From Oscillatoria nigro-viridis PCC 7112 (lineage in GTDB: Bacteria; Cyanobacteriota; Cyanobacteriia; Cyanobacteriales; Microcoleaceae): DNA of 64,000 bases. The translations under genes were made by a program, and so were the position numbers. The stretch covers positions 1,626,501-1,690,500 of the forward strand of contig NC_019729.1 of assembly GCF_000317475.1 (NCBI RefSeq), written 5' to 3'. Under the pieces are notes generated by a model that saw only the letters and a list, made by a program, of their open reading frames with translations, was not told the origin of the DNA and did no database searches. This document shows positions 1 through 64,000 of this stretch, piece by piece. Numbering within the stretch: the first letter of the stretch is position 1; each line of letters begins with the position of its first letter.

Positions 1-708
1 ACCCTGCTCTTGGGCGCGTTCGCGTTCCATTGCAGCTTCCTGTTCGAGTTGCCGCAATTGAGCGTTTTCTGCCTTAACTAACTCCTCTACCAATGGCGGG
101 TTTAGTATTTCATCCACCGATAAAACCAGATCGGGAAATACTACAGACACAATTTCCTCACCAGGCAAGAAATCTGTATACGTGTAACCATCTTCACCTT
201 CAATCAATGCAAAAAGCCTAATTTTTTGCTTACCAACTTTAGGGTCAACAATGCAATATTCTGGCACATTCGCTAATTCGTACTCTCCGCGTTTAATCAC
301 GTAATCTTCGCGGCGATTTTCGCTGACAACTTCTACCACTAACAGCGGCTTTTCATCAAATTCGAGGATACCTGCACCTGGTCTAGCAGCAGCTTGTTCC
401 AAAAGACTTTGAGTGCAGACAACTACATCGGGAATCCGAGATTTATCTTCATCTGTTCTCACTCCCAGACCCGTTTTTACTACTAAGTCGAGATTGTGTT
501 CAGCTAAGTAACGCTGCAATTGGTAAACTAAATATTCGCAAATTTTGATGTGTAAAACTGTGGCTGTTGGCATCGGGATTAATTTGCCTTTGTACAGTTC
601 ATATCTTACATCAGATTCTCCTTGATAAACTCGGTATTCTTCAAAAGTTAATGTCGGCAAAGTATCGAGCTGTTTTTCTTCGACTGCTGGCACAACAGAT
701 TGAGACAT
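1..708 (-). CDS. Uma2-family (DUF820) putative restriction endonuclease, copy 1, partial
   Basis: The frame runs from an ATG at 708 to the window edge with no stop (236 codons seen), so the C-terminus is missing. The PD-(D/E)XK fold of this family is suggested by the IPDVVV segment (Asp) and the VVEVVS segment (Glu). The end of the visible part is rich in Glu, Ala and Arg, typical of the coiled C-terminal tail. It is closely similar over its whole length to the next gene, including the shared first residues MSQSIVPAVEEKQ and an identical leader just before the ATG, so the pair is a recent tandem duplication. Uma2 proteins are abundant in cyanobacteria. A nuclease fold is established, but their biological role is not. 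Confidence 0.85.
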   Translation of the reverse strand, partial: MSQSVVPAVEEKQLDTLPTLTFEEYRVYQGESDVRYELYKGKLIPMPTATVLHIKICEYLVYQLQRYLAEHNLDLVVKTGLGVRTDEDKSRIPDVVVCTQSLLEQAAARPGAGILEFDEKPLLVVEVVSENRREDYVIKRGEYELANVPEYCIVDPKVGKQKIRLFALIEGEDGYTYTDFLPGEEIVSVVFPDLVLSVDEILNPPLVEELVKAENAQLRQLEQEAAMERERAQEQG

Positions 709-884
709 ATATTTTTACCTATCTCGATAGTTTTCTATTATACTAAATTTTGATTTTAACAGTATAGGCTTCGGTTCGGCAAAGATCGCCCTTCTTGACT
801 CCACGACTTGCCGCTAGATGATTGAGATACGTCAAGGGCGATTCCCTTCGGGATATCTTCGCTTCACGTACTTCATCCAAGTTC

Positions 885-1601
885 CTACACAGCATCAGGA
901 TCTATGCCCAATTCCCGCAATCTCGCCGCCAATCTTTCAGCTTTCTGCAATTGAGCTTGTTCTGCCTTAATTAACCCTTCTACCAATGGCGGATCTAAAA
1001 TTTCATTGACTGATAATCTCAGATTGGGAAATACTACAGATACCATTTCCTCACCCGGCAAGTAATCTACCTGTGTATAAACGTCATCACCTTCTGGAAA
1101 TGCCATAACTCGCACCCGCTGTCTGTTTTGTGTCGGATCGACAATCACATATTCCGGCACGTTAGCCTGTTCGTATTCTGTTCGTTTAAGTACATAATCT
1201 GCCCGCCGATCTTGGCTCACTACTTCTACTACAAATAAAGGTGTTTCGCTCAAGTCTAAGATGCCAGAACCAGGTCTGGCAAGAACTTGTTGCCACAAAC
1301 TTTCTGTGCAAACAACTACATCGGGAATGCGGGATGTAGCATCTTCGGTTCTGACTCCCACAGAAGTTTTTACGACTAAATCTAGATTGTGTTCAGCTAG
1401 GTAACGCTGCAATTTGTAAACCCAAAATTCGCAGATACTGGTGTGTAATGCGCTAGCCGTTGCCATCGGTATTAATTTGCCTTTGTACAATTCATATTTT
1501 ACATCGTCATTGCTTTGATAAACTCTGTATTCTTCAAAAGTTAATGTGGGCGAAGTATCGATCTGTTTTTCTTCGACTGCTGGCACAATAGATTGAGACA
1601 T
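885..1601 (-). CDS. Uma2-family (DUF820) putative restriction endonuclease, copy 2
   Basis: This 238-residue protein has the Uma2 layout: an N-terminal region with LTFEEYRVYQ, then ELYKGKLIPM, the IPDVVVC strand with the conserved Asp, and FVVEVVSQDRR with the conserved Glu of the PD-(D/E)XK nuclease core. It ends in an alanine- and arginine-rich helix. Length is normal for the family. It lies about 180 bp downstream of its paralogue on the same strand. The start at 1601 is supported by alignment with the paralogue. No substrate or partner can be inferred. Confidence 0.87.
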   Translation of the reverse strand: MSQSIVPAVEEKQIDTSPTLTFEEYRVYQSNDDVKYELYKGKLIPMATASALHTSICEFWVYKLQRYLAEHNLDLVVKTSVGVRTEDATSRIPDVVVCTESLWQQVLARPGSGILDLSETPLFVVEVVSQDRRADYVLKRTEYEQANVPEYVIVDPTQNRQRVRVMAFPEGDDVYTQVDYLPGEEMVSVVFPNLRLSVNEILDPPLVEGLIKAEQAQLQKAERLAARLRELGIDPDAV

Positions 1602-1734
1602 ATATTTTTACCTATCTCGATAGTTTATTATTATACTCAATTTTGATTTTAACACTCAAGGCATTGAGTACGAAAAGATCGATCGCCCTGATTGACAATC
1701 AAGCAATTTGATCCGGTTAAATATTTAGTTCAGT

Positions 1735-4700
1735 TCACCATTTGGGCGATCGCTGTAATAAGGCTGTAGCTGCCTCGCTGTCGAGAGGTTTAGAGAAAAA
1801 GTACCCCTGACCGTACTCGCAGCCGATCGCCCGCATTTGAGCCAACTGGGCGGCGGTTTCGACCCCTTCTGCCACTACCTCCATCCCCAAACTGCGGGCC
1901 AGCATCACGATCGCCCGCACGATTTCCAAATTTTCACCCGTTTCTCCGATGCGACTGACAAAAGAGCGATCGACCTTCAAAATATTAATCGGAAACTTGT
2001 GCAAATAACTCAGAGACGAATAACCAGTGCCAAAATCATCAATGCACAGATCGATCCCCAACTCTCTCAACTGCGAAAGCATCGCCGCCGCCGCTTCCCC
2101 ATCTTCCATCACCACACTCTCGGTAATCTCCAACTTCAAACAGCGAGCGTCAACACCCGTTTCCTGCAAAACTTGCTTAATTTGCTCGATCGACTCCGGT
2201 TCCGAAAACTGCCGCCCCGAAAGATTTACTGCTACAGTCAGCCGCGAATTTCCCACAGGTAAATTCAAACTCTGCCACTTAATAATTTGGCGGCAGCTTT
2301 CGTTCAAAACCCACAAACCCAAAGGCATAATTAACCCAGTTTCCTCAGCCATCGCAATAAATTCCATCGGGGAAACTAAACCCCGTTCCGGGTGCAGCCA
2401 GCGCACCAGCGCCTCAAATCCGATAACAGAGCCAGTTTTCAAACAAACGATCGGCTGATAATAAACAGTAAAAGGACATTCCAATTTTAAAGTAGTCAAT
2501 GGCGACTTCGGACGCTCCAATCTCCGATCGATTTCACTCATCGGCGAGTTTTCCGCCGCCGTCCCGCAGGCGAAATCCACGATCGAAGATTTCAAATTTA
2601 GTTCTTCAACCGACTCCCGCAAATCGTGTTCCAAGTGCATCAAAGCCACAGCCCGAGTGTGCATCGCACTGGTAAAAACTTCGTAGCGAGCTTTACCGAG
2701 AGCTTTGGCCCGGTACATCGCAATATCAGCATCGCGCAAAATATCTCCCGGCCACTGATATTTGTCGGTACTCAAAGCAATGCCGATGCTAGCAGTAATT
2801 AAAACTTTATTACCTTCCAAATAAAGCGGTCGTTCGATGGTTTTGAGAATTGCCTTTGCTTGGGCGATCGCCTCATCAACACCTTTAATTTCCTCAAGCA
2901 AAATCACAAACTCATCTCCCCCCAGACGAGCCACCGTATCGCCTGGCCGCAAACAAGTCAAGAGACGGCGAGCCACAGCCACCAACAGCCGATCGCCCGT
3001 GCGGTGTCCCTGACTGTCATTAATCACCTTAAACCTGTCCAAATCCAGAAACAGCACCGCAAACTGCTCGCTCGGATGCCGTTGGGCGCGGGCAAAAGCT
3101 TGCCCCAACCTGTCAGTCAACAAAGCACGGTTGGGCAACTCCGTCAGCGCATCGTGCAAAGCATCGTGCAACAATTGTTCTTCAGCCATCTTGCGCTCAG
3201 TCACGTCGTGACAGTTGACCACAATTCCCCGCACCGAAGGTTCGTTGAGCAAATTCGTCGCCACCGCTTCCAACACGCACCAGGAACCGTCCTTGTGCTG
3301 CACTCGGTATTCCGCCATTCCCAGGCTAACTTTCGGCATTTGCATGACACCTTTGAACACTTGATCCACTATCAGCAATTCGTCAGGGTGAATCAAGTCA
3401 AATATAGACCGGCCGAGCACTTCCCCCGTCGGGTAGCCCAAAATCCGCTCTAGGGAAGGAGAGACATAGCGGCAAAAGCCTTTCTCGTCGAGAATCACAA
3501 TAATGTCTCTAGCATTTTCAATCAACGATCGAAAGCGCTTCTCGCTTTGTCGCAGCTCTTGTTCCGTGCGCTTTTGGTCGGTAATATCGGTATTCATGTA
3601 AATCAGACCGACAATTTTCCCTTTGCGGTCTTTAATAGCATCGGCCCGCAGCAACACTTGCAAAGTTTCACCGCTTTTAGTGCGGTTGGTAATTTCACCA
3701 AACCAAGAATAACCTTGGGCGATCGTGTCGAGTACCTCCCTGGCGACTGCGGGGTCAGCAAAAACTGCCGATATACCTCCGGCCAGTTTAAATTCCTCTG
3801 CCGTGTCCCATTCAAATAGCTGAGAAAACGCTTGATTTTGATAGATGTGAGTGCCGTTCGCATCGCTGATGCCGATCGCGTCGCTCGAACTTTCCACCGC
3901 CTTGCGAGTCAGCACCAGAGCTTCTTCTGCCCGCTTGCGCTCGGTAATGTCAATCCCTACCAGACAAGCTGCTTTGCCCCGATCGTACTTTTGAGCCACA
4001 ATCAAATAGTATCCCTCGGACTGTCCCCCGTCGGTTTGTACCTTAATGTTGAGTTCTTTAACCGCTTCCGTAGCGTCCCCGGCAAAAAACTCCACCACAA
4101 AAGAGTTAAAATCCGAGCTAGCACCCAGAAAACCAATATCTTGACCGACAAAAGCCGACGGCGCCAAACCGTGAAGTTTGGCTAAGTGCTGGTTAACCCC
4201 CAAATAGCGCAAATCCGAGCTAATCCAAGATACTGTTCCCGGAACTGCTTCCAAAATCGTTTGCAGTTGGTCGTTAGCTTGCTGCAATGCTTGCTGCACT
4301 TCACATAGGGGTTCCGACAAGTCAGACTGAACTCCTACAAAGTGAGTCAAATTAGCCTTGTCGTCTCGCACGGGAGATAGCGATAATTTTGTCCAAAAAG
4401 GAGTGCCGTCTTTGCGGTAATTTTTGATTGGTGTCTGGATTGCTCTACCTTGGCGCAAGGCCTCGCGGATCTTAGCTACAGTAGTTCGATCGGTATCCGG
4501 GCCTTGCAAAAATCTGCAATTACGCCCCAAAATTTCGCTGGCGCAGTAACCTGTCATCCGTTCAAAGGCCGGATTGCAATAAATTATGGGACAATCTGGT
4601 GCATTGGCGTCAGCAATGACAATGCCGCAGCTAGTAGCTGCCAAGGCTCGATCGCGCAGCCACAGCGCTTCTGACGCAGTATGGCGATCGCCGACACCCC

Positions 4701-4761
4701 CCACTTCACCTAAATTAGAAATTGACTGGTTCTCCCGATCTCCCATCAGCCGAACTTTCAA
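1735..4761 (-). CDS. LOV-PAS-PAS-PAS-GGDEF-EAL blue-light c-di-GMP signalling protein
   Basis: This 1008-residue protein should make and/or degrade cyclic di-GMP in response to light. Residues about 45-150 form a LOV domain: the signature GRNCRFLQG puts the flavin-adduct cysteine at C82, followed by NYRKDGTPFW and FVGVQSDLS. Three further PAS domains follow (about 165-275, 285-395 and 410-525). The GGDEF motif is intact at 614-618, with an RxxD inhibitory I-site five residues before it. The EAL motif is intact at 783-785, with DDFGTGYSSLSYL and EGVET downstream. Both enzymatic domains therefore look competent. An in-frame ATG at 4743 (MGDREN) is an alternative start. There are no membrane segments, so it should be cytoplasmic. 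No operon partner is seen. Confidence 0.93.
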   Translation of the reverse strand: MKVRLMGDRENQSISNLGEVGGVGDRHTASEALWLRDRALAATSCGIVIADANAPDCPIIYCNPAFERMTGYCASEILGRNCRFLQGPDTDRTTVAKIREALRQGRAIQTPIKNYRKDGTPFWTKLSLSPVRDDKANLTHFVGVQSDLSEPLCEVQQALQQANDQLQTILEAVPGTVSWISSDLRYLGVNQHLAKLHGLAPSAFVGQDIGFLGASSDFNSFVVEFFAGDATEAVKELNIKVQTDGGQSEGYYLIVAQKYDRGKAACLVGIDITERKRAEEALVLTRKAVESSSDAIGISDANGTHIYQNQAFSQLFEWDTAEEFKLAGGISAVFADPAVAREVLDTIAQGYSWFGEITNRTKSGETLQVLLRADAIKDRKGKIVGLIYMNTDITDQKRTEQELRQSEKRFRSLIENARDIIVILDEKGFCRYVSPSLERILGYPTGEVLGRSIFDLIHPDELLIVDQVFKGVMQMPKVSLGMAEYRVQHKDGSWCVLEAVATNLLNEPSVRGIVVNCHDVTERKMAEEQLLHDALHDALTELPNRALLTDRLGQAFARAQRHPSEQFAVLFLDLDRFKVINDSQGHRTGDRLLVAVARRLLTCLRPGDTVARLGGDEFVILLEEIKGVDEAIAQAKAILKTIERPLYLEGNKVLITASIGIALSTDKYQWPGDILRDADIAMYRAKALGKARYEVFTSAMHTRAVALMHLEHDLRESVEELNLKSSIVDFACGTAAENSPMSEIDRRLERPKSPLTTLKLECPFTVYYQPIVCLKTGSVIGFEALVRWLHPERGLVSPMEFIAMAEETGLIMPLGLWVLNESCRQIIKWQSLNLPVGNSRLTVAVNLSGRQFSEPESIEQIKQVLQETGVDARCLKLEITESVVMEDGEAAAAMLSQLRELGIDLCIDDFGTGYSSLSYLHKFPINILKVDRSFVSRIGETGENLEIVRAIVMLARSLGMEVVAEGVETAAQLAQMRAIGCEYGQGYFFSKPLDSEAATALLQRSPKW

Positions 4762-5023
4762 GCAAACCTTTACAATTTCCGAGTTGTTTCTTACTCTAAC
4801 GTTTTTCAGGACTCGCGCAACGTAAATTGTATCTGGGCATTTAAGTAAGCGGGATTTCGCCTTAGTTGTTAGTTGTATTTTCTACCCTTGCTGTTCGGCA
4901 TTTAAAAAAGCACATCTTCACTTCCGCAGTGAAAAACCCTCTATTCTTCTCCCCCTCAGACTCTCTCCCCCTCTCCCCTTCTCCCCTTCTCCCCGCGCCC
5001 TGGCCATCACGATCCGCAGCAGC

Positions 5024-5857
5024 TTATTTAGGAGGAGTTGCAGCTTGAGAACTAGGCGGCGCAATATTAATTAATGGCAAAGTTCCGCCTCCTCCCATTA
5101 CTGTCGGAAACTGACCGTTCCATTTTTCAATTGCTTGCTGCTGCAATATTTCGGGAGTTAATGTTTGCCGCTGCAAGCGTTGTGCTTCGGCTTGACCTTT
5201 AGCGCGGTTTATTTCAGCTTGAGCGTCTTGAGTTGCTTTTTTAACTGCAAATTCTGCTTGTTTTGCTTCTTGTTCTGCTATCTGTTTGGCTTCGATGGCT
5301 TTGCTAAATTCTGGCGAAAAGCCAAAATTTATTAACGAAACATCTCTGACGATGACGCCGTAAGGTTCTAAACGCTTTTTGAGGCTGTTGTCGATTTCTG
5401 TTTTGAGTTCGGTGCGCTTAGTGATAATTTCTTCTGCGGTTTTTTTAGAAGTTGCTGCTTTGAGAACTTCCGAAATTGCCGGACTCAGAATGCTGGCAAC
5501 AATTTGTTCTTCGTCTCCCACTTGTTGGAAAACTTGATTTACTTTGGCGGGGTCAACATTCCAGTTGACTGCCAAATCTGTAGTAATGCTTTGCAAATCT
5601 TTGGATGCTGCATCTGCTTTCAAATCTGTTTTTTGTACCCGCACGCTGAGAGTTTTTACAGAGGTGACGATCGGTAAAATCGGGTGAATGCCTTCATCTA
5701 AAATCGCGTCTTGAACTTTGCCAAAGCGCATCATGACGCCGCGTTCCCCTGCACCGACGATGGTAAAAGGTTTTAAAATTAAGGCGGCGATGATGAAGAC
5801 GATGCCGCCGACGATGTAGAGAGCTAGGTTGTACCGAACACTTTGCATGGTTTTCAT
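5024..5857 (-). CDS. Prohibitin / SPFH (band 7) family membrane protein
   Basis: This 277-residue protein has one N-terminal membrane anchor (about residues 12-32, YIVGGIVFIIAALIL), then an SPFH/band 7 domain (GAGERGVMMRFGKVQ, LSVRVQKTDLKADAASKDLQ). A long charged helical segment follows (about 170-235, KQIAEQEAKQAEFAVKKATQDAQ). This is the prohibitin pattern: large ring oligomers at the plasma or thylakoid membrane. Cyanobacterial homologues are known, but their role is unsettled. It stands alone between the LOV protein and an IS cluster. Confidence 0.9.
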   Translation of the reverse strand: MKTMQSVRYNLALYIVGGIVFIIAALILKPFTIVGAGERGVMMRFGKVQDAILDEGIHPILPIVTSVKTLSVRVQKTDLKADAASKDLQSITTDLAVNWNVDPAKVNQVFQQVGDEEQIVASILSPAISEVLKAATSKKTAEEIITKRTELKTEIDNSLKKRLEPYGVIVRDVSLINFGFSPEFSKAIEAKQIAEQEAKQAEFAVKKATQDAQAEINRAKGQAEAQRLQRQTLTPEILQQQAIEKWNGQFPTVMGGGGTLPLINIAPPSSQAATPPK

Positions 5858-6219
5858 ATGTTAATTAACCTATGTTGTGTTACTTGATGTTAGTTTTCTA
5901 TTTGCTATTATCTAAGATAATAACTTCATTTTAATGGTGCAACAACTCATAAATTCATTGATTTGATTCATAAAAGTCATATAGTTGTCTGGGTCTGGGA
6001 ACCTCTGAGCTCGATGAGCGGGGATGAACAATGGCACTTGTAGCTGGGTGAGAATATTGATGAATAAATGTGTCAATCATCTTGACAAAGAGGAGTTTTT
6101 TAGATAAAGCCTAAGTAAATAGATAGCTCGATCGCTTTCCCACCAGCGATAAAATGGCGAGCCGAAAGAGAAAGCTTTCTCGAAAGCTAAAAAATCAGCA
6201 TCAAAGAGGTATTTTTTTT
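5858..6219. other. Intergenic region between the prohibitin gene and the IS cluster
   Basis: I see no convincing gene in these roughly 360 bases. A minus-strand open frame ending at 6077 runs into the end of the outer IS element. Its non-IS part (about 45 codons) matches nothing I recognise and may be the stump of a gene broken by the insertion. The prohibitin promoter should lie close to 5858-5930. Confidence 0.4.
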
Positions 6220-6257
6220 GACATACTCCCCTGCCTAAAGGCGAAGGGATTCTAAGC

Positions 6258-6399
6258 TCAGACAGCAATTGCAGGCATAGCCTGTCTAACATCACCTAAC
6301 TTAGCGGTTGATGCCCCAACCACACAAATATTTATCGCCGCGTTCTCGTCTCTGTCGTTCACCTTTTGACAGGACGGACAGCGCCATTCACGAACTGAC
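6258..6399 (-). pseudogene. tnpB: 3' fragment of the interrupted tnpB (zinc finger and last RuvC Asp)
   Basis: Read on the minus strand this stretch encodes SVREWRCPSCQKVNDRDENAA and ends at a TGA at 6258. It supplies the second CxxC of the zinc ribbon and the third RuvC aspartate (DRDENAA). Joining base 7711 to base 6399 gives KELDLSVREW in frame, the usual TnpB sequence, so this is the missing tail of the fragment at 7711-8694. Confidence 0.8.
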
Positions 6400-7710
6400 C
6401 AAGAAATGGGGATACAAGCCCCGTCTTTCAAGACGGCATTAATTCTCTTTGAAGTCTCTTAATTTTGTTGGTAAAGCCTAGTATAATAAAGCAAGTAAGT
6501 AACGGAAAATAATGAAAGCAAGGTATCAATACAGAATTTATCCGACTCATCAGCAACAGCAGAGTTTAGCTCAGTTGTTTGGATGCTGTCGAGTAGTCTG
6601 GAATGATGCCCTAGCGCTCTGCAAACAGTTTGAGAAAAAGCCAAGCTCTGCTGAACTTCAGAAAATAGTAATAACCCAAGCCAAAAAGACCGAAGAAAGA
6701 GCTTGGTTAAGTGAAGTTTCTAATATCCCCTTACAGCAGTCTCTAGCTGATTTGGAAACAGCTTTCCAGAACTTTTTCAACTCCTGTAAGGGAAAGCGGA
6801 AAGGTCGTAAAGTTCAGTATCCTAAATTAAAAAAAAGAACAAATAGGCAATCAGCGCGATTTAGGATGGGAGGGTTTTCCTTCAAAAATGGGGGTGTCTA
6901 TTTAGCTAAAATTGGTATTGTCAATCCAGTATGGTCGAGAAATCTACCTTCAGAACCTAGCTCTGTCACAGTAATCAAAGATTGTGCAAACCGTTATTTT
7001 TTAAGTTTTGTTGTAGAGGTTCAACCAATTCAAGTCGAAGCTAAAAACCCAAGTATCGGAATTGACTTGGGAATCAAAACCTTTGCAGTAATGAGTAACA
7101 GCGAAAAAGCCGAAAGTCCTAGCTACAAAAAGTTAGACCGGAAAGTTCGCAAACTCCAACGCAAGTTAGCCCGCCAGCCCAAAGATTCCAAAAGGAGAAA
7201 TATAACTCGAATCAAGCTCGCCACACTACACAATCGTATTACGGACACCCGTAAAGATTTCCTGCATAAATTATCAACCAAAATCGTCAACGAAAACCAA
7301 GTGATTATTCTGGAAGATTTGAACGTGTCAGGAATGCTGAAGAATCGGAAACTCTCAAGGGCGATTAGCCAACAAGGATGGAGAGAATTTAGAACTCTCT
7401 GTGAATCCAAATCCGAAAAATTTGGCAGAGAGTTTCAAGTAATTAGTAGGTGGGAACCTACTAGCCAAGTCTGTGCGGACTGTGGCTTTAAGTGGGGAAA
7501 AATTGATTTGTCTATTCGTTCAGTGGTTTGCATGAGTTGTGGTACTGAGCAAGACAGAGATGAGAATGCGGCTAAAATTATAGAGAAAGTCGGGATGGGG
7601 AATCGCCACGACTCTAAACGGGCGCAGAGGGTTTGTCAGGCTAGCAACGGTTAGCAGAACTCTATGAAGCGTCAAGAATCACCGCACCTTCAGGTCGGTG
7701 AGTATTTCAA
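6400..7710 (+). mobile_element. Inner IS1341/IS605-type element carrying only tnpB
   Basis: The element is 1311 bp, bounded by the point where the host tnpB reading frame resumes (6399 and 7711). The left end has the hairpin CCGTCTT..AAGACGG near 6430-6447. The right end has CACCGCACC..GGTCGGTG near 7680-7700, followed by about 10 bp, the geometry expected of IS200/IS605 ends. As expected for this family there is no target duplication. It carries no tnpA. Confidence 0.75.
6512..7654 (+). CDS. tnpB: TnpB, RNA-guided nuclease of an IS605-type element
   Basis: The protein is 380 residues and looks intact. It has a helix-turn-helix start (MKARYQYRIYPTHQQQ) and the RuvC aspartate in GIDLGIKTF. 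The RuvC glutamate is in ILEDLNVSGM. A Cys4 zinc ribbon (CADCG ... CMSCG) is followed by the last aspartate in DRDENAA. TnpB proteins are known to be guide-RNA-directed DNA nucleases whose omega-RNA comes from the element's 3' end, so the 7600-7710 region is the likely RNA source. It sits inside another tnpB. Confidence 0.92.
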   Translation: MKARYQYRIYPTHQQQQSLAQLFGCCRVVWNDALALCKQFEKKPSSAELQKIVITQAKKTEERAWLSEVSNIPLQQSLADLETAFQNFFNSCKGKRKGRKVQYPKLKKRTNRQSARFRMGGFSFKNGGVYLAKIGIVNPVWSRNLPSEPSSVTVIKDCANRYFLSFVVEVQPIQVEAKNPSIGIDLGIKTFAVMSNSEKAESPSYKKLDRKVRKLQRKLARQPKDSKRRNITRIKLATLHNRITDTRKDFLHKLSTKIVNENQVIILEDLNVSGMLKNRKLSRAISQQGWREFRTLCESKSEKFGREFQVISRWEPTSQVCADCGFKWGKIDLSIRSVVCMSCGTEQDRDENAAKIIEKVGMGNRHDSKRAQRVCQASNG

Positions 7711-8694
7711 AAATCCAACTCTTTCAGAACGTGTCCACAATGCACGCAAGTCTTACTAGATGGATACCAACGGTCAATGAAAACTACTTCTTTTCCTTTC
7801 TTTTTGGCAACCCATTCGAGAATTTGGAGAAATTCGCCGAATGCAAGGTCTGAAATTTTACGTCCCCAAAGTCGTTGCATTCCTTTTAGATTCAACGTCT
7901 CAAAGCACAGCACGTCGAACTTATCAGTTAGTTCGTGAGCCAATTTCCAGAACCAATCAGAGCGACGATTCACTACGTCAGGAGTGTTTGCGAACTAGAT
8001 TAAGTCTTGCTCTTTCTCGGTTCGCTGAGCCTTTCCGTTTTTGGGAATGCTGACGATTTGCTTTCTTGATAGCGCTGAGGGATTGTTTCAGAAATTGCGG
8101 TGATTCAATTTTTGTTCCATCTGAGCAGGTGAGAAACGTTTTCAAGCCGAAATCAAAGCCAGCGATTCTACTCGTCTCGACTTGGGTTTCAGGCTCTTTA
8201 ACGCTGTCAACGACCACAACCATGAACAACTCTCCTAAGGTCGTGCGTTTAATGGTTAACGTCTTAACCTTCCCTTCTATCTCTCTGGAATTCCAATACT
8301 GATAAACGCGATTTCCAATCTTAATTCGATTGCCACCTAAGAATTTGTAGCCAGCTTGCTTGAGAGTGAACGATTTGTATCTGCGAACTTTCTTGAATCC
8401 GGGCGGTCTAACTCCTTTCTTGTGATGCTTGAAGAACAGTTGGTAGGCGATCGAGATGCGTTGACAGATATCCTGTACAGCCTGAAATCCAACCTGTTGC
8501 CAGAATGCTTTACGCTTTCTGAGTTTGGCGATATGACTTTGAAGTTTGCTGCAATTCAAGTGCTTACCCCACATCCGGTAGTACCGTTTGTGAAGTGCAA
8601 TGCAATGGTTATAAATCACTCCGGCAGCATTGATACTTCGCTTGAGGTGTTTATTTTGGTTGCTTTGATATAGCTTGAACTTCAATGTTTTCAT
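7711..8694 (-). pseudogene. tnpB: 5' part of an interrupted and frameshifted tnpB
   Basis: The minus-strand frame starts at 8694 (MKTLKFKLYQSNQNKHLKR) with the RuvC-I motif FDFGLKTF, but stops at 7978. It resumes in another frame at about 7973 with NRRSDWFWKL, the RuvC-II motif CFETLNLKGM and half a zinc ribbon (KTCVHCGHV). A single-base indel near 7975-7985 explains the break. The gene is then cut at 7711 by the inner IS, so it carries two independent inactivating changes. Confidence 0.85.
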
Positions 8695-8735
8695 GCTAAC
8701 TATGATAACATAATAGGTAGCAATTGGGTAGCCAA

Positions 8736-8876
8736 ATGGTCAGAGAAAGATTAAGTATTCGCATTGTCGTGAGTCGGCTAGAGAAGTTGCGGAGAATTGC
8801 CAAACAGAAAGAAAAAACAATGACCCAACTTGTAGAGGACTGGATCGATCAACTTAAAGAGGAAAAGCAGTCCTAG
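8736..8876 (+). CDS. Small ribbon-helix-helix-like protein of the outer IS
   Basis: A 46-residue frame, MVRERLSIRIVVSRLEK onward, has a beta strand followed by two helices (the second around TMTQLVEDWIDQLKEE), the pattern of CopG/Arc-like DNA-binding proteins. It is divergent from the broken tnpB, with about 40 bp between the two starts. It ends just before the terminal hairpin, so it belongs to the element. A regulatory or accessory role in transposition is inferred. The protein could act as a dimeric repressor of the shared promoter. Confidence 0.6.
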   Translation: MVRERLSIRIVVSRLEKLRRIAKQKEKTMTQLVEDWIDQLKEEKQS

Positions 8877-9172
8877 AAGGACGGGGCTTTAAACCCAGTT
8901 TTCCGGTAAATTTTGAGGAGAAAATTAGAGGTGCGTGCCGGTAAAACCTTTGGGGTTTGGTTCCACCACAACCGAAAGATAGAATTTCACTCTCCCACCT
9001 ACAGACTCTATTTGTAGAATTGGCATCGGCCCGCCTCGCTCAACCCTCCTGAGTAGAAAAAAAGACTCCTTGGCCAAGTTGGGAATTTATAGCGACAAAC
9101 GATAAAAATCCGAGTTTAAAAATGCCTGAAAATAAGTTAAGGTTAGATGAGAACGGTTGAAGAGAAATCAAA

Positions 9173-9820
9173 ATGTTGCAGCGACACCCTTGGCCGCAGA
9201 CAGTTGAAGAGGCGATCGCCATTCAAGAACAGCTTCGGTCAGAGGTAATTACCGCAAATCAACTGGACACTGTTCGGTACGTCGCAGGCGTAGATGTCGG
9301 CTACGACAGCGCAAACGATGTATCGCGGGCCGCTGTAACAGTTCTGAGCTTTCCCGACTTGCAGTTGCAGCAGCAAGCTGTAGTTCGCAGTCCTACAACT
9401 TTTCCTTATATTCCGGGTTTCCTGTCTTTTCGAGAAGTGCCTGCAGTTCTCGAAGCTTTAGAAAATATCAGTTTGAGACCAGACCTGATATTGTGCGACG
9501 GTCAAGGACTAGCCCATCCCCGCAGATTCGGTCTGGCGTGCCATTTGGGGGTTTTGACAGGGATTGCCACGATCGGAGTTGCCAAAAATCGATTTATTGG
9601 CGAACATTCAGAAGTCGGGCTCGACCGGGGCAGTTGGCAACCCTTGCTGCGGTCGGGATCGACGATAGGCGCAGCGCTGAGGACGCAAACAGGGGTAAAA
9701 CCGATTTATGTTTCGATAGGTCATAAGGTAAACTTGATAAGTGCGATCGAGTACGTCCTGCGCTGCGCCCCAAAATATCGCTTACCAGAAACAACTCGAT
9801 CGGCAGACCAACTAACATAG
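9173..9820 (+). CDS. nfi: Endonuclease V (deoxyinosine 3' endonuclease)
   Basis: This 215-residue protein matches the family length. Diagnostic motifs are AGVDVGYD (metal-binding Asp), YIPGFLSFREVP, the DGQG stretch ILCDGQGLAHPRRFGLACHLGV, and GVAKNRFIGEH. It nicks DNA or RNA one base 3' of deoxyinosine and helps repair deaminated bases. It stands alone. A near-palindromic AAAAGACCAAA..TTTGGACTTTT at about 9875-9910 may be its terminator. Confidence 0.93.
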   Translation: MLQRHPWPQTVEEAIAIQEQLRSEVITANQLDTVRYVAGVDVGYDSANDVSRAAVTVLSFPDLQLQQQAVVRSPTTFPYIPGFLSFREVPAVLEALENISLRPDLILCDGQGLAHPRRFGLACHLGVLTGIATIGVAKNRFIGEHSEVGLDRGSWQPLLRSGSTIGAALRTQTGVKPIYVSIGHKVNLISAIEYVLRCAPKYRLPETTRSADQLT

Positions 9821-10293
9821 GGATAAGTACATAGGGATAAGTGGCAAGCGCGGAAGGCATCAAGAAAAAAGTAAAAAGACCAAAAAAGCATCCGTCTTTG
9901 GACTTTTAGTTTTTGAGGTGGCGCCGCCCGAGTCGAAAAATCCTCTGAGTCTACCGCCAATCAGCTTTCGGTTCCATCCTTCCAGCGAACTAAAGAATGA
10001 CTATACCTGAGAAAGAGGTATAAAAGTTGGGGGCGTTTATAGAATGATAGAAACACAGTAACCTGCTTAAACATTGGCGGCTCTAACTATAGTGCCCGGG
10101 CGTGAACTATTTTTAGTTCACATTTGTAAATTATGAAAGAGTCATTATGCGAGTTAAACCAAAAGCTTAGATTCGTCTGATGAGGTTTCATAATTTACCG
10201 TCGGATATCTCACCACTGACTGGAAGCAACCACGACAGTGGGAGGCGAAGGCGCGATCGAGCTAAAAAATCAGAAAAAAACAAGGAGACAGTC
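9821..10293. other. Intergenic region between nfi and the KGG protein
   Basis: It contains a probable terminator for nfi (inverted repeat at about 9875-9910) and a GC-rich stretch around 9915-9990 that I could not assign to a gene or a known RNA. The promoter and leader of the KGG gene lie downstream, ending in the ribosome-binding site AAGGAG at 10281-10286. Confidence 0.4.
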
Positions 10294-10521
10294 ATGGCTG
10301 AGAAAAGCAAACGCGGATTCGCTTCTATGGATGCAGAAAAACAGCGCGCAATTGCTAGCAAAGGCGGAAAAGCTGCACACGAGAAAGGAACTGCACACGA
10401 ATTCACCCCTGAAGAAGCCAGAGAAGCTGGCCAAAAAGGCGGCGAAGCTGTCAGCAGAAATCGCGAACACATGGCTCAAATTGGTCGCGAAGGCGGTCGG
10501 AAAAGCCGCAAGAGCGAATAA
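10294..10521 (+). CDS. KGG-repeat general stress protein (Con-10/GsiB-like)
   Basis: This 75-residue, very hydrophilic protein has the repeats RGFASMDAEKQRAIASKGG, EAREAGQKGG and MAQIGREGG, which is the KGG stress-protein motif. Homologues are induced by starvation, desiccation or salt and are thought to be disordered. I chose the ATG at 10294 over the upstream in-frame ATG at 10180 because AAGGAG sits 8 bp before it and the repeats start directly after it. The rho-independent terminator at 10834-10860 lies well downstream. Confidence 0.85.
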   Translation: MAEKSKRGFASMDAEKQRAIASKGGKAAHEKGTAHEFTPEEAREAGQKGGEAVSRNREHMAQIGREGGRKSRKSE

Positions 10522-11001
10522 GTCTTTCAAGGCTGGCCTTGTAATGAAAGATTCCACAGTGGCAGCGTGAGAGATAGCACCAGGACAGTGAGCGTTTGAG
10601 GATGTGGGGCGATCGAAGTAACCCAGGTAGTTCGATCGCCCAACCTCCACAATTCGTCACTAGCGCACTCAAGCTTCGCAAAGGTGAAAACCCGACAGGA
10701 ATTAGTTTTTAGCAATCGCTGGCACATCTTGAGCGGCAATTTTTTAACCAAGCTGCACTGCGATCGATAATTTTGCGGGAAAGAAAAGCTGGCAAGCGCG
10801 ATTAAGTCTCTCAAAAAAAGCCAATACGAGCACTAAAAGCCCCGAAGTCAGGGCTTTTTTGTATAGCTGCCCGTAATATTTTTAGAAGTGCGATCGAGTC
10901 GGCCTCAATAATTAATTCTAATTAAGTTTTTTGGTGAGGAAGTCCGTCCTCAAAATAAATCAGTTAATATTTTTTTAGATTTTTGAGCAAACCATACAAT
11001 C
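10522..11001. other. Intergenic region between the KGG and FHA genes
   Basis: No gene is supported here. It includes several GATCG-containing stretches, the terminator at 10834-10860 and the likely promoter of the FHA gene (A/T-rich from about 10905). Confidence 0.4.
10834..10860 (+). terminator. Rho-independent terminator
   Basis: AAAAGCCC, a short loop, then GGGCTTTTTT: a clean stem followed by a T run. Confidence 0.8.
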
Positions 11002-11532
11002 ATGACCAAGCAGCTCACTTTAGCATGGACAGAAGCTGGGGTGCGCCAAACTCAGACAATTCAAAACCGACAGCCGAGCAAAAATCCGGGAACCGTGAGG
11101 CTAGGGCGCGATCCCGCGAAGTGCGATCTAGTATTTTCCCATCCCAGCGTATCGGGGCTGCACGTTGAAATATTTTTTAATCAGGAATTGCAGGAGTATG
11201 CAGTGCGGAATTTGCGCGAAAGCAATCCGCCCCTAGTAGATGGAAAAATTCTCGCCCGAGGCGAAGCAAAATTGAACTCGGGAAGTCACATCCATTTAGG
11301 CCAAGTGCAAATTGAGGTGGTGAATGTGACGGAGGTGCAGGTAGCCGCGCCCCAGACAGTTTTGCTGTCCGGGCCTCCCGCACCTGGTAACTTTCAGCCG
11401 ACGGGGGCTTCAAAATATGGTTTGCAGTGTCCCAAATGCAGCCGAATTTCGCCTTACGCGCAGTTGAATGCGGGGTGTCCGTGGTGCGGTACTTCTTTGG
11501 CGGCGGCGGCGAGTGTGGTGATCTCTCCGTGA
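11002..11532 (+). CDS. FHA-domain protein with C-terminal zinc ribbon
   Basis: The 176-residue protein has an FHA domain over about residues 28-108 (RLGRDPAKCDLVF, HPSVSGLHVEI, with Arg, Ser and His of the phosphothreonine-binding loops). A Pro-rich linker follows, then a two-CxxC zinc ribbon (CPKCSRISPYAQLNAGCPWCG, about 142-164). FHA domains bind phosphothreonine, so it should report Ser/Thr-kinase signalling. It precedes another FHA protein on the same strand, separated by a 109-bp MITE. The specific partner is unknown. Confidence 0.85.
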   Translation: MTKQLTLAWTEAGVRQTQTIQNRQPSKNPGTVRLGRDPAKCDLVFSHPSVSGLHVEIFFNQELQEYAVRNLRESNPPLVDGKILARGEAKLNSGSHIHLGQVQIEVVNVTEVQVAAPQTVLLSGPPAPGNFQPTGASKYGLQCPKCSRISPYAQLNAGCPWCGTSLAAAASVVISP

Positions 11533-11552
11533 AAGTTGGAAAAACTGAGATG

Positions 11553-11661
11553 TTGCACCATTCTCAAGAACGGGCTCTCCGGCCCGTGAAGCGAAGAGTG
11601 AATTTTCTCGCTTCACAGGCCGGAAAGCCTGTTCATAAAAGGCTAATTGACAATGGTGCAA
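11553..11661. repeat. 109-bp palindromic MITE, copy 1
   Basis: The ends are TTGCACCATTCTCAA and (inverted) TTGACAATGGTGCAA, and the interior folds back on itself. A second copy of exactly 109 bp lies in the opposite orientation at 22194-22302. It codes for nothing. It sits between two FHA genes and could form a strong RNA hairpin in their transcript. Confidence 0.85.
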
Positions 11662-11767
11662 GATTTAAGAAAAAGGGAAAGTCTGGCTATCCGCTAAACA
11701 CTCTCAACTTCAAAAATCTTTTTTTGCAGAAAGCTCAAAGCCGACGGCTGATGTTTAAAAAATAATC

Positions 11768-13771
11768 ATGAATTCTCAACCCTTGCGCCTGCGACTGACT
11801 TGGAACGATACACTTACCGGGGATTGTCGTTCCCCGATACTCGACTTGCCCATCGCTTTGGGACGAATTTTTGATGCTATGCCCGCCACAATCAACGGGG
11901 AACGAGTTTCTAGAATTGCCCTCAGCAGCAGTCAAGTTTCTCGCTTCCACGCAGTGATTGCCGGGAAAGGCGACACGATCGCAGTGATTGACACGGGCAG
12001 CCGCAACGGTACTTTTGTTAACGGGGTTCGCCAAACCCGGTGCGTGCTGGCAAACGGGGATATGCTGCAAGTTGGGCCCTACGCGATCGGCATTTCTTTT
12101 GCTGTTAATTCCCCAGAAACGCCGTCGGTCAATTCTCACATTTTCTTTAACCCGCAGACCAATGGGCCAGACCCCGGATTGGGGCAGCCTCCGGTGTCGC
12201 CGCTTCCTCAAACAGGTAGTAGGGGAGAATTTCCGCCGATCGAATTTTTGCACGCTTCTCAAGTGTCAATGCGATCGCTAGAATCTATGGGACTCCCAGT
12301 GGCAGAAGTTGACTGGGCTGCCGTTGGCGGCGGTTTGGGCAGCTTTATTTGGGTGGATTTGCTCAGAATTTGCGGGGTGAAAACCGATCGAATTGCGGTT
12401 TTGGGCATGGAAGAGCAACCTTACGCCCGCTACCGTCGGTTGTGCCTGAATTCTCAAATTCCGCTGCAGGAACGCCTGCGATCGAATTCTGACTCTTGTC
12501 CAGACAACATTTGGGGGTGGCCTCCCTATGCTTTGCGGGAAGCTTGGCGGGAATTGCACAAAGGGCGTTTGGGAATGTCGTTGAAGTTAATGTGGCAGGT
12601 GTTTGCCGAACCGACTTTTGCCGAAACTTATACGCCTCGCGCGGGGAATGTGTTTGATTCTATTGACAGAGAAGTCGATCGCATTGGGTGGAATCAGATG
12701 TTTCGCTACGGTAGAGTGCGGGGAATTCGCAAAACAGATGACGGCAGGTACGCGATCGCTTATTCTCGATCGAATGCGGATCGCCGCGACCACGCTTTTT
12801 TAATCGCCAAATACGTACACTTAGCCACCGGCTATCCCGCCATTCAATTTTTGCCGGACTTGCAAGCCTACCGCGAAAAAACCCAGGATTTTGAGTCGGT
12901 TGTCAACGCTTACGAAAACCACGACGGCGTTTACGAAAAATTGGAGGCCAGCGGCGGCAGCGTGTTAATTAGAGGCAGGGGAATTGTAGCTTCGCGGGTG
13001 GTGCAGCGGATTTACGAAGCGCGACAGCGGAACCGCAACATTCAAGTATTGCATTTGATGCGATCGCCCAAACCTCAAGGTAACAAATTTAAACTCGCTG
13101 AGCGAAGAGTCGAAAATCACTACGAATTTCAACCTTTCAACTGGCCGAAAGCTTGCTGGGGCGGGGAACTCCGCGTACTTTTGGAACAAGCCGCCCCCGA
13201 ATTTCGGCCGCAGTTGCTCACCGACTGGGGCGGCACTACCACAGCGCAGCGCAGCGACTGGCGGCGGATTGTCAAAGAAGGTTTAAGTCAAGGATGGTAT
13301 CAAATTACCTTCGGGGAAGTCGAGCGAGTCGAGCGCGACAGTCAAAACCGCACCGTGACGTACATTCAGGAGAAGGAACTCAAGGGGCAAATTAAGTTAG
13401 AAGCTGATTTTATTATTGACGCTACGGGTTTGGACGCTAAGGTAAAAACCAGTCCCCTGTTAAACGATTTGGTAGCTCAATACAATCTTCCCCTCAACGG
13501 TTTGGGCCGGCTGAGTGTTAACAACGATTTTGAAGTGCCCGAATTGCGGAATTCTTCTGCTAGCAACACAGAAGGCCGGGTATACGCAGCAGGCGCGATT
13601 ACTTTGGGGGGGCCTTACGCGCCGGTAGACAGTTTTTTGGGGTTGCAATACGCCGCCTTGCGATCGGTTGAAAGTCTGGCCGCCAACCGAGTTCCGGGTG
13701 TGCGGAAATTGAGCGTTTGGCGATCGTTCGTGCAGTGGTTGAAATGGATTTTTAATAAATCTCCCGACTAA
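11768..13771 (+). CDS. FHA domain fused to an FAD/NAD(P)-binding oxidoreductase-like protein
   Basis: The 667-residue protein begins with an FHA domain (about 28-115: ALGRIFD, SSQVSRFHAVI, DTGSRNGTFVNG). The rest resembles two-dinucleotide-fold flavoproteins: AAVGGGLGSFIW (about 185) as the first Rossmann glycine motif, GSVLIRGRGIVASRV (about 398) as a second, and DFIIDATGLDAK (about 553), the ATG motif. A C-terminal VYAAGAITLGG...GLQYAALRSVE segment is typical of FAD contact. Fusion of a phosphopeptide reader to a redox domain is unusual. Substrate and reaction are unknown. It lies between another FHA gene and a small membrane protein gene on the same strand. Confidence 0.8.
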   Translation: MNSQPLRLRLTWNDTLTGDCRSPILDLPIALGRIFDAMPATINGERVSRIALSSSQVSRFHAVIAGKGDTIAVIDTGSRNGTFVNGVRQTRCVLANGDMLQVGPYAIGISFAVNSPETPSVNSHIFFNPQTNGPDPGLGQPPVSPLPQTGSRGEFPPIEFLHASQVSMRSLESMGLPVAEVDWAAVGGGLGSFIWVDLLRICGVKTDRIAVLGMEEQPYARYRRLCLNSQIPLQERLRSNSDSCPDNIWGWPPYALREAWRELHKGRLGMSLKLMWQVFAEPTFAETYTPRAGNVFDSIDREVDRIGWNQMFRYGRVRGIRKTDDGRYAIAYSRSNADRRDHAFLIAKYVHLATGYPAIQFLPDLQAYREKTQDFESVVNAYENHDGVYEKLEASGGSVLIRGRGIVASRVVQRIYEARQRNRNIQVLHLMRSPKPQGNKFKLAERRVENHYEFQPFNWPKACWGGELRVLLEQAAPEFRPQLLTDWGGTTTAQRSDWRRIVKEGLSQGWYQITFGEVERVERDSQNRTVTYIQEKELKGQIKLEADFIIDATGLDAKVKTSPLLNDLVAQYNLPLNGLGRLSVNNDFEVPELRNSSASNTEGRVYAAGAITLGGPYAPVDSFLGLQYAALRSVESLAANRVPGVRKLSVWRSFVQWLKWIFNKSPD

Positions 13772-13827
13772 CTTCGGCAACAAGCAATGTACGGGATTTA
13801 ATGGATTTAAACAAGCTTCGCGTTCAA

Positions 13828-13905
13828 TCTAAAATCTAAAATCTCAATTCAAAATCGAACAATTTTGCCATTCAATCTAAAATCTAAAATCTAAAATCTA
13901 AAATC
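13828..13905. repeat. Tandem heptanucleotide repeat (AAAATCT)n
   Basis: Imperfect copies of AAAATCT run right up to the ATG of the next gene, occupying the place where a ribosome-binding site would be expected. The same heptamer occurs near 20391-20474, 24618-24652, 34190-34240, 35816-35852 and 44967-45003. Confidence 0.85.
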
Positions 13906-13907
13906 GC

Positions 13908-14336
13908 ATGACTCCCACTTTATTCGGCCGCTGGCAAACTCGGTTACTGTTATTTGCAACCGTAGGCGTTTTAGTAACGCTGCCCTTTTGTCTGGGTTTA
14001 ATTACCTCCAAATCAGGCTCAATCTTTTTCTGGATTTTAGGGTATGTAGCGATTTTTGGCATCGGCTGGGATGCTTTATATATGTACATCCAGCAGTTTC
14101 GCTGGGATCGAGATTGGCCCGGCGCGTTTCAATTGCTCGCTGGAATTTGGGAAGCGCTTTTTGTGTTATTTTTAATCAAAGTTATCGGTTTGCCGGGAAT
14201 ATCTGCACAAGATTTTGACTTGGGAGCTTTTGCTTGGCATTATAGTTTAGTGTGGCTGGCTATTTATCTGGCGTCGCAAACACTGATGCGGATTTTGTTT
14301 CCCCACTGGCGTTTCCGAGGCGGGCAATGGTTTTAA
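13908..14336 (+). CDS. Conserved-looking small integral membrane protein
   Basis: The 142-residue protein has about four hydrophobic segments (approximately residues 12-30, 36-56, 75-95 and 108-128) and polar, Trp-rich connections such as YIQQFRWDRDWPG. I do not recognise a family. It follows the FHA-oxidoreductase on the same strand, which suggests a functional link. Tandem heptamers immediately before the ATG leave no visible ribosome-binding site, so translation may be weak or may start at an internal codon. Confidence 0.65.
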   Translation: MTPTLFGRWQTRLLLFATVGVLVTLPFCLGLITSKSGSIFFWILGYVAIFGIGWDALYMYIQQFRWDRDWPGAFQLLAGIWEALFVLFLIKVIGLPGISAQDFDLGAFAWHYSLVWLAIYLASQTLMRILFPHWRFRGGQWF

Positions 14337-14537
14337 TAATACCTGTAGGGGCGGTTTTTACCAAAAATAATCGCCTCAAACCCATAATCTCATAAACCCG
14401 CTCCGGCTATTCTATCAATTCCCAATTCCCTATTCCCAATTCCCAATTCCCTACAGAATTTACAGTCAGGTGTACCGATACCTGGGCACCCAACATAATT
14501 TATAGTAAGCTCAACTCAAAATTGCTGTCATCCTTCA

Positions 14538-15680
14538 ATGCACCGTCCTCCTTGTATTTTCTCATTTTTTTCGGGTTCTGGCTTGCTCGATCTGGGTTTT
14601 GAGTCGATCGGCTTTAATGTAGCGTATGTCAATGAAATTTTCCCACCTTTCATGCAAGCATACCGCTATTCTCGGCAGTGCCTGAATTTGCCGCTACCAG
14701 AATACGGATATTGCGAAGGAGAGGAAGCAGATGTAACTCGACTTGTAGGGGGAGAACCAGCTTTTCGCCTGCGGGAATTGATGCAGGATGCCCGCAAGCA
14801 TCACGATATTGTAGGATTTATCGCGGGGCCGCCTTGTCCTGACTTTTCTATTGGCGGCAAAAACCGAGGTGGGGAAGGAGATAAAGGTCAACTTTCAGCT
14901 TCATACATTGAATTGATTTGCCAGCAGCAGCCAGATTTCTTTTTATTTGAAAATGTCAAAGGTTTGTGGAGAACAAAAAAACATAAAGCTTTTTACGACG
15001 AACTAAAACATCAGTTGGCTGATTCGGGATACGTTTTTGTCGAACGTTTAATTAATGCGATAGAATACGGGGTTCCGCAAGATAGGGATAGAATTATTTT
15101 GATTGGATTTAGAAAAAACATTGTCAAAAATCTGGGCATTTCCCTAGAGGAAAAAAGCCCAATGTTATCCGAAAGTTTATTTCCTTGGCAAAGTCAGATA
15201 TTATATCCCAAATCAGAATTTTTTTCTCATCCTTGGCCTGATAGAACTGCCTTTGCAGGTGATGGTTTCGTGCCTTGTCCTGATGGCATTCCCCAAGATT
15301 TAACGGTAGAATTTTGGTTCCAAAAAAATGACGTTCTCAACCATCCCAATGCCAAACACTATTTCCAACCCAAAGCAGGCCTTAAGCGGTTTGCTTCGGT
15401 TGATGAAGGAGATGATTCAAAAAAATCTTTCAAGCGATTGCACCGGTGGCGTTATTCGCCAACAGCTTGTTACGGCAATAACGAAGTTCACTTGCACCCT
15501 TACAAACTTCGTCGGCTTTCTGTTGCAGAAACACTGGCTATTCAGTCACTGCCAAAAGATTTTTCCCTGCCCCCAAAGATGACGTTGACTAATATGTTTA
15601 AAACTGTTGGCAATGGGGTTCCTTATTTGGCTGCACAAGGTATTGCCAAAACAATTTTACAGTTTTTACAGACAAAATAA
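14538..15680 (+). CDS. DNA (cytosine-5-)-methyltransferase, apparently solitary
   Basis: The 380-residue enzyme shows the m5C methyltransferase order: motif I FSFFSGSGLLDLGFE for S-adenosylmethionine, motif IV AGPPCPDFS with catalytic C100, motif VI ENVKGL, motif VIII PQDRDRIILIGFR, a variable target-recognition region, and C-terminal motif X (TVGNGVPYLAAQGIAK). PCPDFS differs slightly from the common PCQxFS. No restriction endonuclease gene is adjacent, so it is probably an orphan methylase. The target sequence cannot be read from this window. Confidence 0.9.
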   Translation: MHRPPCIFSFFSGSGLLDLGFESIGFNVAYVNEIFPPFMQAYRYSRQCLNLPLPEYGYCEGEEADVTRLVGGEPAFRLRELMQDARKHHDIVGFIAGPPCPDFSIGGKNRGGEGDKGQLSASYIELICQQQPDFFLFENVKGLWRTKKHKAFYDELKHQLADSGYVFVERLINAIEYGVPQDRDRIILIGFRKNIVKNLGISLEEKSPMLSESLFPWQSQILYPKSEFFSHPWPDRTAFAGDGFVPCPDGIPQDLTVEFWFQKNDVLNHPNAKHYFQPKAGLKRFASVDEGDDSKKSFKRLHRWRYSPTACYGNNEVHLHPYKLRRLSVAETLAIQSLPKDFSLPPKMTLTNMFKTVGNGVPYLAAQGIAKTILQFLQTK

Positions 15681-16121
15681 ATAGAGAAATAGGCCCAAAT
15701 AAACCTTAGCATTAGGACTTTCGCTGTGGTGCGTGAGGGCGAGGAATTTTTGAATTCAAACTGTGAGATTTTTAACACTCACCCACCGCCAAAACTAGAT
15801 TTTGGTGCGTGACGCGCGGTTTAAGATTGATTGTGGGTGGCCGAAATTACTCGCCGCGCCTCACACACCCTAGAGATTTGTGAAAGTGGTTTTTTTAATA
15901 GGCAAGATTGTATGCCTTCACAAACTATCTTGAAAGGCATTTGCGTTTATCTGCGGTTTCCCCTATCCATCAAAGATTTATGCAATAAGTCTAATAAACA
16001 GCAGAGGGTGCTGAGAAAGATAAAAGACAGATAAAAATAAAAGTTCACAAAGGGTTTAGACTTGTTATATAATAGTTGGTTAAGGTTGAAAACCTATATT
16101 TTTTATTGCTTGCAATTCGCC
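15681..16121. other. Intergenic region before miaB
   Basis: No gene is supported. The sequence holds GGTGCGTGA-type dispersed repeat fragments (about 15730 and 15800). The stretch 16040-16121 is A/T-rich and probably contains the miaB promoter. Confidence 0.4.
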
Positions 16122-17462
16122 ATGACCGTTAAACCCCGCCGCTATCACATCACTACTTTCGGATGCCAGATGAATAAAGCCGACTCGGAACGGATGGCCG
16201 GCATTCTGGAAAATATGGGCTTTGAGTTCTCGGAAGACCCGAACGAAGCTAGCTTGATTCTCTACAATACTTGCACGATTCGCGATAATGCCGAACAAAG
16301 AGTTTATTCTAACCTCGGAAGGCAAGCTCATCGCAAGCGCCAAGAACCGGGTTTAACTTTAGTTGTAGCTGGATGCGTGGCGCAGCAGGAAGGTGAAGCG
16401 CTGCTGCGGAGAGTGCCGGAATTAGACTTAGTGATGGGGCCGCAACACGCTAACCGACTTGAAGATTTGCTGGAACAAGTTTTTGAGGGCAATCAAGTTG
16501 TGGCGACTGAAGCTGTTGAGATTATGGAGGATATTACTAAGCCCCGCCGCGACAGCAAGGTGACTGCTTGGGTGAATGTAATTTACGGCTGCAATGAACG
16601 CTGCACTTATTGTGTTGTCCCGAATGTTCGCGGGGTTGAACAGTCGCGAATGCCGGAGGCAATTCGCGCGGAAATGGAGGATTTGGGCCGTCAAGGTTAC
16701 AAGGAAGTAACTTTGTTGGGGCAAAATATTGATGCTTACGGACGCGATTTGCCGGGGACAAAACCGGACGGCAGCCACCAGCATACTTTGACGGATTTGC
16801 TTTATTTTGTGCAGGATGTGCCGGGAGTCGATCGCCTCAGATTTGCTACTAGCCACCCGCGCTATTTTACGGAGAGATTGATTAAGGCTTGTGCTGAATT
16901 ACCGCAGGTTTGCGAACATTTTCACATTCCTTTTCAGTCGGGAGATAATGATATTTTGAAGGCGATGTCGCGAGGTTACACTCAGGAGAAATACCGCCGG
17001 ATCATTGATACAATTCGCCGTTATATGCCGGATGCTTCGATTACTGCGGATGCGATTGTCGGTTTTCCCGGGGAGACGGAAGCGCAGTTTGAGAAGACTT
17101 TGAAGTTGATCGAAGATGTTGGTTTCGATTTGGTGAATACTGCGGCTTATTCGCCTCGCCCGGGAACGCCGGCGGCTTTGTGGGAAAATCAGTTGAGTGA
17201 GGAGGTGAAAGCCGATCGCCTGCAACGGATAAATCACGTGGTGACAACAACGGCGATGGAACGATCGCAGCGCTATTTCGGACGCACTGAAGAGGTTTTG
17301 GTGGAAGCCCAAAATCTTAAAGATTCAACTCAGGTGATGGGGCGCACTCGGGGCAATCGCCTCACATTTTTTAAGGGCGATATTGCTGAATTGGCGGGTA
17401 AAATGGTGCGGGTTAAAATTACAGATATTCGCGCTTTTAGCTTGACGGGGGAAATGCTTTAA
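16122..17462 (+). CDS. miaB: tRNA-2-methylthio-N6-dimethylallyladenosine synthase
   Basis: The protein adds the methylthio group to i6A37 of tRNAs. The 446-residue form has the N-terminal UPF0004 domain with three cysteines (GCQMN, NTCTI, AGCVAQ) for the auxiliary 4Fe-4S cluster. The radical-SAM motif is [13 protein letters not shown], and there is a C-terminal TRAM domain ([10 protein letters not shown]). An in-frame upstream ATG at 16062 would add 20 unrelated residues. [18 protein letters not shown] matches the usual MiaB start, so I use 16122. Confidence 0.94.
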
Positions 17463-17659
17463 ATAGCACCGGAATGAGATAGGGGACGGCTTACTGGTGA
17501 ACTTTTCTAAGAAGATGTAATTTTTTTTACCGCAGAGAGCGCAGAGGACACAGAGGAAGAGTGGAAGGGAGGAGATAAGTAGTTTTAAAGCGGTTCGTAT
17601 GTGCCTTCGTTGCGCTAACTGCGTGTATATTTGTCGAAAAGTCCTAGGAGTGGTGAAAA
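17463..17659. repeat. Intergenic region with a dispersed GC-rich repeat
   Basis: At 17531-17566 the sequence CGCAGAGAGCGCAGAGGAC is one copy of a repeat family also present (inverted) near 42928-42960 and, more divergent, near 58605-58650. There is no gene. Confidence 0.55.
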
Positions 17660-18730
17660 ATGACAACGATGCGGATCGGGCTATTGTTCGGGGGGCGATC
17701 GGGCGAACACGAAGTCTCAATTAGTTCGGCGCGGGCGATCGCCCGCGCCCTCGCTGCGGAGGAAAATGCTTCTAAATACGAAGTTCTGCCCTTTTACATC
17801 CAAAAAAACGGCCGCTGGCTGTCGGGAACATTACCTCAACAAATCTTAGCCAGCGGAAAACCTCTGGAAATAGAGGAACAAACAGGACAAGACGATTCTC
17901 CCGCTGGACAGTTTCCTAATTTTAATGCCGTAGATGTTTGGTTCCCTGTTTTGCACGGCCCAAACGGCGAAGACGGTACGGTGCAAGGGTTGCTGAAATT
18001 AATGCAAGTTCCTTTTGTCGGTTCCGGGGTTTTAGGTTCGGCCATTGGAATGGATAAAATTGCGATGAAAATGGCTTTTGCTCAGGCTGGTTTACCGCAG
18101 GTAAAATACATCGCTGTCAACCGTTCCGAAATCTGGTCTAATCCTTGCGTTTTCCCCAAACTCTGTGATAAAATTGAAGCTGATTTGGGCTATCCTTGCT
18201 TTGTCAAACCGGCGAATTTGGGTTCGTCTGTGGGAATTTCTAAAGCTCGATCGCGCGCTGAGTTAGAAGCAGCCCTCGACAGCGCCGCCAGCTACGACAG
18301 GCGGATAATTGTCGAAGCGGGTGTAGTTGCTAGAGAATTAGAATGTGCAGTTTTGGGAAACGACAACCCCAAAGCTTCAACGGTGGGAGAAATTACTTTT
18401 CAAAGCGATTTCTACGACTACGAAACTAAATATACTCTGGGACAAGCCGACTGCTCAATCCCGGCAAAAGTCAGCAGTGCGATCGTCTCGCAAATCCAAG
18501 AAATGGCAGTGCAAGCATTTTTGGCTGTAGACGCAGCAGGTTTAGCGCGAGTAGACTTTTTCTACATTGAATCAACCGGAGAAGTTTTGATTAACGAAAT
18601 TAACACTTTTCCCGGCTTTACAGCTACCAGTATGTATCCGCAAATGTGGGCAGCGGACGGTATTTCTTTCCCGGAATTAGTAGACCGTTTAATTCAATTA
18701 GCTCTCGAACGGCACGGGGAAAAAGGTTGA
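17660..18730 (+). CDS. ddl: D-alanine--D-alanine ligase
   Basis: The 356-residue ATP-grasp enzyme joins two D-alanines for peptidoglycan precursors. Seen: [14 protein letters not shown] at the N-terminus, [34 protein letters not shown], and the metal-binding [12 protein letters not shown] near the end. Length fits. The next gene on the same strand is a PerM-like transporter about 260 bp away, and no operon is obvious. Confidence 0.95.
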
Positions 18731-18991
18731 ATCGCCCGCTGCAAAATGCTGCCTTGCCAACAGCAAAAAATATTTTTTTCGCAGGTGATATATCCATACC
18801 AGCGGAAACGATATAACATGGTTGTGGCAGGCACTGCCTGCCAGCAACCAAATTTCCGCTGCGGGTCGAGCAACTGGGAATTTTCAGCGATCGGGTATAA
18901 ATAAATGCAACATAAAATGGTTAACGGAGAACGGCAAATAGCAGTGTCAATCTCACATCTTGCATCTCAAATTTTAGCTCGGTTAACTTAG

Positions 18992-20074
18992 ATGAGACGT
19001 TTCACTCAACTGCCGCAGTGGTGGACTTACGGACTGGTATTTCCCCTAGCGGTACTCAACTGCTGGTTAGCCCTCCTAGTCTTTGAATATTTTCGCGCCC
19101 TGATTACAGTTTTGGTAGTGGCTACAGTGCTGTCTTTTTTGCTAGATTATCCAGTGCGCTTTCTGCACAGATACGGCTTGAAGCGCGATCGAGCAATTTT
19201 GTCGGTATTGTTTTTGACTTTACTGGTATTGGTGGTTTTAGGTCTAACTCTGGCTCCCATTCTGCTAAACCAAATCACTGAACTCGCCACCCGACTGCCG
19301 ACTTGGATAGTTTCTGGCACAGAACAGATTGAAGCATTCCACAATTGGGCGGAAAATCGCAATCTCCGCATTGATGTCAGCGGTTTGACTACTCAATTGA
19401 GCGATCGACTTTCATCTCAATTGCAGTCACTCACTGGCGAAATTCTCAAATTTGGCTTGGGTGCTGCAGACGGGCTGTTGAATTTTCTCCTCACAATAGT
19501 CGTGACATTTTACTTGCTCTTGCACGGCGATCGCGTATGGGAAGGATTGTTTAAATGGTTTCCCTCCAAGCTGAGCATTCTATTGCGAGAGTTGCTGGCG
19601 CGCAGCTTCCACAACTACTTCGTCGGGCAAGCAACTTTGGCGGGTTTGATGGGACTGTCTATCACTGTTGCTTTTTTAATTTTGCGAGTTCCCTTCGGAC
19701 TTCTGTTCGGTTTGGGTGTGGGTGTAATGACTATGATTCCCTTTGGGGCACCTTTCAGTATTTGCATTGTCAGTTTGCTGATCGCATTAAACAACTTTTG
19801 GCTCGGCGTCACAGTTTTAGCTGTCGCTACAGTAATTGAGCAAATAATTGAAAGCGGGGTTGCTCCTCGGTTATTAGGCGGTTTTATCGGTCTCAATCCC
19901 GTGTGGATTTTAGTGGCGCTGCTGGTGGGCGTTAAGGTGGCAGGAGTAGCAGGTTTGTTAGTTGCTGTGCCGATGGCTGGTTTTATTAAGAATACTGTTG
20001 ATATTTTGGAAAGTTCGAGGAACAAGTCGAGGGAAATCGATTCGGTTAGTTCCATTGAACCTATGGAGCAATAA
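18992..20074 (+). CDS. AI-2E family (PerM/UPF0118) transporter
   Basis: The 360-residue integral membrane protein has about eight transmembrane segments: two near the N-terminus, then a soluble stretch (about 110-150), then clustered hydrophobic segments from about 165. The C-terminal PRLLGGFIGLNPVWILVALLVG is a family hallmark. Members export or import diverse small molecules, and the substrate here is unknown. Confidence 0.85.
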   Translation: MRRFTQLPQWWTYGLVFPLAVLNCWLALLVFEYFRALITVLVVATVLSFLLDYPVRFLHRYGLKRDRAILSVLFLTLLVLVVLGLTLAPILLNQITELATRLPTWIVSGTEQIEAFHNWAENRNLRIDVSGLTTQLSDRLSSQLQSLTGEILKFGLGAADGLLNFLLTIVVTFYLLLHGDRVWEGLFKWFPSKLSILLRELLARSFHNYFVGQATLAGLMGLSITVAFLILRVPFGLLFGLGVGVMTMIPFGAPFSICIVSLLIALNNFWLGVTVLAVATVIEQIIESGVAPRLLGGFIGLNPVWILVALLVGVKVAGVAGLLVAVPMAGFIKNTVDILESSRNKSREIDSVSSIEPMEQ

Positions 20075-20751
20075 AATTCCTCCATAGGTTCACATTTTAG
20101 ATTTGAAGAGAGTTTTTGCAGGCTATTTTGACTTAGGTTTAGTTGGTACTTTAGCTTGAGGCTTTACAGGTTTTTTACTTCCTGCTTTAGGGTGAGGCTT
20201 TCCGGTGCTTTAGCTGCTATCCTTCCTGGATGCAGGCGGGGTCAAAAACTTCGTTTCTAGGTTAACGTCGATCGCTCCCAACGAAGATTTTGCGTAGAAA
20301 CCTGGTTTTGTTGAGTCCAGGATTATTTTTGACCAAGAATTTCAAAGGTGGTACCCGCCACGCGATCGATCCGTGGCATCAATCGAAAGCATCTAAAATC
20401 TAAAATCCTTGCATCCCCCGAATTTATCTCGCGCAAGTCAATCCTTGCATCTAAAATCTCAAATCTAAAATCGAATGACTTCGGATATCAATCCTGTGAA
20501 AAGTTCGCGGGAAATGCGGAATATGCGAGCTGGCTACCGTAGTTTGTATTATCGCACTCAGACAGCAATTCGCCAGTGCCGACCCAGTTCGATCGCACTC
20601 AAAAGCTGGAATCCACAGACAATTTGCCTGCGACTGTCCGGTTTCTACCCCAGCTTGTAGGGTAAACCCCACCAGTCAAGCAGAGTTCATCAATGCTTGA
20701 ATTAAAATTAAAGAACCTTTAGTTCTAAGTTAATTAGAGTAGGTGCTAAAA
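20075..20751. other. Long intergenic region with a composite dispersed repeat
   Basis: No confident gene lies in this 677-bp stretch. Bases 20337-20476 are one copy of a composite repeat (GAATTTCAAAGGTG.. then AAAATCT heptamers) with a close relative at 34115-34253. A 61-codon frame at 20475-20660 has no recognisable features. A minus-strand Lys/Pro-rich fragment (about 20127-20212) may be a gene remnant. The htrA promoter should lie near 20690-20745. Confidence 0.45.
20337..20476. repeat. Composite dispersed repeat, copy 1
   Basis: It contains GAATTTCAAAGGTGGTACC, then CCGTGG..ATCAATC, TTTATCTCGCGCAAGTCAATC-type sequence and AAAATCT heptamers, in the same order as at 34115-34253. Confidence 0.75.
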
Positions 20752-22044
20752 ATGCAAAACCATAATTATAACTCTCCCTCTAACTCTCACCAAATCAATA
20801 CGATGTCAACCAAAAATGTCCCTGCTGACTCTCAGCGTTCTCGCCGTTTTTATTTGCCGAGAAAAATTGCTTTTTTATCTCTCCTTTTGCTCGGCTCCAC
20901 CGCAACTGTTGGGTGCAATGCCCTAACTTCTAAAGTTCCTGGAAGTTCTAACGCGATTCAAGCTCAACCTTCAACTACAGCGCCAATCTCAGCATTGCCT
21001 GCAAATATATTACCCTCTCAAGACTCTAATTTTGTCACTAAAGTTGTCCAGGAAGTCGGCCCGGCAGTGGTGCGGATCAATTCGTCTCGCACGGTGACGA
21101 ACCAAGTTCCAGATGAAATCCCCGAACAATTCCGCCGCTTCTTCGGCCCGGAATCTCCCATTCAACCGGGAAATCGGGTAGAAAGGGGTTCGGGTTCGGG
21201 TTTTGTTTTTGGTTCCGACGGCCGCATTTTGACTAACGCTCACGTTGTTGATGGCGCGGATACGGTGACGGTAAAACTGAAGGATGGCCGCGAATTTGTC
21301 GGCAAAGTTTTAGGCGTCGATACAGTTACTGATGTGGCTGTTGTTAAAATAGAAGCTAACAATTTGCCTGTGGTGAATTTGGGCAAATCTGAAGAATTAC
21401 AGCCGGGAGAATGGGCGATCGCGATCGGCAATCCCCTCGGTTTGGACAATACTGTGACTGTGGGAATTATTAGCGCTACAGGCCGTTCTAGCGCCGATGT
21501 CGGTGTTCCCGACAAGCGCGTCAGTTTCATTCAAACCGACGCTGCGATCAATCCCGGTAATTCTGGCGGCCCGCTGCTGAACCAGCGCGGCCAAGTTATC
21601 GGCATGAATACGGCGATTATTCAAGGCGCTCAAGGATTGGGTTTTGCGATTCCGATCGATCGAGCACAACAAATTGCCGACCAATTAGTAACAACAGGAA
21701 AAGCCGAACATCCTTATCTCGGCGTTCGGATGTTGAGCATTACTCCCGAAGTCAAGGCAGAATTCAATAAAAATCCCAACCCTAAATTGAGGCTGACTGA
21801 AGATAAAGGCGTGTTAGTTTTGGGAATTGTAAAAAATTCTCCGGCTGCACAAGCTGGTGTTCGCGTTGCCGATGTGATCAAGAAAATCAACGGTGCAGAA
21901 GTCAGCGATGCTGGCAGCGTACAGCAAATTGTCGAGAAAAGTACAGTGGGCAGCGATCTGCAGCTTGAATTGAGCCGAGGCGGACAACCTGTTACTGTGG
22001 CGGTGAAAGCGGGTGCTTTTCCAGCGGCCCAGAAGCAGCAGTAG
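20752..22044 (+). CDS. HtrA/Deg-type serine protease with PDZ domain
   Basis: The 430-residue protein has an N-terminal hydrophobic segment ending in TATVGC, which could be a lipobox or a signal anchor. The trypsin-like domain carries the triad His in LTNAHVV, Asp in VTDVAVVKIEA and Ser in GNSGGPLL. A PDZ domain occupies about 320-420 (KGVLVLGIVKNSPAAQAGVR). It degrades or refolds damaged periplasmic or lumenal proteins. Cyanobacteria have HhoA, HhoB and HtrA, and I cannot tell which this is. I prefer the ATG at 20752 to the GTG at 20743. Confidence 0.92.
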   Translation: MQNHNYNSPSNSHQINTMSTKNVPADSQRSRRFYLPRKIAFLSLLLLGSTATVGCNALTSKVPGSSNAIQAQPSTTAPISALPANILPSQDSNFVTKVVQEVGPAVVRINSSRTVTNQVPDEIPEQFRRFFGPESPIQPGNRVERGSGSGFVFGSDGRILTNAHVVDGADTVTVKLKDGREFVGKVLGVDTVTDVAVVKIEANNLPVVNLGKSEELQPGEWAIAIGNPLGLDNTVTVGIISATGRSSADVGVPDKRVSFIQTDAAINPGNSGGPLLNQRGQVIGMNTAIIQGAQGLGFAIPIDRAQQIADQLVTTGKAEHPYLGVRMLSITPEVKAEFNKNPNPKLRLTEDKGVLVLGIVKNSPAAQAGVRVADVIKKINGAEVSDAGSVQQIVEKSTVGSDLQLELSRGGQPVTVAVKAGAFPAAQKQQ

Positions 22045-22193
22045 AATTGTTGATTTAAACTTAGATCTTGCACGCTGAAGCAAGAGTCCGGCAGGGGTTT
22101 AAACCCCTACCTCCAAGTATCGGTCATCTCAAGAGGACTGAGACTAAGCTACTATAAATAGGAAGTGATAATCAGTCGGTTTTAACTGAGATG

Positions 22194-22302
22194 TTGCACC
22201 ATTCTCAATTAGCCTTTTCTGAACAGGCTTTTCGGGCTGTGAAGCGAGAAAATCTACTCTTTGTGGAACAGCCCGAAAAGCCTGTTCTTGAGAATGGTGC
22301 AA
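22194..22302. repeat. 109-bp palindromic MITE, copy 2
   Basis: It is the same length as, and inverted relative to, the copy at 11553-11661. The terminal inverted repeats TTGCACCATTCTCAA / TTGAGAATGGTGCAA are perfect here. It lies between htrA and the ferredoxin-MBL gene. Confidence 0.88.
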
Positions 22303-22418
22303 GATGTGAGTTTTAACAGAATTGTGCTGTGAGACGGGTTTCAACCCCCGTCGGGATGTCGGGGGTATTCGTTATAGTAAGTTACCATAATTTATATGAG
22401 TTATTAAGAGGTAGAAAA

Positions 22419-22958
22419 ATGGCTAACATTAATCGGAGGCGTACTGAAAATATTAACGGTAACTTTTATGTAGATAATACCTGCATAGACTGTGATACTT
22501 GTCGGTGGATGGCACCTGAAGTATTTACTCAAGCGGGAGAACAGTCTGCGGTTTACCACCAGCCAACTAATGAAACTGAAGAAATGCGATCGCTCGCGGC
22601 TCTTTTGTCTTGTCCCACAAGTTCGATCGGCACTGTAGAAAAACCCCAAAGCATCAAACAAGCTCAGCAACTTTTACCCGCACTCGTAGCAGAAAATGTC
22701 TATCACTGCGGCTACCACTCCGAGAAATCCTACGCCGCAGCCAGCTATTTAATTGTCCGCCCCGAAGGAAACATTTTAGTTGATTCTCCCCGTTTTGTGC
22801 CGCCGCTAGTCAAAAACATAGAAGCAATGGGCGGCATTCGCTATATGTACTTGACTCACCGCGATGATGTGGCCGACCATCAACAATACCGCGATCGTTT
22901 TGGGTGCGATCGCATTCTCCATGCTGACGAAATTAACGCGGGTACTCGCAGTGTAGAA
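22419..22958 (+). pseudogene. 5' part of a ferredoxin-like/MBL-fold hydrolase gene, split by an IS
   Basis: From ATG 22419 the frame encodes a 4Fe-4S-type segment (TCIDCDTCRWMAPEVF) followed by the start of a metallo-beta-lactamase domain (YLTHRDDVADH, a variant of the HxHxDH metal motif). At 22958 an ISKra4 element interrupts it, and the rest is at 24147-24479. Removing the IS and one copy of the 8-bp duplication gives a continuous 290-residue frame (AGTRSVEIQLSGSE across the join). The upstream in-frame ATG at 22329 is less likely. Confidence 0.88.
22951..22958. repeat. 8-bp target-site duplication, left copy
   Basis: GTGTAGAA directly precedes the IS end and is repeated at 24139-24146 after the other end. 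Confidence 0.9.
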
Positions 22959-24138
22959 GGGTGCATCTCACTTTTGCGAATGTGTCAAAAAAGAGTTAAA
23001 ATGAAAAAGCTAGTAAAATCGTCAAATAAAGATGAGGTAAATAAAATGACACCCTCAGACCAACAACAACTAAAAGCCCACTTAAAAGCGGTAGCAAAAA
23101 TTCTTTACAGAAATACAGAGCCAACTGAGTTAAAAACTTTTGAAAGTATAGAAAAAGCAGTCCGTCAGAAAATGTTATCAGAGGTTGGTCCAGAAATAGG
23201 TAGCTTTTTTTTTCAGCAGTATCAGGAATTCAAACAGGAAAACCCCGAAAAATAAAATCAATAATCGGATCGCTCGACATTACAGATAATCAGGCAAAAT
23301 ATTTTGGCTTAAAAGCTTACAGTCAATTTAGTCCCCTGATGGAAAATTGCTGTCTTTTAATCAGTGCTAACGAATCTTATCAAATGGCAGAAAAAGATTT
23401 GGAAAAATTTACTGGGATCAAAATTTCTCACAGTACATTACAAAGATTAGTCAAAAGACAAGAATTGGAATTGCCTACATCTCAACAAGGAGTCAAAGAA
23501 ATTACATTGGATGGCGGTAAAGTCAGACTACGCAACGCAACCAAGGGCGAGAGCTGTTACTGGAAAGACTATAAAGCCGTGTGTTTAGATAATATTTATG
23601 CGGGAGCGTTTTTTCAAAATAATCAAGATTTAATTGATTGGACTAATAGCCAAAAATTACTACATCCTATGTATTGCCTCGGAGATGGCCATGCCGGAAT
23701 TTGGAACATATTTAAAGAAATTGGAGACAATGAACAAAGACAAGAAATCTTAGATTGGTATCATCTGAAAGAAAATCTCTACAAGGTAGGGGGTTCAATA
23801 AAACGATTGAAATTAGCCGAAAATATGTTATGGCAAGGCAAAGTTGATGAAGTTATAAATTTATTTAAAGACTTTAAAGGTCAAGCATTTAAAACGTTTT
23901 GCAATTATTTAGATACCCATCGCTGCCGAATAGTAAATTACCAATACTACAAAGAAGAATCCATAAGTTCGATTGGTTCTGGAACAGTGGAATCAACAAT
24001 AAAACGCATTGGATTAAGGGTAAAAATATCGGGAGCGCAATGGAATATTGAGAACGTTTCCTCTATGCTTGCTCTTCGCTGTGCTTATCTCAACGGTCAA
24101 CTTTCAATTTGATGTATGTGCCAAAGTGAGATGCACCC
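22959..24138 (+). mobile_element. ISKra4-family insertion sequence (1180 bp)
   Basis: The terminal inverted repeats start GGGTGCATCTCACTTT and continue with mismatches for about 30 bp. An 8-bp duplication GTGTAGAA flanks the element. Inside is a transposase in two overlapping frames. The intact duplication suggests a fairly recent insertion. Confidence 0.92.
23046..24112 (+). CDS. ISKra4-family transposase, two frames joined by a -1 shift
   Basis: The first frame (MTPSDQQQLKAHLKAVAK...) ends at 23255. The second continues KIKSIIGSLDITDNQ and ends at 24112. They are related by a -1 step at the A5 run 23248-23252 (GAAAAAT). This could be programmed slippage or a mutation. The second frame carries DDE-type residues: ITLDGGKVRL (D), CLGDGHAGIW (D) and GSGTVESTIKR (E). 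A start at 23000 is also possible for the first frame. Confidence 0.8.
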
Positions 24139-24146
24139 GTGTAGAA
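24139..24146. repeat. 8-bp target-site duplication, right copy
   Basis: GTGTAGAA, identical to 22951-22958. Confidence 0.9.
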
Positions 24147-24479
24147 ATTCAATTGTCTGGTAGCGAACCGCATCAAATCGCAGATGATTTGTTGATTATT
24201 TCTGTACCTGGTCACACGAAAGGTCACACAGTTTTGCTTTACAATAACAAGTTTTTGTTCACCGGCGATCATCTTGCTTGGTCGGAAAGTTGGCAGCAGC
24301 TAGTTGGCTTTCGCGAAGTCTGTTGGTATTCTTGGCCGGAACAAATCAAATCAATGCAGAATTTGGCTAATTACTCGTTTGAATGGGTCTTGCCGGGACA
24401 CGGCCGCAGGTATAATGCCGATCGACAAACAATGAGCAATCAAATGCAAAAGTGTATTGCTTGGATGCTCGATGCTTAA
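24147..24479 (+). pseudogene. 3' part of the split ferredoxin-like/MBL-fold hydrolase gene
   Basis: It encodes the rest of the metallo-beta-lactamase domain: IISVPGHTKGHTVLLY (metal-binding His), FTGDHLAW (bridging Asp) and WVLPGHGRRY (last His). It ends at 24479. It has no start of its own and depended on the 5' part at 22419-22958. Confidence 0.88.
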
Positions 24480-24617
24480 TGCGATCGGGTTCATAACTCC
24501 GACTCGGCCAGATTCATTTGACCTTCATCATCCAGGATACAAGCCCCCGGATTCATCCGTCCAGAAATAAAAAACCTGTATCCGATGAAGGAGTCCCCCG
24601 AATTTATCCGTGGGGTC

Positions 24618-24652
24618 AATCTAAAATCTAAAATCTAAAATCTAAAATCGAT
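24618..24652. repeat. Tandem AAAATCT heptamers flanked by GTCAATC / GATTGAC
   Basis: About four heptamers lie between GTCAATC and its inverse GATTGAC, downstream of the radical-SAM operon stop. The copies at 34190-34253 and 35810-35858 have a similar arrangement. Confidence 0.75.
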
Positions 24653-25260
24653 TGACCCCGGTAGCCTGTGAAAATCCGACTGCCATCTTTGAGAATATGA
24701 ATCTCCATCCGATCGCTCGACCAAGTGAGTCGATCCCCAAAAGCAGGATTGAAAAGATGGACGCGCTGGTTGCTGGAAGAAACGAGAGAATCGGGTGAGT
24801 TGACTGCCAAAGACTGCACGTAGGCACCATCGATTAAAATATCGAGTTGTTCGAGCAACTCCTCAGCACCGGCGGGCCCCTGTTGGGATCGCAATTGTTC
24901 TAACGTGAAGCCAGTAAACGACATGACATTTAATCCTGCTGCTTTGACTTGGCGTGCCAAATCTGCCAAGGCTGCAGCTTGCCAAAAAGGTTCTCCGCCC
25001 GAAAAAGTGACGCCTTGATTGCGAGGATTGCTGAGAATCTGCTGGACAAGGGCATCAACGCTGATTAGTCGATCGATCTCAAAGGACCAGGAAGCCGGAT
25101 TAAAGCAGCCCGGACACTCCCGCAGACATCCCTGCACCCAGATCGCGGCTCGACAACCAGGCCCATTCACTTCCGACTCGTCTACATATCCCATGATGTT
25201 GAGATAGCCAGGGGGAATGTCTAAAAGCTGAAAATATGGGTTTGTTTTCTGAGGTTTCAT
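24628..25260 (-). CDS. NrdG-like 4Fe-4S radical-SAM activating protein
   Basis: The 210-residue protein has the radical-SAM cluster motif GCLRECPGC (CxxxCxxC), FSGGEPF for SAM binding, and a layout like the anaerobic ribonucleotide reductase or pyruvate formate-lyase activases. No nrdD or pfl partner is present in the window, so the target is unknown. Its start (25260) overlaps the stop of the upstream radical-SAM gene by 4 bp, implying translational coupling. It is the last gene of a minus-strand run that begins near 28385. Confidence 0.8.
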   Translation of the reverse strand: MKPQKTNPYFQLLDIPPGYLNIMGYVDESEVNGPGCRAAIWVQGCLRECPGCFNPASWSFEIDRLISVDALVQQILSNPRNQGVTFSGGEPFWQAAALADLARQVKAAGLNVMSFTGFTLEQLRSQQGPAGAEELLEQLDILIDGAYVQSLAVNSPDSLVSSSNQRVHLFNPAFGDRLTWSSDRMEIHILKDGSRIFTGYRGQSILDFRF

Positions 25261-26072
25261 CGGTTCTCTCCCTCTTGTTTTAATAATGGGTAACGCACTG
25301 GAATTCCTGTGACACGTTCAATGCGATCGGCAAAAACCTGTAGCACTTCAGGATTGACTTGCTTCAGTTGCCTTGTCGGATACAAACAGGCATTGGGCGG
25401 ATCGTTCCCTCGTGCTTCTAGCTGATGCGTCAGGGGGCAAAGTCGCGTCGGCGTGTTGAGTTGGATTTCGTCGGGCAGTAATGCTTGCATCCGCCGGATG
25501 TACTCTGCCCGATCCTGTTCGTTCCACTCGGTGAGTAGCATCGTCTGAATGGCCAGGTGTCCTGAATAGAGTTGGCGAAATTGAAGTAAACCGGCCCAAA
25601 TGTCCAGGAGGTTGATGCTTGGCATGGGGCGATTGATGCGACAGAATGATTCAGCAGCAATGGCATCAACTTTGACAGCTACCCAATCGGCGATCGCCAG
25701 TTCCTCACACACCGCGCGATCGTTCAGCAAACTGCCGTTTGTCAATACGCCAACGGGCTTCCCGGTCATCTCCTTCACCATAACCAGAATTTCGCCTAAA
25801 TTCAGCGCCAGAGTTGGCTCACCGCTACCGCTGAGGGTGATGGTGTTCGCATCGCAGACTGAGAAAGATTGCAGATCCTGTTGAATTTTCTGAGTCGGGA
25901 CAAAAACCTGGCGATTGCAAGTCTGGTGTTCAATCTCACCTAACTGGCAATACACGCAGTTAAACGAGCAACTAGAATCAGGCCCGATCGGATCGATCCC
26001 TAGCGATCGCCCAAAGCGCCAGGATTGCACAGGACCGTAAACAGAAGTGGAGGGTGTAGTGACTGTAGACAT
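25257..26072 (-). CDS. Radical-SAM protein (COG0731/TYW1-like family)
   Basis: The 271-residue protein carries CSFNCVYC (CxxxCxxC), TLSGSGEPTLAL and VLTNGSLL, all standard radical-SAM positions. I start at 26072 (MSTVTTPSTSVYG) because the frame upstream to 26204 has no family resemblance and would overlap the desaturase. The reaction is not known. It may supply radical chemistry needed without oxygen together with the coupled NrdG-like gene. Confidence 0.82.
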   Translation of the reverse strand: MSTVTTPSTSVYGPVQSWRFGRSLGIDPIGPDSSCSFNCVYCQLGEIEHQTCNRQVFVPTQKIQQDLQSFSVCDANTITLSGSGEPTLALNLGEILVMVKEMTGKPVGVLTNGSLLNDRAVCEELAIADWVAVKVDAIAAESFCRINRPMPSINLLDIWAGLLQFRQLYSGHLAIQTMLLTEWNEQDRAEYIRRMQALLPDEIQLNTPTRLCPLTHQLEARGNDPPNACLYPTRQLKQVNPEVLQVFADRIERVTGIPVRYPLLKQEGENR

Positions 26073-26119
26073 CGCTTCAGATCGATCTCCATATATTTTT
26101 GATTTTAAGGTATGCCATT

Positions 26120-26950
26120 TTAAGTTGGTGGCATCACCACTTTTTGGGCGATACCCAATCTCTTTAACAGCCAAATTGCCCACCAGGTAGGATCGTACTC
26201 CCACCAGCGCCAGCCTGCTTTGGCAACGTTAGGATGGGCGTGGTGGTTATTGTGCCAACCTTCGCCATAGGTGAGAACAGCCGCCCACCAAAGATTGCGT
26301 GAGTTGTCATTTGTGTCAAAGGTACGGTATCCCCACAGGTGAGTGACCGAGTTAATAAACCAGGTGCTATGCCAGAGTAAAACAGCTCGGACAAACATAC
26401 CCCAGATGACAAACGACCATCCCCCCAGCGCATACAGCAGTAAACCCAGCGGGATTTGCAGCAGCAAAAAGTTTCGATTCAGCCAGCAATAAAATCGATC
26501 GCGTGCCAGATCGGGGGCAAACCGCTGGTACTGTTCATAATCGAAGAATTCTGAATTTGGGTAAAAAATCCACAGCATATGGCTCCACCAGAACCCCCGA
26601 CGGGCAGAGTAGGGATCTTTATCGACATCTTCGGTATAGGCGTGGTGCAGCCGATGACCCGCCACCCAGAAAATAGGCCCTCCTTGTAAAGCAGTGGCAC
26701 CGATCAGGGCGATCGCGTATTCCAGCCCTTTAGGCACCTGAAAACTGCGATGGCTCAATAGGCGGTGATAGCCCAAACAAATGCCAATACTGCCAAATAA
26801 CCAGTGCAAAAAGAGGGTCATCCCCAAGGCAGACCAGGAGAAGCACCAGGGTGCTAAAAGTGCGAGAGCATGAATTGTGGTGAAAAAGAATACCGCAGTC
26901 CAATCCAGTGGATATCGAGTCGGATTTGTTGGCAACAGTTTAGCGGTCAT
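26120..26950 (-). CDS. Delta9-type acyl-lipid/acyl-CoA desaturase (DesC-like)
   Basis: The 276-residue membrane di-iron enzyme has three histidine boxes: HRLLSH (62-67), HRLHH (99-103) and HNNHH (about 234-238). Hydrophobic segments lie between them, as in cyanobacterial DesC and stearoyl-CoA desaturases. It introduces the first double bond in fatty acids and needs O2. A desaturase gene (desF) has been linked to the ChlR low-oxygen regulon in Synechococcus, and its place in this island suggests a similar role here, which is inference. Confidence 0.9.
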   Translation of the reverse strand: MTAKLLPTNPTRYPLDWTAVFFFTTIHALALLAPWCFSWSALGMTLFLHWLFGSIGICLGYHRLLSHRSFQVPKGLEYAIALIGATALQGGPIFWVAGHRLHHAYTEDVDKDPYSARRGFWWSHMLWIFYPNSEFFDYEQYQRFAPDLARDRFYCWLNRNFLLLQIPLGLLLYALGGWSFVIWGMFVRAVLLWHSTWFINSVTHLWGYRTFDTNDNSRNLWWAAVLTYGEGWHNNHHAHPNVAKAGWRWWEYDPTWWAIWLLKRLGIAQKVVMPPT

Positions 26951-27056
26951 TAATTACCTCACAAAACAACAAATTACGCAGATGGGTAAATCCATCGCCA
27001 GCAAGACTGGAAATAAACATTTAGAAAAACTCAACATCGATCGATTCCAGCAAGAC

Positions 27057-27206
27057 TCAGCCTGTTGTTCCGTTTGTGGCTTCACTTGCTACTTCGATCC
27101 CAAGCTGCGATCGCTGAAAGCGCGCCTTGGGCGATCGCAGCGCCACCCGCAGCGCCACCCACGTCTGTTCGTCGGTTTCAATCAGATTTGTTTGGATATC
27201 ATTCAT
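27057..27206 (-). CDS. Possible 49-residue protein downstream of petC
   Basis: An ATG 4 bp after the petC stop opens a 49-codon frame (MNDIQTNLIETDEQTWVAL...). The region contains a direct repeat GGTGGCGCTGCG. No family is recognised. The tight spacing to petC favours a real gene, but the lack of any known motif and the repeat argue for caution. Confidence 0.35.
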   Translation of the reverse strand: MNDIQTNLIETDEQTWVALRVALRSPKARFQRSQLGIEVASEATNGTTG

Positions 27207-27208
27207 GG

Positions 27209-27742
27209 CTAAACCCACCAGGGTTTTTTTCCCGTGCGGGGATCGGTTTCTTTCCACGGAGAAATCCAAATCGCCTCTTCTGCGACAGCCACGCGGACGA
27301 GTTTAAGGGGAAGAGGTGCTGGGCCGCGTACTACTGTGCCCTCTGGGTCATAGCGAGAACCGTGACAGGGACATTGAAATTGATTGTCATTGGGATTCCA
27401 AGGGAAAGTACAGCCCAAGTGGGTGCAGTTATCGACAATCCCCCAAGGATGGAGCGTACCATCTTCTCTGACGGTGAGGTAGGTAGGTTCCCCAGCCAAT
27501 CCGGCAACTAAGGCGCGAGTTCCAAGGGGGTATGCTAAAATCTGGCTGGCCGGAATCAGATTTCCGTAAATATCTTTAGCGAGAAGCGAGCCATCTTCAC
27601 TCCCCTCTGCTGGCGGAACAAAGAATTTGGCTGCAGGATAAAGAGCCGCAGTAGCTGTGGCGGCGACAGCGGCTCCTGTGAGAAAGTTGAGTAGCTGCCT
27701 TCTGGACATTAAAGGATTTTCGAGTGGGATACTTTCTTCCAT
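27209..27742 (-). CDS. petC: Accessory Rieske iron-sulfur protein (PetC paralogue)
   Basis: The 177-residue protein has a twin-arginine start ([12 protein letters not shown]), one membrane anchor (about 20-42) and a Rieske domain with CTHLGC (C106, H108, C111) and CPCHGS (C124, C126, H127). It matches the cytochrome b6f Rieske subunit. The canonical petC normally sits with petA. Here it is next to DUF2892 and DUF4405 genes in a low-oxygen cluster, so it is likely a minor, condition-specific PetC, which is inferred from context. An internal ATG at residue 12 is an alternative start. Confidence 0.88.
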
Positions 27743-27763
27743 TTCTCATCTCCGGGTGCAGAC

Positions 27764-27979
27764 TTAATATTTTTGGGGATGCTGGGTTTTAGTATTAATG
27801 CCTAGCCAGCTATAGAGCGGACAAGTTCCAATTAAAGCTGTCAGGGCAGGAATAATTGAAAGAATTCCTAATCCGATTCCTAATGCCGAACCTCCATAAA
27901 CACCAAAGCCGAGGTAAAGCAGTACGCCTGCTAAACTAAAGCGGATGAGGCGATCGAGCATACCCACATTATTAAACAT
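27764..27979 (-). CDS. DUF2892 (YgaP-like) small membrane protein
   Basis: The 71-residue protein begins MFNNVGMLDRLIRFSLAG and has two hydrophobic stretches (about 13-30 and 33-55), ending in GTCPLYSWLGINT, the DUF2892 signature. A strong ribosome-binding site (AAGGAGG) precedes the ATG at 27979. The longer frame to 28132 is not needed. It lies between petC and a DUF4405 gene on the same strand. The function is unknown. Related domains occur in rhodanese and redox contexts. Confidence 0.85.
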   Translation of the reverse strand: MFNNVGMLDRLIRFSLAGVLLYLGFGVYGGSALGIGLGILSIIPALTALIGTCPLYSWLGINTKTQHPQKY

Positions 27980-28010
27980 GGCGATCCTCCTTGAGAGACT
28001 CGAATTTTTT

Positions 28011-28385
28011 TTACTTTTGAGTTGGTTCATCTGGTCGGTTGTGAATACTAAAAAACTCTTTTCTGATGTGCGATCGTTGTTCAAACAAGTCAGGATGTTG
28101 ATGAGATTTGAGCAGGTAACTGAGATATCCACGCAAGACTCGCCAGTCTAGCAATACATGAACAACAGTTACGCATAGAGCAATAACACAAACAAGAAAA
28201 TGTACATCTCCCCATTGCGATCTAGTTAAACTTAGGAACAAAGGTAGCCGCCCCGTTCCATATCCTTTGGGGGAAAACTCCAAAAGAAAGCCAGTAATTG
28301 CTGCTAGACTCCAGACAACAAGCAACGTCAAAGCAATTGTTGCTCGAACATAAGTCAATAGATGAATTTTGCGCCTGCGTGCCAT
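28011..28385 (-). CDS. DUF4405-like membrane cytochrome-type protein
   Basis: The 124-residue protein has two membrane segments (about 17-37 and 62-80). H62 and H76 lie in or at the edge of the second segment (GDVHFLVCVIALCVTVVHVLLDW). This resembles DUF4405, a cytochrome b-like, heme-binding family. It is the first gene of the run DUF4405-DUF2892-petC-desaturase, suggesting a membrane redox module with the Rieske protein. Heme binding is inferred. Confidence 0.65.
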   Translation of the reverse strand: MARRRKIHLLTYVRATIALTLLVVWSLAAITGFLLEFSPKGYGTGRLPLFLSLTRSQWGDVHFLVCVIALCVTVVHVLLDWRVLRGYLSYLLKSHQHPDLFEQRSHIRKEFFSIHNRPDEPTQK

Positions 28386-29092
28386 AGAGAACCTCCCAAT
28401 CGCCTGGATATTTTTGCCAGCGATCGCTAATCAGAAAAAAAACACTCCACAATCTCAAATGGTCTTCTGGCTTCTGCCTCAGTTTTTGACGGGTCATAAG
28501 GAATACCAATTCGATCTAACAAAGGCTCAATTGCCACAGCCTTAGCATTCAAATCGCAATCCTTAAACGGGTCATAACCGCCTTCAGGCGTGGGATGAGC
28601 TTAACTCAGGTTCGGTTCCACCACCAGATAACCAACCATCTTACAGATCTCAACTCTGCCGACAAGATAGTTACGTTCAAGCCCCTATAGTTACGGCGAG
28701 TAAAAGATTGGGAACGGCTAATAGATTGAAGCTATTCCGAAAAAATTGTTAAATTTTCGCTGGCACGAGCGCAATGACTTATTAACCCGTTCAACACTGA
28801 TTTGGATGCACTACCGAGTTGCTGATGCGGTCTAATGTTCTAGCGTTCTTTCGAGCGACCAAAAACAAATCGTAACAATTTTTTTATAAGTGTCTCAAGT
28901 TCAGAATTTGAGCCAATGCTTTACCCCAATCAACTATGAGACAGCACCGGTAACTGACTTGTAGGCGAGAGAGGATTAAAGTAAAAATGTTTTTGCAGGA
29001 GCGCGAATTAAATAGCTTCCAAAAATCGATGTTATTTAATTCTTGTTTCTGAGCCAGATTACAATATCACTTTTCCTCATTTTTTTGAAATC
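28386..29092. other. Regulatory region between the DUF4405 operon and psbA
   Basis: The divergent promoters of the DUF4405 operon and psbA should be here. On the minus strand 28427-28590 is an orphan 50-codon open stretch (..IEPLLDRIGIPYDPSKTE..) with no start, possibly a gene remnant. An IS-end-like hairpin CGCCTTCAGGCG is at about 28581-28592. The conserved 55-bp block at 28914-28968 is described separately. Confidence 0.5.
28914..28968 (+). promoter_or_regulatory. 55-bp regulatory block shared with chlAII
   Basis: This block is 47/55 identical, without gaps, to the reverse complement of 37903-37957, which lies upstream of chlAII. Invariant parts include CAATGCTTTACC, AACTAT, AGCAC and GGTAACTGACTTGT. 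It ends 124 bp before the psbA ATG. Two AACT-type half sites lie about 20 bp apart, two DNA helical turns, which suits an activator dimer. A common low-oxygen regulator is inferred. Confidence 0.8.
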
Positions 29093-29747
29093 ATGACAGC
29101 TATCTTCAAACAGCGCGATCGCGCTAATGTTTGGGAGCGATTCTGCAACTGGATCGCCAGTACAGAGAATCGAATTTATATTGGCTGGTTTGGAGTCCTC
29201 TTAATTCCGACAGCCCTAACCGCAGCCATTGTCTTTGTCCTCGCCATGATTGCGGCTCCCCCCGTGGATATCGACGGGTTGCGGGAACCTGTATCCGGTT
29301 CGCTGCTCTACGGTAACAACATCATCACCGCGACGGTGGTTCCTAGCTCCAATGCCATTGGCTTGCACATTTACCCAATGTGGGAAGCCGCTTCCCTGGA
29401 TGAATGGCTTTATAATGGCGGTCCCTGGCAACTAATCGTGTTCCATTTTCTGATTGCGATCTATGCCTACATGGGTCGGCAATGGGAACTGAGCTATCGG
29501 TTAGGAATGCGTCCCTGGATTGCAGTTGCCTACTCTGCTCCTGTGGCAGCAGCAACATCCGTGTTATTGATCTACCCGATCGGACAGGGCAGTTTCTCAG
29601 ACGGTTTAATGCTGGGAATTTCTGGAACCTTTAACTTCATGATCGTGTTCTCTGCCGAGCACAACATCCTGATGCACCCGTTCCATATGTTGGGTGTAAT
29701 AGGCGTGTTTGGCGGTGCGTTGTTTAGTGCCATGCACGGGTCTTTAG
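29093..29747 (+). pseudogene. psbA: 5' part of psbA encoding D1' (photosystem II), interrupted by an IS
   Basis: Codons 1-218 plus one base encode D1 through MHGSL, with Y161, D170, E189, H190, H198 and H215 all present. Residues A80 and L158 (Gly and Phe in normal D1) are two of the three marks of D1', the variant made under microaerobic conditions. After 29747 the frame runs into the IS and ends at 29872 with about 41 foreign residues. The rest of the gene is at 31782-32209. Confidence 0.93.
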
Positions 29748-29820
29748 CTAGACAGACGGGAATCCCCACACCATACCGATCAAGGTTGGTGTGGGATGAA
29801 AGGCGCGTGAGACGAGGATT

Positions 29821-29868
29821 CCATCTGTCCACAATCTCAAGGCGCAGCTTTGAGCGGTGGACAGATGG
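29821..29868. repeat. Long hairpin inside the IS605 left end
   Basis: CCATCTGTCCAC pairs perfectly with GTGGACAGATGG, with an inner CTCAA/TTTGAG stem. It lies just past the tnpA stop and could terminate tnpA transcription. Confidence 0.7.
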
Positions 29869-29887
29869 ATGACGAGACGAACAAATC

Positions 29888-30301
29888 TTATTCTACAGGT
29901 CTATCTTGCCCCTCAATATACTTCTTTAATTGCTCAACCGTCACGCCACCACATGAAGCAATAAAATATCCATTTGTCCAAAAAACATCTTTCCAGTAAA
30001 CTTTTTCAACTTCATCTACAAACTCTTTCCGCAAATAGCGACTAGATACAGTCTTAAGATTGTTGATAAGCTTACTTGGTTCAGTTTGCGGTGTATATTG
30101 AAGCAGCAAATGTACGTGGTCACGCTCACCATTAAATTCTACCAATCTTCCTTCCCATTTTTCCATTAAGTTCTTGAAAATTTCCTCAAGCCTAGACAAC
30201 ATTTGATCGGTCAGAACTTTCCGCCGATACTTGGTTGTCAACACTAAATGACACTTGAGATCGGAAACTCCTCTGGCTTTATGGATAAAATCTGTACTCA
30301 T
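29888..30301 (-). CDS. tnpA: IS200/IS605 TnpA, HUH-type Y1 transposase
   Basis: The protein has the HUH motif (GERDHVHLLLQY) and the catalytic tyrosine helix (VEQLKKYIEGQ). I use the ATG at 30301 (MSTDFIHKARGVSDLKCHLV), the usual family start. The open frame extends to 30340. The length of 137 residues is normal. TnpA cuts and joins single-stranded ends. The gene looks intact, so the element may still be able to excise from psbA. Confidence 0.9.
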   Translation of the reverse strand: MSTDFIHKARGVSDLKCHLVLTTKYRRKVLTDQMLSRLEEIFKNLMEKWEGRLVEFNGERDHVHLLLQYTPQTEPSKLINNLKTVSSRYLRKEFVDEVEKVYWKDVFWTNGYFIASCGGVTVEQLKKYIEGQDRPVE

Positions 30302-30367
30302 AGACTTGACACCAAACAACATTCTCTGATAAATTAACACTAATTAATGCGTATCGGCTACGATGCA

Positions 30368-31750
30368 ATGAAAGCGACCTACCAGTACCAGTTCTATCCC
30401 GACACTAATCAAAAGTTAACCCTCAACCATTGGCTGAGAATCTGTCGCTATTGGTATAATCGACAGTTAGGTGATCGATTTGATTGGTGGGAGATGAACC
30501 GCACTGCTATAAATGCTTGTCCATTGATTGCTAGCATCTCTGCGCCCCGTGCGAAGCCCAACTACTACTCCCAAAAACAACAATTGCCCGTCATTAAGAA
30601 AGACCTAGTAAAAGTTTTTCATAGTGGCGAACTTTTGGATTTTAAGCAGGTAGATTCAACCGTACTGCAAGATGTCTCTAAGCGAGTAGACAAAGCTTTC
30701 GAGCGGTTTGTCATAGGGGATAGTAAGGGCGGAAGATCGGGTAAACCCCGCTTCAAGACTGAGGCAGACTACCGGACGATGACTTTTTCTACAGCTAACA
30801 GCGACTGGATTAAGTTGGTTCGTAAGAATTGGCTTTATATCCGACTGCCAAAGCTAGGCATCATAAAAGTTCGGATGCACCGTCTAATCCCTGATGGGTT
30901 TAGCGTCAAGCAAATCAGCGTAACTAGGAAGGCTGACGGTTGGTTCATCCAAATAATGCTTGAAGACGCTTCAGTACCGCAGTTTATTCCTGATAAAATT
31001 ACCCCAAACTGGAACAACTCGATCGGGTTGGATGCGGTACTGCATGAAGATGTCTACCTGGCATCATCATCGGGCGAAAAGTTGCCTTCGTTAAAACCAC
31101 TTCGTAAAAACCAATCTAAGTTAGACCGCATTTCAAGGAAGCGGAATAAGCAAAAACGTGGCTCTAAATCTCGACGAAAATTAGCCAAAAAAGAAGCGAG
31201 ACAACACCAAAAAATAGCGCGTTCTCGCCAAGACTTCCATTACAAAACGGCTCACAAACTTGTCAAGTCTGGAGCTAAGTTTTTCTTTCACGAAGATTTG
31301 AACTTAAAGGGCTTAACAAAGCGGAATAAAGTTAAGCAAGACGATGAGGGTAATTACCTTCCGAACGGTCAATCAGCAAAATCAGGATTGAATAAATCTT
31401 GGTTGGATGCTGCGTTCGGTCAATTTTTCAAGACGCTGGAATACATAGCCGAAAAAGCTGGATCAGTCGTCGTTTCGCAAAAACCTGCTTATACTTCAAT
31501 GGTTCTGTGCTATCGGAATGAAATCATTTTTACCGATTGTGGGATACGGAATTATTGGGATGAGCAAAACTCTCTGATGGTTGATCGCGATATTAATGCT
31601 GCGATAAATCTAAAGAGACTTGGGTTGGACATTTTCCCAAGTATAAAACGCCGTAGCGGGAATCTTTCTGTGGTGGGAACTATGGATGACAGTACCGTAA
31701 AGGAAATCTTGCACACCCTTCATCGGGCTGCTAAGAAGCCCACATCATAA
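30368..31750 (+). CDS. tnpB: TnpB of the psbA-inserted IS605 element (non-canonical zinc region)
   Basis: The 460-residue protein is divergent from tnpA. RuvC positions: Asp in SIGLDAVLHEDVYL, Glu in FFHEDLNLKGL, Asp in VDRDINAAINL. The usual Cys4 ribbon between the last two is replaced by LCYRNEIIFTDCGIRNYWDE, which has no paired CxxC motifs. It starts at 30368 (MKATYQYQFYPD) in preference to 30347. A subfamily lacking the ribbon is plausible rather than a damaged copy, because the surrounding sequence is well formed. Confidence 0.88.
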   Translation: MKATYQYQFYPDTNQKLTLNHWLRICRYWYNRQLGDRFDWWEMNRTAINACPLIASISAPRAKPNYYSQKQQLPVIKKDLVKVFHSGELLDFKQVDSTVLQDVSKRVDKAFERFVIGDSKGGRSGKPRFKTEADYRTMTFSTANSDWIKLVRKNWLYIRLPKLGIIKVRMHRLIPDGFSVKQISVTRKADGWFIQIMLEDASVPQFIPDKITPNWNNSIGLDAVLHEDVYLASSSGEKLPSLKPLRKNQSKLDRISRKRNKQKRGSKSRRKLAKKEARQHQKIARSRQDFHYKTAHKLVKSGAKFFFHEDLNLKGLTKRNKVKQDDEGNYLPNGQSAKSGLNKSWLDAAFGQFFKTLEYIAEKAGSVVVSQKPAYTSMVLCYRNEIIFTDCGIRNYWDEQNSLMVDRDINAAINLKRLGLDIFPSIKRRSGNLSVVGTMDDSTVKEILHTLHRAAKKPTS

Positions 31751-31781
31751 CTGTACTCAGTTTGATGTGGGAGTATGTCAC

Positions 31782-32209
31782 TAACCTCCAGTCTGGTGCG
31801 CGAAACGACCGAACAAGAGTCTCAAAACTATGGCTATAAATTTGGTCAAGAGGAGGAAACCTACAACATTCAAGCAGCCCACGGCTACTTTGGACGGCTG
31901 ATCTTCCAGTATGCCAGTTTCAATAATTCCCGCGCTTTGCACTTTTTCCTGGCTGCCTGGCCCGTAGTCGGAATTTGGTTTGCGGCATTGGGAATTAGCA
32001 CCATGTCTTTCAACCTGAATGGACTCAATTTCAACAATTCCATCCTAGACAGCCAGGGACGACCGATTGCCACCTGGGCAGATATCCTCAACCGTGCCAA
32101 TCTAGGGATTGAGGTGATGCACGAGCGCAATGCCCATAACTTCCCCCTGGATTTAGCTTCTGCTGAAGCTCAACCGATCGCCCTAGTGACTCCTGCCATT
32201 AAGAGCTAA
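31782..32209 (+). pseudogene. psbA: 3' part of psbA (D1') after the IS
   Basis: It encodes the last 141 residues of D1, from [10 protein letters not shown] to the C-terminus. H252, S264, H272, H332, E333, D342 and the A344 processing point are present, followed by a 16-residue C-terminal extension. Residue 286 is Ala instead of Thr, the third D1' mark. Joined to 29093-29747 it gives exactly 360 residues, the normal precursor length, with no other damage. Confidence 0.92.
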
Positions 32210-32226
32210 GCGGTTGAACGACAAGT

Positions 32227-32278
32227 CTTCTATAAGTGCAATAGCACCCCTTATGGGATGCTATTGCACTTATAGAAG
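32227..32278. terminator. 20-bp perfect hairpin after psbA
   Basis: CTTCTATAAGTGCAATAGCA and its exact inverse flank a 12-base loop. No T run follows, so it may stabilise the psbA message or stop convergent transcription with hcp rather than act as a classical terminator. Confidence 0.6.
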
Positions 32279-32355
32279 AGATATAAATGGCAAAGATCGC
32301 GGCTACACAAACAAAGCCCCAAAGGCACGCACAGATGGAAACCCAGAACTCCCAC

Positions 32356-34005
32356 TCAGTTCAAACAAGCTGCCAGATCGGCATCGGGGGTGGTAATGGG
32401 CTGCAAGTTGTATTGCTCCGACAGAAGCTTGAATACATTGGGAGAAATAAACGCCGGTAATGTCGGCCCTAGGCGAATGTTTTTAATCCCCAGATGCAAG
32501 AGAGTTAGCAAGACGGCTACTGCCTTCTGTTCATACCAGGACAGAATCATGGACAGGGGTATATCGTTGACACCTACCTCAAAGGCATTGGCTAGGGCTA
32601 CAGCAATCTGAATCGCGGAGTAGGCATCGTTGCACTGACCAACATCCATCAGGCGGGGTAGTCCGTCAATGTCGCCCATTTGTCGATCGAAGAAGCGAAA
32701 CTTGCCGCAAGCTAGGGTGAGCACGACACAATCATCAGGCACTTTTTCGACGAACTCGGTGTAGTAGTTGCGATCGGGTTTGGCTCCATCACAGCCCCCC
32801 ACCAGGAAGAAATGGCGGATTTTACGCTGTTTCACAGCCTCAATGATTTTATCTGCCACCCCTAGGACTGTATTGTGGGCAAAACCAACTGTGACTTCCC
32901 TGGCCGGTGCATCTTCAGTAAAGCCGGGAAGTGCCAGTGCTTTCTCAATAACGGGAGTAAAATCGGGTGTGCCACTGTCGATCGCACTCAAGTTAATAAT
33001 GCCGGGATAGCCGACTGGGCCAACGCTAAAGAGTTTATCTTCATAATAGGAATGAGTTGGCATTAAGCAGTTGGTCGTAATCACGATCGCACCGGGGAAC
33101 TTGGCAAAATCCTTAGTTTGGTTCTGCCAAGCGGTGCCGTAGTGACCGTAGAGATGGGGGTACTGCTGTTTGAGTTTGGGATAACCGTGGGCGGGGAGAA
33201 GTTCGCCGTGGGTGTAAACCGTAATTCCAGTGGCTGCGGTTTGCTTCAGTATGGCTTCGAGTTGTTTGATGTCATGTCCTGAAACCAGAATCGCCTTCCC
33301 TTGCCGTGGATTGAGGGGAACAGGCGTGGGAATTGGGTGCCCGTAGGTAGTGGTATGTCCGGCATCCAACAGTTCCATCGATCGCAGATTGATGGCTCCC
33401 ACCTCAAGAGCAAGATTCACCCACTCCTGCAAGCCCAAGGTCTGGTTATCGAGAGCGGTCAGCGCTTCATAAATGAAACGATACACCCGCTCGTCTTCCT
33501 GTCCAACTTCGTAGGCGTGGAAGGTGTAGGAGGCAAGACCCTTAACGCCGTATAGTACGGTGAGTTTGAGCGAGAAAATATCCACATCCGAGGCAGACTG
33601 ACTGAGGAACTGGAGGGAAATCTGCTCACCCTGCTCAACGAGGTTCTCGTCAAAGTTGGGTTCCCAGTTGGAAATTTCAGCCCAAGTGGGTGGATTGTCT
33701 GTTGCTTGCTGTACTTGAGCCTTGAGGTTGGCGCGATGGGCGATCGCTTCCTGGAGATACTCAACAAACCGCTTTTCGGAAAAGTTGACATTCGTCATCG
33801 TGGCAAATATCGCTTCGCAGGTGAAGACATCCACTGCATGAGTATCAATGCCTAACTCCTTTGCTTTCAGGGCAATCGGAGCCAACCCGCGCAGATAATA
33901 AATCAGCAGATCTTGGATAGCATTCACCTGGGGACTTTTCCCACAAGCACCAAACTGATGGCATCCTTGTCCGCTTGCTGTTTGTTCGCATTGTTCGCAG
34001 AACAT
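32356..34005 (-). CDS. hcp: Hybrid cluster protein (hydroxylamine reductase)
   Basis: The 549-residue protein has the N-terminal cysteine set CEQCEQTASGQGCHQFGAC (C3, C6, C15, C21) for an Fe-S cluster. Further conserved segments bind the hybrid Fe-S-O cluster (VGGCDGAKPDRNYY, LACGKFRFF, DVGQCNDAYSA). HCP reduces hydroxylamine and acts as an NO reductase in anaerobic or nitrosative stress. It is convergent with psbA and followed on the same side by hemN. Confidence 0.95.
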   Translation of the reverse strand: MFCEQCEQTASGQGCHQFGACGKSPQVNAIQDLLIYYLRGLAPIALKAKELGIDTHAVDVFTCEAIFATMTNVNFSEKRFVEYLQEAIAHRANLKAQVQQATDNPPTWAEISNWEPNFDENLVEQGEQISLQFLSQSASDVDIFSLKLTVLYGVKGLASYTFHAYEVGQEDERVYRFIYEALTALDNQTLGLQEWVNLALEVGAINLRSMELLDAGHTTTYGHPIPTPVPLNPRQGKAILVSGHDIKQLEAILKQTAATGITVYTHGELLPAHGYPKLKQQYPHLYGHYGTAWQNQTKDFAKFPGAIVITTNCLMPTHSYYEDKLFSVGPVGYPGIINLSAIDSGTPDFTPVIEKALALPGFTEDAPAREVTVGFAHNTVLGVADKIIEAVKQRKIRHFFLVGGCDGAKPDRNYYTEFVEKVPDDCVVLTLACGKFRFFDRQMGDIDGLPRLMDVGQCNDAYSAIQIAVALANAFEVGVNDIPLSMILSWYEQKAVAVLLTLLHLGIKNIRLGPTLPAFISPNVFKLLSEQYNLQPITTPDADLAACLN

Positions 34006-34114
34006 AGATTTTTTCCTTGTTGAATTGGTTATAATTTACGCAACAACTCGGTTATGAAAGTATTTATCCGTCCCTAACTATGTTAACAAATCTGAGTTAA
34101 CAACTCTGACAAGC

Positions 34115-34253
34115 GAATTTCAAAGGTGATACCCGCCACGTGATTTATCCGTGGAATCAATCCCAAATCGAAAATCGAAAATCCTCAAGAAAGAGCATTT
34201 ATCTCGCGCAAGTCAATCTCAAATCTAAAATCTAAAATCGCGCAATCGATTGA
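34115..34253. repeat. Composite dispersed repeat, copy 2
   Basis: It has the same order of motifs as 20337-20476: GAATTTCAAAGGTG, CCGTGG, ATCAATC, ATCTCGCGCAAGTCAATC, AAAATCT heptamers and a final GATTGAC. It lies in the hcp-hemN gap. Confidence 0.75.
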
Positions 34254-34260
34254 CGATGAT

Positions 34261-35658
34261 TCATAGGGACTTGGAAAACCGTTTGCTGGAGTGGGGGATG
34301 AGATAGCTATCAAACACGGAGGCAATATTGCGAATTAGCAATCGCCCGATCGCTGTTACTTCAATGCCATCGCCCCAACGTTTGATTAACCCATCGGCTT
34401 CTAAGGCATCAAGTTGTGGCAAAACCTGGGCGAAATAGTCATTAAAATCGAGATCGAAGCCGAGATGGTATTTTTCTTCCAAATCTTGCACCGACAGTTG
34501 GAATTGACACATTAATTCCATGATTACTGTGCGCCGAATCAGATCGTCCTGATTAAGTATAACACCTTTTTCGATCGGCAATTCGTTCCCATCGATCGCC
34601 CGATAAAAGTCTTTTAATCCCTTGTGGTTTTGGGTATACACATCCTGCAACATACTGATGGAAGTCATGCCAAAGCCCAACAGATCCGATTCGGGCTTAG
34701 TGGTATAACCCTGAAAATTACGATGGAGTTGCCCAGCTTGTTGCGCGATCGCCAGTTCATCGTTAGGCTTGGCAAAGTGATCCATGCCAATAAACACATA
34801 GCCATTTTGGGTTAGTTGGGCGATCGTACTTTGCAGAATTTTCAGCTTTTCGCCAGCAGTCGGCAAAGCAGATTCCGGCATCCGTTTCTGAACCGGTTTG
34901 AGCCAGGGAACATAGGCAAAATTAAAGACGGCAATGCGATCGGGATTTAATTGCAAGGTCTTCTGTACCGTTTCCTGGAACGTTGCTTGTGTCTGGAAAG
35001 GTAAGCCGTAAATCAAATCTACATTGACACTTTCAAACCCTGCTTCCCGAATCCAATCCATCACATCAAACAACATCGCTTCGGGCTGCACCCGATTGAT
35101 TGCTTCCTGCACGGTGGGATTAAAGTCTTGAATGCCAAAGCTAATCCGATTGAAGCCTAATTGTCGCAGAAATAGAATATATTCGCGATCGATATAGCTA
35201 GGATTGACTTCGATCGATATTTCTGCCGCGTCATCGAACCGAAAATATCGATTTAACTGGTTCCACAGACACTCTACCTGACTGCGATCGAGATAGTTGG
35301 GCGTGCCGCCGCCCCAGTGCAACTGATGCACCAGCCGATCGGCATCCACCAAAGTGGCAACTTGGCGAATTTGGCTAGCGAGATACCCTAAATAGGGTTG
35401 TATCACCTCCTTGCGCTGGGTAATGATGGTATTGCAGCCGCAGAAATAACAGGGCGTTTCACAAAAGGGGATGTGGCAGTAAAGCGATAAGGGAGTTTGT
35501 TTGTGATTGCCGACGGCGATCGCGGTTATAAATGCTTTGCGATCGAAGTCAGTGCTTAATTCTGTGGCGGGTGGATAGCTGGTATAGCGAGGTAAAGGCT
35601 GGTTGTATTTATTCAACAATGCAGCATCAAATTCAACTGTTTGTGATAAGTGTTTCAT
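34261..35658 (-). CDS. hemN: Oxygen-independent coproporphyrinogen III oxidase
   Basis: The 465-residue radical-SAM enzyme converts coproporphyrinogen III to protoporphyrinogen IX without O2. It shows CHIPFCETPCYFCGC (CxxxCxxC plus a fourth Cys), HWGGGTPNYL and a C-terminal HemN domain. The start at 35658 (MKHLSQTVEF) gives the usual length. The frame extends to 35706 only into unrelated sequence. It lies downstream of ho and chlAII, a known low-oxygen gene set in cyanobacteria. Confidence 0.94.
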   Translation of the reverse strand: MKHLSQTVEFDAALLNKYNQPLPRYTSYPPATELSTDFDRKAFITAIAVGNHKQTPLSLYCHIPFCETPCYFCGCNTIITQRKEVIQPYLGYLASQIRQVATLVDADRLVHQLHWGGGTPNYLDRSQVECLWNQLNRYFRFDDAAEISIEVNPSYIDREYILFLRQLGFNRISFGIQDFNPTVQEAINRVQPEAMLFDVMDWIREAGFESVNVDLIYGLPFQTQATFQETVQKTLQLNPDRIAVFNFAYVPWLKPVQKRMPESALPTAGEKLKILQSTIAQLTQNGYVFIGMDHFAKPNDELAIAQQAGQLHRNFQGYTTKPESDLLGFGMTSISMLQDVYTQNHKGLKDFYRAIDGNELPIEKGVILNQDDLIRRTVIMELMCQFQLSVQDLEEKYHLGFDLDFNDYFAQVLPQLDALEADGLIKRWGDGIEVTAIGRLLIRNIASVFDSYLIPHSSKRFSKSL

Positions 35659-36006
35659 TAACTGATGTGTCCTTTTGGTAGTGTATAATATCAATTCCGG
35701 TTGCACCGTCCGTGATTGTTGACAGTTGACAGTTGACAGTTGACAGTTGACAGTTGACAGTTGACAAGCGAAATATTTTACACCTACTTTCCAGCTTCCA
35801 GATTCATCTGTGGAGTCAATTCTAAAATCTAAAATCTAAAATCTAAAATCGACTGACTGTTTACTGTTGACTCGGGGTCGAAAAACTCAATGGTTGAGTG
35901 TTAACTGTTGACTCGATTTTATGATTCCGATGCAACCGGAAACGATATAACTTCAGAGCCCCGGCATATTTTAGAGATACGATCGATCTTGTTTTCCTCG
36001 ATCGAT
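35659..36006. other. hemN-ho intergenic region with two tandem-repeat arrays
   Basis: It holds seven TTGACAG-type heptamers (35719-35766) and AAAATCT heptamers (35816-35852). No gene is present. It separates hemN from the chlAII-ho pair, so hemN may have its own promoter or the operon may read through. Confidence 0.55.
35719..35766. repeat. Tandem heptamer array TTGACAG
   Basis: Six perfect copies and one partial copy in a row. It is related to the TGTTGAC array inside gcvP (45774-45829). Confidence 0.9.
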
Positions 36007-36753
36007 CTATTTCGCGACAGATTCTCGCTGGGCAGCATGAGAGTGGCGTTCTGTACTGCCGGGGCGATCTTGCCGAGTCAGCAAATCAAAGGTATGGTCT
36101 CCAATCGCCGCTTTGACATCGGCTTCGAGTTCGTGCATCACATCCCGGTTGAGGGCAAATGCCGTATTTGCTTCTGCGACAATTCGCTCGATCGTGTCAG
36201 CATCCACCGGAAACTCATCCAGGGTTTGGCGATAGCGTTCCTTAAATACTCGCCTTGCTTCTGGTGTCGAGATTTGGGAAAATTCATAGAAATTTGTTCC
36301 CCGATCCGGCGGCAGAGACAACGCCGATCGAATCACGTTTTTCAAGCTTTGTCCGCCGGATAAATCACCCATGTAGCGGGTGTAGGCATGGGCAATCAGC
36401 AGGACTGGATCGGTTTTTGAGAGGGTTTGAATGCGATCGCGATACACACAACCCGCTGGCGAAGCCGTAATTTCCTCCAGCCAATCTTCACCGTAATAAA
36501 AAGCTAGATCGCAAGCCAGATTCTCAGTGCGATTTAACTCAGGGAAATAGAGAGTCCCGATAATCGGGTGGCTGACATGGTTCTGCAAAGCCGTTTCTAG
36601 GGCGCTGTAAACAAAGTACAAATCGGCAAATAGTTTACGCAAAGGTTCCCGTTCCACAATGCCTTTGATAAAGCATTTCATAAATGCCGTATTTTCGGCT
36701 GTGGTGTGGGATTGGATCGTGCCTTCTCGGAGGCGTGTCGATAGATTAGTCAT
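36007..36753 (-). CDS. ho: Heme oxygenase (low-oxygen type, HO2-like)
   Basis: The 248-residue enzyme opens heme to biliverdin for phycobilin synthesis. The proximal ligand is H16 in TIQSHTTAEN, and the distal helix has YMGDLSGGQSL. Length is normal. It begins 12 bp after the chlAII stop, so the two are co-transcribed. In Synechocystis the paralogue HO2 lies in the same chlAII-ho2-hemN set and is induced at low O2. Confidence 0.93.
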   Translation of the reverse strand: MTNLSTRLREGTIQSHTTAENTAFMKCFIKGIVEREPLRKLFADLYFVYSALETALQNHVSHPIIGTLYFPELNRTENLACDLAFYYGEDWLEEITASPAGCVYRDRIQTLSKTDPVLLIAHAYTRYMGDLSGGQSLKNVIRSALSLPPDRGTNFYEFSQISTPEARRVFKERYRQTLDEFPVDADTIERIVAEANTAFALNRDVMHELEADVKAAIGDHTFDLLTRQDRPGSTERHSHAAQRESVAK

Positions 36754-36764
36754 GGCAATATCTC

Positions 36765-37841
36765 CTAATTAATAGCGGTTCTGGACGATTCAGCATTAAT
36801 CGAGGGCAGTAAATAAAGGCGCAACAACTGCCAGAAAATCGCAGCAATCAAGGGTAATTTTTGGCAAAATTGGATGGCGGCAGGGCGCTGGTTACTTGAG
36901 ATTTCTGCTAGCTTCTGATTGGCGATCGCGCATCGCTCCAAACGGGGAAAGAATTCTGGATGGTGAGTATCTAAAATACTGGGAAACGCCCGTTTTGCCG
37001 TTTCATTGGTGCGATCGATCACCTGCTTGTTATATTCCTGGGGGTCGATGCCGATCGAGTCATAAAATGTGGAGCGTTCCAACACCGTCATAGTGTGGGT
37101 GGCAAACACCGTCAGCAGGAAAAAGCGCGCCCAGAGTCTTGCCTTCCAGTTATTCCAAAGCTGAGGCTGCGATCGCAACAATGCCTTGAAGAAATCCCCA
37201 TGCCGATTTTCGTCTTGGCACCAATTCTCGAAGTAGCGAAACAGGGGATAAATTTGATGTTCGGGATGTTGTTGGAGATGGCGATACACCAAAATATAGC
37301 GCCAGTAGCCAATTTTTTCCGACAGATAAACAGTATAAATTACCCATTCGGGAGGGAAGAATGTGTAGGTACGATTTTTTGTTAAATAGCCCAGATCCAG
37401 AGACAACCCAAAATCTGCCATTGCTTTATTCAAGAAACCTGCATGGCGCGCTTCATCCCGTGCCAGTAGGTTAAAGGCTTCCGATAACAACGGTTGGCGA
37501 TTCTTGAGTTTGCGGGAGAGTTCTTTGAACAACAGAAAACCCGAAAATTCTGAGGTACAGGAGCGCTCTAGAAAGTCAATAAATGCCTTTCGCGTTTCGC
37601 CATCAATGTTGTCCCAGCATTGCTCAAACTCTTGATTGCGGACAAAATGGTGCCGGTTATAGTCCGCGCGCAATTCTGCTACAACTGCTTCTAATTCTGC
37701 TTGTTGACCGGACAGATCCATTTCGGCAACGGCATCAAAATTGGTGGTGTAAAAGCGGGGTGTTAACAGGGTTTCTTGAACGGGTGCTTTAATGCCGGAT
37801 GGCAGACCAGCAGACTCCGATTTACTAATTGAACTGACCAT
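36765..37841 (-). CDS. chlAII: Mg-protoporphyrin IX monomethyl ester oxidative cyclase, low-oxygen form
   Basis: The 358-residue di-iron enzyme (AcsF family) forms the fifth ring of chlorophyll. Metal motifs are [18 protein letters not shown] and DENRHGDF (Glu and ExxH). I start at 37841 ([10 protein letters not shown]), which gives the usual AcsF length and places the conserved 55-bp block upstream as a promoter element. The frame continuing to a GTG at 37910 would overlap it. First gene of the chlAII-ho(-hemN) set. Confidence 0.93.
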
Positions 37842-37902
37842 AGGAGTGGAGAGTGGATTTTTCGGAATAGATGACTGTGCACCACATTGCCTTAATCCGC
37901 GA

Positions 37903-37957
37903 TCGCCCACAAGTCAGTTACCAGTGCTATCCTATAGTTACTTGAGGTAAAGCATTG
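37903..37957 (-). promoter_or_regulatory. 55-bp regulatory block upstream of chlAII
   Basis: The reverse complement matches 28914-28968 at 47/55 positions without gaps. The chlAII copy shows TAACT twice, 20 bp apart, and TTACC..GGTAA as an outer inverted pair. It ends 61 bp before the chosen chlAII ATG. The divergent HxlR regulator gene starts 155 bp on the other side and is the obvious candidate to bind here. Confidence 0.8.
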
Positions 37958-38112
37958 AAGCAAATAGGACGCTTGAGCCATTTCTAAAGAAATATTAATT
38001 TTCGGGTTTGGCAAATCAAAAAAACGTTACAAACATTTTAGAAGTCCAACCCAGCTTGAGATTGCGATCGCGCAGTTATCTACCCCTGGAATATCCATTT
38101 TGAAGGGAGTTT

Positions 38113-38514
38113 ATGGTGGAAGCGAGTCAGTGCATAGAGGTTAAATGTCCGATTCAATTTGTGCTGGATTTGTTGGACAATAAATGGTCTATTTTGGTTC
38201 TACGCGAACTGTTTGGAGGCGCGAGGCGTACCCACGAATTACTCGCGGCACTTCCTGGTATCAGCACCAAAACCCTCACCCAACGCCTCCGAGAGTTGGA
38301 ATCTCAAGGGTTAGTCGATCGCCGCGTTTATGCCGAGATTCCGCCCCGTGTAGAATATTCTCTCACGCCCAAGGGTCGCCAAATTCAACCGGTGATGACA
38401 GCCCTGCATCAAGTAGGATCGCAGTGGCTGGGACAGGAGAGTTGTATTTGTCCCCTAACACACTCGGATGCTAACGACGATCGCATAGACGATTCAGGTA
38501 TAATTTCAGATTAA
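38113..38514 (+). CDS. HxlR-family transcriptional regulator, possible Fe-S oxygen sensor
   Basis: The 133-residue winged-helix protein has the HxlR core (LLDNKWSILVLRELFGGARR, LPGISTKTLTQRLRELESQGL, VEYSLTPKGR). Four cysteines flank the DNA-binding domain in pairs: C7 and C12, and C111 and C113 (ESCICPL). That could ligate a 4Fe-4S cluster. It is divergent from chlAII, the position taken by ChlR, the oxygen-sensitive Fe-S activator of chlAII-ho2-hemN described in Synechococcus. Equivalence to ChlR is inferred from context. Confidence 0.85.
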   Translation: MVEASQCIEVKCPIQFVLDLLDNKWSILVLRELFGGARRTHELLAALPGISTKTLTQRLRELESQGLVDRRVYAEIPPRVEYSLTPKGRQIQPVMTALHQVGSQWLGQESCICPLTHSDANDDRIDDSGIISD

Positions 38515-38534
38515 AAATTTGATACTCCCGGGCC

Positions 38535-38652
38535 CTAAAGGGACGGGGATTCTTGAAGAGTCCAGATACGAACCTTCAAAGGCGAAATCAAAGCGCCCCT
38601 ACAGACTCCTTTCAGGCATAGCCCTAAAGTTGCCGATACTTTCCGCAAAATG
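38535..38652 (-). CDS. tnpB: tnpB exon 2 (C-terminus)
   Basis: Joined to exon 1 at 41229 it continues NGAANILRKVSATLGL and ends at the TAG at 38535. This is the expected C-terminus for this TnpB subfamily. Exons together give 1269 nt from 42379, an exact multiple of three. Confidence 0.88.
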
Positions 38653-41228
38653 ATTAAAGTCAGTGAAGGAGTCGCCTCCTCCACTGCTCTCCAAAACGGA
38701 ACGTGATAGTTTCCCATCATTCCGCTCCTCAATAAAACGGCTGTTGTCATCAGTACGTCATTACCAACATATCGTTTTCCCAAGCCCAAAGGCTTGGTTC
38801 CACTGGTGGCTTAGGTTTAGCACTTTTGCAGCTAGATTTGTTACCAAGACTGCCATCATTGGCAGTCTTTGTGTCGTGGCAATGTCGATGGAGTAGCTGC
38901 CAATTATCATACGATTCCTTTCCACCTTTCGATTTGGGGGCGATGTGGTCAACCTCTATCGAATCTCCATCTTTGAAGTAGTTATCGCAGTGAGCGCATT
39001 TCCCTTTTTGTCGCTTGAGTAGTTTGGCTACTCTTACGGGTATTTCTGGGTGTACTCCCATTCTTGAACTCCAATATATCCAGTCACCGTCATAGGGTGA
39101 TGCCATCCCTTTTACTTTTACATAGCGCTTTATTTCAGTGGAACTATGTTGTATGAGCTTTAGAGGATTGTTACCCTCTCCGGTTGCGAACACCCAGTTA
39201 TTGCCTTCTACGGTTTTGAAGTATTTAAGGCGTGTCCATCCTCTGCCCTTGTTCCTATGACGATGGCGACCCCATTTGAGAAGCTTCCAAACCACTAAGT
39301 GCCACAGCCTATCAAATATTTTCTTGCTGACGACTGTTGAGAAGTAGTTACACCAACCCCTAATGATAGGATTGAGATTTTTTATTAAAGTCGCTTGGTT
39401 TAACCCACGCGATTTATTTATTACTTCCGCAACTTTTCTGTAGTGCCTTTTCTGACTTTCCTTGCTAGGGCTGATAATAGTTTTAAAGCCCAATAAAGTG
39501 CCTCTAGTTCCCTTACTTGAGTTGTGTTTTCCTACTGGAAACTGCCTGATGTTGAATCCTAGAAAGTTAAATCCAGGTTTTTCATCATCTAGTTTATTCA
39601 GGGTGTGGGCTAATCTTGTTTTACTCGGCTTTAATTCTAACCCAATGTCACTTAACCACTTCTCTATCTCAACCTTACACAGCTTCACAACTTCTACATC
39701 CTCATGGAGAACTACGAAATCGTCCGCATATCGTATCAGTGAAATCGATTTGATTTTGTCTCGTAATCCATAAGTATGACCACGAGAGTCTCTCATCTCG
39801 AATTTTGGGGCTAAACCCATAATCAATTCCTCAATCCCATGTAAGGCGACATTGGCAAGTAGAGGTGAAATCACCCCGCCCTGTGGTGTCCCTTCATCAG
39901 TTGGGAACAGCTTGTTTCCATCCATAACACCAGCTTTTAACCAAGCCCGGATTTGTCTCCGTAGGGTAGGATAGGTATTTAATTTTGAGAGAAGTACATC
40001 ATGGTTAATGCGGTCGAAGCATTTACTGATATCGGCATCCAGCACATATTTTGATTTCTGACTTACCGCACTGAATATTGCTCCTATTGCATCGTGGCAC
40101 GAGCGTCCTGGTCTGAACCCGTATGAGTTAGGTTCAAATCGCGCTTCCCATTCTGGTTCTAACACCAGTTTGACTAACGCTTGCAAGGCTCGGTCTTCCA
40201 TTGTCGGTATGCCTAACGGTCTTTCCTCATCTGTCCCTGGTTTGGGTATCCAAACTCGGCGTGTTGGCTTAACCTTTGAACCCAATGATATTTTATCTAT
40301 CAGTGCGAGACGTTGCTTTGGGGTCAGCGATTTAACACCGTCCACGCCTGCCGTCTTCTTTCCTTGATTATCTTGTGTTACCCGACGAACCGATAATGCT
40401 TTTGCTGCCCAAGAACTTATCAACAGTTTCTGGAGTCTGCGTACTAGCTTGACATCACCACGATTAGACGCTTGATATATCCGCTTTTGCAATTTAAAAA
40501 CGTTACGCTCTAGCTTTCGCCAGTTGATATCGTTCCATTCATACATCGGTTTTTCTACCGTGTTCATAACATATTCATTGCTACTTGTAGCTATACCATC
40601 CGTATTACCGTAAGTCCGTTAGCATATCCTCACCATTGCAGTGAGGCGTTGGCTTTTGACTCAATCTCTACCACCTGTTACCTGGAAGTCCAGATGTTTC
40701 GTCTTAGCTGACTGCTCGAAGTATTCGACCTCTTCGAGAGTAATCAGGTGGGTTACTTCGTTCCTCATAACCATTGGTCTGTTCCGTTAGGATGTCACCT
40801 CTTCACCGAGTTTTTGGGTAACGTAGGTATGTCGGGCAAAATTCTCATACCACCCTGTACTAATGCCCTTTTGGGACTACCAGCGCATAAAGCCTTATTT
40901 CGCTGGTTCGCCGTAACGGTGATTCAGGCAGTGACTTCGCATTTGCTATCCGTAGGAACTTGCTCACGGGATACCACTTTTAGGCTAGTGGCTCTTTCCG
41001 CTTTTATCTCCGCTTCACCGATTGATGGCTAGTCTCTACAGTGGGAGATATGCTTTCACCTCTACGTCTGAGGGGCAGGACTTATCGTTTTCTAGGATAC
41101 TAACGCTCACCTGCAAGGTTATGAAGTTGTCATCTACAAGGGATTAAAGTGCGAACTCAATCCTCATGGATTACCCTGTAGAAGCCAGTCATCCCCCAAT
41201 TTCTCGGTTTCGACTGAACGAATCGCAC
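38653..41228 (-). mobile_element. Group II intron with LtrA-type protein (2576 bp)
   Basis: The 5' end is GTGCG (41228 downward), the standard group II start. Near the 3' end, GAGCGG..GGGAAACT..CCGTTTT (about 38695-38730) has the domain V form with a GAAA loop. A domain VI hairpin (AGTGGAGGAG/CTCCTTCACT) follows, and the intron ends ..TTTAAT at 38653. Excision restores tnpB in frame, which fixes both ends. The intron is oriented with its host gene, so splicing could rescue TnpB. Confidence 0.9.
38750..40567 (-). CDS. ltrA: Group II intron reverse transcriptase/maturase with HNH endonuclease
   Basis: The 605-residue protein has RT motifs (WIPKPGTDEERPLGIPTMEDR, GTPQGGVISPLLANV, and YADDF as the catalytic centre), a maturase X domain (about 370-470), and a C-terminal HNH nuclease (CAHCDNYF, VDHIAPKSKGG, LLHRHCHDTKT). 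All active-site residues are present. It should assist splicing and target-primed reverse transcription. It starts at 40567. An internal Met at residue 8 is also possible. Confidence 0.93.
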   Translation of the reverse strand: MNTVEKPMYEWNDINWRKLERNVFKLQKRIYQASNRGDVKLVRRLQKLLISSWAAKALSVRRVTQDNQGKKTAGVDGVKSLTPKQRLALIDKISLGSKVKPTRRVWIPKPGTDEERPLGIPTMEDRALQALVKLVLEPEWEARFEPNSYGFRPGRSCHDAIGAIFSAVSQKSKYVLDADISKCFDRINHDVLLSKLNTYPTLRRQIRAWLKAGVMDGNKLFPTDEGTPQGGVISPLLANVALHGIEELIMGLAPKFEMRDSRGHTYGLRDKIKSISLIRYADDFVVLHEDVEVVKLCKVEIEKWLSDIGLELKPSKTRLAHTLNKLDDEKPGFNFLGFNIRQFPVGKHNSSKGTRGTLLGFKTIISPSKESQKRHYRKVAEVINKSRGLNQATLIKNLNPIIRGWCNYFSTVVSKKIFDRLWHLVVWKLLKWGRHRHRNKGRGWTRLKYFKTVEGNNWVFATGEGNNPLKLIQHSSTEIKRYVKVKGMASPYDGDWIYWSSRMGVHPEIPVRVAKLLKRQKGKCAHCDNYFKDGDSIEVDHIAPKSKGGKESYDNWQLLHRHCHDTKTANDGSLGNKSSCKSAKPKPPVEPSLWAWENDMLVMTY

Positions 41229-42379
41229 TTCGCAGCCCCATTACAATCTGCATTGATTTTGCTTCCATCTTTTGACCGATACAAACCGCGATTGATACGC
41301 TTCCCTGATTCTTTCCACCCTTCAGTTTTTTCACCGAACTTAGGTAGTTCATCCGAATCTAAAAAGCTCGCCTTGCTTGTATAACTTTCTTCAGTTTCAA
41401 CAAACCGAAGACCATATTGTTCGCAAAGCTGAGAGATTCTATCTTTCAATCGAGCGGTAGGAATCTGAACAAAGTTTTGATTTGTTTTGCTACCAAGATT
41501 TATTTCTTGGCGCATCCCTTTATTCCACCCAAAAACAACTGTGCCTATTTGGTTTTCAAGGCAGTGATTCAATACTAACCTAGCTGCTTTATTAACAGCA
41601 TCCCTGACTTGCCTATTCCGTTTTTCCGTAATCCTCGCCAATTGACTAGACCAAAAACCTTGACGCTTATGCTCTTTAATCACTGCAACTCGCTTGTTAT
41701 ACCATTGGTTCAATGATTTTAAATGCAGTCCATCCACGATAAAACTTGTTCCCACATTGGAAACACAGGTCAACCAATTGTTCAGCCCTGGATCGATACC
41801 CAGGACTTTACTAGCATCTAATTCAATCACTGTGGGCTGAATTTGGTAGACAAACTCGACATAAAACTGCCCATTTCTTGGCAAAATGCGAATCTCTCTA
41901 ATTTTCTTATAGTCTAGGTTGGACGGTATTGGTAAATAGAACTCACCAATGCCAAACCATAGTTTAACCTTGCTTCCTAATGGAAACCTCAGTTGCCCAT
42001 TTTTGAGCTTTACGTCTGCCCTTGGAAACGTCACAACTTTCAAGCTATTTTTGCGATATTTCGGCAGCTTTGGGCGTTGTGTTACCGTGCCAATTGAAAT
42101 TCCCTTGAGTAATCCAATATACGACTTGAAAGACTCTGCGACGCTGGTCAACGTTTGTTGAGCAACATGGGAATATAGTGCTTTGAAGTGAAGGTTGTCT
42201 TTGAATAATTTGTGCAAATCGTACTTGCCAGGAATTTTCCCAGTCTTAAAATACAACTGACGAGAATAGTAAGTCCCGCAGTTGGCTAGCTTGTTCGACT
42301 CTTCGCATACAAATTCTAGGACGCTTCTCAACTCTCGGTTTGGACTGAGCAGGTTTTGCTGACATCCATAACTAGACAT
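41229..42379 (-). CDS. tnpB: tnpB exon 1, TnpB subfamily without the usual RuvC-II Glu
   Basis: Starting MSSYGCQQNLL at 42379 (a Met at 42394 is an alternative), it overlaps the tnpA stop by 8 bp. RuvC-I is LGIDPGLNNWLTC. Where most TnpBs have LED this one has VVFGWNKG. A glutamate in VETEESYTSKASF may substitute. The last Asp is in INADCNGAA, at the intron site. No Cys4 ribbon is present. Without splicing the frame ends 16 codons into the intron at 41189. Confidence 0.85.
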
Positions 42380-42770
42380 TTTTTTGATTCTCAATATACT
42401 GCTTGATTACCGAAATAGGCGCACCGCCAACAGTCGCAATAAAGTAGCTATTAGTCCACAGCGTTGGCAATCGACTTTTTAGCCACGGAAATTCTTGGCG
42501 GAGATATCGAGAGGAACGTCCTTTCATGTACCGAATCAGTTTAGCAATTCCCAACTGAGGATCGCATTCGACTAAGAGATGGACATGATCTGGCATTACT
42601 TCCATTTCGATTAATTCACTGTTAAACTCAGTGGCAACTTCTAACAGTATTTCCTTTAAACGAGTATCAACACCCTCAATTAAAACCTTTCGGCGATATT
42701 TTGGACACCACACTATATGGTACTTGCAAGAGTAGACAACATTTTTGTTGGATTTGTAATTAACGCTCAT
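42372..42770 (-). CDS. tnpA: IS200/IS605 TnpA, HUH-type Y1 transposase
   Basis: The 132-residue protein starts MSVNYKSNKNVVYSCKYHIV at 42770 (the frame is open to 42788). The HUH motif is MPDHVHLLVE and the tyrosine is in VIKQYIENQ. It looks intact and overlaps tnpB, so both are likely translated from one message. Confidence 0.92.
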   Translation of the reverse strand: MSVNYKSNKNVVYSCKYHIVWCPKYRRKVLIEGVDTRLKEILLEVATEFNSELIEMEVMPDHVHLLVECDPQLGIAKLIRYMKGRSSRYLRQEFPWLKSRLPTLWTNSYFIATVGGAPISVIKQYIENQKNV

Positions 42771-42927
42771 AACATAGTTATACAGCATGAACTTGCATAC
42801 GGCATTAATTCTGTATTAATATTTGTTAAATACTGAATGCGGTTGAAACCGCTACCGACTTATCCCCGTGTCTAAAGCCAGGGGCTTGCGTCTCGTTCTT
42901 CGGTCAGAATTATTCATCTCTCTTTTC

Positions 42928-42960
42928 TCTTCCTCAGTGTCCTCTGCGTCCTCTGCGGTT
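42928..42960. repeat. Dispersed GC-rich repeat, inverted copy of 17531-17566
   Basis: TCCTCTGCGTCCTCTGCGG, the reverse-strand form of the repeat after miaB. It lies in the short gap before the GH44 gene's stop. Confidence 0.65.
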
Positions 42961-43009
42961 TAATGATTTCGGTTCTGGCGGGGAATTCCCGTCTGTTAAG
43001 TTCAGTCCC

Positions 43010-44698
43010 CTAAGAATTAGCCTTGGGAATAGCCACCAAAGTCATAGAATTAGCTGGGTAAGTTGCCTGGAATCCAGTATCGCTGACACCTAAATCGTTC
43101 TGACGGACGATCGCCTGCAAATTCGCCTCGCTGTAAGTGTAAAATTGAGCTTTACCCGCAGGTTTAAATCCTTTCAAACTCAATTTTCCAGTCAAATTTT
43201 TGTTCGTTTTATTAATAATTACCAGCGTCAGAGTACCATCACTGGTACGATCGGCTCCGTAGATTGACAAAAGTCCCTGATTTGTGCTACCCGATCGCAC
43301 CCAAGTATCCCCATACTTACCGCCTTGTCCGTCGTAATTCATGTACATTCGGAAAGCATAAGCACCCGGTTCCGAAGACTTAGGAGGCCCCCACAGCGTC
43401 GCTAAATCCACTTGTTCCCGCCCAAAAATCCCCAGTACATCGGCTTGGGTTAACGCCCCGTTAATCGACTCCAAACCGCCCCAATTGTATTCAGTAATCG
43501 CGAGTTTTGTACCTGGATAATCTTCTTTGATCCACTCTCTAAATCGGGGAAGAATTGTTAAGGGCGGATTGTATTTTCCTATCCAACTTTCATCAGTATA
43601 GGTAGCATCCCAGAGAGAACGAGTCGATCGCAGTCGCAGCGCTTGGGTTTTGGCATCGCCGGCGGGACAATTGGCCAAACAGGTATCGTCCGCCGCAGGA
43701 TAGTAGTGTTCGTCGAAATAGTCGAGAATCCGAACACCTTTTTGCTGTTCGTAAGCGCGCATTTGTTGCAAGTACCACCGCGCCAACCAGACACCGCCGT
43801 GTTTTTCGCGATCGCCTTTTACCAGAGAATCCACATAGACAGGCCAGCCAAAATCCGACGGCCCGAGTACCTTAGCAGTGGGATCTGTAGCTTTTACCAT
43901 TGAGGCGTATTGATAAGTGCGATCGCGCAATTCATCGTAGCTTGTCGCTTCTGGATGAACATCGCGGTGAGTATTTCCCCAGCCGCTTGGTTCGTTGTCC
44001 ATTTGATAAATTTGCACGCCCCCGTTAGCAGCAGTACCGTGGGTTTTAACTAAGTGTTGAACCCAAGCTTTTTGAAATTCTGGATTGCTAGTAATACTGA
44101 CATCAAGGCGATTATTATCAGTTATCAAAGTGCCATCGGGACGCTTACCGTTGCCGCACTTATCGCCTTCTGGAAAAATGTGGGGGTTTGTTTTTTCTTG
44201 CGGGCCGTATTTGGATACTCGAAAACCGCAGTTCCAAGTGCTAAATTTGTTTACATAGCCAATCATCGGAATAGTAACGATGCTTTTGCTGCCGTTTTGG
44301 CGGTTGGTTTTGACAATTTTATCTATAGAATCGCCGGGAACAGGATTTTTATTGTCGCCGCCACCCACGAAAAAGAAGTCATCGCCGCTGTTGGAAGAAT
44401 CGACTAACCAGTTGTAGCGGCTGGCGTGATTTGCCCCCCAGCGTTCCACTGGAATTCGCAACTCTTGGGCGAGTATGGGATCGATCGCATAATCATTCAT
44501 ACCGTAGATGTCGGGACTGATGGAATGTCGATCGGCTGTAACATCAACAGACAAAGCCGGGCCGATAGTTTGGGCGATCGCCATTTTGATGTAAGCTGTT
44601 GTTGCCGCTACGCCCAAAGCAGCCAAAAAACCTAACAATAATAGGGTAATCCAACGCGGTTTATTTTCGGGAGTAAGCCACAAAAATCGTCTATTCAT
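43010..44698 (-). CDS. Glycoside hydrolase family 44-like endoglucanase/xyloglucanase
   Basis: The 562-residue protein starts with a membrane anchor or signal (about 16-40, WITLLLLGFLAALGVAATTAY). A (beta/alpha)8 catalytic domain carries the acid/base E236 in MDNEPSGWG and the nucleophile E403 in AITEYNWGG. A C-terminal beta domain starts at about 480. GH44 enzymes cut beta-1,4-glucans and related polymers. It should act outside the cytoplasm, on matrix polysaccharide or environmental glucan. No partner genes are nearby. Confidence 0.87.
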   Translation of the reverse strand: MNRRFLWLTPENKPRWITLLLLGFLAALGVAATTAYIKMAIAQTIGPALSVDVTADRHSISPDIYGMNDYAIDPILAQELRIPVERWGANHASRYNWLVDSSNSGDDFFFVGGGDNKNPVPGDSIDKIVKTNRQNGSKSIVTIPMIGYVNKFSTWNCGFRVSKYGPQEKTNPHIFPEGDKCGNGKRPDGTLITDNNRLDVSITSNPEFQKAWVQHLVKTHGTAANGGVQIYQMDNEPSGWGNTHRDVHPEATSYDELRDRTYQYASMVKATDPTAKVLGPSDFGWPVYVDSLVKGDREKHGGVWLARWYLQQMRAYEQQKGVRILDYFDEHYYPAADDTCLANCPAGDAKTQALRLRSTRSLWDATYTDESWIGKYNPPLTILPRFREWIKEDYPGTKLAITEYNWGGLESINGALTQADVLGIFGREQVDLATLWGPPKSSEPGAYAFRMYMNYDGQGGKYGDTWVRSGSTNQGLLSIYGADRTSDGTLTLVIINKTNKNLTGKLSLKGFKPAGKAQFYTYSEANLQAIVRQNDLGVSDTGFQATYPANSMTLVAIPKANS

Positions 44699-45121
44699 TT
44701 TTTATTTGACCTGGAATATTTTGATTGTTGTATTACATTATTTTCAGCGCGTTTATCTAGGTTAATCAGCAGTTCTACATTTAAATTTAATATCGTTTCC
44801 GGTTGGATGGGCACGATCGAGTCAAGGTCAATAATTCCACATTCCCCGACTCTCCACTTCTTCCCACTCCCCACTCCCGATCATCAGGAGTGTAACCGGA
44901 ATTGATATATAGCGCTTCTCATAAAGATGAGGTATTTACTAATTAATTAACAATTCCTCAATCCCCCAATCTAAAATCTAAAATCTAAAATCTAAAATCT
45001 AAACTTGTACCTCATCTATCTGAAAAAGGCTATAACTTGTGGGGCGGGCTCGCGTGCCCAACCCCTACTCCCCACAATAGTGTGTGTGTAAGGTGCGAAT
45101 TACGCACCCGGAGAGAGTTAT
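44699..45121. other. Intergenic region between the GH44 gene and gcvP
   Basis: It holds AAAATCT heptamers (44967-45003) and an inverted repeat GGTGCG/CGCACC (45092-45108) that may end gcvP transcription. The GH44 promoter should be at 44700-44780. No gene is seen. Confidence 0.45.
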
Positions 45122-48094
45122 TTAGCCTTGACTGTAAGCCTCCATTGGCAAACAAGAACAGACAAAATTGCGATCGCCAAACGCATTATCTATCCGGCCC
45201 ACCGCCGGCCAAAACTTATGTTCGCGAGTCCAAGGTGCCGGATAAGCCGCTTGCGCGCGAGTATAAGGACGATTCCACTCATCAACCATCAGAGATTCTG
45301 CGGTGTGCGGCGCATTTTTTAAGACGTTATTTTGCGCGTCAACATTACCTTTTTCAATCTCCGCAATTTCGCCTCGAATGGCAATCATCGCCTCGCAAAA
45401 ACGGTCTAATTCCTGCTTTGATTCGCTTTCAGTCGGTTCCACCATTACCGTACCTGCGACGGGCCAAGAAACCGTCGGCGCGTGATAGCCGTAATCCATC
45501 AGGCGTTTGGCGATATCTTCCACTTCAATAGCCGCAGATTTTTTGAGCGATCGCAAATCTAGAATACACTCGTGCGCCACTAAACCAGCTTTCCCTTTGT
45601 ACAAAACTGGATAATAAGATTCTAACCGTTTTGCCATATAATTAGCATTAAGAATTGCTACTTTTGTCGCCTCAGTTAAACCCACTCCTCCCATCATCCG
45701 AATGTACATCCAAGAAATAGTCAAAATGCTGGCACTTCCCCAAGGCGCGGCGGAAATAGCACCAACTGATTTTTGTTGACTGTTAACTGTTGACTGTTGA
45801 CTGTTAACTGTTGACTGTTGACTGTTAAGAATAGAATGACTGGGCAAAAATTCTACCAAATGAGACATTACCCCGATCGGCCCCATACCCGGACCACCGC
45901 CACCGTGAGGAATGCAGAAAGTTTTGTGCAGATTCAAGTGGCAAACATCAGCACCAAAATCACCGGGGCGGCACAAACCAACTTGAGCATTCATATTTGC
46001 GCCGTCCATATAAACTTGTCCGCCGCAGTTGTGGACTATCTCGCAAATCTCTTTAATTTCTTCCTCAAAAACGCCGTGCGTAGATGGATATGTCACCATC
46101 AAAGCCGCCAATTCATTTTTGTGCTTTTCGGCTTTTTTCCGCAAATCGGCAACATCAATATTGCCCTGAGAATCGCACTCTACAGCAACTACTTTCATCC
46201 CCGCCATCACCGCGCTAGCCGGATTTGTACCGTGGGCTGACTGGGGAATCAAACAGATATTTCGGTGAGATTCGCCTCGGTGTTCGTGGTATTGGCGAAT
46301 AACTAACAAACCCGCGTATTCGCCCTGAGAACCGGCGTTTGGCTGCAAAGAAATTCCCGCAAAACCGGTGATTTCTGCCAGCCACTGTTCTAGTTGCACG
46401 AACATCCTTTGATAGCCGCGAGTTTGATCGCGGGGTGCAAAGGGATGTATCTTGCCAAATTCGGCCCAAGTCACCGGCACCATCTCTGCTGTTGCATTCA
46501 ATTTCATTGTGCAAGAACCCAAGGGAATCATCGATGTATTTAGCGATAAATCCTTGGCTTCTAAACGGTGCAAATAGCGCAAAAGTTCAGTTTCTGAATG
46601 GTAGGTGTTGAAAACTGGATGGGCGAGATAGCTGCTGGTGCGATCGCAAAAATCTGGTAAGGTCAAATAGGAACTCAATGCGTCTGCATCCAGCGAAATG
46701 TTGAGAGCATTCTGCCCGTCTGCCCTGATATAATCTTTATCCCGTGCAAAAATTTTCCACAATTCTTGTACATTTTCAACCGTGACAGTTTCATCTAAAG
46801 TGATTCCCACTGTCGAATCATCGAAAACTCGGAGATTTATTTTGCGAACTTTAGCAGCTTCTAGAATTTCAGACAGCGGTTTGTCTCCCAATTCTACCCG
46901 CACAGTATCGAAGAAATGTTGAGAACTAATTTTGTATCCGAAACTTCTTAACCCGGATGCCAAAAGTGCAGTTAAATTCCATACTTTCTCAGCAATGTCT
47001 TTCAGTCCAGACGGGCCGTGATAAACAGCATACATACTCGCCATCACTGCCAGCAAAACTTGAGCAGTACAAATATTGCTGGTTGCTTTTTCGCGCCGGA
47101 TGTGCTGTTCGCGAGTTTGCAATGCCAAACGCAAAGCAGATTTGCCGTTGGCATCTTTAGAAACGCCGACAATTCTACCGGGAACTTGCCGTTTAAACTC
47201 TTCTCGCGTGGCGAAATAGGCTGCGTGGGGCCCTCCGAATCCCATCGGCACTCCGAAGCGCTGAGTGCTTCCTACGGCTATATCCGCGCCGAATTCGCCG
47301 GGGGGTGTGAGCAAGCAAAGGCTCAAAATGTCGGCAGCGACTGTAACTAATGCGCCGACTTCGTGAGCCGATCGAATAAAATCCCTATAGTCGTAAATTG
47401 CGCCGTCTGTGGCGGGGTATTGCACGAGAGCGCCGAAGATTGTGCGATCGAACTCAAAGCTTTGATGGTCGCCGACAATTACCTCAATTCCCAGCGGCTT
47501 AGCGCGAGTTTGCACCACTTCCACAGTTTGAGGGTGGCAATCTTGGGAAACAAAAAACGCTTTTGCGTGATTTTTGCTGGCGCCGTAACTCACCGCCATC
47601 GCTTCTGCAGCCGCAGTCCCTTCATCCAGCAAGGAAGCGTTGGCAATTTCCAAACCCGTGAGGTCAACGATCATGGTTTGGAAGTTCAGTAAAGCTTCCA
47701 ATCGCCCTTGAGCAATTTCGGCTTGGTAGGGAGTGTAAGCTGTATACCAGCCGGGATTTTCTAGGATATTCCGCTGGATGACCGGGGGTGTAATGCAGTC
47801 GTGATATCCTGTGCCGATGTACGATCGAAATACCTGATTTTTTGCCGCAATTTCTTTCAATTCTGCCAAAGCGCTGTACTCGCTTTGCGCTGCGGGAAGT
47901 TGTAGCGGTCCAGAAATGCGAATCGCCGCAGGAACCGTTTTGTCAATCAACTCATCGAGGCTGGAAAGGCCCAAAACATCCAGCATTTGCTGGATTTCGC
48001 TGGGTGTCGGGCCAATGTGGCGCCCCGCAAAACCATTCATGGGAACAAGGTTTTGCTGCTGACTGGGTTCAAGTTGAGGGCTGTAGAGTACCAA
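45122..48094 (-). CDS. gcvP: Glycine dehydrogenase (decarboxylating), P-protein
   Basis: The 990-residue PLP enzyme decarboxylates glycine and passes the aminomethyl group to GcvH, a main photorespiratory step. The PLP lysine is in [17 protein letters not shown]. The N-terminus ([18 protein letters not shown]) is typical. An oddity is the segment [20 protein letters not shown] (about residue 756-775), encoded by eight heptamers (45774-45829) and absent from normal P-proteins. It is in frame, so the gene stays open. gcvH lies upstream on the same strand. Confidence 0.96.
45774..45829. repeat. Heptanucleotide array inside gcvP
   Basis: Eight TGTTGAC/TGTTAAC units in a row. Three units make 21 bp, so the array reads as a repeated seven-residue unit (NSQQSTV) on the coding strand. 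Confidence 0.93.
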
Positions 48095-48493
48095 GGCGGA
48101 TTCTCCTGAATAGACTTTTGCTTCTTTGTTTGTAACATTTTGCTAAGAAAACCAGGAAGATTTTCTGCCTCTATCAAAGTCCGACAGTCCGACAGGGGTT
48201 GAAACCCCTGTCTCATACCTGAAGTCGTCGGTGGCCGACTAAGCAAGATTTTCTGCCTCTATCAAAGTCCGACAGGGGTTGAAACCCCTGTCTCATAGCT
48301 AAAGTCGTCTCAAGACGACTGTAGATTAAGGCGCACTTATCGCAACTCCCCGCGCAACTGGTTAGTATTTCAGTCGTCTTTAGACGACTTGTGCTATGAG
48401 CCCCGTGGGTTTCAACCCCTGGCGGATGGTGGAGGAATCGAGGAATCAACGAGCCCTATGCCCAAATTCCCACTCAAAACCCAAAACTCAAAA
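48095..48493. repeat. gcvP-gcvH gap with direct repeats and palindromes
   Basis: The unit AAGATTTTCTGCCTCTATC..CCCCTGTCTCATA occurs at 48157-48217 and 48245-48297, each containing the palindrome GACAGGGGTTGAAACCCCTG. A related palindrome is at about 22090-22115. No gene is present. Confidence 0.75.
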
Positions 48494-48883
48494 CTACTCA
48501 GCTTCGGCGATCATTTGGCTATATTTCTCGGCAGACATAGCGTCATCCACTTCGCTGGGATTGTCAACGCGCACTTTCACCAGCCACCCGTCGCCGTAGG
48601 GGTCATCCCCCACCATCTCAGGGTCCTCTACAATGCCATCGTTGCGTTCTACGACAGTGCCGGTAACTGGCGCTGTCAAGCTTTCAACTGCTTTCACTGA
48701 CTCGATTGAACCGAAAGCTTCGCCCTTTTCCAGCTTTGTACCGACCTCTGGCAATTCCACAAATACGATATCACCTAATTGATTCACGGCAAACTCAGTG
48801 ATGCCGATCCTGGCTATGTCGCCTTCGAGTAGGATGTATTCGTGGCTGTCTAGGTATTTCAAGTCCTGTGGGTATTCTGCCAT
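48494..48883 (-). CDS. gcvH: Glycine cleavage system H protein
   Basis: The 129-residue lipoyl carrier of the glycine cleavage system has lipoylation lysine K64 in GSIESVKAVESL. Length and fold pattern are standard. It is upstream of gcvP on the same strand, separated by about 400 bp of repeats. gcvT is about 1 kb further on. Confidence 0.96.
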   Translation of the reverse strand: MAEYPQDLKYLDSHEYILLEGDIARIGITEFAVNQLGDIVFVELPEVGTKLEKGEAFGSIESVKAVESLTAPVTGTVVERNDGIVEDPEMVGDDPYGDGWLVKVRVDNPSEVDDAMSAEKYSQMIAEAE

Positions 48884-48942
48884 GTCTTTTCTCCCAATAA
48901 AAAAGTATTAGTTAAATCTTATTCAACTATGGGCGTTTAGTG

Positions 48943-49785
48943 ATGACTAAGTGGAACAGAAAAAATATTAAACGCTTGCTTGTCGGAGAATTTTCTGTCA
49001 AACGACTGATGCGATCTCTAATTTTTATTTACGCATTTCTGTGTTTTTACGGTTTCTTTTTTTCAGAACGCCTAATTTTTCAACCTCCCCCATCTAGTCA
49101 GAGCGAGATCGGGGAAGTTATCAAAGTTAGCTCAGCTAATGGCGTGAAAATTTCTACTGTTCATTTTCCCAACCCGCAAGCTAAATATACCATACTTTAC
49201 AGTCACGGGAATGCGGAAGACTTGGAGAGCATTTTGTGGCTGCTCAGAGAGATTCGAGATAGCGGGTTTGCTGTTTTTGCCTATGATTATCAAGGTTACG
49301 GGACGAGTCAGGGAAAGCCTTCTGAGTATAATACTTATCGCGATATTGAGGCTGCTTACAATTATTTAACCCAACATTTGGGAGTACCTGCACAGCAAAT
49401 TATTCTTTACGGGCGTTCTGTGGGGGGTGGGCCGGCAATTGATTTGGCTTCGCGGCAAAAAGTCGGCGGTTTGGTGGTTGAAAGTTCGTTTGTTTCGGCT
49501 TTTCGGGTGTTGACGCGGATTCCGATTTTACCCTTTGACAAGTTTGTGAATATTGATAAGATTGGCAAAGTTCGATCGCCTGTTTTGGTGATTCACGGTA
49601 AGGCTGATGAGGTGGTGCATTTTTGGCATGGAGAACAGTTGTTTGCAGCGGCGAAGCAGCCGAAATTAAATTTTTGGGTTGATGGGGCGGGTCATAATGA
49701 TTTGATGGATGTGGCGGGCGATCGCTATGCTGCAACTTTGCGAACATTTGCTAAGCTAGTAGATGACTCTTCTCGACCCATATGA
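48943..49785 (+). CDS. Alpha/beta hydrolase, membrane-anchored
   Basis: The 280-residue protein has an N-terminal hydrophobic segment (about 24-42), ILYSHGNAEDLE for the oxyanion region, the nucleophile elbow LYGRSVGGG, a catalytic Asp in VIHGKADEVV and His in DGAGHNDL. It resembles the ABHD13/BEM46 group. Substrate unknown. The ATG at 48943 is preferred to the GTG at 48940. Confidence 0.87.
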   Translation: MTKWNRKNIKRLLVGEFSVKRLMRSLIFIYAFLCFYGFFFSERLIFQPPPSSQSEIGEVIKVSSANGVKISTVHFPNPQAKYTILYSHGNAEDLESILWLLREIRDSGFAVFAYDYQGYGTSQGKPSEYNTYRDIEAAYNYLTQHLGVPAQQIILYGRSVGGGPAIDLASRQKVGGLVVESSFVSAFRVLTRIPILPFDKFVNIDKIGKVRSPVLVIHGKADEVVHFWHGEQLFAAAKQPKLNFWVDGAGHNDLMDVAGDRYAATLRTFAKLVDDSSRPI

Positions 49786-49885
49786 GCAACGGGCTAGAAG
49801 CCCGTTCCACAAGAACACATACACTTCGCTTTTTTTTCGGCCGTTGCTCCTACTCGGCCCCTGAATTAAGGCTTGCTTGCTTAAT

Positions 49886-51037
49886 TTAATTAGGTCGGTT
49901 TGGCGATCGGTAAAATGGTTTTTTTACCACATTAGCCGGATAGTTTTTCCCGCGAATTTCGATTTCTAACTGCTGACCGATTTTAGCTAAGTTTGCCGGA
50001 ACAACCGCGAGGGCTACGGCCCGATTCAAAGTAGGCGATAATGTACCGCTAGTAACTTCTCCTACAGTTTCGCCTTCAAATATTACCGGATAGCCGTGGC
50101 GCGCAATGTGCCGCCCCTGCATTTCTAACCCTACCAAGCGCTTCGACACTCCACTCGCTTTCTGCTGTTCCAAAACCTCCCGCCCAATAAAATCGCCTTT
50201 GGTGTCGAGGTGAACAACCCAACCCAATCCAGCCTCTAAAGGCGTGATATTGTCGTCGATATCTTGACCGTAAAGAGCCATTGCCGCTTCTAAACGCAAG
50301 GTATCTCTCGCACCCAAACCGCAGGGTACAACGCCAGCAGCTAACAGTTTTTGCCAGAGTTCTTTTCCAACTTCGGCATCGACCATGATTTCAAACCCAT
50401 CTTCGCCGGTGTAACCAGTTCTGGCGATAAAACTCGGCTGTCCCAACAGGTTTGTTTCTAAGTGGCCGAAAGCCTTAATTTGTGCGAGTTTGTCTTCCAC
50501 AAAAGGCTGGAGATAGTTAACAGCTTCCGGCCCTTGAATTGCGATTAAAACTCGATCTTCTGAAATGTCTGTCAAACAAAGTTCGCTCAATTCTAAGTGC
50601 GTGGCGATCCATGCTTTGTCTGCGATGCGAGTGGCGGCGTTGACAATGATTACTGCACGTTCTTCGCTAGTGATAGGGTCGGGTTCTTGGCAGTAGAAAA
50701 TAATGTCGTCTAAGATGCAGCCTTGGGCATTTAGCAAGACTGTATATTGAGCTTGACCGGGTTGCAAGCGGCTCAAGTCTGAGGGGACTAGCGGTTGAAA
50801 TTTTTCTATTAATTGTTTCCCTCTCAAACCAAATTTTCCCATGTGGGAAATGTCGAACATTCCTGCTTGCTGGCGTACTGCTTGGTGTTCGCTGCTGATG
50901 CCTGCGTACTGCACCGCCATCTCCCACCCGGAAAAGGGCACCATTCGGGCTTTGAGTTCTAATGATAGGTCGTACAGAGGCGTGCGGGCAAGTTGGCTCG
51001 GACTCTCTGGATTGTTGGGTTCAGTTGACTTGGCCAC
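49886..51037 (-). CDS. gcvT: Aminomethyltransferase, glycine cleavage T protein
   Basis: The 383-residue protein transfers the methylene group from GcvH to tetrahydrofolate. Seen: LYDLSLELKARMVPFSGWEM, the folate-binding region GYTGEDGFE and GLGARDTLRLEA, and the C-terminal PFYRSPNRP. Length is normal. It is separate from gcvH-gcvP but only about 1 kb away. Confidence 0.95.
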   Translation of the reverse strand: MAKSTEPNNPESPSQLARTPLYDLSLELKARMVPFSGWEMAVQYAGISSEHQAVRQQAGMFDISHMGKFGLRGKQLIEKFQPLVPSDLSRLQPGQAQYTVLLNAQGCILDDIIFYCQEPDPITSEERAVIIVNAATRIADKAWIATHLELSELCLTDISEDRVLIAIQGPEAVNYLQPFVEDKLAQIKAFGHLETNLLGQPSFIARTGYTGEDGFEIMVDAEVGKELWQKLLAAGVVPCGLGARDTLRLEAAMALYGQDIDDNITPLEAGLGWVVHLDTKGDFIGREVLEQQKASGVSKRLVGLEMQGRHIARHGYPVIFEGETVGEVTSGTLSPTLNRAVALAVVPANLAKIGQQLEIEIRGKNYPANVVKKPFYRSPNRPN

Positions 51038-51614
51038 AGGTAGCGCTTTGGTTGCGGGTAGAATGTTTTGATTTTACCAAAAATTGAGTTCGCATTTTTG
51101 GACGATCGACTTGGAGATAAATCGTCGATAAGTAAGCCCACCTGAAAAAACAGAATACCGATATCCGCGAGTTCTGTAAGAAGTCGAGGATCTAGCAGAT
51201 ATCGCTGTTTACAACCGATGCCCTAGCTCTAGCTGGCGATTCCCCTGGATGCCCGTTATCACCAATCTGTGGAAGATGCTCCGGCGGAGCGTCTCTATGA
51301 CTGGAGAGAAAAAGCGGGCTATTATGGCGGATTTGCCATGAAGTGCTCCCCCAGGCAAAGTCATGACAAATTGTGAAGAAATTTACCTGCTGTGTCACTT
51401 CATGACTTGTCACATCATAAGATAGATTTAGAAGGCTAAAAGTTTGTAGCAAAGAGAGTTAAGCAATACAAATGTTGCAAAAGTAGCAAGCCTCTAAGGA
51501 GCTTAAATTTTAATTATCGATTTTTACAAACGACCGATTTTGTCTTGATTAATACAGGTCATCTAATAATCAGCAAAAAAAAGTTGAAATTGCTGTAATT
51601 GAGGGTTAATTAAT
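51038..51614. promoter_or_regulatory. gcvT-hoxE divergent regulatory region
   Basis: It drives gcvT leftward and the hox operon rightward. ATGAAGTG (51338-51345) and its inverse CACTTCAT (51396-51403) are 50 bp apart, with GTCATGAC (51360-51367) between, which are possible operator elements. A short plus-strand open stretch (about 51233-51352, ..YHQSVEDAPAERLYDW..) has no start and may be a remnant. No complete gene is seen. Confidence 0.45.
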
Positions 51615-52178
51615 ATGCCTTACCCACCTCTTCAAGACCAACAAGGTTCGACAGGTGCTGGCGTTGCATCCCCTGCTAAATCTCCTTCTGCCAAGGGTCA
51701 TGCCAGTGGCGACCGCCGCTTTAAAGCATTGGATATGACGATGAAGCGGCATCAATACCAACCCGATGCGCTGATTGAGATACTTCACAAAGCACAGGAA
51801 TCATTTGGCTTTCTAGAAGAAGATGTTCTGATTTACATTGCCAGAGGGCTAAAACTGCCATTGAGCCGAGTCTACGGTGTGGCAACTTTCTACCATTTGT
51901 TCTCACTTAAACCCAGCGGCGCTCATACTTGTGTGGTTTGCTTGGGAACAGCTTGCCATGTCAAAGGTGCCAGCAAATTGATGATAGCTCTAGAAAAAGA
52001 GTTGGGAATCGATGTGGGTGAAACAACAGCGGATGGCCAAGTATCGCTCATGGCGGCACGGTGTTTAGGCGCTTGTGGCATTGCTCCAGCGATCGTCATT
52101 GATGGCAGAGTCAGCGGTAAGGAAACCCTAGAAACGGCTCTAGACAAGGTTAAGGCGCTGCAACGCCTGAATGTTTAA
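51615..52178 (+). CDS. hoxE: Bidirectional [NiFe] hydrogenase diaphorase subunit HoxE
   Basis: The 187-residue 2Fe-2S subunit, related to NuoE, has cysteines in [13 protein letters not shown] and [11 protein letters not shown]. The N-terminal 35 residues are Ser/Gly/Pro-rich and poorly conserved. First gene of hoxE-F-U-Y-H on the plus strand. HoxE is thought to link the complex to other electron carriers. Confidence 0.94.
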
Positions 52179-52275
52179 TGGCTTTCTGGATCGCGATCGC
52201 TACAAAAACGTTGCCATCAAGATTCACCCACTTGGAAAGCCGATCGTAGGTCACAACTGCGTGAAGGTAAACAGC

Positions 52276-53907
52276 ATGGATATCACAGAATTACATGAGA
52301 TTGCGAAACAAGAACGCGATCGCCGCAAGCCAACTCAAATTCGGTGTTGCACAGCCGCAGGATGTCTGTCTTCTGGTTCTGCTGCAGTGAGAGATGGCTT
52401 GGAAGCTGCGGTTCAACAGACAGGAATGGAGGCAGAGGTAAAGGTTTGCAGTGTTGGATGTATGCGGTTTTGTGGGCGGGGGCCGTTGGTAGAAGTCGAT
52501 CCCAGCGGTACGCTTTACGAACAGGTGACTCCAGACGATGCACCCTCCATCATCGCTGCACTGAAGGGAGGAACTGCTACCGCGACAAAGGGCGACCCGA
52601 ACCATCCTTTCTTGACGCGCCAAATGCCGATCGTGTTGGAGAATAGCGGCAAGATCGACCCAGAGCGCATTGAAGAGTATATTGCAGCAGGCGGATACGA
52701 GCCGCTCTATCAAGTTCTCACGGAAATGACACCTACTGAGGTGATTGAAGAAGTCACCAAGAGTGGACTGCGCGGACGAGGTGGCGGCGGGTATCCCACC
52801 GGGTTGAAGTGGGCAACGGTGGCGAAGATGCCGCCGGGACAAAAATATGTGATTTGTAACGCGGACGAGGGCGATCCCGGTGCGTTCATGGATCGCAGCG
52901 TGTTGGAGAGCGATCCCCATCGCGTGCTGGAAGGAATGGCGATCGCAGGTTATGCAATTGGAGCCGATCGCGGGTTTATTTACATCCGCGCCGAGTATCC
53001 TCTCGCCATCAAACACCTGCAAAAAGCGATTCAGCAGGCAAAGAAATATGAATTGCTGGGCAGTCAAATCTTTGGTTCTGGGTTTGACTTCAAGGTTGAT
53101 ATCCGCATTGGGGCAGGTGCTTTCGTTTGCGGCGAAGAAACCGCATTGATGCACTCCATTCAAGGCGAACGAGGAATTCCCCGCCCCCGTCCACCCTATC
53201 CCGCTGAATCCGGGTTGTGGGGCTGTCCCACCCTGATTAACAACGTCGAAACCTATGCCAATATCGCGCCCATTATCCGTAACGGTGGAGACTGGTACGC
53301 CAGTATCGGCACGGAGAAAAGTAAGGGAACCAAAGTTTTTGCACTTACGGGCAAGATCGAGAACACGGGCTTAATTGAAGTCCCAATGGGAACCACCCTG
53401 CGTCAAATCGTAGAAGAAATGGGAGGTGGGGTTCCCGACGGTGGCAAGGTGAAAGGAGTGCAAACAGGAGGACCATCTGGAGGGTGTATTCCGGCTGAAT
53501 TCTTTGATACCCCTGTGGACTACGAATCACTGCAAAAGCTGGGCACGATGATGGGTTCGGGCGGCATGATTGTCATGGATGACGAAACGAGCATGGTGGA
53601 GATTGCTCAGTTTTACATGGAATTCTGCCGGGATGAATCTTGTGGCAAATGTATCCCGTGCCGTGCGGGAACGGTTCAGCTTCATGCGCTGTTGAATAAA
53701 ATCGCGAACCGTCAGGCGACGCAGAAAGACTTGGAACAGCTAGAAGCCCTCTGCTACATGGTTAAGGAAATGAGCCTCTGTGGGTTGGGTCAAACGGCTC
53801 CAAATCCTGTACTCAGCACGTTGAAATACTTCAAGCAGGAGTATTTAGATTTGCTGCAATCTCCAGTCGAACACAACGGCAAAGTCACCGTTTCGCAATC
53901 TTTGTGA
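52276..53907 (+). CDS. hoxF: Bidirectional hydrogenase NAD(P)H-binding subunit HoxF
   Basis: The 543-residue subunit has an N-terminal thioredoxin-like 2Fe-2S domain ([17 protein letters not shown]), the NADH motif [13 protein letters not shown], the FMN motif [14 protein letters not shown], and the C-terminal 4Fe-4S set [14 protein letters not shown] start at 52276 ([11 protein letters not shown]). The open frame back to 52171 overlaps hoxE and has no family match. It is followed 7 bp later by hoxU. Confidence 0.95.
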
Positions 53908-53914
53908 GGTTGAT

Positions 53915-54631
53915 ATGTCAGTCAAAACGCTCAAAATTGATGGTATTGATGTAGCGATCGCAGAAGACGCAAGCATCCTACAAGCGGCAAGAGAGGCTGG
54001 AGTCGCCATTCCTACGCTATGTCATCTTGACGGTGTATCAGATATCGGAGCTTGCCGTCTGTGCATGGTAGAGATTGCTGGAACCCCTAAACTGTTTCCT
54101 GCGTGCGTCACTCAGGTGGCTGAGGGGATGGAGGTTTCTACCAACTCGCCCAAGCTGCAAGACTACCGCCGCATGGTTGTTGAGTTGCTGTTTGCCGAGG
54201 GCAATCATGTCTGCGCCTTTTGTGTGGCAAATGGTAATTGCGAGTTACAGGATGTTGCCATTGAAGTGGGGATGGATCATGCTCGCTTCCCGTATCGTTT
54301 CCCCGATCGCAAAGTCGATAATTCGCATCCGCTATTTAGTATAGACCACAACCGTTGCATCCTCTGTACTCGTTGCGTGCGCGTCTGCGATGAGATTGAG
54401 GGAGCGCATGTGTGGGATGTGGCACAACGGGGCGCGAATTGCTACATCGTGTCTGGAATGAATCAGCCTTGGGGTGCAGTGGATGCCTGTACTTCCTGCG
54501 GGAAGTGTGTCGATGCCTGTCCTACTGGATCGATTTTCCGTAAAGGCGAAACAACTGGCGAGAAAGAACGCGATCGCAACAAGCTGGAATTTTTGGTGAG
54601 GGCACGGGAGAAGAAGGAATGGACAAGATAA
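53915..54631 (+). CDS. hoxU: Bidirectional hydrogenase Fe-S subunit HoxU
   Basis: The 238-residue electron-wiring subunit has an N-terminal 2Fe-2S ferredoxin domain (CHLDGVSDIGACRLC), the CAFCVANGNCELQ segment with a His/Cys cluster, and two 4Fe-4S motifs (CILCTRCVRVCDE, CTSCGKCVDACP). It connects HoxF to HoxY. The stop overlaps the hoxY start by 13 bp, suggesting coupled translation. Confidence 0.95.
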   Translation: MSVKTLKIDGIDVAIAEDASILQAAREAGVAIPTLCHLDGVSDIGACRLCMVEIAGTPKLFPACVTQVAEGMEVSTNSPKLQDYRRMVVELLFAEGNHVCAFCVANGNCELQDVAIEVGMDHARFPYRFPDRKVDNSHPLFSIDHNRCILCTRCVRVCDEIEGAHVWDVAQRGANCYIVSGMNQPWGAVDACTSCGKCVDACPTGSIFRKGETTGEKERDRNKLEFLVRAREKKEWTR

Positions 54632-55167
54632 GATTTGCCACCGTTTGGTTAGCAGGCTGTTCCGGGTGCCACATGTCGTTTTTGGATTTAGACGAGTGGT
54701 TAATTGAACTCGCTCAGCATGTGGATGTGGTTTATAGTCCCGTTGGATCGGACGTGAAGGAATATCCCGAAAACGTTGATGTTTGTCTGGTGGAGGGAGG
54801 CGTTGCCAACGAAGACAATCTGGAACTGATCCACGAAGTCCGACAACGCACCAAAATCCTAATTTCCTTTGGGGATTGCGCCGTGACGGCAAACATTCCT
54901 GGTATGCGAAATATGTTGAGGGGTGCTGAACCCGTTCTCAAACGGGCTTATATCGAATTGGCAGATACGGGGCGACAACTACCTCACGAGCCAGGAATTG
55001 TACCGGAATTGCTCGATCGCGTCTTGCCCGTGCATCAGGTTGTTCCAGTTGATATCTATATGCCCGGATGTCCGCCATCGGCCGATCGCATTCGAGCCAC
55101 GCTTGAACCTCTGCTCAAAGGGGAAAAACCCCGCATGGAAGGGCGAGACATGATTAAGTTTGGGTAA
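54619..55167 (+). CDS. hoxY: Bidirectional [NiFe] hydrogenase small subunit HoxY
   Basis: The 182-residue subunit carries the proximal 4Fe-4S cluster: GCSGCHMSF, SFGDCAVTANIPG and MPGCPPSADR. It is short, without the medial and distal clusters, as usual for Hox enzymes. It starts 13 bp inside hoxU. Confidence 0.95.
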   Translation: MDKIRFATVWLAGCSGCHMSFLDLDEWLIELAQHVDVVYSPVGSDVKEYPENVDVCLVEGGVANEDNLELIHEVRQRTKILISFGDCAVTANIPGMRNMLRGAEPVLKRAYIELADTGRQLPHEPGIVPELLDRVLPVHQVVPVDIYMPGCPPSADRIRATLEPLLKGEKPRMEGRDMIKFG

Positions 55168-55188
55168 TGGTTGATGGTTGATGGTTGA
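55168..55188. repeat. Tandem TGGTTGA heptamers between hoxY and hoxH
   Basis: Three perfect units and a partial fourth fill the short hoxY-hoxH gap. Confidence 0.85.
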
Positions 55189-55244
55189 TGGTTAGGTGCA
55201 AATGAAAACGGACTAATGACAGCTCACGAGAAGAGAGAGGTGCT

Positions 55245-56681
55245 ATGAAGACTGTTGTTATCGATCCTGTTACACGCATTGAGGGACACGCTAAAATCTC
55301 AATTTTTCTGGATGAGGCGGGTGAAGTCTCAGATGCTCGGTTTCATGTCGTGGAATATCGGGGATTTGAAAAGTTTTGTGAAGGCAGACCTTTCACAGAC
55401 ATGGCAGGCATTACCGCTCGGATTTGCGGCATTTGTCCGGTGAGTCACTTGCTAGCATCCTCGAAGACTGGGGACAAAATTTTAGCCGTTAAAATTCCGC
55501 CTGCTGCCGAGAAACTGCGGCGATTGATGAACCTGGCACAGATTACTCAATCTCATGCACTTTCATTCTTTCATCTCAGTAGTCCCGATTTCTTGTTGGG
55601 CTGGGATAGCGATCCCGCAAAACGAAATGTGTTTGGGTTAATTGAAGCGAATCCCGATCTGGCAAGAGCTGGCATCCGGCTGCGGCAATTTGGACAAAAT
55701 ATCATCGAACTCTTGGGCGCACGCAAAATTCACTCGGCTTGGACGGTGCCGGGAGGGGTGCGATCGCCTCTTTCTGAGGAAGGCAGACAGTGGATTTGCG
55801 ATGGCTTACCGGAATCATTGGCAACCATCAATCTGGCTTTGGGGCTATTCAAAAACATGATTGATGGTGAACTCAAAGATGAAGTGAACATCTTTGGTGA
55901 ATTCCCTTCGCTGTTTATGGGACTTGTTGGCAAGAATGGCGAATGGGAACACTACGGCGGGCATCTCCGCTTTACTGATAGTCAAGGCACTATTATTGCT
56001 GACAACCTGAGCGAAGATAACTATCAGGAATTCTTAGGCGAAGCCGTTGAGAAATGGTCGTACCTGAAATTCCCTTACTACCAGCCACTAGGGTATCCCG
56101 ATGGCATTTATCGAGTTGGTCCACTGGCTCGACTCAATGTGTGTAATTACATCGGTACAGAAGCCGCCGATCGGGAGTTAAATGAGTTTCGCGATCGGGC
56201 TGGTGGGGTTGCCACGTCTTCATTCATTTACCACTATGCTCGATTGATTGAAATCCTGGCCTGTTTGGAGAAAATCCAAGCCCTCATGGACGATCCAGAT
56301 ATCCTATCCAATCGAGTTCGCGCTCGCGGTGCGGTGAATCAACTGGAAGCGATCGGAGTTAGTGAAGCACCGCGCGGTACTCTGTTCCATCATTATCAGG
56401 TGGATGAAAATGGCTTGATTCAGAAGGTTAATCTCATCATTGCCACTGGACAAAACAACCTAGCAATGAATAAAACTGTTGCTCAAATCGCCAAGCAATA
56501 TATTCACGGCAATAGCAACGGCAATGAAATTCCAGAAGGCTTGCTAAATCGTGTTGAAGCAGGAATTCGCTGCTTCGATCCTTGTTTATCGTGCTCCACC
56601 CATGCGGCGGGACAAATGCCTTTACACGTTCAACTGGTTGCACCCGATGGAACGATATTGAACGAGATTTCTAGAGGCTGA
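55245..56681 (+). CDS. hoxH: Bidirectional [NiFe] hydrogenase large subunit HoxH
   Basis: The 478-residue subunit binds the Ni-Fe site through C61 and C64 (RICGICPV) and C447 and C450 ([12 protein letters not shown]). After His453 there is a 25-residue tail, removed by the HoxW protease once nickel is in place. All ligands are intact, so the hydrogenase should be functional. A ribosome-binding site (AGAGAGG) precedes the ATG. Confidence 0.96.
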
Positions 56682-56687
56682 AGACGA

Positions 56688-56720
56688 GATTCCCGACTTC
56701 TCTAAAAGAAGTCGGGAATC
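56688..56720. repeat. Palindromic repeat after hoxH
   Basis: GATTCCCGACTTCT and its exact inverse flank a 5-base loop. There is no T run after it. It resembles a common cyanobacterial intergenic palindrome and may act as a processing or partial termination site. Confidence 0.7.
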
Positions 56721-56786
56721 TGAAGTGCTGACCTCTCACAGTCTGCCCTAGTTTAATTTCTCCGCCATCAGCAAAGGAGGCAGTCT

Positions 56787-57278
56787 TTGAATATTACTGA
56801 CAACGAAAAAATTAGCTATCTCATCATTGGCTATGGCAACACGATTCGGGGTGACGATGGAGCCGGTTATCAGATTGCCGAAGCCGTCGCTCAGTGGAAT
56901 TTTGATCGTGTGCGATCGCTTGCCGTACATCAACTTACACCAGACTTAGCTGAAGCGATCGCCCAGGCTAAAACCGTCATTTTTGTAGATGCGGTTGCTA
57001 CACTATCAGAGGTCAAAATCGAACAACTCAGACCGAATTATGCAGCCAGCTTTACAGGACACTATGCCGATCCGCGATCGATACTAGCTCTAACTTGTAC
57101 CCTGTATAAAGCTATTCCTACTGCTTACCAAATTTTGATTCCAGCCGTTAACTTTTCCTTTGATGAAACCCTTTCTCCCGTTACAATAAAAAACGTTGAC
57201 TTGGCTTTAGTAAAGATTAAACAACTGGTTTCTCAACAGAGCAGCAGAAGGATGATCACTTACGATCGAACCCTTTGA
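56787..57278 (+). CDS. hoxW: Hydrogenase maturation protease HoxW
   Basis: The 163-residue HycI/HoxW-type protease cuts the HoxH tail. Seen: IIGYGNTIRGDDGAGYQIAE with the metal-binding Asp, HQLTPDLAEAI and VDAVATLS. The start is a TTG at 56787, chosen because AAAGGAGG lies 7-8 bp upstream and no ATG fits the family's N-terminus. The position next to hoxH supports the assignment. Confidence 0.88.
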   Translation: MNITDNEKISYLIIGYGNTIRGDDGAGYQIAEAVAQWNFDRVRSLAVHQLTPDLAEAIAQAKTVIFVDAVATLSEVKIEQLRPNYAASFTGHYADPRSILALTCTLYKAIPTAYQILIPAVNFSFDETLSPVTIKNVDLALVKIKQLVSQQSSRRMITYDRTL

Positions 57279-57367
57279 AAACTGAGTTTTCACCAACTCA
57301 CAAGGCGATTATCATGAAAAGTATTTGAGACTTACCCTTTTCCCTTTCCCTTCACTTCCTAATTGAT

Positions 57368-57709
57368 ATGCACGAAGTTGGCATCATGCAAAACACACTA
57401 GATATTGCTCTGGAGTACGCGAACCGTGAGGGTGCAGCTCAAATTCACCGCATGACATTACGCATCGGTCAATTGTCGGGAGTGGAGCCAGAAGCATTAG
57501 CCTTTGCGTTTGATGTTGTGACACGGGGAACCATTGCCGAACGCGCCCAACTCAGCATTGATTCCATTCCAGCCGTTTGCTATTGCCCAAATTGCCAACG
57601 TGAATTTCAACCTTCTGATTGGATTTACGAGTGTCCTGAGTGTCATCAATTCTGCACAGAAATCCGTCAGGGTAGAGAACTCGAACTTACTTCGCTGGAG
57701 GTTTCTTAA
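57368..57709 (+). CDS. hypA: Hydrogenase nickel-insertion protein HypA
   Basis: The 113-residue protein begins [12 protein letters not shown], with His2 as nickel ligand, and has the zinc site CYCPNCQ ... CPECHQF. It works with HypB to deliver nickel to HoxH. One base separates its stop from the hypB ATG. Confidence 0.95.
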
Positions 57710-57710
57710 T

Positions 57711-58571
57711 ATGTGTCAAGATTGTGGTTGCAACCAGGTTGGAGCAGTTGCGATTGATGGGGTTACACATCACGAACATTCCCACCTGCACGAATATTCT
57801 CATTCTCACGATCGCCAACATGAGCATCAACATTCTCACCAGGATTTCACGGGTAATGGAACAGGAAACCATCACGATCTGCACGAGCGATCGCACATTT
57901 CACACACCCTTGCCATTCACGAATCCCTGCTGTCGAAAAACGATCGCTTAGCAGAACGCAATCGAGGATATTTTCAGGCAAAAGGGGTGCTGGCACTCAA
58001 CATTCTGTCCTCACCGGGTTCGGGGAAAACAGCACTGATTGAGCGCATGGTGCAGGATTTGAACAGTCGCGTACTGACATCCCTGCAACACCCTTTACGG
58101 ATCGGTGTGATTGTGGGTGATTTAGAAACAGACAATGATGCTCAGCGCTTACGCCGTGCTGGTGCGCCCGCCGTACAAATCACCACGGGGAATGCGTGCC
58201 ATCTAGAAGCAGATATGGTGTCACGGGCAATGCAGAAGCTCGATCTGGATGCTCTGGACGTGTTGATTATTGAAAATGTGGGTAACTTAGTCTGTCCGGC
58301 TAGCTATGACTTAGGCGAAGCGATGCGAGTTGTGTTGCTATCCGTGACAGAAGGAGAGGATAAACCTTTAAAGTATCCCACAATGTTCAAAACGGCAAAT
58401 GTCGTTCTGATTAACAAAATCGACATTGCAGAAGCCGTGGGGTTCGACAGAGAACAGGCTATTGCTAACATTAGGCGCGTCGCACCCCAAGCAACCCTCT
58501 TGGAAGTTTCTGCTCGAACTGGACAGGGAATGGAAGCTTGGTATAGTTACCTGGGAACTGCCATTCAATAG
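57711..58571 (+). CDS. hypB: Hydrogenase nickel-insertion GTPase HypB
   Basis: The 286-residue protein starts CQDCGC, a high-affinity metal motif, then has a His-rich stretch (about 20-66) for nickel storage. The GTPase P-loop is SPGSGKT (101-107), and NKID comes later. I start at 57711. The longer open frame from 57534 overlaps hypA and is spurious. Confidence 0.95.
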
Positions 58572-58586
58572 CCTGTGCAAGTTCAA

Positions 58587-58674
58587 GACTTACGCAAAAA
58601 CTCTCTCTTTCCTCTTATTTCTCCGCGTCCTCTGTGTACTCTGTGGTTCGTTTTTTCATCATTTTGCGTAAGTC
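58587..58674. repeat. 88-bp MITE-like element between hypB and hypF
   Basis: The ends are perfect 13-bp inverted repeats, GACTTACGCAAAA and TTTTGCGTAAGTC. The interior holds a degenerate copy of the CCTCTGCG repeat seen at 17531 and 42928. It is non-coding and fills most of the hypB-hypF gap. Confidence 0.78.
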
Positions 58675-58697
58675 CTAAGTTATCAGGAGAAAGGGCT

Positions 58698-61274
58698 ATG
58701 CTGACGACAGAATCAAAATTTATACAAAACTCAACCAAACGTCGGCTGTGCTTGACTGTAGAAGGCATCGTGCAGGGAGTCGGCTTTCGCCCATTCGTTT
58801 ACGGGTTGGCTAAAGACGTGGGAGTTGTGGGCTGGGTGAAAAATACCGATCGCGGAGTCTCGATCGACATTGAGGGTACTATCGAACAGCTTCAGATTTT
58901 TCAGAAACGCCTGCAGCAAGAAAAACCGCATCATGCCTTTTTGCAGCACATAGAAACTCAGTGGATGAGCCTCGCAGGATACACCGATTTTGAAATTCGT
59001 CCATCAGATGCGGCTCATTCCTCAATCGCAACTCCTAAATCTGCTCTGATTCTGCCCGATCTCGCAACCTGTCGGGCCTGTCTGCACGAAATTTACGATC
59101 CTGCCAACCGTCGCTATCGCTATCCCTTCACCAACTGTACGCACTGCGGCCCTCGTTTCAGCATCTTGCGATCGCTTCCCTACGATCGCCCCAACACCAC
59201 GATGCAGCGATTTCAGATGTGTCCGGAGTGCCGTGCAGAGTACGAGAACCCTCTGGATCGACGCTTTCACGCTCAACCAAACGCTTGCCCGACTTGTGGC
59301 CCCCATTTAGAACTTTGGGATCGTCAAGGTAAGACGTTAGCAACCCACGATGAGGCACTGCTGCAAACGGCAAATGCTATTCGTCAGGGTAAAATTCTGG
59401 CAATTAAGGGATTAGGCGGATTTCATGTAGTTGTGGATGCTGGCAATGAGACAGCCGTGAGAACGCTCCGCGATCGCAAACGGCGGCCTGATAAGCCCCT
59501 CGCGTTAATGTATCCTTCGTTAGAGCTAATCCGCGAACACTGTCAGGTTTCCGAAGAGGAAGAAAAATTGCTGCTTTCTTCTGAAGCACCGATAGTTCTC
59601 CTTCAATCTAAAATCCACAATTTCAAATCTACAATTGCTCCCTCTGTTGCTCCCGGCAATCCCTATTTAGGCGTGATGCTACCCTACACGCCGTTGCATC
59701 ATCTCTTGCTGTCAGAACTCGGTTTTCCGATTGTCGCGACGAGTGGAAATCTTTCTAGCGAACCGATTTGTACGGATGAATTAGATGCACTGAACCGATT
59801 ACAGAATATTGCCGATTTGTTCTTAGTTCACGATCGCCCGATCGCCCGTCCTGTTGACGATTCCATCGTGCGGGTGGTTGGCGAGGAACCCATCGTTCTG
59901 CATGAACACTTTAAACCCCACCCCAGCCCTCCCCTTACTAAGGGGAGGGAGCAAGAGCAAGTTTCCCCCCTTACTAAGGGGGGATTAAGGGGGGTTAGAT
60001 CGATTCGTGCAGATCGACCCATCGTTCTGCGTCGTGCCAGAGGCTATGCTCCCTTTCCAATTACACCACCATCGAAATTAACCTCTCATGATTCATCCGT
60101 CATCCTCGCTGTTGGCGCTCATCTAAAAAATACCGTTGCGCTGTATCTCAATCATCAAATTTTGATGAGCCAGCATCTCGGCGATCTCGATAATTTATCA
60201 ACAATCGATCGTTTTCAAGAAGCGATTCACCATCTACTTAATATTTACGAGGTTCAGCCCACTGCGATCGCAACTGATGCCCATCCAGACTACTACTCGA
60301 CTCAATTTGCCAATGCTTTGATTGAAGTGAAAGCAGAGAGCAAGCAGGCAACTGAACAGAAACGCTTTCCTTCTGCCCTCTGCCCTCTGCCCTCTGCCTT
60401 TCCTACTTCTACAGCCGTAATTCCAGTGCAGCATCACTATGCTCATGTCCTATCTTGCATGGTGGACAATCAACTCGAACCCCCCGTGTTGGGAATTGCC
60501 TGGGATGGAACGGGTTATGGCTTAGACGGGACGATTTGGGGGGGCGAGTTTCTCAACATCCTAGCTAACGGATTTGAACGAACGGCTCATCTGCGATCGT
60601 TCCCATTACCTGGAGGAGAACAGGCAGTCAAAGAACCTCGACGATGCGCTTTGGGATTGCTCTACGAATGCTTTGGAAATCGGGCGTTTGAAATGTTGGA
60701 GTTAGCGTCTGTGCAAGCTTTCTCGCGGCAAAAACTTAAAGTCTTACAGGCTATGTTGCAACGAGAATTGAATACTCCAAAAACGTCGAGTGCCGGACGC
60801 TTGTTTGATGCGATCGCTGCTTTGTTGGGGTTGTGTCAGCAAGCTAGTTTTGAAGGGCAAGCTGCGATGCAACTGGAGTTTGCGGCTAATGGCTTCAAGA
60901 CGGATGAAGCTTATCCGTATGAATTGCTGTGTCCTGCACACTCTCCTATGATTCTCGATTATTCACCGATGCTCAATGCCATTCTCGATGACATTCACGA
61001 GCAGATTTCTCAAGAAATCGTGGCGGCAAAGTTTCACAACACGTTAATTGAGGGAATGGTGGCGATCGCCAACCGAGTCGGTGTTGAACAAATTGTGTTA
61101 ACGGGCGGTTGTTTTCAAAATCGTTATTTACTAGAACGTGCGATCGCTCGACTCAAAACAGAAGGTTTTTCAATTTATTGGCATCACCGAATTCCAACCA
61201 ATGACGGAGGCATTGCGGCTGGACAAATTATGGCTGCATTACGAACATTGCAAAATCAATCAGGAGGTGAGTGA
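58698..61274 (+). CDS. hypF: Carbamoyltransferase HypF
   Basis: The 858-residue protein makes the cyanide ligands of the Ni-Fe site. It has an acylphosphatase domain (GIVQGVGFRPFVYG), two zinc fingers (CRACLHEIYD..CTHCGPRF, CPECRAEY..CPTCGP), a YrdC-like domain and a Kae1-like domain (HHYAHVLSCM). It is about 90 residues longer than usual because of three in-frame repeat-derived inserts (residues about 303-313, 406-434 and 557-568). I start at 58698 because of an AGGAG site and family fit, not at 58575. Confidence 0.93.
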   Translation: MLTTESKFIQNSTKRRLCLTVEGIVQGVGFRPFVYGLAKDVGVVGWVKNTDRGVSIDIEGTIEQLQIFQKRLQQEKPHHAFLQHIETQWMSLAGYTDFEIRPSDAAHSSIATPKSALILPDLATCRACLHEIYDPANRRYRYPFTNCTHCGPRFSILRSLPYDRPNTTMQRFQMCPECRAEYENPLDRRFHAQPNACPTCGPHLELWDRQGKTLATHDEALLQTANAIRQGKILAIKGLGGFHVVVDAGNETAVRTLRDRKRRPDKPLALMYPSLELIREHCQVSEEEEKLLLSSEAPIVLLQSKIHNFKSTIAPSVAPGNPYLGVMLPYTPLHHLLLSELGFPIVATSGNLSSEPICTDELDALNRLQNIADLFLVHDRPIARPVDDSIVRVVGEEPIVLHEHFKPHPSPPLTKGREQEQVSPLTKGGLRGVRSIRADRPIVLRRARGYAPFPITPPSKLTSHDSSVILAVGAHLKNTVALYLNHQILMSQHLGDLDNLSTIDRFQEAIHHLLNIYEVQPTAIATDAHPDYYSTQFANALIEVKAESKQATEQKRFPSALCPLPSAFPTSTAVIPVQHHYAHVLSCMVDNQLEPPVLGIAWDGTGYGLDGTIWGGEFLNILANGFERTAHLRSFPLPGGEQAVKEPRRCALGLLYECFGNRAFEMLELASVQAFSRQKLKVLQAMLQRELNTPKTSSAGRLFDAIAALLGLCQQASFEGQAAMQLEFAANGFKTDEAYPYELLCPAHSPMILDYSPMLNAILDDIHEQISQEIVAAKFHNTLIEGMVAIANRVGVEQIVLTGGCFQNRYLLERAIARLKTEGFSIYWHHRIPTNDGGIAAGQIMAALRTLQNQSGGE
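59605..59636. repeat. AAAATCT-type repeat inside hypF (insert 1)
   Basis: AATCTAAAATC..CAAATCTACAATT matches the intergenic heptamer family and encodes QSKIHNFKST, replacing a short loop. Confidence 0.7.
59914..60000. repeat. CCCCTTACTAAGGGG repeats inside hypF (insert 2)
   Basis: Two copies of a CCCCTTACTAAGGGG-type palindrome, common between cyanobacterial genes, are read in frame as PHPSPPLTKGRE and SPLTKGGLRG. Confidence 0.82.
60370..60402. repeat. TGCCCTC heptamers inside hypF (insert 3)
   Basis: Tandem TGCCCTC units encode SALCPLPSAF in a loop before the HHYAH motif. Confidence 0.8.
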
Positions 61275-61276
61275 AA

Positions 61277-61561
61277 ATGTGCCTTGCTGTACCCGGTAAA
61301 GTGATCGGTATTGAGGACAATTCTGAGCGCAATGGAAACTCCTCGCTTTGGCGCACAGGTAAAGTTAGCTTTGGTGGCATTATCAAAGAAGTTAGCCTCG
61401 CCTATGTGCCAGAGGTGAAAATTGGTGATTACGTCATCGTACACGTGGGTTTTGCACTCAGTATTGTTGACCCCGAAGAAGCAGAAGAAACATTAAATTA
61501 TTTGAGTCAGTTTGAATCTGAACCATCGCCAATTAATACAGGAGTTGGAGAAATACCCTAG
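61277..61561 (+). CDS. hypC: Hydrogenase maturation chaperone HypC
   Basis: The 94-residue protein starts MCLAVPGKVI. The essential Cys must be residue 2, which fixes the ATG at 61277 over the GTG at 61271. It carries the Fe(CN)2CO group with HypD to HoxH. hypF ends 2 bp upstream. hypD and hypE are not in the window. Confidence 0.95.
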   Translation: MCLAVPGKVIGIEDNSERNGNSSLWRTGKVSFGGIIKEVSLAYVPEVKIGDYVIVHVGFALSIVDPEEAEETLNYLSQFESEPSPINTGVGEIP

Positions 61562-61714
61562 GATTGTCAATTTCAATTTCAATTTATTCATCTTTGTGAA
61601 TATTTATTCTAATCCTCACAAGAGCCTCACGATTTATGTCTAGCATGGAGATGTAAGAGGCTTGCCAAGAACGAACAAACTGAACTTTTGTAATGACGAA
61701 AAGAGGATGAGGCA

Positions 61715-64000
61715 ATGCCATTAAAAACTTTTGTCACGATAGACGGTAACGAAGCTGTTGCTCGCGTTGCCTACCGACTCAGTGAAGTGATCGCAATTTA
61801 TCCCATTACACCGGCTTCAACGATGGGTGAATGGGCCGATGCCTGGGCATCTGCCGAACAGCGCAACGTGTGGGGAACTGTTCCCTCTGTTGTGGAAATG
61901 CAAAGTGAGGCAGGTGCAGCCGGAACGGTTCATGGAGCATTGCAGGCGGGAACGTTAACCACAACGTTTACGGCTTCCCAAGGCTTGCTGCTGATGATTC
62001 CCAATTTATACAAGATTGCGGGTGAACTAACGCCTGCGGTGATTCACATTGCGGCGCGATCGCTAGCGGCACAGGGACTTTCGATTTTTGGCGATCACAG
62101 TGATGTAATGGCTGTCCGAGGAACGGGTTGCGGGTTGCTTTGTTCGGCCTCGGTGCAAGAGTCGCAAGATTTAGCGGCGATCGCCACTCGTGCCACACTG
62201 GAATCTCGTATTCCATTCCTCCACTTCTTCGATGGTTTCCGCACGTCCCACGAAATTCAAAAAGTGGAACTGCTATCGGATGACGAGTTACGCGCTTTCA
62301 TTCCGAATGAACTGATTTTGGCGCACCGCGATCGCGCCTTGACACCCGATCGCCCAGTGATTCGCGGCACAGCCCAAAATCCGGATGTTTATTTCCAAGC
62401 GCGGGAAACCGTTAACCGATTCTACAACGCCTGTCCCGATCTCGTACAGCAGGCGATGGATGAATTCGCCCAACTGACGGGGAGACAGTATCAACTCTAC
62501 GAATACTACGGCGATCCAGCAGCGGAACAAGTCATTGTATTGATGGGTTCGGGTTGCGAAACCGTGCATGAAACGGTGGATTACCTGAATGCTCGCGGTG
62601 CAAAACTAGGTGTACTGAAAGTTCGCTTGTACAGACCATTTGATGGTAGTCGATTGGTTGCTGCACTGCCCGAAAGTGTGAAAGCGATCGCCGTACTCGA
62701 TCGCGCCAAAGAACCAGGCAGCACGGGTGAACCATTATATCTTGATGTCCTGAGTGCGCTAGTTGAAAGCAACCGTCACGATATTCAGGTAGTCGGAGGT
62801 CGTTACGGTCTATCGTCTAAAGAATTCACCCCTGCAATGGTGAAGGCTGTCTTTGATAATCTGACGGCTGACGAGCCACTAAATCATTTCACTGTTGGCA
62901 TTTACGATGATGTCACCCATACATCATTAAACTACGATCCCAGCTTCTCCACTGAACCCGATAACGTAGTACGAGCCATTTTCTATGGTTTGGGTGCCGA
63001 TGGGACAGTGGGCGCAAATAAGAATTCGATCAAAATCATTGGCGAAGAAACAGACAATTATGCTCAGGGTTACTTCGTCTATGATTCCAAGAAATCTGGT
63101 TCTGTTACGGTTTCCCATTTGCGTTTTGGTCCAGAACTAATTCGTTCAACTTACCTGGTTAGCAGTGCGAATTTTGTCGCTTGCCACCAATGGGAATTTG
63201 TCGAGAAATTCGATCTGCTGGATGCTGCAAAACCGGAAGCTATCTTTTTGCTCAACAGTCCCTACAATCCAGAAGAAACCTGGATGCGGTTACCAGAGCG
63301 TCTGAAGGCGCAAATTGTTGAGAAGCAGTTGAAGTTATACGTCATTAACGCTTCTCAGGTGGCGCGCGAGACGGGCATGAGCAGGCACATCAACACCGTG
63401 ATGCAGGTTTGTTTCTTTGCCGTTGCAGGCGTGTTGCCCCGTGAAGAAGCGATCGCACGCATCAAGCAATCGATCCGCAAGACTTACGGCAAGAAGGGTG
63501 AGGCGATTGTGGAAATGAATTTGAAAGCGGTCGATCGCACCCTGGATAATCTATACGAAGTGGATTATCAGAGTTATCAACAATCCCCTATTCCCAATCA
63601 GGTAGGAGAAGCGCCCTCCCCAGTTCCCGATACTGCCCCAGCCTTTGTTCGAGACGTGCTCGGCAAGATGATGGCACGGCAGGGAGACGATCTTCCAGTG
63701 AGTGCGTTGCCGATTGATGGCACTTATCCCAGCGGTACCTCGAAATGGGAGAAGCGCAACATTGCCCAGGAAATTCCAGTGTGGGATGCAGATGTGTGCG
63801 TGCAGTGCGGCAAATGCGTCATGATGTGTCCCCATGCCGTGATCCGCTCCAAAGTTTATGAACCAGAAGCACTAGAAAATGCACCGGAAACGTTTAAGAG
63901 TGCGAATGCCAAAGACCATGACTGGACGAATCTGAAATTTACGATCCAGGTGGCGGCTGAAGACTGCACGGGTTGCGGGATTTGTGTCGATGTTTGTCCG
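61715..64000 (+). CDS. nifJ: Pyruvate:ferredoxin (flavodoxin) oxidoreductase, 5' part
   Basis: 762 codons are seen before the window ends. Domain I has YPITPASTMGEWAD, domain III has QVCFFAVAGVLPREEA, and the 4Fe-4S ferredoxin domain has CVQCGKCVMMCP and the start of the second motif CTGCGICVDVCP. The TPP domain lies beyond the edge. It oxidises pyruvate to acetyl-CoA and CO2, reducing ferredoxin. The site AAGAGGATGAGG precedes the ATG. Its place after hox-hyp suggests fermentative H2 production. Confidence 0.95.
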   Translation, partial: MPLKTFVTIDGNEAVARVAYRLSEVIAIYPITPASTMGEWADAWASAEQRNVWGTVPSVVEMQSEAGAAGTVHGALQAGTLTTTFTASQGLLLMIPNLYKIAGELTPAVIHIAARSLAAQGLSIFGDHSDVMAVRGTGCGLLCSASVQESQDLAAIATRATLESRIPFLHFFDGFRTSHEIQKVELLSDDELRAFIPNELILAHRDRALTPDRPVIRGTAQNPDVYFQARETVNRFYNACPDLVQQAMDEFAQLTGRQYQLYEYYGDPAAEQVIVLMGSGCETVHETVDYLNARGAKLGVLKVRLYRPFDGSRLVAALPESVKAIAVLDRAKEPGSTGEPLYLDVLSALVESNRHDIQVVGGRYGLSSKEFTPAMVKAVFDNLTADEPLNHFTVGIYDDVTHTSLNYDPSFSTEPDNVVRAIFYGLGADGTVGANKNSIKIIGEETDNYAQGYFVYDSKKSGSVTVSHLRFGPELIRSTYLVSSANFVACHQWEFVEKFDLLDAAKPEAIFLLNSPYNPEETWMRLPERLKAQIVEKQLKLYVINASQVARETGMSRHINTVMQVCFFAVAGVLPREEAIARIKQSIRKTYGKKGEAIVEMNLKAVDRTLDNLYEVDYQSYQQSPIPNQVGEAPSPVPDTAPAFVRDVLGKMMARQGDDLPVSALPIDGTYPSGTSKWEKRNIAQEIPVWDADVCVQCGKCVMMCPHAVIRSKVYEPEALENAPETFKSANAKDHDWTNLKFTIQVAAEDCTGCGICVDVCP

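Follow-up and report, generated by a model that had tools for sequence, protein, structure and literature searches.

In Oscillatoria nigro-viridis PCC 7112, nearly the same 55-bp block lies upstream of psbA (D1') and of chlAII, which raises the question of whether a photosystem II variant and low-oxygen chlorophyll synthesis are controlled through one operator, and by which protein. A first-pass annotation of the window (the whole 64,000-nucleotide stretch of DNA analysed) took the block for the operator of a single regulator, probably the divergent HxlR protein at 38113. Very probably, three such blocks are promoter-proximal operators of ChlR, a [4Fe-4S] activator of the HxlR/MarR type, and jointly drive one low-oxygen gene cluster. 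The central idea, in which ChlR links the chlAII and D1' promoters, is supported, yet it has already been published for Synechocystis and is therefore not new.

Three copies of the block and the genes behind them

The psbA block (28914-28968, + strand; predicted core 28920-28962) and the reverse complement of 37903-37957, the chlAII block (- strand; predicted core 37909-37951), are identical at 47 of 55 positions without a gap, as had been claimed. Both promoters named at first do carry the block, but a third copy at 28656-28710 (- strand; predicted core 28662-28704) had been overlooked. This copy is the best off-target of either 55-mer on both window strands, matching the chlAII block at 34/55 and the psbA block at 31/55 positions; further off-targets reach at most 29/55, and the background has a mean of 13.8-13.9 matches (sd 3.2).

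The chlAII block is followed on the - strand by chlAII (36765-37841, the ATG at 37841 being our choice of start), an AcsF-type Mg-protoporphyrin monomethyl ester cyclase and by context the low-oxygen isoform, then by the heme oxygenase gene ho2 (36007-36753) and hemN (34261-35706); hcp, for a hybrid cluster protein (32356-34005, -), lies downstream of hemN and is a probable member of the same operon. The third block faces a predicted operon, also on the - strand, of a DUF4405 protein (28011-28385, the first gene past the operator), a YgaP-like TM (DUF2892) protein (27764-28132), petC2 for the Rieske subunit of cytochrome b6f (27209-27742), a fatty acid desaturase that is DesF-like by context only (26120-26950), a radical SAM protein (25257-26204) and an NrdG/PflA-like glycyl-radical activase scoring under the curated NrdG cut-off (24628-25260). 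This gene content is in line with the expectation that the genes behind the blocks serve at low oxygen.

The D1' gene is split into a 5' part (29093-29747, +) and a 3' part (31782-32209, +), interrupted at 29747/29748 by a 2,034-bp insertion of the IS200/IS605 type (29748-31781) with tnpA (29888-30340, -) and tnpB (30347-31750, +), and the psbA-side operator consequently faces a broken gene in this strain. Its product has A144, L158 and LML at 172-174, where 7/7 other psbA copies have C, F and MPL. Residue 144 is thus not Cys, 158 is L and 173 is M, the PsbA2-type residues that we take to mark D1', the low-oxygen PsbA; the best PDB match is 7yq2, D1 2.

Architecture of the proposed operator

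A repeat of half-sites at about 20 bp had been described, and it holds in the chlAII and 28656 copies, where the GTAACT starts are 20 bp apart, but not in the psbA copy, whose first half is TCAACT; the latter copy is without the first GTAACTAT and reads TCAACTAT there. Taken by itself, the spaced pair GTAACT-N14-GTAACT does not exceed chance significantly: the window has five matches at up to two mismatches versus 2.98 expected (15/100 shuffles reach five). The full 43-bp core gives three matches in the window and none in 100 shuffles. Among 26 distinct cyanobacterial cores the consensus reads TTTACy-N4-GTAACTAT-N12-GTAACT-NN-CTTGT, 18 letters of which had been fixed by the search pattern, and the TTACC..GGTAA frame seen around the block at first is not conserved in it.

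The published ChlR site is the palindrome TTMCC-N3/4-GGWAA (PMC5295598; PMC13421787). Among 51 distinct cores it is exact in 7, with one mismatch in 26, two in 16 and three in 2; no window block matches it exactly, the chlAII block having one mismatch, the petC2 block two and the psbA block more than two. Searched alone over the window with up to two mismatches, it shows little or no enrichment (202 versus 176 expected for N3, 195 versus 178 for N4).

Most of 42 non-redundant sites have an AT-rich element, here element A, about 49-29 bases ahead of TTTAC; in the window it lies at 28871-28891 (+, CGTAACAATTTTTTTATAAGT) for psbA, 28733-28753 (-) for the petC2 operon and 37980-38000 (-, AATTAATATTTCTTTAGAAAT) for chlAII. 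The GTAAC and T run noticed further upstream are the psbA version of this element. Judged by these alignments, the operator appears longer than the published 13/14-bp palindrome and consists of a left dyad, a second GTAACT 20 bp on, CTTGT and element A, an architecture that is new here.

Candidate promoter elements adjoin the cores. The psbA promoter, assigned by position only, has TTGTAG at the -35 position (28959-28964, +) and a weak -10 candidate, TAAAAA (28982-28987); the petC2 promoter has TTGTCG (28660-28665, -) and the -10 candidate TAAGAT (28638-28643), and the chlAII promoter TTGTGG (37907-37912, -). The operators lie upstream of the -35 position. All four petC2-class promoters read TTGTSR, 16 bp, TARRAT; the -10 elements are weak at psbA and chlAII. 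A generic -35/-10 scan of 28550-29100 returned one unrelated match (1.3 expected) and missed the psbA and petC2 -10s.

Occurrence in this and other genomes

With up to three mismatches, the core occurs in the 8.27-Mb genome at three promoter sites only, those of the window, all at low-oxygen-type genes and with no scatter over unrelated genes; the reversed core gives none. This distribution is consistent with the reading of the blocks as operators of one regulator. A half-operator pattern allowing one mismatch gave no excess from which a fourth genomic site could be drawn (10 places versus 8 for the reversed control), and the plasmids hold no block match.

An exact-pattern scan of one genome per species over 84,980 species returned 35 stretches, 28 of them cyanobacterial and 7 not, where chance would give about 7.5 in all, assuming equal base frequencies. 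Nineteen of the 28 are located before chlAII, and in other genomes the operator is also found ahead of petC2, an NrdG/PflA-like activase, alternative oxidase (PTOX), pyruvate formate-lyase, aldehyde dehydrogenase and phosphoketolase genes. The sites at the petC2 operon and at the PTOX, PFL, ALDH and phosphoketolase genes would be additions to the published ChlR targets; among titles and abstract openings of the open literature, no report of ChlR sites at petC2, PTOX, PFL, AdhE or phosphoketolase was found.

Besides the window, only one further genome (G015, locus L105) and Cyanosarcina (L101) were found to link psbA through the block. In other genera, 23 D1' loci could be read and none has the block; a different promoter, with a palindrome like TATAACT-N4-AGTTATA, is at 15 of 24 D1' loci. 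The proposed tie between the photosystem II variant and low-oxygen chlorophyll synthesis is supported but, on this sample of 23 loci, rejected as a general cyanobacterial feature of the block.

ChlR as the probable regulator

The divergent protein at 38113 is encoded by chlR (38113-38514, +; 133 aa), next to chlAII-ho2-hemN and separated from these genes by the operator. It belongs to PF01638 (E 4.7e-33), and the 11 solved sequences found for it include HxlR, HypR/YybR and YodB. CIEVKCP at residues 7-13 provides a C-X4-C-P motif near the N-terminus, and CIC near the C-terminus brings the cysteines to four. An Asp ten residues past the second Cys (D22, counted by eye in the translation) is, by spacing only, the counterpart of D35 in the 6803 protein.

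ChlA matches were obtained in 373 genomes, and the best 30 loci of the 373 were compared, 12 with the operator. ChlR at 73% identity or more is present in 11 of the 12 operator genomes and in 0 of the 18 operator-less ones (Fisher p 2e-7, relatedness ignored); the exception, G176, has the operator and no ChlR match. Relatedness could explain this split, since all 18 operator-less genomes belong to one family (f33). As far as such co-occurrence can tell, the operator goes with 4-cysteine ChlR, which is new here and fits the regulator suggested by the first-pass annotation.

Proposed mechanism and alternatives

ChlR activates chlAII-ho2-hemN in Synechocystis, and oxygen sensing through its Fe-S cluster is published for other strains (PMC4500134; PMC13421787). 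By analogy, a cluster-bearing ChlR dimer would bind the left dyad (TTTAC-N5-GTAA) at low oxygen, and a further dimer would probably occupy the GTAACT two helical turns (20 bp) downstream. This second GTAACT abuts a weak -35 (CTTGT), where bound ChlR may recruit RNA polymerase, and element A probably serves as the site of another factor or aids activation. Oxygen would destroy the cluster and silence the promoters. The co-activated set would be chlAII-ho2-hemN(-hcp), psbA (D1') and the DUF4405-DUF2892-petC2-desaturase-rSAM-activase operon.

It is unlikely that local duplication or conversion recently copied the chlAII promoter to psbA, leaving there a block without maintained function, with ChlR acting at chlAII and petC2 only. 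The two blocks do share 25 of the 31 positions left free by the consensus, versus 22 and 23 with their Cyanosarcina counterparts, and since the identity lies partly at such positions it is owed to copying in addition to operator constraint; the first GTAACTAT is degenerate and the gene is IS-broken, as described. However, G015 has retained the psbA site (53/55, gene uninterrupted), as has Cyanosarcina (43/55), and the back-to-back psbA and petC2 cores are nearly equally spaced, at 216 bp in the window, 217 bp in L105 and 214 bp in Cyanosarcina. In Synechocystis, the constitutively active D35H variant of ChlR binds the psbA1 (D1') promoter by EMSA (PMC4500134).

That another regulator uses the block is quite improbable, whether a one-Cys HxlR paralog at C1:4530178 of this genome (44% identical), RpaB acting through a site like HLR1, CnfR or an unknown factor. 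The consensus of element A fits HLR1, the RpaB site KTTACAWWNNKTTACAWW, at 14/16 positions (shuffle p 0.001), but single window copies fit at just 12-13/16 (p 0.02-0.05). Examples of HLR1 sites are given in PMC6331805, and the available part of PMC8510180 yielded no CnfR-site sequence comparable with element A. In family f33, some genomes that lack the ChlR block have an A-like TTAATATTTCTTTAGA ahead of chlAII, and a motif search in Acaryochloris put a putative ChlR site before ho2 only (PMC5295598). Against this, the block co-occurs with 4-Cys ChlR, and 30/30 distinct one-Cys paralogs (49% identity or less, at fetched loci) have no block nearby. A mobile repeat or chance similarity, brought to mind by the nearby IS and a reverse transcriptase ORF seen by eye further along, is rejected as vanishingly improbable, with only three genomic copies at up to three mismatches, all promoter-placed and kept before the same genes elsewhere.

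Control by ChlR remains the preferred reading, and its reach may be wide. There is about an even chance that 4-Cys ChlR is a general anaerobic switch, the cyanobacterial counterpart of FNR, whose one long cassette (element A, dyad, GTAACT and CTTGT) controls, by lineage, chlorophyll/heme/bilin synthesis, D1', the Rieske isoform, desaturase, PTOX, pyruvate formate-lyase with its glycyl-radical activase, aldehyde/alcohol dehydrogenase and phosphoketolase, D1' having moved between this activator cassette and the different, repressor-like TATAACT-N4-AGTTATA promoter. The short ChlR motif alone has no specificity in the window; the 43-bp cassette allows whole genomes to be searched at low background, making the regulon of 4-Cys-type ChlR predictable. 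It is predicted that in some lineages one Fe-S oxygen sensor sets the photosystem II type, the cytochrome b6f type, alternative oxidase and fermentation, and that D1' control was rewired between lineages, which bears on how cyanobacteria couple photosynthesis to anoxia.

Comparison with known systems

The protein resembles ChlR of Synechocystis PCC 6803 (Sll1512) and Synechococcus PCC 7002 as a small HxlR/MarR-type regulator with C-X4-6-C-P and four cysteines, and the chlAII-ho2-hemN and psbA1 targets in 6803 are the same genes that stand behind blocks here; as in 7002, chlR is divergent from chlAII, and desF is a target there (PMC4500134). In the RNA-seq results given there for 7002, the only ChlR targets are chlAII, ho2, hemN and desF, psbA being absent. 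Bacillus subtilis HxlR is likewise a PF01638 activator and has been solved with a 20-bp palindrome (7BZG), but unlike ChlR it senses formaldehyde via a Cys-Lys crosslink, not oxygen via an Fe-S cluster (PMC7835342). In contrast to the published ChlR site, the conserved unit here adds a second GTAACT, CTTGT and element A, and beyond the four targets reported in 7002, putative sites are seen at the petC2 operon and, elsewhere, at PTOX, PFL, ALDH and phosphoketolase genes. Escherichia coli FNR activates fermentation and other low-oxygen genes, and its protein family and DNA site are unrelated to those of ChlR. The likeness is one of function, both being Fe-S oxygen sensors that regulate transcription, and FNR is named beside ChlR in PMC4500134.

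Operator copies in the window and the genome

The 55-bp blocks before psbA (28914–28968, forward strand) and chlAII (37903–37957, reverse strand) align ungapped with 47/55 identical positions, the count given in the first-pass annotation, against a window background of 13.8–13.9 matches (sd 3.2) to either block. The next best place in the window is a third copy before the petC2 operon (28656–28710, reverse strand), which agrees with the chlAII block at 34/55 positions and with the psbA block at 31/55. The 43-bp core, TTTAC-N5-GTAACTAT-N12-GTAACT-NN-CTTGT, is matched exactly by the chlAII and petC2 copies and with two mismatches by the psbA copy; with up to three mismatches it occurs three times in the window and never in 100 shuffles. 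The genome-wide motif scan proposed in that annotation, run with this core and threshold, returned only three sites in 8,272,254 bases and none with the reversed control, while a half-operator scan of the genome gave no excess (10 places versus 8 in the control).

The chlAII site faces chlAII-ho2-hemN, with hcp downstream; the psbA site faces psbA, and the petC2-operon site faces a divergent run encoding DUF4405, a YgaP-like TM protein (DUF2892), PetC2, a fatty acid desaturase, a radical SAM protein and an NrdG/PflA-like activase, the latter two sites standing back to back in the interval that separates psbA from this operon. This psbA is of the D1' type: among solved structures it matches 'D1 2' of 7yq2 best, and residues 144/158/172–174 read A/L/LML versus C/F/MPL in 7/7 other psbA copies of the genome (two further matches of 29% identity are presumably psbD). 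A 2,034-bp element (29748–31781) with an IS200-type tnpA and an IS605-type tnpB interrupts this gene at 29747/29748, so that the sole D1'-type gene among eight psbA copies, the other seven being standard D1, is split; with its operator still present, it is a natural D1' knock-out. In a relative (G015, Microcoleus sp., locus L105) the D1' locus is 95% identical and lacks the insertion. By eye, a reverse transcriptase/maturase-like ORF with an HNH-like end was seen on translation just beyond chlR (38750–40567, reverse strand), as was a second IS200/IS605-like tnpA/tnpB pair (41189–42788, reverse strand).

ChlR and its association with the operator

The protein at 38113 (38113–38514, forward strand) is an HxlR-family regulator (PF01638, 4.7e-33) with CIEVKCP and four Cys; such a motif with four Cys is the signature of 4Cys-type ChlR in a review (PMC4500134). 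A ChlA match was found in 373 genomes; among the 30 best of these loci, the operator is present in 12 (the L065/G262 copy being weak, 28 bits), and 11 of these 12 genomes hold a ChlR of 73–100% identity, G176 having none. The 18 operator-less genomes all belong to one family (f33), which we take to be Nostocaceae, and their HxlR paralogs, where there are any, do not exceed 48% identity. This split, 11/12 versus 0/18, gives a Fisher p of 2e-7 ignoring relatedness, and kinship of the sampled genomes could explain much of it. The HxlR protein, named as the probable regulator in the first-pass annotation, is the most likely one, and the block is most likely a ChlR activator site.

In a tally biased by choosing loci partly by operator and partly by ChlR, 30/30 distinct one-Cys HxlR paralogs of at most 49% identity have no site nearby. 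Exceptions are L029, with one Cys, a stop codon and a weak site of four mismatches, and L148, where the ChlR gene is split; five loci (L020, L022, L026, L027, L028) have the Cys motif and no site nearby, and L023–L025 (62–66% identity) have neither. At six sites (L136, L143, L144, L145, L146, L159), chlR is missing from the flanking sequence retrieved, up to 1.5 kb per side; thus, the sites are not merely the control region of chlR itself.

Sites in relatives

In a 98-genome sample, BLAST with the psbA block matched the window's genome and 6/28 others of the genus (G003, G006, G010, G015, G024, G027), with no match in more distant genomes. Within the genus, it is the same six whose ChlR reaches 85% identity or more; G007 and G014 (64–65%) have no psbA-block match.

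When the species-representative collection was scanned once for exact matches to a relaxed 18-base pattern, 35 stretches came up, 28 cyanobacterial and 7 not, with about 7.5 expected by chance in all. chlAII lies downstream of 19/28 cyanobacterial stretches, including L105, where all three window-type sites are present. Other sites precede petC2 or DUF2892-petC2 (L100, L101), an activase (L079, L098), a phosphoketolase (L085), an alternative-oxidase-like and then a phosphoketolase-like gene (L089, L091; L091 by eye), or a chlAII remnant and a radical SAM gene (L095); that of L102 is divergent to chlR, with the contig ending on the downstream side. The Cyanosarcina locus L101 has an additional psbA site by PWM (49 bits versus at most 3.7 in shuffles).

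In 388 class genomes, a sample that overlaps the collection and is not independent of it, up to three mismatches gave 31 places in 26 genomes, versus one place for the reversed control. These precede chlAII (17), PTOX (5, that of L144 truncated), the petC2 operon (2), activase (2), psbA (1, the window), an aldehyde dehydrogenase (1, AdhE-like by eye) and pyruvate formate-lyase (1); two have no gene (L149, probably a chance match, and L160). Pfam confirms Aldedh (L139), PFL-like (L158, and L159 behind PTOX), AOX (L154) and XFP (L085).

Genes for PTOX, PFL, aldehyde dehydrogenase and phosphoketolase have ChlR-type operators in front of them at L085, L089, L091, L139, L154, L155, L156, L158 and L159; those of L085, L089/L155, L139, L154, L156 and L158 are divergent from a ChlR 60–77% identical. 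Behind intact operators, chlAII is truncated at L087 (4698–5279), residues 1–128 being joined directly to the end of a desaturase gene, and reduced to a remnant ahead of the radical SAM gene at L095 (882–1100); either internal deletions or assembly joins would account for both.

Operator architecture and the upstream element

The published ChlR site, TTMCC-N3/4-GGWAA (PMC5295598 and PMC13421787), corresponds to the left dyad of the core. It is fitted exactly by 7 of 51 distinct cores, with one mismatch by 26, two by 16 and three by 2; alone, it is unspecific in the window at up to two mismatches (202 versus 176 expected for N3, 195 versus 178 for N4). Conservation of the second GTAACT and of CTTGT equals that of the first half, several letters having been fixed by the selecting patterns. 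In the petC2 class, TTGTSR, which overlaps CTTGT, is followed after 16 bp by TARRAT in 4/4 sites, a layout in keeping with an activator that contacts the -35 region; the -10 is weak in the chlAII and psbA classes.

Upstream of the core, 42 non-redundant sites share an AT-rich element (element A) like TTTAAyATTTCTTTAGAAAT, with the inner palindrome ATTTCT-TT-AGAAAT, about 49–29 bases before the operator cores; the window copies lie at 28733–28753 and 37980–38000 (reverse strand) and 28871–28891 (forward strand). Mean information is 0.78 bit per position at -49 to -30, compared to 0.08 at -75 to -53 and 0.18 at -19 to -7. Its best position is -49 in 37/42 and -50 in 3 (L019 and L029 deviate), by a matrix built from the same sites at -49 and leaning that way; by matrix scan it is absent from L148 and L156. 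At up to two mismatches the consensus finds chlAII (exact) and two other places in this genome, versus 3 in the control, the psbA and petC2 copies being too divergent for such a scan. Because some f33 genomes that lack the ChlR block carry a similar TTAATATTTCTTTAGA ahead of chlAII, element A may be the site of a factor other than ChlR; the agreement of its consensus with HLR1 at 14/16 positions is a lead only. By eye, L055, L068, L070 and other f33 chlAII loci have in common, close to the start of chlAII, a string resembling CAATAATTTAACTGATG; it often follows TTTAC/TTACTTT and is perhaps another operator of that lineage.

Origin of the psbA-chlAII likeness

Of the 31 positions left free by the core pattern, 25 are shared between psbA and chlAII in the window and 9, about chance, between psbA and petC2. 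Between the window and Cyanosarcina, psbA agrees at 22/31, chlAII at 23/31 and petC2 at 25/31; inside Cyanosarcina, psbA and chlAII agree at 19/31. This pattern suggests that psbA and chlAII bear copies of one promoter cassette, the petC2 cassette having been kept separately, and that their high identity reflects operator constraint plus copying.

D1' promoters in other genera

A search of the 388 class genomes with the window D1' at E ≤1e-128, which covers closer relatives only, found matches in 24 genomes: the window's own gene plus 24 loci spread over 23 other genomes, 25 in total, each reading xML at residues 172–174. The ChlR block lies within 600 bp of 0/23 readable D1' loci of other genera (L206 is masked upstream), where the best score is -8.1 bits (L196, shuffle p 0.003) versus 50.0 in the window. 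Instead, TTGACA-NN-TATATAACT-NNNN-AGTTATAAA stands at 15/24 of these loci with up to three mismatches and at 19/24 with up to five; D1' is thus found with at least two promoter types. The position of the palindrome, between the -35 and -10 elements, is that expected for a repressor site and suggests a different, repressor-like control. Class-wide, the pattern turned up 34 times across 32 genomes, versus 3 for the reversed control, and 21/30 fetched loci precede psbA, with partial or broken matches at L226 and L235; among the others, by eye, are genes for a globin-like protein (L211), a membrane protein (L213) and an NDH-2/SQR-like flavoprotein (L237).

Proposed mechanism and comparison with known systems

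In the proposed mechanism, Fe-S ChlR would bind the operator at low O2 and, once bound, would recruit polymerase to weak -35 elements. Both the ChlR-chlAII link and the ChlR-psbA1 link have already been described for Synechocystis, the psbA1 one from an EMSA that used the D35H variant (PMC4500134). The single regulator first suggested to join PSII variant and chlorophyll synthesis is in keeping with Synechocystis; as a general feature, the link through this block is not borne out by the 23 readable D1' loci of other genera. For the long cassette, the petC2-operon site and the wider regulon, no prior report was found in the partial texts covered by the literature search. RNA-seq in Synechococcus 7002 speaks against a wide regulon, as only chlAII, ho2, hemN and desF came out as ChlR targets (PMC4500134). 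In Acaryochloris, a petC copy that neighbours psbA1 and a DUF2892 gene had already been found to be induced together with psbA1 at low O2 (PMC5295598), which fits.
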